Virus record (IMG/VR): IMGVR_UViG_3300042298_000647
Span: 1-28,504 of that record
From: a virus
Length of the DNA: 28,504 nt
Strand: one strand, 5' to 3'
Shown here: positions 1 to 28,504 of the stretch, piece by piece
Layout: every line of letters begins with the position of its first letter
Position numbering within the stretch: position 1 is the first letter of the stretch
Translations under genes and position numbers: made by a program
Notes under the pieces: generated by a model
What the model saw: only the letters and a program-made list of their open reading frames with translations
What the model was told of the DNA's origin: nothing
Database searches by the model: none

Positions 1-434
1 TAGACATTGCTGCTGCTCTGTGTCGGCCCTTTGAAGGGCTGCGGCTAAAGCCGTACATCTGCCCAGCGGGCTACCCAACGATTGGCTACGGAACCGTTTT
101 CAAGCCAGACGGCACCAAGGTAACCATGGAGCACCCTCCGATCAGCAAGGAGACCGCTGAGGAGTGGCTGGTGCATGAGTTGAGGCACAACTACCTGGCT
201 GGTGTTTTGAAGGCCTCTCCGAGCCTCCTGGCGCGTCCGCGGGCCCTCGGCGCCATGACGGACTTCGCCTACAACCTGGGTGTGGCCAGATACCGGGCCA
301 GCACGCTGCGCAAGCGGGTGGACGCTGGCGACTGGGAAGACGCCAAAGAGCAGCTCATGCTTTGGGTGCGCGGCGGCGGCAAGGTTCTGCCCGGCCTCGT
401 AAAGCGTCGCAAAGCCGAGGCCGCTCTCTTGTAG
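1..434 (+). CDS. Phage endolysin, GH24 (T4/P22-type) lysozyme, 5' truncated
   Basis: The 3' part of a muramidase that cuts the MurNAc-GlcNAc bond of peptidoglycan at lysis. The frame is open from the window edge (first full codon at position 3) to TAG at 432-434, so the start is upstream. The GH24 catalytic triad spacing is visible: Glu in FEGLRL, then 8 residues, then Cys in YICPAG, then 5 residues, then Thr in PTIGYGT. Cys in place of the usual Asp is known in the P21/P1-type subgroup. Further family marks are FAYNLG and the C-terminal GLVKRRKAEAALL. No N-terminal region is available, so a signal-anchor cannot be judged. The ATG at 126 lies after the catalytic residues and cannot be the true start. 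It is the last gene before a strong terminator and presumably closes a lysis cassette. Confidence 0.93.
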   Translation, partial: DIAAALCRPFEGLRLKPYICPAGYPTIGYGTVFKPDGTKVTMEHPPISKETAEEWLVHELRHNYLAGVLKASPSLLARPRALGAMTDFAYNLGVARYRASTLRKRVDAGDWEDAKEQLMLWVRGGGKVLPGLVKRRKAEAALL

Positions 435-508
435 TACAGGGAGCTATCACAATGCTGTCTTTCCACCTACAATCTTCTGCGGGTCACTGCGTCTGCAGTG
501 CTCTCACT

Positions 509-533
509 GGCTCGCTTCGGCGGGCCATTTTTG
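509..533 (+). terminator. Intrinsic terminator after the endolysin gene
   Basis: A 7-bp stem GGCTCGC / GCGGGCC (one G-U pair) closes a TTCG tetraloop and is followed directly by ATTTTTG. A second small hairpin, CAGTG-ctct-CACTG, lies just upstream (496-509). Together they fill most of the 113-bp gap between the endolysin stop and the next gene. This separates the lysis transcript from the downstream virion operon unless it is read through. Confidence 0.85.
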
Positions 534-547
534 TTTGAGGTCTCCGC

Positions 548-2605
548 ATGGCTACTACCGTACCCAACAACCCGTTCAACGTCACCGCAGGTTCGACGGC
601 GCAGCAAAAGGCTCAGGACTACAACCGCCTGTTGGGTACTGGTATGACGGACGCGCAGATTCGCCAATCTGCTGCAGGCGTGTTTGGTGAGCAGTCCGAT
701 GAAAACTGGGGCTACTTGCGCAACTTGGCGCAAGGAATGAGCCCTGCGCCCGCACCGGATCCCGCGCCGGCGCCTGGACCTACCCCCGCGCCAGCCCCCG
801 CCAGCACGGTTGGTTTGGTCAGAGAAGCCATGACCAGCACTCCACTGCCGACGATGCAAGCCGCGCGGTTTGAGGCTCAACAACGTGAGGTCGATCGTCC
901 GAACGAGACCGCGGCTGCACAAGTGGAATCTTTGCTGGCCAAGGATAGCCCGCTGATGCAGCGTGCGCGCACGCTGGCGCTGCAGAACATGAACCAGCGT
1001 GGACTGGTCAACAGCTCCATGGCGCAGGGCGCTGGCGTGGCGGCCATGATTGACCGCATCACGCCGATCGCGCAGCAGGATGCGCAGACCTACAGTAACC
1101 AGGCGCTGGCGAACCAGAGGTACGCCAACGAGGGCGGCATGTTCAATGCCGGCGAGCAGAACAAGTTTGGCATGCAGGCTGGACAGCAGGCGTTTACGAG
1201 TCGAGAGAGCGCGCTTGATCGCCAACAGCAGTCAATCCTTCTGCAGGCTCAGCAGGAATTCACTGGTGCGCAAAACAATCTTGACAGGGCTCAGCAGCGC
1301 TTCCTGCAAGAGCAAAGCATTGCCGCTCAGAAGGACTTGCAGGATGCGCAGCAAAAGTTCCAGGCAGCACAGAACAATCTGGACCGGCAACAGCAGATGA
1401 CGGTCTTGAGCGCGCAGCAATCGTTCCAGGCCGGCCAGTCTGGGATGGATCGATCATTGCAGCGTGAGCTGCAGACGTCGCAGCAACAGTTCACGGGCGC
1501 AGAGAACTTGGCAGGTCGCACGTTTGAGGCCCAGCAGCGCGGCCTTGATCGAACCCAGCAAGTGACCCTAGCCCAAGCTGCGCAGGAATTCCAAGCCTCC
1601 CAGGCCGAGAAGGATCGCGCCCAGCAGATCATGCTGGCCGACAAAAGCATTACGGCTACGGCTGCTCTGGAGAGGGCCCGGCAAGAGTTCCAGCGGGCAG
1701 AGAGCGGGCTTGACCGCGCCCAGCAAACGAACTTGGCCTCGGCAGCCCAGGCCTTCCAAGCCACGCAGAATGAGAAGGACCGAGCTCAGCAGCTCATGCT
1801 GACCGACCGCAACATCTCGGCGCAACAAGCACTTGAGACGGCGCGGCAAGAGTTTCAGCGAACCGAGAACGTCGCCGGCCGGACCTTTGAATCTGGCGAG
1901 CGTGCGCTGGACCGCACGCAGCAAGCGAACCTGGCATCGGCAGCCCAGACCTTCCAGGCCTCCCAGGCCGAGAAAGACCGGGCCCAGCAGATCATGCTGA
2001 CCGACCGCAACATCACCGCCCAGCAGGCGCTTGAAACTGCGCGACAGAGCTTCCAGCGCGGTGAGTCTGCGCTGGACCGCGCTCAGCAGCAGACTCTGGA
2101 AACTGCGCGACAGAGCTTCCAGGCTACGCAGGCTAATCTTGATCGCGAACAGCAGACGGCCATGGTCAAGCTGCAGAACAGCCTGTCGCAGTCCAATGTC
2201 TCCGGCACCTTCGCGGCCAACATCACGGCCAACACCAGCTCTGCGATCAACGCCATCATGGCCGACGGCAACTTGACACCTGACGCCAAGCGGGGCGCGA
2301 TCGACAACATCATCGCCAACGCCAACAGCACGCTGCAGTGGGGCTCGACGTTCTACAACACGACGCTGCCAGGCATGTCTGCCCCGGGCGGCACGTCCAC
2401 GCCGATCACACCTGGCGGTAATGCCGCTCCCCCGCCGTCTCCGACACCCGCACCGGCACCAACTCCTACGCCCGCACCGTCGCCGGCACCACGCGGCGGC
2501 ATCGTCGACGGCGCAATGCAGCGCGATGCCTGGGGGCGCGAGCCTGGGGATCCGATGTACGGCGTTGACCCGAACAACATTTCCACCGACGGCGGCGGCG
2601 CCTGA
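548..2605 (+). CDS. Gln/Ala-rich virion-type protein with strict 11-residue repeats
   Basis: A 685-aa protein that I cannot assign to a named family. Residues 1-65 form a small N-terminal domain with NNPFNV near the start. Residues 65-86 are a Pro/Ala linker. Residues 95-215 are helical. Residues 216-533 form a long repeat in which Phe and the (L/M/K)DR pair recur only at multiples of 11 residues. Residues 550-605 look globular, and a second Pro/Ala-rich linker precedes the C-terminus. There is no signal peptide or membrane segment. The start is preceded by GAGG at 537-540, 7 nt from the ATG. As first gene of the late block, upstream of internal-virion-like genes, it is probably a virion component. 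An uninterrupted 11-residue period points to a very long amphipathic helix or right-handed coiled coil. A tail fibre, needle or ejected protein is possible; function is inference. Confidence 0.85.
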   Translation: MATTVPNNPFNVTAGSTAQQKAQDYNRLLGTGMTDAQIRQSAAGVFGEQSDENWGYLRNLAQGMSPAPAPDPAPAPGPTPAPAPASTVGLVREAMTSTPLPTMQAARFEAQQREVDRPNETAAAQVESLLAKDSPLMQRARTLALQNMNQRGLVNSSMAQGAGVAAMIDRITPIAQQDAQTYSNQALANQRYANEGGMFNAGEQNKFGMQAGQQAFTSRESALDRQQQSILLQAQQEFTGAQNNLDRAQQRFLQEQSIAAQKDLQDAQQKFQAAQNNLDRQQQMTVLSAQQSFQAGQSGMDRSLQRELQTSQQQFTGAENLAGRTFEAQQRGLDRTQQVTLAQAAQEFQASQAEKDRAQQIMLADKSITATAALERARQEFQRAESGLDRAQQTNLASAAQAFQATQNEKDRAQQLMLTDRNISAQQALETARQEFQRTENVAGRTFESGERALDRTQQANLASAAQTFQASQAEKDRAQQIMLTDRNITAQQALETARQSFQRGESALDRAQQQTLETARQSFQATQANLDREQQTAMVKLQNSLSQSNVSGTFAANITANTSSAINAIMADGNLTPDAKRGAIDNIIANANSTLQWGSTFYNTTLPGMSAPGGTSTPITPGGNAAPPPSPTPAPAPTPTPAPSPAPRGGIVDGAMQRDAWGREPGDPMYGVDPNNISTDGGGA
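1193..2146 (+). repeat. 33-bp period (11-residue hendecad) coding repeat
   Basis: Within the 685-aa gene, Phe at residues 216, 238, 271, 293, 315, 326, 348, 381, 403, 436, 447, 469, 502 and 524 are all separated by multiples of 11. The Arg of the (L/M/K)DR motif at 225, 247, 280, 302, 335, 357, 390, 412, 456, 478, 511 and 533 keeps the same register, 9 residues after a Phe position. The DNA copies are diverged, with the best-matching blocks near 1541, 1706 and 1904 (165 and 198 bp apart), so the period is held mainly at the protein level. Confidence 0.9.
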
Positions 2606-2613
2606 GGATGATC

Positions 2614-3054
2614 ATGCTGGTCCGCAAGGCCACCTACCGCGACATCACCGCGATTGTGGACATCGCGGTGGAGTCCGTCATGCGCGATCCCCTGCCGGTC
2701 ACTGTGGACCGCGAGGCGATGCGCGAGATGGCCATACAGTGCTTGAACCCGGCGCACTTCATGTGGGTGGCCGAGGACGAGGCGGGCGACGTGGTGGCTG
2801 CGGTGGCGGCGATGACGCAGAAGTCGTTCTGGTATCGAGGCCTGCAGTGCTCGGTGCTGCTGTACTACACGCGCAAGCCTGGCGCTGGCGCGGCCCTGCT
2901 GCGCGAGTTCGCCAGGTGGGTGAAGTCACGATCGGGCATCAAGGTGGCGGTGCTTGAGCTTGAGCCCAATGTCGACCTGCGGCTGGTGCGCTTTCTCAAG
3001 CGCCTGGGCTTCGGTCGCAAGTCGATCAACATGACGTATGTGAGAGGAACCTGA
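2614..3054 (+). CDS. GNAT-type N-acetyltransferase
   Basis: A protein of about 146 aa with the GNAT fold pattern. It has an N-terminal VRKATYRDITAIVDI segment, a central strand FMWVAEDEAGDVVA, and the acetyl-CoA pyrophosphate-binding motif R-x-x-G-x-G (RKPGAG at about residues 87-92) at the start of a helix. A C-terminal FLKRLGFG follows, as is common where GNAT proteins end in a Leu-Gly-Phe turn. Two in-frame ATGs exist, at 2608 and 2614. The second is preferred because GAGG at 2604-2607 is then 6 nt away. GNAT proteins inside podovirus structural operons are a known but poorly understood feature; the substrate cannot be told. The upstream gene ends at 2605 and the next begins at 3056, so it is translationally packed in the operon. 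Confidence 0.75.
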   Translation: MLVRKATYRDITAIVDIAVESVMRDPLPVTVDREAMREMAIQCLNPAHFMWVAEDEAGDVVAAVAAMTQKSFWYRGLQCSVLLYYTRKPGAGAALLREFARWVKSRSGIKVAVLELEPNVDLRLVRFLKRLGFGRKSINMTYVRGT

Positions 3055-3055
3055 A

Positions 3056-3763
3056 ATGTCGAAGGTCGTCAAAGGTATTGGCCGTGCGGTCAGCAAGGTC
3101 GTTAAGGGCGTCGTTAACGTCGTGAAGAAGGTGGCCAAGTCGAAGTTCGGCAAGATCCTGATTGGGGCTGCGCTGGTGTACTTCGGTGGCGCGGCGCTGA
3201 TGGGAGGGCTGGCCGCGCCGGCCGGCACAGGCATTTCAGGATTCTTGTCCGGCGCCGGGCAGGGGATAGCCAACGCCTGGACCAGTCTCACTGGCGCGGC
3301 CAGCAGCGCATTGGGCGGCAAGTTTGCGCAGGCCGGCTCTCAGTTGTCTGCTGGGATTCAGGGTACAACTGCCGCGGCTCAGGGGGCTGGCGGCGCCTTC
3401 ACTGGCGCCACGGCCACGGGCCTACCTACCGTTGCGGGGGACGCGGCCAATCTTGCGGTCAATACCGGCGGGGCCGGCGGCGCGGGAGCGTTCACTGGCG
3501 CGACGTCTACGGGCCTGCCAACTGTGGCTGGCGATGCTGCGAATGTCCTGACCAACAAGTCTGGCCTCATCAGCCGCGCCGCCAACGCTTTTACCAGCCT
3601 GTCACCTCAAGCCCAAGCGGCAACCATCACCGGCGGCACGCAGCTCGTCGGCGGCCTGATCCAGGGCGTAGGCATGCAGAAGGCCCAGAATGATCAAGCG
3701 AAGCAGACGGCTCAGCAAAAGGCCGACTGGAACAGCAACGTCGGCACGCGCCTCTACGCCTGA
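3056..3763 (+). CDS. Small membrane-active-looking internal virion protein
   Basis: A 235-aa protein. Residues 1-32 form a Lys/Val-rich amphipathic stretch (VVKG, VSKVVKGVV, VVKKVAKSK), followed by a hydrophobic Gly/Ala segment at about 33-57 that could cross or insert into a membrane. The middle is Gly/Ala/Thr-rich low complexity with a 20-residue motif repeated 31 residues apart. The last 45 residues are helical and Gln/Lys-rich (GGLIQGVGMQKAQNDQ). This resembles in outline the small internal virion proteins that precede larger ejection proteins in T7-like phages (gp14 type), but I see no firm homology. GAGAGGA lies about 9 nt before the ATG. Role in the DNA-ejection apparatus is inferred from composition and position. 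Confidence 0.75.
   Translation: MSKVVKGIGRAVSKVVKGVVNVVKKVAKSKFGKILIGAALVYFGGAALMGGLAAPAGTGISGFLSGAGQGIANAWTSLTGAASSALGGKFAQAGSQLSAGIQGTTAAAQGAGGAFTGATATGLPTVAGDAANLAVNTGGAGGAGAFTGATSTGLPTVAGDAANVLTNKSGLISRAANAFTSLSPQAQAATITGGTQLVGGLIQGVGMQKAQNDQAKQTAQQKADWNSNVGTRLYA
3395..3547 (+). repeat. Two copies of a 20-residue motif, 31 residues apart
   Basis: Units at 3395-3454 and 3488-3547 encode AFTGAT-x-TGLPTVAGDAAN followed by Leu or Val, matching at 18 of 20 residues. The DNA copies differ mainly at third positions, so the duplication is old or kept by selection. Confidence 0.8.
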
Positions 3764-3774
3764 AAGGAACGACC

Positions 3775-4341
3775 ATGGCAGGACTGATCAATCGCAACAT
3801 GGCCTCCTCTCAGGATGAGGCCAGCGAGCAAGAGCCGATCGAGGGCCTGGGCGCAGGTGGGTCTATGCAGCACGAGGCCGCAGAAAGCGAGGCCCCAGAA
3901 CCCAACGACACCAGCGGCGGGCCGGACCCCGACACTGACCCCAACTACACCGGCGCGTTGAAGTTCGCCATGCAGGCGCTGTACGAGAACAACGCTGCGG
4001 ACGGTGTGGCCAAGTCTCTGCAAACGGCGCGCGACCCGATTGAGGGTCTGGCCAACACGGCATACGAGATCACGTCCATCGTGGATGAGCGCACCGAGGG
4101 CGCAGTGCCTGATGAGCTGTTTGCGCTGCTGGCCACCAAGATCCTGCAGGAGGTGGCCGACATCGGCGAGGCGGCTGGCATGCAGTACAAGGCCTCCGAC
4201 ATCGCCTTGGCGCTCAAGCAGATGATCCTGCGCTACCTGGGTGAGCAAGGCATGGATACTACGCAACTTCAGCAGGCCATGGACCAGGTGGACCCCGAGG
4301 AGTTCAACCGCATGGCTGAGAGCGAGGAGATGCCAGCATGA
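3775..4341 (+). CDS. Conserved-type phage protein, acidic N-terminus, helical body
   Basis: A 188-aa protein that I do not recognise. Residues 1-57 are acidic and low complexity (runs of Glu/Asp/Pro/Gly, probably disordered). Residues 58-188 read as a compact helical domain (ALKFAMQALYENNAADGVAK and, later, DIALALKQMILRYLGEQ). There are no cysteines, signal peptide or membrane segments. AAGGA lies 6-7 nt before the ATG. Its stop overlaps the next start by 4 bp (ATGA at 4338-4341), which suggests translational coupling with the 409-aa gene. Position between internal-virion-like genes suggests a virion or assembly role. Confidence 0.75.
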   Translation: MAGLINRNMASSQDEASEQEPIEGLGAGGSMQHEAAESEAPEPNDTSGGPDPDTDPNYTGALKFAMQALYENNAADGVAKSLQTARDPIEGLANTAYEITSIVDERTEGAVPDELFALLATKILQEVADIGEAAGMQYKASDIALALKQMILRYLGEQGMDTTQLQQAMDQVDPEEFNRMAESEEMPA

Positions 4342-5567
4342 GCGGACTGATCTGGGCCGGCATCGGCCAGGGCATTGCCAATGCGGGGCGCACCGTTGGC
4401 GACTACATGATGCGCAGCGAGCTCGAGGAGGAGCGCCAACGTGAGAAGGCTGAGCTCCAGCGCGAGCGCCTGGCGGCTACCGAGCGTGAGAACCAGCGCA
4501 CCCGTGAGCTGCGCGCAGAGATGGCTGCGTCGCGCCAGGGTTCTGGCGGCTCTGACGGCGGCCTGCCCGCCAAGAGCATTGCCGAGGGTGGCGAAGACGA
4601 GGGCATGCTGGCCCGACGCGCTGGCATGACCGTGCCCGAGTTGCGCGGCCTGCGCAAGTACTCCGAGACGGGGGACACCGAGCCTTTCAAGCGTGACATC
4701 ACTCGGTATGGCCGCCTGCAAGATGACACTGCCGGGCCCAACGATGAGTACAGCGACGCCGTCTCTCGCAGGGGTGCGATGCTGGTGGAAGAGACCATCA
4801 AGGAGCTGCCTCCAGGCTTTGAGCGCGAAGCTCGGGCCAAGATGCAGACCTTAGCCAAGATCGAAGAGTCCTACCGCCTCGGCGGCAAGTACGACGACGT
4901 GACAAAGGGCCGACGCAACCAGCAGGAAGTGGACATGAGCGAGGCTGCGCTTGGCCAGCCGGCTGCCGCTGGAATGATCGGCCAGGCCATGGCGGCTGGT
5001 GCGGGCAAGGATCTCGTCGGCGGCGACAGCAACGTCACTCGCAACAAGTTCACGGGGCAGACCAGCACGACGCCTGTCGGCGAGTCGGTGATCTCTGAAA
5101 ATCGTGCGCAGGCCGGGCAGGCCGCTGCGGCCGGGCGTCTTAGTGGCGCGAAGGCCGACGCAGTCAAAAGCGGCGAGGACCCCGAAGTCATCAATGCCCA
5201 GACCGCAGACCTGCAGCGCAAGATTGGCTCCGCCAAGGCCCGGCTTGCGCGTGAGCTGGGTGTCGCCGAAAACGAGATCAACGCAACGCTGCGTTCTCTC
5301 AGTAATAACAAGTCCCAAGACGCGCAGGCTCGTCTTGAAAAGGCGAAGCCGTTCATTGATCGCCTCGATCAAGCGCAGGCGGCGATGGATGAGTGGCAGC
5401 CTGGTAAGGCCAAAGCCAAGCCGGGTTCCGGCTCAGACGCCGCTCCGTCCCCCGCTCCGTCGGCCTCGGGGTCTCGCAAGGTAGGAGACACTCAGGTCAT
5501 TCAAGCCGGGCCGAACAAGGGCAAGACCGCTCGCTGGGACGGCAAGGGTTGGGTGTTGGCGAACTGA
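4338..5567 (+). CDS. Coiled-coil virion-operon protein with short C-terminal WDGKGW domain
   Basis: A 409-aa protein, unassigned. It starts with a Gly-rich segment (WAGIGQGIANAGRTVG), followed by a strongly charged coiled coil at about residues 28-62 (Glu/Arg repeats such as EEERQREKAELQRERL). Helical middle regions contain a run of Ala/Gly around 205-225. A linker rich in Ala/Pro/Ser (about 350-380) leads to a small C-terminal module with GPNKGKTARWDGKGW that looks like a two- or three-strand unit. It is translationally coupled to the gene before it. The giant gene begins 15 bp after its stop. A structural or chaperone role for the giant protein is possible but unproven. Confidence 0.75.
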   Translation: MSGLIWAGIGQGIANAGRTVGDYMMRSELEEERQREKAELQRERLAATERENQRTRELRAEMAASRQGSGGSDGGLPAKSIAEGGEDEGMLARRAGMTVPELRGLRKYSETGDTEPFKRDITRYGRLQDDTAGPNDEYSDAVSRRGAMLVEETIKELPPGFEREARAKMQTLAKIEESYRLGGKYDDVTKGRRNQQEVDMSEAALGQPAAAGMIGQAMAAGAGKDLVGGDSNVTRNKFTGQTSTTPVGESVISENRAQAGQAAAAGRLSGAKADAVKSGEDPEVINAQTADLQRKIGSAKARLARELGVAENEINATLRSLSNNKSQDAQARLEKAKPFIDRLDQAQAAMDEWQPGKAKAKPGSGSDAAPSPAPSASGSRKVGDTQVIQAGPNKGKTARWDGKGWVLAN

Positions 5568-5582
5568 TAGCAGGATCCACTG

Positions 5583-8500
5583 ATGGCCACCAAGTACTTG
5601 TCCGACGATGAGGTGTTCGGAACCTCGACCTCATACCTTCCCGAGGATGAGGTGTTCGGGACACCCTCTGCTCGCAAGGCCGGCGGTGGCCGCGGGCCCA
5701 TCAACCCGCCTCCTGCGCCCGCGACAGACTACTCTGACATGGCCACGGCCATGCAGGGGGCGCCTACCGGCGGGCCGCTGATTCGCAGCGTGCTGGACCA
5801 GCCCGGCCCCGTGCCGAAGACGCCGGGTTACGACCCGATGCTGAATCAGGGCTATGTGGCCGAAGTCCGCCGGGACATCATCGGCAAGGCCGCGCCTGAA
5901 GACCGCATGGGCCTGCTGACCACGCTGGCCGAGAACCGCACCGATGTGCTGGGCCGTGCCGCTCGCCAGATCCTGGCTGAGGCGCAGGCAGAAAACAAGC
6001 GCATCAGCCTGGACCAGGAGGGGCGAGTTCAAAGATTGCTGGATGCTCCGCGTGGACCCGGCAATGTCCCGCCGCCCAGGCTTGGTGCCGGCGCAGCTTC
6101 GCCCGTCTCAATTCCTGATGTCACTCCTGGCTTTGGCGACATCATGGATGGCCGCTCGGCCAAGCAGATCGCCGAGCGGCGCATGCTGGCGCAGGGCGTG
6201 CGCGTGGCCGATGAGGGCCTGCGCGTAGACGAGATCAGTGGCGTTACCAGCCAAATGGCGGAAGCCGAAGGGCGCCGCAAGTTTGCTGAAGAGAATCCGC
6301 TGCTGGGTTCTATTGCTGCCGGCTCCGCGGGTTTGATCAGCGGCGTGATCAACATTCCCTCGGTCGCTGCAGACGCCTTCAACAAGACCGCCATCAACCC
6401 AGTGCTTCGCGCATTGGGAATGCAGGATCTTCCGCCCGTGTCTACGGCATTTGGCACCGAGTACCTGGCCAAGTCTGCCAGCGACTTCATGCCAAAGGTT
6501 GGCAAGCAAGAGATGGACGTCGCCATCAAGCGCGACGAGTTCGCGCCTTGGCTGATGTCGAAGCTCGCCGCCAACTCGCCGCAGATCGCGCAGTCTCTGC
6601 TGGCCGCGTTCGCTCCTCCGCTGCGCGCGGTGCTGCTGCCAGGCATGGCAGGTACGGCGTCTGGCCAGAGCTTTGCCCAAGGAGACGACTCTCGCGTGGC
6701 GCTCGCCAAGGGTGCGGTGGAGCATGTATCCGAGAAGCTGCCGCTTGGCGTGTTTGACAAGGTCGGAGACGTGCTCAAGGGGATGTCTCCTGCCAAGGCC
6801 AACACGGTGTTGGCGGTGGCTGGCCAGCGCGCTCTGCAGGCCGGCGGTGCAATCACTGCCAACGGGCTGACCAACGCGATTGAGGAAGTGGCCGCACAGT
6901 TCGGCGGCAACGTGCTCGACAAGTACTTCCAAGGCAAGGACATTGAGCTGACCAAGGGCCTGGCCGAAGCCGGAGTTGTTGGCGGCGTGACGGGCAAGCT
7001 GATGAGCGCGCCCCAGGTTGCCGCCGCGGCGACCGGCTACTACGAGCCTGAGCGCCAGATTGCGCGGGAGATCGACTCGGCTGGGCGTGCGTTTGAGAAC
7101 CTCGGGCCAGAGGCATCTCGAGCTATCAGCATTGACATGCTGCGCACGGAGGCCGGAACCTCCAACCTGATCTCCCCCGCCGCAACCGTCAAGAACTTCA
7201 CCCCGCCCGACTCGCCGACCAAGCAGGCTGGCCTGGTGGACATCGAGGTGCCGCTGCCGAACGCGGCTCCTATCCTGCCCGAGATCAACCCGTCGACCGA
7301 GGAGCAGTTCGGTCTGGATAAGCTGCGCATGGGAGGCGCGAATGTCGGCACAACAGGCTTACCTGGAGGACTGGCTGGAGCAGGGGGTGAGGCAGGGGGC
7401 GGTCTCATTGACGGAAGCATGGGAGCTGCAGGACCTGGCGATGCAGGTGCCCCCGGGCTCGGAGGCAGAACTGCCCCAATCCCTGGAGTCAATGATCGAC
7501 AGGCTGTTCCTCCTGGAGGTGCGCCCGGCCAACAGCCTGCCGGCGTAGCCGTAGGCGGTGAGCCGCTGACTTGGACTGGCCGCGCAAAGACTGGCTACGC
7601 GAACGAGCAGGACGCACAGCAGGCGATGGCCACTGCCAGCACGGTCATCGACACCAGGCAGACTCACGACTGGCGCGTCGAGCCCATAGGCAATGGGCGC
7701 TTTCAAATTGTCGGATACCAAAAGGAGACCAACCTTGGCACGCAAACCCCTCAAGCCCAGCAAGGCCAAACGCAAGGAGCAACACCAGCAGGCCAAATGG
7801 CAGGTGCCGCACAAGGCGGCGCAGGTGGCATCCCAGCAGCAACCGGCACGCCGGTTGAACTGTCTGATACTGAACGTGCCGGACTGAAGCTCGCGCCGAC
7901 GGCGCCTCTGCGAGAGCTGAGCTCGCTCAACAAGCAGCTCGATCAGCAGATCGGTGTCACGTTTTCGCCGGTCAAGTCGACCGACCTGAACGACTCGCAG
8001 CGCCTGGCCAGCGCGGTGGCGCGCCTGATGGGCAAGACCCTGACGGTAGTCCACCAGGAGACCGGTGCAGGCGCGCTGCCCAACGGCATGATCAACACCG
8101 TCGGCGGCAAGCACCTGTTCGTCGCCGACGATGCGGACGATGCGCCCTTGGCCATCACAGTGCATGAGGCCTACCACGGCCTGCCGGAGGCTCAGCGCAA
8201 GAGCCTGAATGCTGCGCTGCTGGATCTGTTCCGCCAGGACCGCAAGGACAAGTTCCTCGACGAGTTCAGCTACACGCCGGACAAGTTCGAGGAGGAAGCC
8301 CCGGCCATGATGGTGCAGGCCATCAGCAAGCGCGAGGACTTCTGGCAAGAGCTGCGCACGAAGATGGGCAACAAGGAGTTCGGCGAGGTGGCCAAGACCA
8401 TCATCGCCAAGCTCGGCGACATCATCACCGGCGCCAAGAAGCAGTACGGCGAAGACTTCGTCAACAAGTACATCTCCGACGTCGAGAAGGCTCGCAACCT

Positions 8501-11500
8501 GCTGACGACCGCTTACGCCGACGCGATGAAGGCGCAGGGCCTGCAGCCCGATGTGAAGATTGCTGGCGAGGCGATGGCGTCGAACCGCACGACCACGCCA
8601 GAGACCGACGCCCAAGCGAGCCGGTTCGGCTTTGATCAGCCTGGCCCAGAGGCCGGCGAGTACGCGATTGCAGTCAGCGGTTTGGGGGATGTGATCGGGC
8701 GTGTGGTGAGCTCACCTGATGAGCCACTGCGCATGGAGATTAGCCCCGAGTACATGGGGCGCCGCTTCGGATCGAAGGTGGCAGAGGGTGACGCTGCGAT
8801 CAAGGCCGCGATCAAATGGGCAAGTGACGGCATCCAGCAGGGCCGCAAGAAGCTGGCGGCCATGGCGATGGCTGAAGAGCGCGGGCTGCCCACGCCTGGC
8901 GCTGGGTCGGCTCGCTTGCCTATGGCCTCCGAGCGTTCGCGCATCGGCATGAACTTCAAGGACGTCGTCAAGCGCACGCCTGAGCTGCAGGAGGGCATGG
9001 CAAAGCTACAGGCTGGAGAGATTACCAAGGCCGACTACGACAAGCTGGTCAACGAGTACAAGCCAGTCGAGCCGTACCAAAGCGTGCCGGAGCCAGTGAC
9101 CACCGAGGCAGCGAAGTTTGCCCTAGCCAATGGCAAAGGCCAGTCCGAAGAGAAGGCCGCCAAGTTCGGATTGCCGAGCCAAGAGTTCAAGGCCGGCGAG
9201 GTGGCGCAGTTGCGCCTGGACATCCCGTCGTACTCCGAGCACGGCGCCTGGGTGGTCAGCGTCCACCGTCCCGAAGGGCGTTCGTTCAGCGCCGGCAAGG
9301 TCATTGGCTACGAGCCGGTCGCGTCGGTGACGAATGCCGAGTTCGGCATGCTCGAGAAGTCTGCAGCGAAGATCGCGGCCGGCTCAGCCAAGGGCACGAT
9401 CGCCACGATCATGGGCGACTGGAAGCCCACGACTGCGGCCGAGGCAAAGCTCAAGGCCGACCAGGCGCTGAAGTCCAAGGACTGGGTGCAGGTCGGCATG
9501 GACCCCGAGCGGCACAGCTACTTCTACGACCGCTCCAGCATGGAGCCAGTGACGGCCGCCGACGAGGTCATCCAGATCGGTCCCCTGGTGCTGGCCAAGA
9601 ACCCGACCTACGGCAAGAAGTCGGAGTTCATGTTCAGCAACCGGGTGGTCCCGAAGGCCATCGAGTACCAGCCCAAGCGCGACAACTTCGCTGCGCCGAA
9701 GACCTCAGAGTTCCTGCCGAGCGAGCTGGTCGAGCGCGCCCGCGGGTACATCACCCAGTTCAAGGCCGAGGCTGCACCCGTTCAGATCTCTGGCGCCGAT
9801 CGCGTGAAGGCCGAGGGCCTGCTGCGCCCGCGCCTGCAGGCTGCGCAGGAGGCCAAGCTCGACTATGACCAAAAGATCCTGGACATCGGTGAGCGCACCG
9901 GCGCGCTGGGTCAGATGCTGGCGCCGATCAAGGGCATCAAGCGCGCCGCCGAGAAGCTGGCCGTTGAAGAGAAGTTCAACGTCGACAACATCAAGGACCT
10001 GCTGCGCTCGACGATCGTGGTCGACAGCTACGCTGATGCGCCGGCCGTGGTCGACGAGATCCGCAAAGAGTTCGAGGTCGTGCGCGTCAAGAATCGCACC
10101 GACATCGAGATGGCGGGCAACGACGTCGACAACAAGGGATTCCTGTCGTCAGGCTACGGCGACGTGCTGATCAATGTCCGCACGCCCAACGGCACGATAG
10201 CCGAGATCCAGATCAACGTGCCCGAGATGCTCGCCGCCAAGGGCGAGGAAGGGCACGAGCTGTACGAGATCGAGCGCGATCAGCCGGAAGGGTCTGACAT
10301 CCGCCGGGCGGTTGTCGAGGCCCAGTCCGAGTACTACCGCGAGGCCGCGGCCGCCGCTGCGCGCAGGAAGTACGCCTCGTCGGAAGGGGCGCCGGAGCGG
10401 GGGAGCGCGTCGCGCTCGAGCAGCTCGCCGCTCGCGTCGTCGAGCTTGAACACACGGCCGTCTGGGAACTTGACCCAGTCGTCGCCGGAGAACGAGGCAA
10501 CGAACTTGCAGCCGGGCGGGAAGGAAGAGGGGACTTTCATAGGATCTCCTGACGAGTCGAGTATATCACAACCCTTATACACAAAGCCGCCTCGGCGGGG
10601 CGCCGAAAGGATCGGGAGCTTTGATGTTCGCACCATGAAGGACGGCTCGATTGTCGTCTACGGTGATTCGCAAAACATCAGATCGCAGATCCCAGAAGAC
10701 GTCAAGGGTCGCGTCACCAAGGACGGCTACCTCTTTACCAACGCAGCCGCGCCTCGTGTAAAGGCCGCGCTCGAGGGGCGCAAGACCGCCTACAGCCGCG
10801 GTGGTCAGGTCACCGAGAAGCTGCCCATGAAAGACGGCAAGTACCTGGGCGCGCCCGAGAAGTACAACACCCCTGGAAAGATCGTCGCGCTGCGCAAGCA
10901 ACTGCGCATGCTCACGCTGGAGGGGGAGCGCGGCCGCTACTGGTACGAGAACAGCAGCCTGGCGATCTTGCGCATGACTGGCGGCAACGTGCAGGAGGCG
11001 CGCAAGTTCGTGGCCCTGCTGGCCATCTACAGCCCGCAGGCGCGTGTCGACAGCAACTCGACGTTTGCTCTGCGAGCCTGGGCGCAGTACAAGGCTGGCC
11101 AGCCAATCAGCGTGAAGACCGGAGTGCAGGACAAGAAGGCGACCCAGGCCATGGCCGACGTCGACGCCTTCTGGTCTGGCGAGAAGACAGGCAACTTCTT
11201 CTTCAATCTGTTGCGCGAGATCGACACCAGCACTGCCGGCAAGCAGGGCGCGACGATCGACATGTGGATGATGCGTGCGGCCGAGTACGCCAACGACGCG
11301 CCCACTGCCACGCAGTACGCCTTCATGGAAAACGAGACCAACCGTATTGCGCAGGAAATGGGCTGGGAGCCGCAGCAAGTGCAGGCCGCCATCTGGGTCG
11401 CGATGAAGGCCCGCATGGAGAACAAGGGTGTCAAGCAGAGGACCGAGGCCACCAGCGAGAAGAAGGGCTGGATCAAGTTCGAGCGCGATGCGAAGGGCAA

Positions 11501-14156
11501 GAAGGTCCGCGTGATCATCGACGCACAGAAGCACCGCGACAACTGGCTCAAGCATGCGATGGAGCATGTGCCAACGAAGGCAGACACCGAGCAGGCCAAG
11601 TTCGACTTCGCCGATGGAGTCGGGCGCCACATCGGCCAGCTTTCGTTCGAGGCTCGGCCAGGCCGCAGCACGGGCGTTCTGGATGGGATCCACACCGCAC
11701 CGTATGCCCAGCAGGTGGAGTTCCAGCAGGCCGTGCAACGTGCGTTCTACGACGAGAACGGCACCGACATGCTGGCTGCACAGCTCGGCCTGCTGACGGA
11801 GCCCAGCGACATCATGCGCCCTGGCGTGTGGCAGGGCGAGGTGTCACCCAGCACGCAGAAGCGCGTGGCAATGGCGCCGGCTGGTGGCGATGCTGGCAAG
11901 ACCAACGTCGACCCGGCGCAGGCCGAACTGCTCAACGTCTATGCGTCTGTGGCTGGCCTGGTGGCCAGGCAGGAAGGGGTGGGCTGGCACCGGCCGTTCT
12001 ACGCCGGCACGAAGGGGCAGTCCAACGGCCTAGACATCGACATCGGCCGAGCGCTGAACCCAACCGAGACGAAGGACCTCGAGGCGGCGATCGGCAAGTG
12101 GATGGATGAGAAGAAACACGCCAACTGGCAGAACCAGTTTGCGCTGATCAGCTCGCCCACTGGCATAAGAGTTGTGAATTTCGGTATCATCACAAACGCA
12201 GTACTCCAGTCCGACATCGTGAAGGTCGCGGAAGGTGTGCTGCCAGATGGATCTGTGCGCGTGTTCGCCTCAAGTGGCGACATGCCAACTAACGACTGGG
12301 AGGCAAACCCCAATGGGCAAACTTACGTACAAAGGATTGGTGCCGCGGGACGATCCGATGTTCTCGACTGGGCCAGAAGTGTTCTCGCGCCTCGGGTCCA
12401 GCGAGTCTTCGAGGACTTCGCCGAAAAGTACCAGTGGGGAGACCCCGGCCGAATCCAGTTCAGCAACCGAGGCGGATCCGATGCAGCCGGCGGTGGACGC
12501 GATCGAGGAGTGGGGCCGCAAGACGTTCAAGCGGTAACCCCTTCCTACGGCACCCCTCGAGAGGGCGCCGCTTCCGCGGCCGCCTACCACTACAGCACCC
12601 AGCCCCGCACGACCCTAGACAGCGTGATGTATGGCACCGGCCTGCGCGGTGCCGAGATGGCGCGCCTGCAGGGCGCAGACCCGCGCCTGAAGCAGCGCAT
12701 CTACTTCTACATCGATCGCGGCACTGGCATCAATCCTGAGGCCGGCGTGGGCGGCCAGGCTCACCGCGTTAATCTGCAAAACCTGTACGACGTCGACGAG
12801 GACGCGCTGCGTCTGCGCCGCGACAACGAGGCCTTCAACGACTTCGAGTCTGCGGTCATCGACGCCGGCTTCGACGGCTACATGGTGCGCGACGCCGGGC
12901 CGTCAGGCAACGCGGTGCTGCTGGGTCGGCACGCCGTACCCGTCGAGCAGCTCGGCGCTCGCAGTCGCATGGCAGGCGAGCCTGTCGCGCCGGCCCGCGA
13001 GCGGGTGCTGAGTGACGCCGAGAAGATCTCCGCCAACAAGATGCTGCCGGCCGGGCAGGTGTCCGGCAAGCGCTGGGCGGAGCTCATCTCTCGCAGCATG
13101 CCGGAGGTCTACGAGCGCCTGGCTGGCAGCCCGGTGTGGCAGTCCGACAAGGTCATGTACCGCGGCGATCTGGCTCGCGAGCTTCGCGCTCAGCCGATGT
13201 TCAGCAACCGCCAACTGCCGAAGGTGTCGCCGCAAAGCGCGCTGAACAGAGAGATCGAGGGCGCCTCGATCAACCTGCAGCGCTACATCCGCGAGGCGCA
13301 GCAGGATGGCCAGTTGCCGAAGCTCACGATCGGCCGCCTGCCCCATGTGCTCAACATGCTGGGCGCACGCACGCAGGATTTCGACATCGCCACCAGCATT
13401 GTCAAGAAGGTGTTTGTCAGGACCAAAGCAGAAAAAGGACACGCGGACGAGCTGCCCGACATCACGCCCAAGCAGCTCATCGAGGGCATCTACCGCCCGG
13501 CCATGGTGCTGAAGTCGAAGGACGGCAACCCTCGCGAGTTCGAGCTGGTGCTGCCGATCACCAGCGACAAGGGCGCGCTGATCGTCCCGATCAAGGTGTC
13601 GGTGGACAAGACAGACCCGACGGGCGCGGTGATGTCGATCTACGCCAAGGGCGTGTCGATCTCGGGCGGCAAGACCAACGAGCAGGTGCTGATGAAGCGC
13701 ATCAACGACGGCAACCTGCTGTACCTGGACCCGGGCCTGGCCAAACAGGCGATGACGGGGCGCAAGGCTGGAGATCCTAAGGCTGATGTCAAGCTCAATG
13801 GCAACTTCGTGTCTTGGCCTGGGGTGTGGCCCAAGCTCGAGAAGATGATCGCCGACCGCAAGGTCAAGACCGATGTCAACCTGATGGGCTGGATCGGCGA
13901 CAACTACAAGCCGAGCTCGTCGCCGCAGGGCTGGGAGGATGCGCCCGCATTCAGCCAGCGCGCCCGCGCTGAGGACAAGGAAGTGGCCAGCCTGTTCCGC
14001 GATCTGCAAGATGCCCGCGGCCTTGGGCGCGTGCGTGCGCTCGAGCGGGTTGACGCGCACCCGATGGCTGAGACAATCCGCCGCATCGACCAAGAGTTCA
14101 TGGACATCCTGGAGCGGCTCGACGACGCCGGCCTGGTGAAGATCAACTGCAAGTGA
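5583..14156 (+). CDS. Giant polyvalent virion protein (metallopeptidase, RelA/SpoT-like, ART-like and BECR-nuclease-like regions)
   Basis: A 2857-aa multidomain protein. Residues 1-30 carry YLxxDEVFGT twice, 12 residues apart. Residues 237-485 are hydrophobic and Gly-rich with a zipper-like GLAEAGVVGGVTGKL. A gluzincin-like site H861-E862-A-Y-H865 is followed near 901-906 by candidate third-ligand Glu residues. Residues 1157-1345 form an unassigned domain containing ERHSYFYDR. Residues 1405-1565 resemble a RelA/SpoT synthetase (D1472, Y1525, E1541). Residues 1675-1960 are an unassigned helical domain. Residues 2318-2460 look ADP-ribosyltransferase-like (YHYS, IYFYIDRG), weakly. Residues 2580-2700 resemble MuF-C/BECR nucleases (LPHVLNMLG, KGHADELPD, MSIYAKG). 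This mix fits phage polyvalent proteins ejected with DNA. Linkers at 7342-7887 and 12313-12537 show low third-position GC (about 41-58%, against about 90% elsewhere) where other frames are coding-like, and 10335-10560 is Ser-rich. Confidence 0.88.
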   Translation: MATKYLSDDEVFGTSTSYLPEDEVFGTPSARKAGGGRGPINPPPAPATDYSDMATAMQGAPTGGPLIRSVLDQPGPVPKTPGYDPMLNQGYVAEVRRDIIGKAAPEDRMGLLTTLAENRTDVLGRAARQILAEAQAENKRISLDQEGRVQRLLDAPRGPGNVPPPRLGAGAASPVSIPDVTPGFGDIMDGRSAKQIAERRMLAQGVRVADEGLRVDEISGVTSQMAEAEGRRKFAEENPLLGSIAAGSAGLISGVINIPSVAADAFNKTAINPVLRALGMQDLPPVSTAFGTEYLAKSASDFMPKVGKQEMDVAIKRDEFAPWLMSKLAANSPQIAQSLLAAFAPPLRAVLLPGMAGTASGQSFAQGDDSRVALAKGAVEHVSEKLPLGVFDKVGDVLKGMSPAKANTVLAVAGQRALQAGGAITANGLTNAIEEVAAQFGGNVLDKYFQGKDIELTKGLAEAGVVGGVTGKLMSAPQVAAAATGYYEPERQIAREIDSAGRAFENLGPEASRAISIDMLRTEAGTSNLISPAATVKNFTPPDSPTKQAGLVDIEVPLPNAAPILPEINPSTEEQFGLDKLRMGGANVGTTGLPGGLAGAGGEAGGGLIDGSMGAAGPGDAGAPGLGGRTAPIPGVNDRQAVPPGGAPGQQPAGVAVGGEPLTWTGRAKTGYANEQDAQQAMATASTVIDTRQTHDWRVEPIGNGRFQIVGYQKETNLGTQTPQAQQGQTQGATPAGQMAGAAQGGAGGIPAATGTPVELSDTERAGLKLAPTAPLRELSSLNKQLDQQIGVTFSPVKSTDLNDSQRLASAVARLMGKTLTVVHQETGAGALPNGMINTVGGKHLFVADDADDAPLAITVHEAYHGLPEAQRKSLNAALLDLFRQDRKDKFLDEFSYTPDKFEEEAPAMMVQAISKREDFWQELRTKMGNKEFGEVAKTIIAKLGDIITGAKKQYGEDFVNKYISDVEKARNLLTTAYADAMKAQGLQPDVKIAGEAMASNRTTTPETDAQASRFGFDQPGPEAGEYAIAVSGLGDVIGRVVSSPDEPLRMEISPEYMGRRFGSKVAEGDAAIKAAIKWASDGIQQGRKKLAAMAMAEERGLPTPGAGSARLPMASERSRIGMNFKDVVKRTPELQEGMAKLQAGEITKADYDKLVNEYKPVEPYQSVPEPVTTEAAKFALANGKGQSEEKAAKFGLPSQEFKAGEVAQLRLDIPSYSEHGAWVVSVHRPEGRSFSAGKVIGYEPVASVTNAEFGMLEKSAAKIAAGSAKGTIATIMGDWKPTTAAEAKLKADQALKSKDWVQVGMDPERHSYFYDRSSMEPVTAADEVIQIGPLVLAKNPTYGKKSEFMFSNRVVPKAIEYQPKRDNFAAPKTSEFLPSELVERARGYITQFKAEAAPVQISGADRVKAEGLLRPRLQAAQEAKLDYDQKILDIGERTGALGQMLAPIKGIKRAAEKLAVEEKFNVDNIKDLLRSTIVVDSYADAPAVVDEIRKEFEVVRVKNRTDIEMAGNDVDNKGFLSSGYGDVLINVRTPNGTIAEIQINVPEMLAAKGEEGHELYEIERDQPEGSDIRRAVVEAQSEYYREAAAAAARRKYASSEGAPERGSASRSSSSPLASSSLNTRPSGNLTQSSPENEATNLQPGGKEEGTFIGSPDESSISQPLYTKPPRRGAERIGSFDVRTMKDGSIVVYGDSQNIRSQIPEDVKGRVTKDGYLFTNAAAPRVKAALEGRKTAYSRGGQVTEKLPMKDGKYLGAPEKYNTPGKIVALRKQLRMLTLEGERGRYWYENSSLAILRMTGGNVQEARKFVALLAIYSPQARVDSNSTFALRAWAQYKAGQPISVKTGVQDKKATQAMADVDAFWSGEKTGNFFFNLLREIDTSTAGKQGATIDMWMMRAAEYANDAPTATQYAFMENETNRIAQEMGWEPQQVQAAIWVAMKARMENKGVKQRTEATSEKKGWIKFERDAKGKKVRVIIDAQKHRDNWLKHAMEHVPTKADTEQAKFDFADGVGRHIGQLSFEARPGRSTGVLDGIHTAPYAQQVEFQQAVQRAFYDENGTDMLAAQLGLLTEPSDIMRPGVWQGEVSPSTQKRVAMAPAGGDAGKTNVDPAQAELLNVYASVAGLVARQEGVGWHRPFYAGTKGQSNGLDIDIGRALNPTETKDLEAAIGKWMDEKKHANWQNQFALISSPTGIRVVNFGIITNAVLQSDIVKVAEGVLPDGSVRVFASSGDMPTNDWEANPNGQTYVQRIGAAGRSDVLDWARSVLAPRVQRVFEDFAEKYQWGDPGRIQFSNRGGSDAAGGGRDRGVGPQDVQAVTPSYGTPREGAASAAAYHYSTQPRTTLDSVMYGTGLRGAEMARLQGADPRLKQRIYFYIDRGTGINPEAGVGGQAHRVNLQNLYDVDEDALRLRRDNEAFNDFESAVIDAGFDGYMVRDAGPSGNAVLLGRHAVPVEQLGARSRMAGEPVAPARERVLSDAEKISANKMLPAGQVSGKRWAELISRSMPEVYERLAGSPVWQSDKVMYRGDLARELRAQPMFSNRQLPKVSPQSALNREIEGASINLQRYIREAQQDGQLPKLTIGRLPHVLNMLGARTQDFDIATSIVKKVFVRTKAEKGHADELPDITPKQLIEGIYRPAMVLKSKDGNPREFELVLPITSDKGALIVPIKVSVDKTDPTGAVMSIYAKGVSISGGKTNEQVLMKRINDGNLLYLDPGLAKQAMTGRKAGDPKADVKLNGNFVSWPGVWPKLEKMIADRKVKTDVNLMGWIGDNYKPSSSPQGWEDAPAFSQRARAEDKEVASLFRDLQDARGLGRVRALERVDAHPMAETIRRIDQEFMDILERLDDAGLVKINCK
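7342..7548 (+). CDS. Overprinted small gene 1 inside the giant gene (acidic 68-aa protein)
   Basis: A 68-aa reading frame in +1 phase relative to the giant gene. ATG at 7342 is preceded by GGGAGG (7331-7336) with a 5-nt gap, a near-ideal ribosome binding site. The product is acidic and helical (AYLEDWLEQGVRQGAVSL, then MIDRLFLLEVRP), with normal composition and two Trp. By hand count its third positions are about 85% GC (58 of 68), while the giant frame over the same bases is only 41% (28 of 69) and encodes Gly/Ala/Pro low complexity. So the codon choice here follows the nested frame, not the giant frame. Function is unknown and there is no signal peptide. The alternative is an old frameshifted domain remnant that happens to keep a start and binding site. 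Confidence 0.6.
   Translation: MSAQQAYLEDWLEQGVRQGAVSLTEAWELQDLAMQVPPGSEAELPQSLESMIDRLFLLEVRPANSLPA
7735..7887 (+). CDS. Overprinted small gene 2 inside the giant gene (basic 50-aa protein, TTG start)
   Basis: A second frame in the same +1 phase, beginning with TTG at 7735, 7 nt after AGGAG in AAAGGAGA (7721-7728), and ending at TGA 7885-7887. The product is strongly basic at its N-terminus (ARKPLKPSKAKRKEQ) and Gln-rich. Third positions are about 80% GC (39 of 49) against 42% (21 of 50) for the giant frame, which here reads as Gln/Gly/Ala/Pro low complexity. The upstream ATG at 7693 in the same frame lacks a binding site, so TTG is preferred. It lies 186 bp after overprinted gene 1; the two products are oppositely charged. 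Function is unknown. The non-ATG start and short length make it less sure than gene 1. Confidence 0.45.
   Translation: MARKPLKPSKAKRKEQHQQAKWQVPHKAAQVASQQQPARRLNCLILNVPD
10334..10540 (-). CDS. Antisense small gene nested in the giant gene, early-gene type
   Basis: A 68-aa protein on the strand opposite the giant gene. ATG (complement of 10538-10540) is preceded by CAGGAGA with about 5 nt spacing. The product looks like a real small protein with a central WVKFPDGRVFKLDD motif and an Ala-rich tail. That motif resembles LIELPDGTVFNFDD at the end of the early protein at 28021-28329. The leaders also match: GACTCGTCAGGAGA here against GACACGTCAGGAGA there. A -10 TATACT with TGTGA directly upstream is present, as in the early promoters. 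Third positions are about 90% GC, while the sense frame reads as Ser-rich filler with codons such as GGG, CGG and TTG. It seems to be an early-type cassette inserted or copied into the late gene. Function unknown. Confidence 0.72.
   Translation of the reverse strand: MKVPSSFPPGCKFVASFSGDDWVKFPDGRVFKLDDASGELLERDALPRSGAPSDEAYFLRAAAAAASR
10560..10588 (-). promoter_or_regulatory. Candidate early-type promoter for the antisense nested gene
   Basis: On the - strand: extended -10 TGA-TATACT (hexamer at 10565-10560) with TGTGA immediately upstream (10570-10566). This is the same placement as in the four early promoters, but only one half of the TCACA-NN-TGTGA operator is kept. The -35 region (around 10582-10588) is poor. 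A start about 7 nt downstream of the -10 would leave a leader of roughly 13-15 nt with the ribosome binding site. Confidence 0.5.
12313..12537 (+). CDS. Possible overprinted small gene 3 inside the giant gene
   Basis: A 74-aa frame in +1 phase to the giant gene. ATG at 12313 follows GGGAGG with a 9-nt gap, and the stop is TAA at 12535-12537. The product has a plausible N-terminus (MGKLTYKGLVPRDDPMFSTG), a Ser/Thr/Glu-rich middle and a C-terminal helix (AVDAIEEWGRKTFKR). Third positions are about 76% GC, against 58% for the giant frame over the same stretch. In the first half the giant frame also looks like genuine protein (DVLDWARSVLAPRVQRVF), so both frames may be used. An in-frame ATG at 12235 has no clear binding site. 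Function is unknown. Confidence 0.38.
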   Translation: MGKLTYKGLVPRDDPMFSTGPEVFSRLGSSESSRTSPKSTSGETPAESSSATEADPMQPAVDAIEEWGRKTFKR

Positions 14157-14165
14157 GGTATCACA

Positions 14166-14657
14166 ATGCCTGTCTCCAATCTGCTCGACAAGCCCACCGA
14201 GGACATGCTGAACAAAGCGGTCCACGCCGAGCTCTACGCCTCGCACCTGTACAAGCACATCGCCAACCAGATGCAGCGCGTCGGGTTCTTCGGCACGCAG
14301 AAGTTCTTCGCTGGCGAGAGCGCTGACGAGCTGAAGCACTACCAGCTCATCGCCGACTACATGAACGACCGCGGCACCAGCGCGAAGGTGCCGGCGCTCG
14401 AGGCCTGCACTGAGGTGGTCACCGACATCGTCGACGCCATCGAGCTGGGCTACGAGACCGAGCTGCAGCTCATGCGCGACTACGAGAAGTGGTATCGCGA
14501 GTGCAAGTGCGTGACGACCCAGCAGTTCATGCTGCAGTTCCTCGAGACCCAGCGCAAGAGCGTGGGCGAGTACGGCGACCTGATGTCGCGCCTGGGCCTG
14601 GTGAGCGGCGACAAGGCGGGCATGTTGATGATGGACCAGGAGCTGGGCAATGGCTGA
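14166..14657 (+). CDS. Ferritin-like iron-storage/ferroxidase protein
   Basis: A 163-aa protein matching bacterial non-haem ferritin (FtnA) over its whole length: four long helices and the FtnA-like ending MLMMDQEL. Ferritins oxidise Fe(II) at a di-iron centre and store ferric mineral in a 24-mer shell. Site A ligands are present: E22 in HAELYAS, and E55 and H58 in ADELKHYQ (FtnA E17, E50, H53). Q129 matches FtnA Q127. A Glu at 97 or 99 can supply the E94 ligand, but the position of FtnA E130 appears to be Ser132, so site B may be altered. GAGG lies 8 nt before the ATG. It is co-directional between the giant gene (9 bp) and the 854-aa gene (8-bp overlap), so it is part of the late operon. Whether it is in the virion is unknown. 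Confidence 0.85.
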   Translation: MPVSNLLDKPTEDMLNKAVHAELYASHLYKHIANQMQRVGFFGTQKFFAGESADELKHYQLIADYMNDRGTSAKVPALEACTEVVTDIVDAIELGYETELQLMRDYEKWYRECKCVTTQQFMLQFLETQRKSVGEYGDLMSRLGLVSGDKAGMLMMDQELGNG

Positions 14658-17214
14658 GAACTGCACCTACACGTTCAAGACGGCGGGAGGCGAGGTCACC
14701 ATCAAGGGGATGGCCGAGATGAAGGCCTTCCTCGCCTTGAACGGTGTGGATGCAATCGAGGGCGCGGAGGCTCCTGCGTTCAGCCGACGCGCTGAAACTG
14801 AGCCAGGGCCCAGCCTCAGCAAGCGCGCCAAGCAGTCCTGGTTCCTCGGCCGCGACGACCTGGGCAACTTCACCTTCGGCGCCGGCGCGAAGGCCTACCG
14901 CTACGCGGCCGACGTGGCCAACCTGGTGTTGGACAAGATGGCTCTCAAGCCCATCAGCACCGACCTGTCGCGGGCCATGCGGAAGATGAAGATGGAGATC
15001 TCCAAGGCCCAGGAGCTGACGGTGGACGTGGCCACCAAACTGCAGGAGCTGCCGCAGCAAGAGCGCGAGATGATCAGCGACGTCATCGAGGGCGAGCTCA
15101 AGCGTGGCGCCAAGCCGCCCAAGCGCGTGCTCGAGCTGGCGGCAAGCATGCAGGCCATCATGTCCGAGCAGACCGCGGAGCTGGTGCGCCTGGGCATGCT
15201 GACGAAGGACGCGGCCGGCCGGTGGGACGGCAAGTACCTGCCGCGCTTCTACGAGTCCAAGCTCAGGGGCGAGGCCAACGCATGGGCCAAGGCGACCATG
15301 GCGTTGCTTGGTCGCAAGAAGACGATGCAGGGCATCGGCGGCTCCAGCCTGAAGGGCCGGGGTCTGTTTCAGACCATACCCGTTGAAGACCTCGAGGCCT
15401 GGCTTGCCGAAGGATGGGAGGAACGCGACCCCGACTTTGACCCCGACACCGACACTGAGATCACGGTCTGGCGCGACTACACCCGCCAGGAGCGCGACGA
15501 CATGGGCGAGATTCGGGACTCCATGTTCCGGTTCGTCATGGGCTACAGCAAGAGCCAGCGTGACATCTCGCTGGGCCGGCTGTACGAGAACATCGCCAGC
15601 ACCGTAGCCAGCAAGAAGGAGAAGCCTGGTTTCGTGCAGGTGCCGCGCACCAACATCGAGGACACCTATGCCAAGCGGTACGGCAAGCTGGCCGGCATGT
15701 GGGTTCCCCAAGAGGTGCTGGACCACCTGACCGCTTTTGATGACTCGATGCAGAGCGAGGTGCTGAAGATGTACCTCAAGGGCATGAGCATGTGGAAGGA
15801 GGGCAAGACCGTGCTGAACCCGGTCAGCCACGCCAACAACATCATGTCCAACGTGACCATGGCGCACTTCGCTGGCGTGTCCTACTGGGACGCTCACAAG
15901 TATGTGGCCACCACGCGCGACATCATGAAGAACGCGCCGATGCTGCAGGAGGCGAAGGACGCCGGCCTGTGGCTGGGCACCATGACCCAGGCCGAGATGA
16001 CCGACCTTCTGCCTGACCAGCTCAAGGTGCTGGCCGCCAAGACCGAGAGCAAGGCGGGCCAGGCGGTGGAGGGCGTGTGGAACGCGCTGTCGTTCTGGCT
16101 GCGCAAGCCTATGGGCAAGGCCTACGAGGCCGAGGACCTGTTCTTCCGCTACCTGATCTACCGCGAGGCTCGCACCAAGGGGCTGACTCCAGATGAGTCC
16201 GTCGACTACGCCCAGAAGTTCATCTTCACCTACGACGACCTGCCGAAGAACGCCAGGCGCATCCGCGACTTCGCCCTGCCGTTCTTTGCCTACACCTACA
16301 AGGCGATCCCGGCGATGTTCGAGGCGGCGCTGACCCACCCCTGGCGGTATGCTGCCCCGGCAGCGGCGCTGTACACGATCAACGCGGCCATGTATGCGAT
16401 CGCTGCAGGGGCGGGCGAAGACGAGGAGTGGTGGGAGCTGATCAAGCGGCGCTTCACTGACGAGGACTTCGCGGCCAAGGCCAAGGCCCTGGAGGCCGAC
16501 GAGCGCAAGAACCTGCCTGAGTGGATGAAGGGCGCCAGCCTGACGCTGGGGACCTACAAGTCCATCCGCCTCGGGATGGACGAGGCGACAGGCCTGCCCG
16601 TGTTCCTGGACGTCAGCCGGATCTTCCCGGGCGGCGACCTGTTCGACGCGGTCAACAACGCTGGCGGCGTGCCGCTGATCGCACCGCTCACTCCGAACAA
16701 CCCGATCCTGACAACGGCCTACGCCATGCTGGCCAACAAGGACACGTTCCGTGGCAAGGATATCGTGACCGCGGCCGACACCGAAGCAGAGGCTGCAAAG
16801 AAGCGCGCCGAATGGGCGTGGAAGCAGTTCACCCCAGCGGTCGCGGTAGGCAACGCCCACTTCGAGCGGGCGATGAACGTGATCGCCAACCAGATGGGCG
16901 AGCCCTTGAACTTGGGAATCGCCGAGTACACCGGCGTAGACAAGCAGGGTCAGCCGGTGTCGCTTGTCTACTCTGCCATGCAGACCGTCGGCATCAAGGC
17001 CAGGCCCATCGACCTAGAGCTGTCAGAGAAGATCCGGCAGTCGCAGGAGAACAAGCTCATCCGAGACATCGAGGCCAGCATGCGCAGCATTCGCCGCCTG
17101 GAGCAGAAGGGTGCGATCAGCTCCGAGAATGCTGAGCGCCAGATCGAGCTGCAGCAAGAAAAGAGAGACCGGCTCAGGGCCGGTCTCACGGTGGAAGGCA
17201 AGGAGCGGGACTGA
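14650..17214 (+). CDS. 854-aa polyvalent-type virion protein (LPD38-like)
   Basis: Residues 1-60 form a short N-terminal module ending in EAPAFSRRAETE, a motif also found near the C-terminus of the giant protein. The rest is largely helical. TVLNPVSHANNIMSNVTM at about 395-412 resembles the large polyvalent-protein-associated domain (LPD38 type) found at the C-termini of giant phage virion proteins; the exact family is from memory. Hydrophobic segments at about 545-590 (FFAYTYKAIPAMFEAAL, then AALYTINAAMYAIAAGAG) could insert in a membrane. The end is a charged coiled coil. AGGAG precedes the ATG, and the start overlaps the ferritin gene by 8 bp. In related phages this region may be fused to the giant protein. 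It probably belongs to the ejected internal protein set (inference). Confidence 0.8.
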   Translation: MAENCTYTFKTAGGEVTIKGMAEMKAFLALNGVDAIEGAEAPAFSRRAETEPGPSLSKRAKQSWFLGRDDLGNFTFGAGAKAYRYAADVANLVLDKMALKPISTDLSRAMRKMKMEISKAQELTVDVATKLQELPQQEREMISDVIEGELKRGAKPPKRVLELAASMQAIMSEQTAELVRLGMLTKDAAGRWDGKYLPRFYESKLRGEANAWAKATMALLGRKKTMQGIGGSSLKGRGLFQTIPVEDLEAWLAEGWEERDPDFDPDTDTEITVWRDYTRQERDDMGEIRDSMFRFVMGYSKSQRDISLGRLYENIASTVASKKEKPGFVQVPRTNIEDTYAKRYGKLAGMWVPQEVLDHLTAFDDSMQSEVLKMYLKGMSMWKEGKTVLNPVSHANNIMSNVTMAHFAGVSYWDAHKYVATTRDIMKNAPMLQEAKDAGLWLGTMTQAEMTDLLPDQLKVLAAKTESKAGQAVEGVWNALSFWLRKPMGKAYEAEDLFFRYLIYREARTKGLTPDESVDYAQKFIFTYDDLPKNARRIRDFALPFFAYTYKAIPAMFEAALTHPWRYAAPAAALYTINAAMYAIAAGAGEDEEWWELIKRRFTDEDFAAKAKALEADERKNLPEWMKGASLTLGTYKSIRLGMDEATGLPVFLDVSRIFPGGDLFDAVNNAGGVPLIAPLTPNNPILTTAYAMLANKDTFRGKDIVTAADTEAEAAKKRAEWAWKQFTPAVAVGNAHFERAMNVIANQMGEPLNLGIAEYTGVDKQGQPVSLVYSAMQTVGIKARPIDLELSEKIRQSQENKLIRDIEASMRSIRRLEQKGAISSENAERQIELQQEKRDRLRAGLTVEGKERD
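17151..17187 (-). terminator. Intrinsic terminator of the minus-strand operon, inside the 3' end of the 854-aa gene
   Basis: A perfect 9-bp stem, GAGACCGGC (17165-17173) and GCCGGTCTC (17179-17187), with a 5-nt loop. Read on the - strand it is followed by TCTTTTCTT; read on the + strand no T-run follows. It therefore ends - strand transcription about 30 bp past the last early gene, while encoding the C-terminus of the converging + strand protein. Confidence 0.75.
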
Positions 17215-17215
17215 C

Positions 17216-17860
17216 CTACTCGCCCCGCTCGTCGTAGGTCACCGTCGAGGTGTCGCCCAGGCGCCACTTCGCGGTGTTCTCCACCCGGAAGATGCGGGTG
17301 CACACCTTGAAGTCGGGCATGCGCAGCTCGCTGTGGGTGATCGCCGGGTCGAAGAACCTGCAGCGGTTGTTCGGCTGCAGTGCGAACTGGCCGTTGTCCA
17401 GGCGCAGAAGGTTGAACGACTTGTGCTCCTCCGGCGTCTCGCTGAACCCGAAGTCAGGGACCCGCGGGTCGGGGTTGCACGAGTCGATCGTCAGCATGTA
17501 CTCGCCCGGGTGCAGCTTCTTGTCCTTGCCGAAGAACTCAGCGCGCAGGCCCTTGAGGAAGGGCTTGTCGATCACCTCGATGTGGTAGCTCATGCAGTCC
17601 CAGATCTGCAGGACATCCAGCGGTAGCTGATCATCCTCCTCGAGGACGTCGTGCCACACGAACGCGCTCAGGGGCAGCTTGTCATACAGCGCGCCGAACT
17701 CCGGGAGGTAGGTCTCGAAGCGGAAGGCCTGGCCGCGGATGGACTTGGCGCTGACCCAGATCCCTTCGATGAGCTGGCCGACCCGGGATGGGTCGTGGTC
17801 GTAGAGGTACTCGGCGCGCACGAAGACTTTCTCGGGCGGCAGTGGACAGACAAAGCTCAT
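17216..17860 (-). CDS. Phage protein of unknown function, 214 aa
   Basis: A protein I do not recognise by family. The start at 17860 is chosen because AAGGAGG lies 5 nt upstream and the ATGA overlaps the stop of the MazG-like gene. Longer in-frame extensions run antisense-like through that gene and have shadow composition. The protein looks globular and mostly beta. Notable stretches are WVSAKSIRGQAFRFETYLPE, FGALYDKLPLSAFVWHD, a Cys in DSCNPDPRVPDFGF, and NNRCRFFDPAITHSELRMPD. There is no signal or membrane segment. It is the last gene of the - strand operon, 1 bp from the convergent + strand stop, and its transcript ends at the terminator at 17151-17187. Confidence 0.8.
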   Translation of the reverse strand: MSFVCPLPPEKVFVRAEYLYDHDPSRVGQLIEGIWVSAKSIRGQAFRFETYLPEFGALYDKLPLSAFVWHDVLEEDDQLPLDVLQIWDCMSYHIEVIDKPFLKGLRAEFFGKDKKLHPGEYMLTIDSCNPDPRVPDFGFSETPEEHKSFNLLRLDNGQFALQPNNRCRFFDPAITHSELRMPDFKVCTRIFRVENTAKWRLGDTSTVTYDERGE

Positions 17861-18174
17861 GCTGCCTCCTTGACGAAGACGCCAGATGGCAGCAGTGTGC
17901 CCTTGCGGTTCTTGATTTCGTCGTATGCGCCGGCCAGACAGTCGACCATGTCGATGTCTAGCAGGGCACACATGTTGATCAGGCACACCAGGGTGTCGCC
18001 GACGGCGTCCTTGGTGGCGGCCAGATCCTTCTTGTTGATGGCGTCGGCCAGCTCGCCCATCTCCGACACAGCCTTCAGGAACTGGGCCTGCGCCGTGCTG
18101 TTCGGGATGATGCGCCTGGCCTCAGCCCAGCGGATGACATCCATCTCGACTTCGCGGTAGCTGCTGCGGTTCAT
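17857..18174 (-). CDS. MazG-like nucleotide pyrophosphohydrolase
   Basis: A 105-aa all-alpha protein with the MazG-type pattern: E38-M-G-E41 in a first metal-binding helix (SEMGELADAINKKD), then KDAVGD (residues 55-60) entering the next helix, where D60 is the conserved Asp. Family members hydrolyse (d)NTPs or related nucleotides to monophosphate and PPi. The usual E-x-x-D of the second helix reads A57-V-G-D60 here, so one metal ligand may be replaced or supplied by D56; activity is uncertain. It is linked by 4-bp ATGA overlaps to both neighbours. Phage MazG proteins are usually viewed as nucleotide-pool or alarmone modulators. Confidence 0.75.
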   Translation of the reverse strand: MNRSSYREVEMDVIRWAEARRIIPNSTAQAQFLKAVSEMGELADAINKKDLAATKDAVGDTLVCLINMCALLDIDMVDCLAGAYDEIKNRKGTLLPSGVFVKEAA

Positions 18175-18401
18175 TCTTCCCTCGCTTTCAGCATGGCGTC
18201 GGCCATCTTGTAGGCGCCCCTAGCTACGGCGGCAACGTCAAAGACGTTTAAGTTAGCGTTTCCAATGAACGCCTGCATAGCCTTCGCCGCGAAGTAGTCG
18301 CGCAGGGTCATGCCTGTGTAAACGTTGCGTTGCCTTCCGTCGTCAAAGACAAACGGAAACGCCGGCCCGCCGAATGGCAAATTCGATTCATGTCGCCTCA
18401 T
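18171..18401 (-). CDS. Small phage protein with GMTLRDYFAAKAMQA motif
   Basis: A 76-aa protein. The sequence PAFPFVFDDG, then YTGMTLRDYFAAKAM, is a pattern I associate with small conserved proteins of many phages and prophages; no function is known to me. The second half is one or two helices (VAAVARGAYKMADAMLKARE). It is joined by ATGA overlaps to the MazG-like gene downstream and to the 103-aa gene upstream, which supports both ends. Confidence 0.8.
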   Translation of the reverse strand: MRRHESNLPFGGPAFPFVFDDGRQRNVYTGMTLRDYFAAKAMQAFIGNANLNVFDVAAVARGAYKMADAMLKAREE

Positions 18402-18709
18402 ACCTCACCCCCTTCACTGTCGGCTGCGGTCTTGGCGCGCAACCACTGCGGCAAGATCGGGTAGACCTTGCCGTCGTGGTCGATCAGCGCCGGCTCGGTG
18501 ACGTTGTCGTTCCGGGTGACGTGGCAGCCGTGGATCTCGCCGGGCTCGAACCCGGGCGCGACGCCCAGCTCATTGCGGACCTCCTCCATCCACCAGCCGG
18601 GCGCGGCGATGACCGGCAGCGGAGTCTCGCCCCACTTCTCCGGGGGGATCTTCTCCTTCAGCGCCTGCAGTGCGTGCTGCACGTTGGCGATGGCGTAAGT
18701 GGCGCTCAT
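18398..18709 (-). CDS. Hypothetical early-operon protein, 103 aa
   Basis: No family recognised. The N-terminal third is helical (IANVQHALQALKEKIPPEKW). The middle contains APGWWMEEVRNELG and a HGCHVTRNDNV segment, and the C-terminus is a short strand-turn-strand (LIDHDGKVYPILPQWL). There is no signal or membrane region. ATGA overlaps with both flanking genes show it belongs to the same translational chain. Confidence 0.75.
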   Translation of the reverse strand: MSATYAIANVQHALQALKEKIPPEKWGETPLPVIAAPGWWMEEVRNELGVAPGFEPGEIHGCHVTRNDNVTEPALIDHDGKVYPILPQWLRAKTAADSEGGEV

Positions 18710-18981
18710 GTTTTCTCCAAAAAATCCTTACGGGGGTTGTGCCCAGCATTGATGATGCCCGCTGGGTGATGGGCGTTTTTGGTCTCCAACTCGATCAACT
18801 TATCGAGGTAGTGCCTGGCCTTGCGCAAGTCCTCCACGCCGGCCTTGTCGCGCCAGCGACTGACGTACTTCACGACGTTGCCCTCGAAGTACCCGAGGCC
18901 GTTGGCCGCGATGTAGTCCCAGGGCTGTATGTTTTGGTGCTGGTAGTGGTCGCCGCCCACTTGGGTGTCGTTTGCGTTCAC
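18706..18981 (-). CDS. DUF3310 family protein (nucleotide-kinase-like, SaV type)
   Basis: A 91-aa protein from a GTG start. QVGGDHYQ near the N-terminus, followed by PWDYI and then FEGNVVKYVSRWRDKAG with DLRKARHYLDKLI, is the signature of DUF3310. This family is widespread in phages, sometimes annotated as a nucleotide kinase, with no proven reaction. GTG at 18981 is preferred over the upstream ATG at 19032: it makes a GTGA overlap with the HNH stop codon and has AGGAAGGG upstream, whereas the longer form adds residues translated out of phase with the HNH 3' end. C-terminal residues beyond about 70 are variable. Confidence 0.85.
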   Translation of the reverse strand: MNANDTQVGGDHYQHQNIQPWDYIAANGLGYFEGNVVKYVSRWRDKAGVEDLRKARHYLDKLIELETKNAHHPAGIINAGHNPRKDFLEKT

Positions 18982-19619
18982 TTGTTTCCCTTCCTCATGT
19001 TCTCCCTCGCCGGTATTACGCGAAGGTTCCAAGGCACATGCAGACCGCTTACGTTTGACCCGTTCAGCGGAACAATGTGGTCAACGTGATGCTTAACGCC
19101 AGTTCGATTTGTCATCCACCTTGCTTCTTTGTACCTGAGCTTCATCGCCTCAATGTGTTCAGGAGCCAGCCAATGCGGCGTCCTGAGAATCTTTCCAGAG
19201 TGGCGCTTTTTCTGAGCCGCTGTCTTGACTGCGCGCACTTTGTCAAAGTTTTCCTTTATGTATCGCCTTGAGCTTTCTTGGCACTTGCTTTTGTTTCTTT
19301 CGTAATAGCGCTTTGATGTCTGCAATCTTTTTTCTTGATTGCTTAGAAGGTACTTCTCTCGCGCTTTTTTGAACGCCGCCTTACCTTCTTCTGTTTTTCG
19401 GTACTTTTCCCGAGCCTCAACGCGATGAGGCGCTATTGCCCTGCTCTTGTCGTACTCGCGTATGCGATCGATGTTTGCTGCGCGATGATTTTTGACGTCT
19501 GATTTTGTGCAGGGCTTGCACTTGTTTAGATGTCCATCTGCCATCATCTTGTGCTTGTAAAAATCATTGAGAGGTCTTACGCACAAGCACTTAAAGCATG
19601 TTTTTTCTGAGGTGTTCAT
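18978..19619 (-). CDS. Free-standing HNH homing-type endonuclease with N-terminal zinc finger
   Basis: A 213-aa protein. The N-terminus has a C8-x2-C11 and C34-x2-C37 zinc-binding motif. The middle (about 50-150) is a Lys/Arg/Tyr-rich helical DNA-binding region with repeated KYR, KYL and RYY elements. The C-terminus is an HNH nuclease core with D180-H181 (HHVDHIVPL), N198 (PWNLRV) and N207. The gene is clearly richer in A/T than its neighbours, with many T-runs on the + strand, a sign of recent transfer. It sits between the Cys-rich protein gene and DUF3310 and is joined to the latter by GTGA. Such genes usually act as selfish homing elements that cut alleles lacking the insertion; no intron is visible around it. 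Confidence 0.88.
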   Translation of the reverse strand: MNTSEKTCFKCLCVRPLNDFYKHKMMADGHLNKCKPCTKSDVKNHRAANIDRIREYDKSRAIAPHRVEAREKYRKTEEGKAAFKKAREKYLLSNQEKRLQTSKRYYERNKSKCQESSRRYIKENFDKVRAVKTAAQKKRHSGKILRTPHWLAPEHIEAMKLRYKEARWMTNRTGVKHHVDHIVPLNGSNVSGLHVPWNLRVIPARENMRKGNK

Positions 19620-19626
19620 GCGCCTC

Positions 19627-19824
19627 TCACTTAAAAGGTATGGCGTCCCACCGCCATTCGTCGCATCCGCTGGCCACGATGTCGGGCGGCGGCGCTGCGT
19701 CGAACTTCTTGCAGTAGTTGCTCATGTAGTGCTCGCAGCTTTGGCAGTTGATCCTGATCGACTGCAGCCTCTTCAGCTCGCGGCCGTGAAGCTCGAGGCG
19801 GATGTTCAGTTCGGTCTTGGTCAT
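19627..19824 (-). CDS. Small Cys-rich protein, probable zinc binder
   Basis: A 65-aa protein. The start at 19824 is chosen from the ATGA overlap with the helicase stop; a longer in-frame extension upstream is only shadow of the helicase. It has an N-terminal helix (TELNIRLELHGRELKRLQ), then four cysteines in NCQSCEHY, SNYCKK and SGCDEW, spaced to bind one metal ion. Similar tiny Cys4 proteins accompany phage replication genes, but no role is known to me. The 7-bp gap to the HNH gene suggests that gene was inserted just downstream of it. Confidence 0.8.
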   Translation of the reverse strand: MTKTELNIRLELHGRELKRLQSIRINCQSCEHYMSNYCKKFDAAPPPDIVASGCDEWRWDAIPFK

Positions 19825-21437
19825 GCTGGTTGGTCCCACTGGTGGGACACGATGGTCGGGTACTGCCCGGCCCGGTTGACGATCACGGCCGCGGGCCTGC
19901 GCAGGATCTGGTCGTCGTACTCCAGCCACTCGAGGGCTTCCTCGGTGTCGTGGGGCACGGCGTCGATCTTGGCGCGCATGGCCCACCAGGCCTCGGCCTT
20001 CTTGCGTGCGTAGCCGTCGTGGCTGAGGCACACCCACTCAGAGGCCACGCGCTGAAAGCCGTCGTAGTACTCCACGCGCAGGCTCTCGGTGCCGCCTTCC
20101 TTGTGGTGCAGGCGATAGCGCACGTCGGTGACAGGCACCATCTCCATCATGGTCTTGGCCTGGCTGCTGAGGATGGCCGCGCTCGAGGCCTGGTCGCCGT
20201 GCTTGATGCGCTCAGGCTCCGGGAACTTGAAGTTGCAGTCGACGCACTGCGTCGCGGCCGCCAGGTTCTTGCTGCCGCAGTTGGGGCACAGCTTGCTGGG
20301 CGCCTCGCCCTTGCGCTTGGTGCTGGGCATGCGTCCCTTGACCTCGTCGACCGGGCCCATCTCGATCGTGGTGTCGGTGAAGTCCGCCCACAGGCAGTCG
20401 GTCTTCCCGTCGGCGATCCGCATCCCGCGGCCGGCGATCTGGACGTACAGCACCGGGCTCTTGGTGGCGCGCAGCAGCGCGATGAAGTCCACCTCCGGGA
20501 CGTCGAAGCCTGTGGTCAGCACGGCCACGTTCACCAGGCAGCGAATCCTGCCCCCGCGGAAGGCCGCAATCAGGGCTGCACGCTCTTGTTTCGGGGTCTC
20601 CGAACTCACCACCTCAGCCGCCACTCCGCGGCGCTGTAGCGCGTCCCTGACGTGCTCGGCGTGGGCGATCGTCACGGCAAACACCAGCCACCGCTTGCGG
20701 GCGCGGGCGAGCTCGACGATCTCCTTGCAGGTGGCCTCCACGAGGCCGGGCCTGTCGGTGACCTTGGCCAGCTCGCTGACGACGTAGTCATCGCCCGACA
20801 TCCGCACGTCCCGTGCGTCCACCCTGGCCACGGTCGGGGCTGGCACCAGGGGAGACAGGAACTTCAAGCCCAGCAGTTCCTTCATCGTCACCCTGGTGGC
20901 GACGTTGGTGAACAGCGGCTCTTCTCCGGCCGTGGCCCACACGCCGTTGCCGCGGAATGGGGTTCCTGTCCAGCCGATCACGCGGGTGTGCGGGTTGTAC
21001 TTGGTCAGGTCAGCCAGGAATGTGCGCCACATCCCAGTCTGTTTTGGGTTGATCAGGTGACACTCGTCGGCCAGCACGATGTCGATGCGGCCGAGGCGGT
21101 GCGCCTGCTTGTAGATGCTGCCGATCGTGGCGTAGGTGAGCTGGTGACCCATCTGCTTCTTGCCGATGGCCGCCGAGTACAGGCCCACGTCCGCGGTTGG
21201 CCAGATCTTCAGCAACTTCTCGATGTTCTGCTCGAGCAGCTCCTTCTGGTGGACCAGCACCAGCACCCTGGTGCCCGGGTGTTCGGCGTCAGCGCGCTGC
21301 GCCAGGGCCGCGATCATCAGGCTTTTGCCGGCGCCGACGCAGGCCTCGACGATGGGGTTGCCGCCCTCGTGCCGGTTGAACCACGCCCAGAGCTCGTCCA
21401 GTGCGCGGGCTTGGTAGGGGCGAAGAGAGTAAGTCAT
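19821..21437 (-). CDS. SF2 DEAD/DEAH-box-type helicase with zinc ribbon
   Basis: A 538-aa ATP-dependent helicase. The N-terminal Q-like motif is LRPYQARALDEL. Walker A is V34-GAGKS39, Walker B is D124-E-C-H127, motif III is T157-G-T-P160, and motif VI is QIAGRGMR in the second RecA lobe. A zinc ribbon follows (CPNCGSKNL, then CVDCNF). The C-terminus is a mixed domain without clear assignment. ATG at 21437 is chosen because it overlaps the stop of the tiny upstream gene (ATGA); a TTG six codons upstream is possible but lacks a binding site. It is likely the replicative or recombination helicase of the phage, working with the nuclease, Sak4 and DUF669 proteins in the same operon. I see no primase or polymerase in the window. 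Confidence 0.93.
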   Translation of the reverse strand: MTYSLRPYQARALDELWAWFNRHEGGNPIVEACVGAGKSLMIAALAQRADAEHPGTRVLVLVHQKELLEQNIEKLLKIWPTADVGLYSAAIGKKQMGHQLTYATIGSIYKQAHRLGRIDIVLADECHLINPKQTGMWRTFLADLTKYNPHTRVIGWTGTPFRGNGVWATAGEEPLFTNVATRVTMKELLGLKFLSPLVPAPTVARVDARDVRMSGDDYVVSELAKVTDRPGLVEATCKEIVELARARKRWLVFAVTIAHAEHVRDALQRRGVAAEVVSSETPKQERAALIAAFRGGRIRCLVNVAVLTTGFDVPEVDFIALLRATKSPVLYVQIAGRGMRIADGKTDCLWADFTDTTIEMGPVDEVKGRMPSTKRKGEAPSKLCPNCGSKNLAAATQCVDCNFKFPEPERIKHGDQASSAAILSSQAKTMMEMVPVTDVRYRLHHKEGGTESLRVEYYDGFQRVASEWVCLSHDGYARKKAEAWWAMRAKIDAVPHDTEEALEWLEYDDQILRRPAAVIVNRAGQYPTIVSHQWDQPA

Positions 21438-21508
21438 TCCACGCTCATCCAGCAACCCGCGATGGGCACGGCAACGACCTTGCGCATGAAAAGCTCTTCG
21501 CGCTTCAT
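21434..21508 (-). CDS. Tiny 24-aa gene bridging two genes by ATGA overlaps
   Basis: ATG (complement of 21506-21508) overlaps the stop of the 88-aa gene, and its own TGA overlaps the helicase ATG, so it fits exactly between two genes in a chain where such overlaps are the rule. The product is MKREELFMRK followed by a hydrophobic VVAVPIAGCWM and ends in SVE. It may be a real microprotein or a translational coupler that delivers ribosomes to the helicase start, which has no good binding site of its own. Confidence 0.6.
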   Translation of the reverse strand: MKREELFMRKVVAVPIAGCWMSVE

Positions 21509-21771
21509 GCGGCCCCCGCCTTGACCAGGAACATCGGCGTGCGCGGTCCGACGTAGGCGCCTGCGGTGTTGAAGCTGAACCACTCCTCAGCCTCTTCGCG
21601 GTCCATGCCGCCCAGCATCAGGCTGCTGATCACCTCCTCTTGGTCGTACACCACGACAGGCTCCATGCCGCAGCGGTGCGCCACGCCGACGATGCAGCGA
21701 TCAAAGGACTCTGGCGGATCTAGGAACAACAGTTCTTCGCCGTACTCTTCGGCCAGTGATTCCCGATTCAT
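21505..21771 (-). CDS. Hypothetical early-operon protein, 88 aa
   Basis: No family recognised. It is acidic, starts with EEYGEELLFLDPPESFD, contains one central strand-helix unit (MEPVVVYDQEEVISSLML) and ends GAYVGPRTPMFLV. The segment RCIVGVAHRCG contains two Cys. It is joined by ATGA overlap to the nuclease gene upstream (stop at 21768) and to the 24-aa gene downstream, which supports it as real. Confidence 0.78.
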   Translation of the reverse strand: MNRESLAEEYGEELLFLDPPESFDRCIVGVAHRCGMEPVVVYDQEEVISSLMLGGMDREEAEEWFSFNTAGAYVGPRTPMFLVKAGAA

Positions 21772-22823
21772 GCGACGACCCTCGCCGTGGTGATGCCGTG
21801 CGCTCGCAGCGCGGCCGTCATGGCCGCCGCATCGGCGAGCATCTCCTTCTGCTTGCAGGCCTTGATCTCCAGCGAGCTCAGCGCGCCGTCGCCCTGGCCG
21901 TTGGCAAAGGTGCCGTGCTTTTGCTCGTACACGACATCACCATTGACATAGTCCTTCTGCTTTGCGAAGCGCTCGAGCAGGATGGGGATGTAGCGGTGCG
22001 AGCTGCAGCGGTGCGACTCGCGCTGCGCCAGCAGGCCCACCTGGCCAAACTCTTTGCAGTCCCACCCGCCGTCCTCGCCTTCGACCACGGGCGTGCTGTG
22101 CGCGCATGTCCGGCAGTTGACGTCGGGCGCCTCCTCGCCGTGGCACAGGCTGTGGAAGTCGCACATCTTGCAGACGTACCAGCTCGGGTCGTTTGAGCAC
22201 CGAAGCGGCGGTTCGGCCGCAGTGATCACGCGCTCGGCGCGGGCCATGATCTTGGCGAACTCGACCTCGTCGAAGTGGACCCATTCAGCATAGAGCTCGC
22301 TGGTGTCCTTGTTCTCCGCGATGTACATGGCGCGGGCCATGCCGGTCATGCCCATGTAGGTTTGCATCTGAGCCCAGTGCTGCGGCTTGGACTTCTGCAC
22401 GCCATCCTTCAGGGCCGCGAACGACTTCGCGTTGTGCGTCTTGAACTCGACCACCGACCATGCCTTGGGCGCCTCGGGGAAGCCTCGTGCGGCGCCGTCC
22501 ATGCTGCCTCCGAAGTGACCGCCGACAGCGGACACGCGCCACTGCTTGCCGTCTGGCGCGGTCTCGTGGACCTCGACTCCGATGCGGCGCAGCTCGGCCA
22601 CGATGCGAGGCTCGAAGTCCTGGCCAGCCTTGAACAGGCGCAGCATCCGGCCTGAATGCTTCTTCGATCCGGCCCAGCGGAAGGTCAGCCACAGGTAGCG
22701 CTCGCAGGCGTGGCCAATCAGGGATGCGCCCAGGTGCGGGCGGTGGCCGTCGTCTGCGTCGGACTCGTAGGCCCGGTAGATCATCGCGACGGTCGTGTGT
22801 ATGGGTTCGGGCACTGTGGCCAT
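21768..22823 (-). CDS. PD-(D/E)XK exonuclease with Cas4/AddB-like Fe-S cysteines
   Basis: A 351-aa protein from ATG 22823, preceded by AAGGAG. Longer in-frame extensions cross the structured leader and are rejected. The RecB-type nuclease core is visible: E71, D109 (GGSMDG), E126-F-K128 (VVEFKTH) and Q152/Q154 (AQMQTYM). C40 together with C218-x2-C221-x5-C227 reproduces the one-plus-three cysteine spacing of the 4Fe-4S cluster in Cas4 and AddB nucleases. After residue 236 a second Cys-rich region (CRTCAHS, GGWDCKEF, HRCSSHRYIP) may bind zinc. It probably resects DNA ends to single strands for annealing by the Sak4/DUF669 pair encoded just upstream in the same operon. Confidence 0.87.
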   Translation of the reverse strand: MATVPEPIHTTVAMIYRAYESDADDGHRPHLGASLIGHACERYLWLTFRWAGSKKHSGRMLRLFKAGQDFEPRIVAELRRIGVEVHETAPDGKQWRVSAVGGHFGGSMDGAARGFPEAPKAWSVVEFKTHNAKSFAALKDGVQKSKPQHWAQMQTYMGMTGMARAMYIAENKDTSELYAEWVHFDEVEFAKIMARAERVITAAEPPLRCSNDPSWYVCKMCDFHSLCHGEEAPDVNCRTCAHSTPVVEGEDGGWDCKEFGQVGLLAQRESHRCSSHRYIPILLERFAKQKDYVNGDVVYEQKHGTFANGQGDGALSSLEIKACKQKEMLADAAAMTAALRAHGITTARVVA

Positions 22824-22850
22824 GGGGACACTCCTTGTGTCGTTGCAGGG

Positions 22851-22920
22851 GTGAGGACCCGTGGCCTCCCCCGGGATCTCCCAGAGGCGGGCCCTCACCG
22901 CTGCAGGCCCTTGCGGGCCT
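22851..22920 (-). promoter_or_regulatory. Structured RNA leader upstream of the nuclease gene
   Basis: The 104-bp gap between the 66-aa gene and the nuclease gene can fold on the - strand transcript. Segments 22851-22861 and 22888-22898 form an 11-bp helix whose only non-Watson-Crick pair is G-U on the - strand RNA (it would be A-C on the other strand). Inside it CCTC/GAGG and GGGA/TCCC can pair further. A second hairpin, AGGCCC-ttgc-GGGCCT, lies at 22905-22920. There is no T-run, so it is not a simple terminator. It may control nuclease translation or processing of the early transcript. Confidence 0.5.
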
Positions 22921-22927
22921 ACACGGG

Positions 22928-23128
22928 TCATGGCGTGGACGGGCTCTCCTCGGCGCCTGCCGTCTCGATCACGACGCCGTCCTTCATGGCGGCCACCAGG
23001 GTCTTCTGGTTGGCCACCGAGACGGTGAAGTGCTTCTCTGCGACGTGTCGCAGGGCGCCGACCTTGGTGCCGGCCTCCACTAGGTGGAAGCCCTGCGGGC
23101 CCTCGACGGCGTAGATACGGGTGCTCAT
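22928..23128 (-). CDS. Small phage protein, 66 aa (STRIYAVEG type)
   Basis: It starts MSTRIYAVEGPQGFHLVEAG, then a helix (KVGALRHVAEKHF), then VSVANQKTLVAAMKDGVVIE and an acidic tail. I have a general impression of similar short proteins in betaproteobacterial phages but no function to give. AAGGAG lies about 10 nt upstream of the ATG. It sits between the DUF669 gene and the structured leader of the nuclease gene. Confidence 0.78.
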   Translation of the reverse strand: MSTRIYAVEGPQGFHLVEAGTKVGALRHVAEKHFTVSVANQKTLVAAMKDGVVIETAGAEESPSTP

Positions 23129-23169
23129 TGCTGGTTTTCTCCTTCAGCGGGTTGGGGAAATGTTGACGA

Positions 23170-23676
23170 TCAAGCGGCGCGCTTTTGCCACGGGGGCACG
23201 GCTGCACCGGCTGCAGGTGCGCTGGCTGCGGGCGCAGAGGGACGAGGTGCAGCAGCAGCCATCGGCGCTGCGCCACCGGCCGCGGGCTTGAAGCCGTTGA
23301 CCTCGTTCTGGTCCTCGTACTGGCCGGTCTCGTCCTTGCGGATCTTGACCTTGATCTGCACCGGCTTGTTGTGCAGCTCGCTGGTGTCGCGAAAGCGCGC
23401 CAGCCCGATGGATTCGCAGAGCTCGCGCAGTTGCTGCTGAGCGATGCTCTCGGCCTGCTGGTTGGTGTGCCGCACGTTCAGTCGGGCCCACACTTTGCGG
23501 CCGCGGTAGCCGTCCTGCAGCACCTCGATAGTGAGCTTCAGGGCCTGGCCGTTGCCAGACTTCAGGGGCACGATCTCCGACTCGGTGACCTGTGCGGTGT
23601 ACCAGCCTGCGGGCAGCAGCTCGTAGCTGTTCTCGCGCTTCTCAACGCTGTCGGTGTTGAACTCAAATTGCGCCAT
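23170..23676 (-). CDS. DUF669 family protein, probable ssDNA-binding partner
   Basis: A 168-aa protein from ATG 23676 (AAAGGA 9 nt upstream). Longer extensions run in shadow of the Sak4 gene. The pattern YELLPAGWYTAQVTESE, then KSGNGQALKLTIEVLQDG, then GRKVWARLNV and ELCESIGL is that of DUF669, a beta-rich phage family found beside recombinases and often regarded as SSB-like. After residue 130 the sequence becomes an Ala/Pro-rich linker ending in PPWQKRAA, similar in layout to flexible C-terminal tails of SSBs though not acidic. The gene follows Sak4 directly (20 bp), which supports joint action in single-strand annealing. Confidence 0.87.
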   Translation of the reverse strand: MAQFEFNTDSVEKRENSYELLPAGWYTAQVTESEIVPLKSGNGQALKLTIEVLQDGYRGRKVWARLNVRHTNQQAESIAQQQLRELCESIGLARFRDTSELHNKPVQIKVKIRKDETGQYEDQNEVNGFKPAAGGAAPMAAAAPRPSAPAASAPAAGAAVPPWQKRAA

Positions 23677-23696
23677 GATGGGTGTCCTTTCAGGAG

Positions 23697-24389
23697 TTAC
23701 TTGGCGGTGGTGGAAATGACCTTGGCGGCAACCGCCGAAAGGTCGGGGGACTCGAACATCTCGAGGCTGCCGGAGCGGTCCTTGGCCTCGTAGTTGTAGT
23801 CGCGGCTGGTCTGCAGCCAGCGTGTCGGGTTGCCGTCCGCATCCTTCTCGATGCGCATGGCGAACACGAAGTCGAAGAAGTACCCGACGCCCTGCTTGAG
23901 CATGTTGCCGGGCATGGCGGGGTAGTACAGCATCGCGCCCGACTGCTCGTCCTTGGCGCGCTCCTGCTTGCAGGAGAAGTACACGTTGCGGCCGGGCAGG
24001 TCGCGAAAGGCGCGGATCAGATCCGTCATCTTCTCGGCCAGCGCGCCGTAGGCCTGCCGCGGATCCTTCGCGACCTTCTTCTCGTGGTTGAGCACCACCT
24101 CGGCGATCTCCGAGATGGAGTCCAGGCAGACCCACTTGAAGGCCTGGCCCTGCTCGGTGTTGACCACAAAGTCGTAGGCCTCGTAGAGCTGGTCCAGGGT
24201 CTTGACCTCAATGACCGGGATGTCGACGCCACGCAGTGACAGCAGGCCGGACTCGGCGCTGATGATCACGGTGGGCTCGCCGGTCGTGGCGCAGAGCGAG
24301 GTCTTACCGGCGCCCGCAGGGCCGTGGACCAGGAACTTCAGGCCGTTGAGCGCGGCGCTGTCTTTGGTGGAAGTGAGGGTGATTGCCAT
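23697..24389 (-). CDS. Sak4-type RecA-like ATPase (phage single-strand annealing/recombination)
   Basis: A 230-aa protein with an AAA/RecA-core layout: Walker A G23-PAGAGKT30 after KFLVH, Walker B WVCLDS with D90, and YFSCKQERAKDE further on. It has the length and order of the Sak4 / phage nucleotide-binding family, which anneals or pairs DNA with an SSB-type partner. The next genes downstream are DUF669 and an exonuclease, the usual company of Sak4. The start at 24389 has GGAGACGAC just upstream. A hairpin followed by a short T-tract lies between it and the gene before it (24416-24434), so expression may be lowered relative to the first gene of the unit. Confidence 0.88.
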   Translation of the reverse strand: MAITLTSTKDSAALNGLKFLVHGPAGAGKTSLCATTGEPTVIISAESGLLSLRGVDIPVIEVKTLDQLYEAYDFVVNTEQGQAFKWVCLDSISEIAEVVLNHEKKVAKDPRQAYGALAEKMTDLIRAFRDLPGRNVYFSCKQERAKDEQSGAMLYYPAMPGNMLKQGVGYFFDFVFAMRIEKDADGNPTRWLQTSRDYNYEAKDRSGSLEMFESPDLSAVAAKVISTTAK

Positions 24390-24407
24390 GTCGTCTCCAG
24401 GCAGGGG

Positions 24408-24434
24408 AAAAGAATGGGCAATGTGATATTGCCC
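24408..24434 (-). terminator. Hairpin with T-tract between early genes (partial terminator or attenuator)
   Basis: A perfect 7-bp stem GGGCAAT (24416-24422) and ATTGCCC (24428-24434) with loop GTGAT. On the - strand it is followed by ATTCTTTT. It lies in the 55-bp gap between the 127-aa gene and Sak4. The loop contains the TCAC/GTGA element seen in the operators, so a regulatory site is an alternative reading. Confidence 0.4.
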
Positions 24435-24444
24435 GGGGAAGATA

Positions 24445-24828
24445 TCAGACCGCTTCGATCGTGATCGAGGGGCTGGCTTCCTTGCTGGTGATGAACACGG
24501 CAGCAGCGGCAGCGTCGGCAGGGGCGAGCTTGCGCAGCTCGGAGACCGACACGTCGGCCTTCCACTTGAAGGCGTTGGTGGTCGCGGCGGACAGGGTGTC
24601 CCAGGCCTTGGTCAGCGCGTCGGTGTCGACCTTGCGGTCGATCTTGTAGGTCACAGTGACCTTGCAGCCTTCGGTGCGCTGGCTGATGGAGCCCTCGGGC
24701 TTGGCCGGGTCCTTCAGCATGTCGGCGATGGCCTTGTCGACGGCGCGGCGCTCTGCGATGGCTTCGTCTTCGATCCGCTTGGCGGCGATGCGAGCTGCGA
24801 TGAGCTCGGAGAGAGTGACTGCTTGCAT
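24445..24828 (-). CDS. Hypothetical protein preceding Sak4, 127 aa
   Basis: No named family. The N-terminal 40 residues are a charged helix or coiled coil (IAARIAAKRIEDEAIAERR). A small domain follows: EGSISQRTEGCKVTVTYKID, then DALTKAWDTL and KWKADVSVSELRKL. It has the look of the short proteins commonly found just upstream of Sak4/DUF669 pairs in phages. GAAAGGA precedes the ATG. It is the first gene after the promoter at 24878-24905 and therefore leads the recombination transcript. Confidence 0.8.
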   Translation of the reverse strand: MQAVTLSELIAARIAAKRIEDEAIAERRAVDKAIADMLKDPAKPEGSISQRTEGCKVTVTYKIDRKVDTDALTKAWDTLSAATTNAFKWKADVSVSELRKLAPADAAAAAVFITSKEASPSITIEAV

Positions 24829-24877
24829 GATGTCGTCCTTTCGGAGTGGTTGGAAACGTGTCGTCTCTGACGTTGTT

Positions 24878-24905
24878 AGTGTATCAGCATTGTGATGCTG
24901 GTCAA
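24878..24905 (-). promoter_or_regulatory. Early promoter D with operator, driving the recombination genes
   Basis: On the - strand: -35 TTGACC (24905-24900), 16-bp spacer, extended -10 TGA-TACACT (24883-24878). The 12 bp abutting the -10 on the + strand read TCAGCATTGTGA, a version of the TCACA-NN-TGTGA operator with one half changed; AGCAT-caca-ATGCT is an overlapping inverted repeat. The -35 lies in the stop region of the preceding gene. The leader to the 127-aa gene is about 45 nt and lacks the CCCGG hairpin. Confidence 0.7.
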
Positions 24906-25108
24906 GCGGTTTCGAACAGCTCGGGGAACTCGCTGCGCAGCATGTGCTCGACCTCCGAGAAACGCAGCGAACTGATCAGCTCGTGCAGAGCGTTTTTGAT
25001 CTGGTCGTCGCTGAGGTGCAGCGTGACGTCGATGTAGCGGCCTCGGCGATCCAGAGGGTGGCCGTGCATGACGGACATGCTGGTGGCCTTGATGTTGAGC
25101 TTGTTCAT
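24902..25108 (-). CDS. Hypothetical early protein, 68 aa
   Basis: Start at 25108 chosen because of GAAGGAAAC upstream and the ATGA overlap with the 143-aa gene; an upstream extension would be shadow. The product begins MNKLNIKATSMSVMHGHPLD with a likely strand YIDVTLHL, then one amphipathic helix (DQIKNALHELISSLRF) and an acidic end. Function is unknown. Its last codons contain the -35 of promoter D. Confidence 0.75.
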   Translation of the reverse strand: MNKLNIKATSMSVMHGHPLDRRGRYIDVTLHLSDDQIKNALHELISSLRFSEVEHMLRSEFPELFETA

Positions 25109-25536
25109 GCTGTTTCCTTCAGGTTGAAGTTGGGGCCGCCGATGCACCAGGCGCGGCTGTCTTCGTAGCCGGGCAGGGAGCGGATGGCCGACTGGCTGAT
25201 GGCCGCGATGATGGCGTGCGCTTCGGTCTGCTCCCAGTCGTCGGTCTCGCAGGCCTGGTAGCCGTAGCCGTGGCAGCCCTTGATCACGTCGATCGGGTTG
25301 AGCATGTTGGCCACCAGCTTGAACGCGAAACCGTGCGCCGGGTCGTGCTCCTTGTAGCGGCTGTTGACGCTGCGCACGTTCTGCGCGTAGAGCACCGAGG
25401 CGATGCGCTTCTCGTCGCCGCGCAGGTCGCGACGGCGACCGCCCCAGTAGTAGCTGACGGCGTTGGAGCCGTGCTTGCCGGCGGCCCAGCTCACGAGGGC
25501 GTTGATGTGGTAGGAGGGTACGAGGTATGCGGACAT
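25105..25536 (-). CDS. Conserved-looking phage protein, 143 aa
   Basis: It starts MSAYLVPSYHINALVSWA, contains GRRRDLRGDEKRIASVLYAQN, NSRYKEHDPA and YQACETDDWEQTEAHAI, and ends SRAWCIGGPNFNL. The combination HINALVSWA plus CETDDWEQ is one I associate with a family of unknown function in phages and plasmids. It is probably cytoplasmic, with mixed alpha/beta content. TAAGGAGA lies just before the ATG. It is followed by an ATGA overlap to the 68-aa gene. Confidence 0.8.
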   Translation of the reverse strand: MSAYLVPSYHINALVSWAAGKHGSNAVSYYWGGRRRDLRGDEKRIASVLYAQNVRSVNSRYKEHDPAHGFAFKLVANMLNPIDVIKGCHGYGYQACETDDWEQTEAHAIIAAISQSAIRSLPGYEDSRAWCIGGPNFNLKETA

Positions 25537-25546
25537 GGCGGTCTCC

Positions 25547-25675
25547 TTAGCGAGCGCGGTTGAGGTGGGCGAGGGCAGCGGCGCGGGACTCGAAGCGGCC
25601 GCCGATCGGGGCCTGGTGCGGGCCGCGGACGATGAACCATCCGCCGAGGAGCTTGTTGAAAATCACGCGGGGCAT
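25547..25675 (-). CDS. Small early protein, 42 aa (GGWFIVRGPHQAPIGGRF)
   Basis: A short gene in what would otherwise be a 150-bp gap. ATG (complement of 25673-25675) follows CGGAGACACC; the stop is TAA at 25547-25549, with the next gene's AAGGAGA beginning in it. The product folds plausibly as a strand pair (WFIVRGPHQAPIGGRF) plus a helix (ESRAAALAHLNRAR). Third positions are nearly all G or C, as in neighbouring genes. Very short proteins of this type occur in many phage early regions; function unknown. Confidence 0.72.
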   Translation of the reverse strand: MPRVIFNKLLGGWFIVRGPHQAPIGGRFESRAAALAHLNRAR

Positions 25676-25686
25676 GGTGTCTCCGA

Positions 25687-25890
25687 TCAGGCTGCGAGCA
25701 GCTCAGGCTTCAGGAAGGACGCTGCGTCGACGTAGTCGATCTCGAAGTTAAGCTCGTTGTAGGCGATGCGCAAGTCAGCGGCAGAAAACGTCTTCTTGCC
25801 GGTCAGCTTCGCAAGCGCTTTGGCAGCGTCGTTGAGCGGGTAGTACAGCGTGTTGCCGTACACAGACTTGATCAAGATCTCGAGCTTCAT
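25687..25890 (-). CDS. Hypothetical early protein, 67 aa
   Basis: Start at 25890 chosen from AAGGACGC upstream; longer extensions read through the leader hairpin and promoter. The product starts MKLEILIKSVYGNTLYYPLN, followed by DAAKALAKLTGKKTFSAAD and a final YNELNFEIDYVD. It looks like a small alpha/beta protein of a type common next to phage early genes (VYGN, YYP, AA, LTGKKTFS). It is the first gene after promoter A and its leader hairpin. Confidence 0.78.
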   Translation of the reverse strand: MKLEILIKSVYGNTLYYPLNDAAKALAKLTGKKTFSAADLRIAYNELNFEIDYVDAASFLKPELLAA

Positions 25891-25909
25891 GTTGCGTCCT
25901 TCTGGAGCG

Positions 25910-25983
25910 CCCGGTGCCGCCGGGTCGGTGTCGACTGCTCCGTCGACAAGAGAGATTTCATCACAGTTGTGAAGTGTGGTCAA
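25910..25983 (-). promoter_or_regulatory. Early promoter A with operator and leader hairpin
   Basis: On the - strand: -35 TTGACC (25983-25978), 17-bp spacer, extended -10 TGA-TGAAAT (25960-25955). The operator TCACA-GT-TGTGA (25961-25972) abuts the -10. The leader then contains a GTCGAC-tgctcc-GTCGAC hairpin (25930-25947) and the shared CCCGG/CCGGG hairpin (25910-25914 with 25920-25924), just before the ribosome binding site. The promoter core overlaps the last codons and stop of the HD-domain gene. Confidence 0.75.
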
Positions 25984-26440
25984 CACCATTGTGATACTTG
26001 AGTGCAGCAGTCAACTTCTCTTTTGCGGCCTGGTAGCGGGGCTCGAGCTTGGCGCGGCGTGCGGCCGGCAGGAGGTCCATCCGCAACAGGTTGTGCTCCA
26101 GGTCGGCGAGCTTGATCACGATCGCGACAGGGCCCGTGTCGGCCACGCGGTCGATGAACGACTCGTAGTCTTCGTCGGGCTTCCTGGTGACGGCCTCGAT
26201 CAGGCTGACGGCGCGGTAGCTGACGCCGTGGATCAGCAGGCTGGGCGCCCTGATGCTGGTGTCCTCGAGCACGTCGTGCAGCACCGCGGCCATCTGGGCG
26301 TCGACGTCATCGGGCAGCTTCTTGGCCACCGCTCGCAGCACGACCAGCGGGTGCAAGAGGTACTGCCTGCCGGCGCCGTCGACCTGGCCATCGTGAGCCA
26401 CTGCCGCGATCTCGATGGCGTTTAGTAGGGCTTCGTTCAT
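25961..26440 (-). CDS. HD-domain alarmone hydrolase-like protein (SpoT/MESH1 type)
   Basis: A 159-aa stand-alone HD protein. All hallmark residues of the SpoT/MESH1 (p)ppGpp 3'-pyrophosphohydrolase family are visible: AHDGQ (15-19), H30-P31 (RQYLLHPLVV), H55-D56 with E59-D60 (AAVLHDVLEDT), VTRKPDEDY, and K110-LAD113-LEHN117. H30, H55, D56 and D113 would bind the metal and E59-D60 would catalyse. The expected reaction is removal of the 3' pyrophosphate of ppGpp, or of NADPH's 2'-phosphate as known for MESH1. It has no synthetase or regulatory domain. GGAGG precedes the start by 7 nt, and it is 1 nt from the gene upstream. Its 3' end carries promoter A. Confidence 0.87.
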   Translation of the reverse strand: MNEALLNAIEIAAVAHDGQVDGAGRQYLLHPLVVLRAVAKKLPDDVDAQMAAVLHDVLEDTSIRAPSLLIHGVSYRAVSLIEAVTRKPDEDYESFIDRVADTGPVAIVIKLADLEHNLLRMDLLPAARRAKLEPRYQAAKEKLTAALKYHNGVDHTSQL

Positions 26441-26441
26441 G

Positions 26442-26684
26442 TCAGGCCTCCGGTGCGCGCTCGAGCAGGGCGATCGTGCGCAGGTCGTTGATCTCGTCCC
26501 AGCCGCCGGCCTTGTACCAGCGCGTGCCGTGCTGGTGGGCCATCTGCTGACCGTGCTCGATCGCAGCCTGGTTCAGGGTTGCACCCCAGTGCTGCAGGTT
26601 GATGTGCTGCGGCTGCACCTCGTACACGGCGCGGTGGCCGCTTGGCAGTCGGACGTTCAGGATGGTGTTGGACAGGACAGGCAT
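26442..26684 (-). CDS. Hypothetical early protein, 80 aa
   Basis: Start at 26684 chosen because longer versions are Arg-rich shadow of the gene upstream, and because GAGGGGTGA lies before this ATG. The product begins with a strand pair (NTILNVRLPSGHRAVYEVQP) and continues with QHWGATLNQAAIEHGQQMA and WYKAGGWDEINDLRTIALL. Five His residues are present without a recognisable metal motif. Unknown function; it runs directly into the HD-domain gene and is probably co-translated with it. Confidence 0.72.
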   Translation of the reverse strand: MPVLSNTILNVRLPSGHRAVYEVQPQHINLQHWGATLNQAAIEHGQQMAHQHGTRWYKAGGWDEINDLRTIALLERAPEA

Positions 26685-26689
26685 GGTGC

Positions 26690-26989
26690 TCACCCCTCGT
26701 ACACGGCCAGGCGGCCGGGGTTGACCCACTCGGCGTACAGGCCGCGCTTCTGCAGCTCGCGCTCGAGGTCGATGTGCACACCGAACACGAGCTCTTCGCG
26801 CATCGGGTTGCCGTAGTAGTCGACCCACCGCTCGGCGTCAGACGCCTCGGCGTCGATCGAGAAGTTGCGACTGTCGTCGGGGTGCTGGTAGACGGGCACG
26901 CCCATCCTCTTGAAAGCAGCGAAGGCGCTGCGGAACTTGGCAGGCATGGGCTTCATGGCGTCGTGGTGCATGGGGTTTGAGTAGCTCAT
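26690..26989 (-). CDS. Hypothetical early protein, 99 aa
   Basis: The start at 26989 has GGAGACG upstream. The N-terminus is Met/Pro-rich (MSYSNPMHHDAMKPMPAKF), followed by a helix (SAFAAFKRMGVPVYQH), an acidic segment with DAERWVDYYG, and an ending RGLYAEWVNPGRLAVYEG. The body looks like a small alpha/beta fold. I have no family for it. It is separated by 5 bp from the next gene and by 24 bp from the one before. Confidence 0.72.
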   Translation of the reverse strand: MSYSNPMHHDAMKPMPAKFRSAFAAFKRMGVPVYQHPDDSRNFSIDAEASDAERWVDYYGNPMREELVFGVHIDLERELQKRGLYAEWVNPGRLAVYEG

Positions 26990-27013
26990 TCGTCGTCTCC
27001 GGTTGGTGATTGA

Positions 27014-27229
27014 TCAGGTGCCGCGGGTCGCCCACTCGGGCATCTCTTGGCGGAACTGGCGGACGCTGTAGGGGACCTCGCTCCAGGGCAGGCGGCCGGC
27101 GAAGCACTCGACAGCAGCAGAGCGGCCGGCGATCAGCTCGGCAAGCACGGACTTGGCGTGCGCGCTGTTGTAGGTCTTGAAGCTCTCGATGTTGGCGTCG
27201 ACGATCGCAAGGAACTGTTCGTTGGTCAT
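27014..27229 (-). CDS. Hypothetical early protein, 71 aa, first gene after promoter B
   Basis: A helical protein (NEQFLAIVDANIESFKTY, HAKSVLAELIAG) ending EVPYSVRQFRQEMPEWATRG. There is no known motif. GGAGAACGAG precedes the ATG at 27229. It lies directly downstream of promoter B and its leader hairpin, so it is the first product of that unit. Confidence 0.72.
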   Translation of the reverse strand: MTNEQFLAIVDANIESFKTYNSAHAKSVLAELIAGRSAAVECFAGRLPWSEVPYSVRQFRQEMPEWATRGT

Positions 27230-27247
27230 CTCGTTCTCCGTTCACGT

Positions 27248-27300
27248 CCCGGAACTGCCGGGCCAGGTCTGCATCATATCACAGTTGTGATATTTCAGAA
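27248..27300 (-). promoter_or_regulatory. Early promoter B with 18-bp palindromic operator and leader hairpin
   Basis: On the - strand: -35 TTCTGA (27300-27295), 16-bp spacer, extended -10 TGA-TATGAT (27278-27273). A perfect 18-bp palindrome ATATCACA-GT-TGTGATAT (27276-27293) covers the spacer and part of the -10, and its core TCACAGTTGTGA is identical to that of promoter A. The leader contains the CCCGG/CCGGG hairpin (27248-27252 with 27258-27262) before the binding site of the 71-aa gene. Confidence 0.75.
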
Positions 27301-27765
27301 CTCGGGGTTGAGGCGGCTGACGGTGCCCTGGATCAGGGCGAAGTAGCCGTTGAGCCAGGCGCCGCTGGAGCCGCGGCGGTAGAACTTGCGGCCGCTGCTG
27401 GTGGTCACCAGCTTGAGCGACTTGCTGATCTTGAGGATCTTGCCCACCGGGTAGTAGTCGCCGTTGAAGGCCATGCTGACGTCGTCGCCGACCGCAGGGG
27501 CGCGGATCACGTTGAACCGCGGCGCCACGTCAGGGCCGGAGTCGATCGCGATGTAGGGCTTGCCGGTGAAGGTCGAGGCGCCGGCCGCGATCATCTGCGC
27601 GTACCCGATGTTGGGCATGTCGTTGCGGTTGAGCCAGCCGGCGTGGCGCGTGCCGTCCATCTGGCGGCTCCACAGCGTGTAGCCGTTGGGGGTGTTGAGC
27701 TCGGCGGGCATTTGCTCGGCGATGGCCACGACGTTCTGGTTGTCGTCGATCTTGAAGTACAGCAT
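27295..27765 (-). CDS. Hypothetical early protein, 156 aa, ending SRLNPEF
   Basis: ATG 27765 is chosen from AGGAGAC upstream; longer extensions lack coding character. The product begins MLYFKIDDNQNVVAIAEQMP. The second half has GDDVSMAFNGDYYPVGKILK, then VTTSSGRKFYRR, and ends GTVSRLNPEF. The combination of NGDYYPVG, TTSSGRKFYRR and the terminal (R)xNPEF is one I associate with a recurrent phage family of unknown function. It is probably a beta-rich protein. Its stop codon overlaps the -35 of promoter B. Confidence 0.78.
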   Translation of the reverse strand: MLYFKIDDNQNVVAIAEQMPAELNTPNGYTLWSRQMDGTRHAGWLNRNDMPNIGYAQMIAAGASTFTGKPYIAIDSGPDVAPRFNVIRAPAVGDDVSMAFNGDYYPVGKILKISKSLKLVTTSSGRKFYRRGSSGAWLNGYFALIQGTVSRLNPEF

Positions 27766-27781
27766 GGTGATGTCTCCTGGG

Positions 27782-28006
27782 TTACTTGGTCTTGGGGTAG
27801 ATGGTGGTGAGGAACACAGCGCCATCAACCTTGGGCGCGTAGTTCTCAATGTCGTAGTCTTGCTCTATGGCAGTGGGTACATACCAGAGGCTGAAGGGCA
27901 GTGTGAACTTCTTCATCTTGCGGATGAGGCGCTCGATGTCCTGATCGACGCGCCAATCTCCCATGGACGCGGCAAAGAAGTGTTTTCTGGCTGGCTTGGT
28001 GGTCAT
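27782..28006 (-). CDS. Hypothetical early protein, 74 aa
   Basis: ATG 28006 follows GGAGACATCACC, a leader nearly the same as that of the next gene downstream (AGGAGACATCACC). The product is basic at the N-terminus (MTTKPARKHFFAASMGDWR), has a helix (DIERLIRKMKKF) and a C-terminal strand (VDGAVFLTTIYPKTK). No family recognised. Confidence 0.72.
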   Translation of the reverse strand: MTTKPARKHFFAASMGDWRVDQDIERLIRKMKKFTLPFSLWYVPTAIEQDYDIENYAPKVDGAVFLTTIYPKTK

Positions 28007-28020
28007 GGTGATGTCTCCGT

Positions 28021-28329
28021 TCAGCGGACAAGGTCGTCGAAATTGAACACGGTGCCGTCAGGCAGCTCGATCAGGGCGTCGTAGGGGAAGAGGTCGTTGC
28101 ACTCGCGCTCGTCGAACAGGGCGTAGGCAAGGTTTCTAAGCGCACTCTCGCGCTTGGCTTTGCCGCGTGGCAGCGGCCACGCGACCGTGTCGAAGTCGCC
28201 GGCGGGGTAGCGGCGAATCAGCAGCGTCGGCAGCTCGGGGCTGGAAGGGCAGCCGGGCTTGTCGAAGTCGGTGCCGCCGAACGGGAAGTACAGGGCGTTG
28301 TTCTTGACGATCAATCGAACTGTGGTCAT
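28021..28329 (-). CDS. Hypothetical early protein, 102 aa, first gene after promoter C
   Basis: ATG 28329 follows CAGGAGACCAAC. The product starts MTTVRLIVKNNALYFPFGGT, has a middle RYPAGDFDTVAWPLPRGKAK, a helix with a Cys (ALFDERECNDLF), and ends LIELPDGTVFNFDDL. This last motif and the leader bases are shared with the small antisense gene nested in the giant gene (10334-10540). No function is known to me. It is the leading gene of the transcript from promoter C. Confidence 0.75.
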   Translation of the reverse strand: MTTVRLIVKNNALYFPFGGTDFDKPGCPSSPELPTLLIRRYPAGDFDTVAWPLPRGKAKRESALRNLAYALFDERECNDLFPYDALIELPDGTVFNFDDLVR

Positions 28330-28347
28330 GTTGGTCTCCTGACGTGT

Positions 28348-28434
28348 CCCGGGATCCGCCGGGCCGGTGTCATCTCTGACGAAGTGATTACATCACACCT
28401 GTGAAGTCAGGTCAACAGCAATGTGATACATCAC
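28348..28434 (-). promoter_or_regulatory. Early promoter C with operator, second operator-like site and leader hairpin
   Basis: On the - strand: -35 TTGACC (28415-28410), 17-bp spacer, extended -10 TGA-TGTAAT (28392-28387). Operator TCACA-CC-TGTGA (28393-28404) abuts the -10. Upstream of the -35 a further inverted repeat GTGAT-AC-ATCAC (28423-28434) could be a second contact site. The leader contains CCCGG/CCGGG (28348-28352 with 28359-28363) shortly before the binding site of the 102-aa gene. Confidence 0.75.
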
Positions 28435-28504
28435 TCTGCTGCGTGGCGCTCGGCAATCGAGCCCCAGTCGCGGACGTAGTAGTTGCCGCGCATCCGCACG
28501 ATCG
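28431..28504 (-). CDS. 3' end of an early gene running off the window
   Basis: A - strand frame enters from the right edge and stops at TGA (complement of 28431-28433). The visible residues include MRGNYYVRDWGSIAERHAAE, with coding-type third positions. The Met could be a start of a 20-aa protein, but the two codons before it (Val, Arg) continue the same character, so a truncated longer gene is more likely. The stop overlaps the upstream operator-like repeat of promoter C. Confidence 0.55.
   Translation of the reverse strand, partial: IVRMRGNYYVRDWGSIAERHAAE

What the first reader, a model, noticed from the sequence alone, without database searches (positions are those of the whole stretch)
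10334..10588. Early-type gene cassette nested antisense inside the giant late gene
Seen: a 68-codon - strand gene with binding site CAGGAGA, -10 TATACT and a TGTGA half operator directly upstream of the -10, all inside an open late gene on the + strand. Its leader GACTCGTCAGGAGA matches that of the early gene at 28021-28329 (GACACGTCAGGAGA), and both products carry a PDG-x-VF-x-x-DD motif. The sense frame over it is Ser-rich filler. Inference: a complete early unit (promoter, leader, gene) was copied or inserted into a linker of the virion gene without breaking the large frame. Early transcription from it would also produce RNA antisense to the giant late message. Phage nested genes are usually same-strand; an antisense one that reuses the early promoter architecture is unusual.
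Basis: partly seen in the sequence, partly recalled or inferred. Interest (0 to 1): 0.9.

Follow-up and report, generated by a model that had tools for sequence, protein, structure and literature searches.

The report
Antidote gene hidden antisense inside toxin gene
A phage giant protein carries a toxin-like alarmone-making domain, and on the opposite DNA strand, directly under the tail of that domain, sits a small conserved gene with its own promoter that very probably makes the matching antidote, so poison and antidote travel as one module inside a single gene.

Summary
The antisense gene is real. In IMG/VR and GTDB, 73 loci carry a homologue, all on the opposite strand next to a Tas1-like (RelA/SpoT) alarmone-synthetase domain of a larger phage protein; most are nested, two groups convergent. 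Its -10 box lies exactly 19 nt before the start codon in 24 of 34 distinct members, against 0.7% of background ATGs. Codon randomisation shows the antisense protein drives conservation (mean z 4.9) while the Ser-rich sense linker is passive (0.9). Other Tas1-like domains carry the known immunity gene Tis1 downstream. Of 122 loci, 73 have the antisense family, 42 Tis1, none both, 7 neither; the domain tree splits into two clades. Toxin domain and antisense gene are swapped, gained and lost together. The phage also encodes a (p)ppApp-hydrolase-like enzyme. Best reading: a new immunity-protein family encoded inside its toxin's gene. Neutralisation is inferred, not shown.

The parts
5583..14156 (+). 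Giant multidomain (polyvalent-like) protein gene, 2857 aa, which contains the whole antisense gene
   Evidence: Open frame; Pfam DUF7178, with weak sub-threshold MuF_C
9696..10295 (+). Tas1-like / RelA_SpoT alarmone-synthetase domain (Pfam core about 9930-10265)
   Evidence: Profile versus PDB 6ox6_A Tas1 E=1.7e-16; Pfam RelA_SpoT in 8 of 8 members; invariant K, D, R, E, Q, N, H positions
10334..10540 (-). Antisense gene for a 68-aa protein, proposed immunity protein of the synthetase domain (stop codon included)
   Evidence: homologues; protein-level selection; confident fold pLDDT 94.9
10545..10550 (-). Ribosome binding site AGGAGA
   Evidence: an SD is present at this site in 27 of 27 loci tested
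10560..10568 (-). Extended -10 promoter TGA-TATACT, 19 nt before the ATG
   Evidence: Hexamer exactly 19 nt upstream in 24 of 34 members versus 0.7% background
10338..10589 (+). Ser-rich linker of the giant protein over the antisense gene; a passive reading
   Evidence: Reverse codon test: sense similarity is what the antisense protein alone predicts in diverged pairs
25961..26440 (-). Small HD-domain (p)ppApp-hydrolase-like enzyme (Aph1-like), a probable second safeguard
   Evidence: PDB 7smg (p)ppApp hydrolase E=1e-18; Pfam HD_4; phrog_990 phosphohydrolase

Best explanation
The locus is a toxin-immunity module folded into one stretch of DNA. The sense strand encodes a Tas1-like alarmone-synthetase domain, probably making toxic (p)ppApp-type nucleotides, as an internal domain of a giant phage protein. 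The opposite strand, beginning 38 nt past that domain, encodes a 68-aa protein from its own extended -10 promoter. It most likely binds and blocks the synthetase domain, as Tis1/IapK do for Tas1/Apk2, and so protects the producing or lysogenic cell. Because the toxin domain is internal, a same-strand antidote gene cannot sit next to it without breaking the giant frame; placing the antidote antisense under the following linker, in the phase where third codon positions face each other, keeps both genes open and makes them inherited and swapped together. Shown: the gene, its promoter signal, selection on its protein, linkage to the domain, mutual exclusion with Tis1, co-transfer. Inferred: toxicity of the domain, binding and neutralisation, timing of expression, and why the layout arose.
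For: Sense domain = Tas1-like. Every locus that carries the antisense family has the domain on the opposite strand (73 of 73; reciprocal search 21 of 21). Antisense family and Tis1 exclude each other: 73 / 42 / 0 both / 7 neither; Tis1 identity firm (6ox6_B E=1e-22). Two clades on the domain tree, 100/99 each. Toxin and antisense co-move while flanks are swapped; six loci with the same downstream flank lack both, three have both. Promoter and SD conserved. Protein-level selection on the antisense frame. Confident compact fold. A (p)ppApp-hydrolase-like gene in the same phage. Known logic in MuF-Apk2 prophages, toxin plus binding antidote plus hydrolase (PMC12226406).
Against: No neutralisation, binding or expression data. 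The antisense family is not detectably homologous to Tis1 and its fold has no PDB match. Enzymatic activity and toxicity of the domain are inferred from motifs. The link between the two antisense subfamilies by profile alone is moderate (prob 70, E 3.9e-5), and their predicted secondary structures differ. The -35 region is weak.
Confidence: 0.8

Rival explanations
1. The antisense ORF is a by-product: the sense linker is conserved and poor in stop-generating codons, which leaves the opposite frame open by chance.
For: The phase lets an open antisense frame arise easily: 433 other same-phase antisense ATG ORFs of 55 aa or more exist in the same genes.
Against: None of the 562 other antisense ORFs has both SD and -10; antisense similarity exceeds what the sense protein predicts while the reverse is not so in diverged pairs; promoter at fixed spacing; the gene lies mostly or wholly outside the sense gene in L087-L093 and L081.
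Confidence: 0.02
2. The antisense protein is a real partner of the domain but not an antidote: for example a chaperone or adaptor that keeps the domain folded, silent or loadable during assembly, or a regulator of the giant gene.
For: Linkage and co-variation would look the same; the giant protein may be packaged and injected.
Against: It fills exactly the slot held by Tis1 in the sister clade and never co-occurs with Tis1.
Confidence: 0.13
3. One reading: an early-gene cassette was copied or inserted into the linker as a host-takeover gene unrelated to the giant protein.
For: 13-of-14 leader match and a shared 17-residue motif.
Against: No full-length homology; leader match not conserved; the gene is found only with the synthetase domain and is lost with it.
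Confidence: 0.02
4. The main product is an antisense RNA that silences the giant toxin-bearing message; the encoded protein is secondary.
For: The promoter is strongly conserved and its transcript would be complementary to the giant mRNA.
Against: Selection acts on the amino-acid sequence; SD and start codon are kept, including a probable TTG start at the same 19-nt spacing in L059. An added RNA effect is not excluded.
Confidence: 0.03

Closest known systems
Tas1/Tis1 (type VI secretion (p)ppApp synthetase and its immunity protein, PDB 6ox6)
   Same: The sense domain is homologous to the Tas1 catalytic domain; a small dedicated partner gene directly after the domain
   Different: Partner gene lies antisense inside the toxin's frame with its own promoter; partner not detectably homologous to Tis1; toxin is an internal domain of a giant phage protein
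MuF-Apk2 prophage toxins with IapK and Aph1 (PMC12226406)
   Same: Phage-borne (p)ppApp-type synthetase domain; a binding antidote plus a hydrolase in the same phage (a hydrolase-like gene is in this window too)
   Different: There the toxin domain is C-terminal and the two immunity genes follow the toxin gene; here the partner is antisense and nested and the hydrolase is unlinked, in the - strand gene block
RelA/SpoT domains in phage polyvalent proteins (PMC5512222)
   Same: Giant mosaic phage protein with an internal RelA/SpoT domain
   Different: A search of that paper for immunity, antisense and opposite found no antisense partner gene described
Ionophoric (pore-forming) colicin immunity genes
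   Same: Immunity gene on the opposite strand with its own promoter (PMC9517006)
   Different: To my knowledge those lie beside, not inside, the toxin gene; unrelated toxin chemistry

Membership tests
toxSAS / Tas1-like alarmone synthetase (sense domain) | Sequence homology to a characterised toxSAS catalytic domain | tested here: met
   6ox6_A Tas1 E=1.7e-16; Pfam RelA_SpoT 8 of 8 members
toxSAS / Tas1-like alarmone synthetase (sense domain) | Conserved RelA/SpoT synthetase motifs (KDLLRxT; GYxDV; EIQxNxP) | tested here: met
   K79, K87, D101, R104, G153, Y154, E170, Q172, N174, K182, H187 invariant in 28 sequences, aligned with Tas1
toxSAS / Tas1-like alarmone synthetase (sense domain) | Synthesis of (p)ppApp/(p)ppGpp and growth inhibition | not testable with these tools
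   Needs enzyme and toxicity assays; a (p)ppApp-hydrolase-like gene in the same phage is consistent
Tis1/IapK immunity family (antisense protein) | Sequence homology to Tis1 | tested here: not met
   hhalign E 0.51 and 0.07; Tis1 profile finds nothing in antisense-bearing loci
Tis1/IapK immunity family (antisense protein) | Structural similarity to Tis1 | tested here: inconclusive
   Foldseek lists no significant PDB match for either subfamily; short proteins are hard to match
Immunity protein of a toxin-immunity pair (functional class) | Small gene tightly and specifically linked to the toxin domain | tested here: met
   73 of 73 family members opposite the domain; never with Tis1
Immunity protein of a toxin-immunity pair (functional class) | Co-variation and co-transfer with the cognate toxin | tested here: met
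Immunity protein of a toxin-immunity pair (functional class) | Neutralises the cognate toxin | not testable with these tools
   Rescue assay needed
Polyvalent phage protein (giant gene) | Many domains in one phage polypeptide, combined in mosaic fashion | tested here: met
   Flanks of the toxin domain swapped between relatives; several domains
Polyvalent phage protein (giant gene) | Packaged in the virion and delivered with the DNA | not testable with these tools
   No proteomics at hand

The most novel reading that the evidence does not exclude
A previously undescribed immunity-protein family whose gene is encoded antisense inside the open reading frame of its own toxin, with its own promoter, as a self-contained module inherited across widely divergent phages: an old, strongly conserved, antisense-overlapping protein-coding gene pair in which one product acts on the other.
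Probability: 0.75. Interest if true: 0.92.

Novelty: new variant of a known kind. Interest (0 to 1): 0.87.

Why it matters
Antisense-overlapping protein genes in prokaryotes are disputed; this one has conserved promoter, SD, protein sequence, phase and partner across dozens of divergent phages, so it is an unusually strong case. It suggests how an internal toxin domain of a giant mosaic protein can carry its antidote through every domain swap, adds a probable new family of alarmone-synthetase inhibitors, and warns that antidotes may be hidden on the opposite strand of other polyvalent and polymorphic toxins, where gene callers tend to discard overlapping ORFs.

Tried and rejected
GenBank phages hold no near relative of the giant-gene region and no homologue of the antisense protein (one search gave only E=3 hits). 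GTDB genomes searched with the antisense profile gave none, although the toxin-domain search later found two loci carrying it there, L131 and L132. Pfam and PHROGs: no significant match for the antisense family. Homology to Tis1 tested and not found. Fold searches gave no PDB match and only weak BFVD matches (best Gordonia phage Daredevil A0A345MIY8, E 0.076). Origin from the 28021 early gene rejected. 'TGTGA half operator' rejected in favour of an extended -10. Chance ORF rejected.

Full report
WHAT IS THERE. The window is an IMG/VR virus record of 28,504 bases. The + strand frame 5583-14156 encodes 2857 aa without a stop. On the - strand, ATG 10540 to stop 10334 encodes MKVPSSFPPGCKFVASFSGDDWVKFPDGRVFKLDDASGELLERDALPRSGAPSDEAYFLRAAAAAASR, preceded by AGGAGA (10550-10545) and TGA-TATACT (10568-10560). 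The same gene is present in a second assembled contig (L003: giant protein 100% identical). The antisense frame lies in the phase in which third codon positions of the two frames face each other (from the coordinates; one search shows the same phase in relatives).

HOMOLOGUES. The 68-aa protein has no relative in GenBank phages, but IMG/VR gave relatives in successive rounds, down to 39% identity. Each of those inspected is antisense inside a giant frame (about 1900 to 4400 aa as seen in the fetched stretches) and follows the same sense domain.

THE SENSE DOMAIN. The 200 aa before the linker (window 9696-10295) match Pfam RelA_SpoT in 8 of 8 members and, as a profile, Tas1, the (p)ppApp-synthetase toxin of PDB 6ox6 (E=1.5e-9; 1.7e-16 with 28 members). 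Positions corresponding to the RelA/SpoT DLxR and EIQ motifs are invariant. Catalytic activity is inferred.

SELECTION. Holding the sense protein fixed and drawing synonymous codons at random, the antisense proteins of the window and of relatives are more alike than expected: z = 5.4 (L009), 4.5 (L005), 5.3 (L028), 5.3 (L043), 3.6 (L045) and 1.3 (L044), against means of 0.2-0.6 in other windows of the gene for the four more diverged of these pairs and 1.3-1.5 for L009 and L005. Holding the antisense protein fixed, the sense protein is not more alike than expected in the diverged pairs (z 0.5, -2.2, 0.3, -0.9). With 17 pairs spanning two subfamilies the means are 4.88 for antisense and 0.86 for sense (alignments there were made on the antisense proteins, while one search used sense alignments). 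The antisense gene is therefore the conserved reading and the Ser-rich linker its passive shadow.

PROMOTER. In 34 dereplicated members a TAnnnT hexamer lies exactly 19 nt before the start in 24 (background 0.7% of 3,701 ATGs), within 15-26 nt in 32 (7.1%), and with TGn directly upstream in 20 (0.54%). In L059 the probable start is TTG at the same 19-nt distance from TACAAT. In 27 loci, 22 have SD plus -10 at this site, against 0 of 562 other antisense ATG ORFs of 55 aa or more.

LINKAGE AND SLOT. Searching IMG/VR with the sense domain gave 80 loci and GTDB 15; searching with the second antisense subfamily gave 27, and all 21 of those checked have the synthetase domain opposite. Of these 122 loci, 73 carry the antisense family (73 of 73 on the opposite strand), 42 carry a Tis1-family gene (40 on the same strand; L137 and L145 opposite), none both, 7 neither. 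The 27 loci found by the antisense query cannot count towards frequency; without them, taking all 27 as antisense carriers, the split is 46, 42, 0 and 7 of 95. Some loci are repeats of one contig or near-copies; dereplicated at 85% the numbers are 41, 18, 0 and 6. The Tis1 assignment is firm (profile against 6ox6_B, E=1e-22). The domain tree has a Tis1 clade (20 rows, support 100/99) and an antisense clade (45 rows, 100/99). L083 and L075/L076 carry a different-looking antisense ORF with SD and a -10-like hexamer at the site.

MODULE. In 18 loci the toxin domain is recognisable in 153 of 153 pairs, the antisense protein in 132, the upstream flank in 52 and the downstream flank in 55. The window and L057 share a 100%-identical downstream flank but differ in both toxin (62%) and antisense protein (60%); the window and L052 share toxin (93%) and antisense (96%) but not the flank (17%). 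Of nine loci examined that hold the window's downstream flank, six lack both the toxin domain and the antisense gene and three have both. In L183 the flank appears to follow directly the stretch that ends the window's putative metalloprotease segment, that is, an empty site (my reading). In L087-L093 the antisense gene overlaps only the last ~49 nt of a short sense gene, and in L081 it lies outside it, convergent, so a convergent pair may be the ancestral layout (inference).

FUNCTION. Occupying the Tis1 slot, excluding Tis1, moving with the domain and folding as a compact domain (pLDDT 94.9) make immunity the best explanation. A (p)ppApp-hydrolase-like gene at 25961-26440 fits this chemistry; related hydrolase sequence occurs in 8 of 17 records searched, in two of them inside a giant frame, whereas the antisense gene is near-universal in its clade. 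In MuF-Apk2 prophage toxins the toxin is likewise paired with a binding antidote (IapK) and a hydrolase (Aph1) (PMC12226406), and Tis1-type antitoxins act by occluding the pyrophosphate acceptor site (PMC11782079). The antisense family itself is not detectably related to Tis1 and has no PDB fold match, so it is not filed as Tis1: it is proposed to work like it. The two antisense subfamilies are linked by a moderate profile match, by phase, place and promoter, but their predicted secondary structures differ in detail.

NOVELTY. RelA/SpoT domains in polyvalent phage proteins are known (PMC5512222). Immunity genes on the opposite strand with their own promoter are known for ionophoric colicins (PMC9517006). 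In the papers searched I found no immunity gene nested antisense inside its toxin's reading frame; the library lacks most subscription journals. Hence: new variant of a known kind.

Noticed in passing
window 25961-26440 (-): Small HD-domain (p)ppApp-hydrolase-like gene in the - strand gene block (7smg, E=1e-18); related sequence in 8 of 17 antisense-bearing records.
   Followed up: yes
G018:C1:5518-5928 and G019:C1:55654-55974: Hydrolase-like sequence lies inside frames of about 5283 and 4894 aa, that is, apparently fused into the giant protein.
   Followed up: partly
L137 5487-5690 (-) and L145 5294-5524 (-): True Tis1-family genes encoded convergently, on the strand opposite the toxin, in Bacteroidota; possible halfway layout.
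   Followed up: partly
L081 6904-7083 (-): Antisense-family gene lies about 290 nt beyond the sense stop, convergent and not overlapping.
   Followed up: partly
window 10480-10700 versus L005/L057: A recombination boundary between the window and L005 falls near antisense codon 20: promoter, first codons and downstream flank are nearly identical, the rest of the antisense gene and the toxin domain differ.
   Followed up: partly
window about 28370-28440, 27270-27300, 25940-25990, 24890-24905, 24420-24430 (-): Repeated TATCACA / TGTGATA inverted motifs upstream of the - strand genes, likely repressor operators; the antisense gene lacks the full palindrome.
   Followed up: no
L028 6450-6725 (+): Threefold short repeat (LPAKSLPAKSLPARS in the antisense protein, AGSDLAGSDLAGN in the sense protein) that expanded in frame for both genes.
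   Followed up: no
window 18978-19619 (-): Endonuclease VII-like gene within a stretch of lower GC (0.537 at 19001-20000), perhaps a recent arrival.
   Followed up: no

Follow-up and report, generated by a model that had tools for sequence, protein, structure and literature searches.

The question raised by this locus is what a ferritin gene does in the middle of a phage operon devoted to virion proteins. The locus lies in IMG/VR record IMGVR_UViG_3300042298_000647, a viral sequence of 28,504 bases classed as linear; the whole of this stretch is referred to here as the window. The ferritin gene occupies positions 14166–14657 on the + strand and encodes 163 aa from an ATG start in an intact ORF. 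Residues 13–143 match the Pfam Ferritin profile PF00210 (2.2e-19; 70.2 bits against a cut-off of 24.5), and the protein also matches solved ferritins by sequence (A. fulgidus, 2e-11). Its AlphaFold model, computed as a monomer, has a mean pLDDT of 91.4 and contains helices A–E. Foldseek aligns the model to E. coli FtnA and the V. cholerae ferritin at a TM-score of 0.92, and the top PDB matches are 24-mer ferritins. The four-helix bundle and the profile match above cut-off place the protein in the ferritin superfamily; the fifth helix, E, at residues 150–162, together with a closest fold that is that of a 24-mer, marks it as being of the Ftn rather than the Dps type.

The preliminary description had placed a full-length ferritin within a late virion operon and had pointed to its tight translational packing, and both statements hold. 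A GAGG ribosome-binding site at 14155–14158 (+) overlaps the stop codon of the upstream gene (14154–14156) and lies 7 nt before the ferritin ATG, and the last 8 nt of the ferritin gene belong also to the downstream gene. A Shine–Dalgarno-like motif precedes the ferritin in 70 of 82 loci. Pairs that include the window copy give dN/dS values of 0.03–0.30, and the pooled value is 0.11, which indicates purifying selection. Given 97 homologues, ligands that are invariant wherever they are covered, and low dN/dS, the ORF is not a chance one. Of five operon genes compared, the ferritin gene also has the highest GC3 (0.95, against 0.76–0.89 for the other four), which may point to high expression.

In most loci the ferritin gene sits between two large ORFs, usually 8–11 bp after the first and overlapping, or a few bases from, the second; for the most part these two ORFs are giant polyvalent-protein genes. 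In the window the upstream ORF (5583–14156, +) encodes a polyvalent-type protein of 2857 aa with Pfam DUF7178 above cut-off and MuF_C below cut-off. The downstream ORF (14650–17214, +) encodes a virion-operon protein of 854 aa, similar to an ADP-ribosyltransferase gene product of phage Y3 (see below). The body of this protein is related to polyvalent proteins of ferritin-less phages, and its predicted model (pLDDT 48) is too poor for a fold search. In two of the ferritin-less relatives, L122 and L124, the same body is fused to polyvalent domains in a single ORF. The operon is identified as a polyvalent-protein virion operon by DUF7178 in the window, by the ART-PolyVal, LPD3 and ddrB-ParB domains (Pfam) of L122, and by L042, a near-complete contig whose late strand, which is also that of the ferritin, carries TerL, a portal/adaptor protein, MCP and virion structural proteins. 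Other lineages show related arrangements: the ferritin follows a portal gene in L051, to which L052 is related by gene content, and stands beside virion-structural genes in L048.

The remainder of the operon lies upstream on the + strand. An endolysin (phage lysozyme) gene at 3–434 (Pfam, 1e-31) is followed by a virion-operon gene at 548–2605, a GNAT acetyltransferase gene at 2608–3054 and three small virion-operon genes at 3056–3763, 3775–4341 and 4338–5567. The product of 548–2605 is 685 aa long and has Gln-rich repeats of the QQ.FQAAQ.NLDRAQQ type. A gene on the − strand, 17216–17986, converges on the operon with 1 bp between them; it probably starts at the internal Met of MSFVCPLPPEK. Its PHROG label of ferredoxin (2e-88) was set aside, as the sequence has no CxxC cluster.

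The late operon of Pseudoalteromonas phage vB_PunP_Y3, a cultured short-tailed podovirus of the proposed Poorviridae, is collinear with that of the window. The shared order is a Gln-rich gene (19497–21056 in Y3), a GNAT gene (21064–21516 in Y3), two small genes (the first two of the three in the window, matched by sequence), a giant DdrB-like gene, matched by its position, and the ADP-ribosyltransferase gene. The two also have similar lysozymes, although these are encoded at different places. Y3 has no ferritin, and its two polyvalent genes are adjacent, 25 bp apart. Since Y3 lives without a ferritin, the gene is not essential to phages of this type.

The active site had been described as that of FtnA with one ferroxidase ligand changed. 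In alignments, the site A and B residues are E22, Y29, E55, H58, E99 and Q129, with transit residues E51, D54 and E127 and with S132 at the position of FtnA E130. The residues named earlier (E22, E55, H58, Q129 and the Ser) are thus as reported, and E99, the counterpart of FtnA E94, and the ferroxidase tyrosine, Tyr29, are retained as well. Across the 97 members collected, E22, Y29, E51, E55, H58, E99 and Q129 are the sole residues at their positions, save for one or two gapped fragments; position 132 is Ser in 92 members and Ala in 4, and D54 is replaced in 22. By its residues, therefore, the protein has the complete site A/B set (E, E, H, E, Q plus Tyr) of an H/SynFtn-type ferroxidase ferritin.

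The description of a single changed ligand has to be revised. The site C set of FtnA (E49, E126, E129, E130 and H46 in FtnA numbering) is replaced in the phage proteins. In the phages, window positions 51, 54, 127, 128, 131 and 132 are for the most part E, D, E, I/L/T, K/T and S; each of the 34 sampled FtnA-type cellular homologues shows H, E, A/S, E, E and E instead, the single exception within the cellular comparison set being a phage copy borne on a MAG contig. Judged from these alignments, site C of FtnA is remodelled as a whole set, not at a single ligand, while sites A and B remain complete. Bacterial FtnA (PDB 1EUM, 9BYE) shares with the phage ferritin a common fold, site A and the equivalents of E94 and Q127, but identity is 20 % and the FtnA family model (NCBIfam NF007638) gives only 32 bits against a cut-off of 178.

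The closest match in site residues is SynFtn of Synechococcus CC9311 (PDB 5OUW), the sequence of which was confirmed against the SynFtn PDB entries. All ten of the active-site and transit positions compared are equal: SynFtn E33, Y40, E62, D65, E66, H69, E110, E141, Q143 and S146 correspond to phage E22, Y29, E51, D54, E55, H58, E99, E127, Q129 and S132, and neither protein has the FtnA site C. Overall identity is nevertheless only 22 %. In SynFtn, Fe2+ reaches the ferroxidase site by way of Glu141 and Asp65, and oxidised iron is released with the help of Glu62 (PMC8743623). However, the threefold-channel Asp137, which is essential in SynFtn, is Leu123 in the phage ferritin, and the route of iron entry may therefore differ. 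The phage protein also resembles human mitochondrial ferritin, with its Ser144, and the H ferritins of animals in having a di-iron site that lacks site C, Gln, and Ser at the position of E130; the Ser, present in the mitochondrial protein and in some animal H ferritins, can tune O2 chemistry (PMC12092714). Because human mitochondrial ferritin has Ser at this position too, Ser in place of E130 is no sign of decay.

The carriers of the gene are a group of uncultured viruses of bacteria. Successive scans gave 20, 54 and about 172 viral loci, 80 of the last being kept. Among 50,697 records of named or sequenced phages no homologue above about 25 % identity was found, and in 84,980 prokaryotic genomes matches were confined to three short MAG contigs (Burkholderiales, Rhodoferax and Zoogloea). 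All three carry the same giant-ORF context and the same terminal tags on the neighbouring proteins (described below) as the phage loci. Acquisition from a present-day host was considered and rejected, as these three contigs are the only genome matches and no close cellular relative was found. In a maximum-likelihood tree every phage copy falls on one side of a single branch (support 100/100, length 2.4); SynFtn, on a very long branch of uncertain placement, and two animal ferritins fall outside. As far as sequences can tell, the phage ferritins are one phage-only clade under purifying selection. An FtnA-type match occurs in 2 of 300 Burkholderiales genomes, one of the two being the phage contig itself, so that the probable hosts mostly lack an FtnA-type ferritin; some PF00210 protein is present in 54 of 60 Burkholderiales genomes. 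PADLOC gave no match of the ferritin to a known anti-phage defence protein. Two 27-kb Nitratiruptor plasmids, NZ_AP023058.1 and NZ_AP023062.1, carry an ftnA gene and are possibly phage-plasmids.

The proteins on either side of the ferritin bear conserved terminal modules. The upstream giant ends in a C-terminal tag of about 55 aa (13989–14153, +; ...F.DIL..L...G.V.INC[KD]; in the window EFMDILERLDDAGLVKINCK, residues 2803–2857 of the giant), and has a Cys as its last or last but one residue. The downstream protein begins with an N-terminal tag of about 40 aa (14650–14766, +; M..C[TKR]Y.F....G....I.G..A..KA[FY]L), which was found by motif in 79 of 93 loci and by profile in 81. When 16 downstream proteins are aligned, nine columns are invariant, and eight of these fall within the N-tag, which is predicted to form strand–strand–helix (pLDDT about 63–77) followed by a low-confidence linker. 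Purifying selection acts on both tags (omega 0.21 and 0.20). In many loci a motif resembling APAFS[QR]R or [AV][FL]S.[RK]Q recurs between tags and bodies, at 14760–14800 in the window and near residue 2788 of the giant and near residue 42 of the downstream protein; it is possibly a linker or processing site.

The tags keep close company with the ferritin. Their identity between loci follows that of the ferritin (r 0.80 and 0.86 for the two tags); that of the 100 residues after the N-tag does not (r 0.32), and that of the 100 residues before the C-tag is intermediate (r 0.62). In 2.9 million viral contigs, scanned with patterns built from ferritin-bearing loci, the N-tag was found at 56 loci, with the ferritin directly upstream in all 55 that could be tested and the remaining contig cut 41 bp before the tag. 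The C-tag pattern, which had to be drawn from closer sequences since a broad alignment gave no conserved stretch, was found at 34 loci, all with the ferritin directly downstream. Neither tag was found in the ferritin-less relatives L122, L124 and Y3. Ferritins without tags do occur in other lineages, outside the polyvalent context (L046–L052, L033, L041).

From these data a function can be proposed. What the sequences show is an intact protein, encoded in a late virion operon behind a ribosome-binding site of its own, with site A and B residues and most transit residues conserved and with purifying selection acting on it. The reading we prefer, to which we give an even chance, is that it is a late-made, cage-forming ferroxidase of SynFtn/H type, from a phage-only clade, which takes up Fe2+ and limits Fenton damage during assembly and lysis. 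The ferritin would be made late in infection, together with the virion and polyvalent proteins, and would assemble as a 24-mer. The cage would then take up Fe2+ freed as the cell is dismantled, oxidise it with O2 and keep it as a mineral, so that Fenton chemistry would do less harm to virion proteins and packaged DNA during assembly and lysis. Protection of this kind leaves the restriction of the tags to the neighbourhood of the ferritin unexplained.

The tags on the two neighbouring proteins would most likely serve to bring them to the cage. Extended to a full account, this would make the ferritin cage a hub in a complex for virion delivery or assembly, where the flanking polyvalent proteins dock through their C- and N-tags, with bodies freely exchanged and cage and tags co-evolving; the cage might hold the tagged proteins in store or in an inactive state, or accompany them into the virion, the iron being cargo or just part of the fold. 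That account is tentative and on balance improbable, though several results fit it: tags that track the ferritin beside a downstream body that does not, the reciprocal scans, the lack of tags in ferritin-less relatives, the selection on both tags, and the predicted small fold of the N-tag with its linker. Likewise, a 138-aa protein upstream of the ferritin in one locus (L055:9576–9992) comprises hardly anything beyond a start resembling the N-tag, a charged linker and a C-tag. Polyvalent proteins are, moreover, thought to be packaged and injected (PMC5512222). However, a 24-mer in its folded state, at about 12 nm, is too large to go through a phage portal, so that packaging would need to occur at the capsid assembly stage and delivery as a cage is unlikely. 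The tagless ferritins of other lineages also speak against a general docking role, and physical linkage alone could hold tags and ferritin together as one cassette. Taken by itself, such linkage would make the ferritin and the tag-coding ends a recombination cassette, with tags that serve the polyvalent proteins independently of the ferritin and travel by proximity. Conservation is indeed symmetrical about the ferritin and declines with distance, and bodies have been swapped beside it: relative to the window, L004, L005 and L009 have ferritins 97–99 % identical and most of the downstream body replaced after the tag. Nevertheless, ferritin-less relatives with the same body have no tags, and none was found apart from ferritin in the scanned contigs, with the patterns used; linkage as the whole explanation is thus quite unlikely.

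Two further readings concern the ferritin alone. It might supply iron, as a store for iron-dependent enzymes of the infected cell or for virion tails. Ferritin is a storage protein, and iron in phage tails and the use of iron receptors have been proposed (the Ferrojan hypothesis), which count in favour; viral ferritin in giant viruses has also been interpreted along these lines (PMC7136201). Against it, none of 25 listed Pfam families, out of 34 matched by 68 early-region proteins of ferritin-bearing contigs, is an iron-dependent metabolic enzyme, and service to an iron enzyme of the phage was set aside within that scope. The late operon of the window likewise contains no HxH iron-binding tail motif or HxH-rich tail protein, and the late position leaves little time for metabolic gain; iron supply is accordingly rated as unlikely. 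The other reading, in which a gene taken from a host is decaying or neutral and its ferroxidase site is broken, rests its case on the Ser in place of Glu130 of FtnA. This was ruled out as wholly improbable: Ser or Ala is fixed in the phage family, omega is 0.03–0.30, SynFtn and human mitochondrial ferritin have Ser there (PMC12092714), and no close cellular homologue was found. The preliminary description would have been contradicted by homologues in unrelated host operons and a decaying copy here, and no such homologues were found; the low dN/dS and the retained ligands point the other way.

The insertion of the ferritin into a virion gene block, and the finding of the tags only beside it, suggest that iron management is part of assembly or infection in these phages. 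If either protection during assembly or docking were correct, iron handling would become part of phage morphogenesis; if docking were, the tags would offer existing handles by which proteins could be loaded on ferritin cages.

The ferritins known from viruses are auxiliary genes of scattered occurrence. A ferritin is known in giant viruses (NCLDV; PMC7136201), and ferritins or bacterioferritins are known in gut Flandersviridae (PMC11780533) and in a sediment virus (PMC10904782). These, together with BFVD entry A0A8D9C9X5, are ferritin-superfamily genes in viruses, as is the gene in the window, but the BFVD matches and matches in faecal phages have about 25 % identity or less to the window ferritin, and the virion-operon family is absent from the published descriptions of the NCLDV, Flandersviridae and viral bacterioferritin genes. 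Two further BFVD entries, A0A6J7XDU5 and A0A6J7WPK9, are prohead proteases from uncultured phages and show a fold match of Dps type, which suggests that other ferritin-like domains are fused to capsid-assembly proteins. Searches of the open-access literature yielded no description of the phage ferritin family, of its site type or of the tags. The ferritins described here, by comparison, form a large virus-only clade fixed within a particle-making operon, with an unusual SynFtn-type site and with tags on the neighbouring proteins that are conserved together with it.
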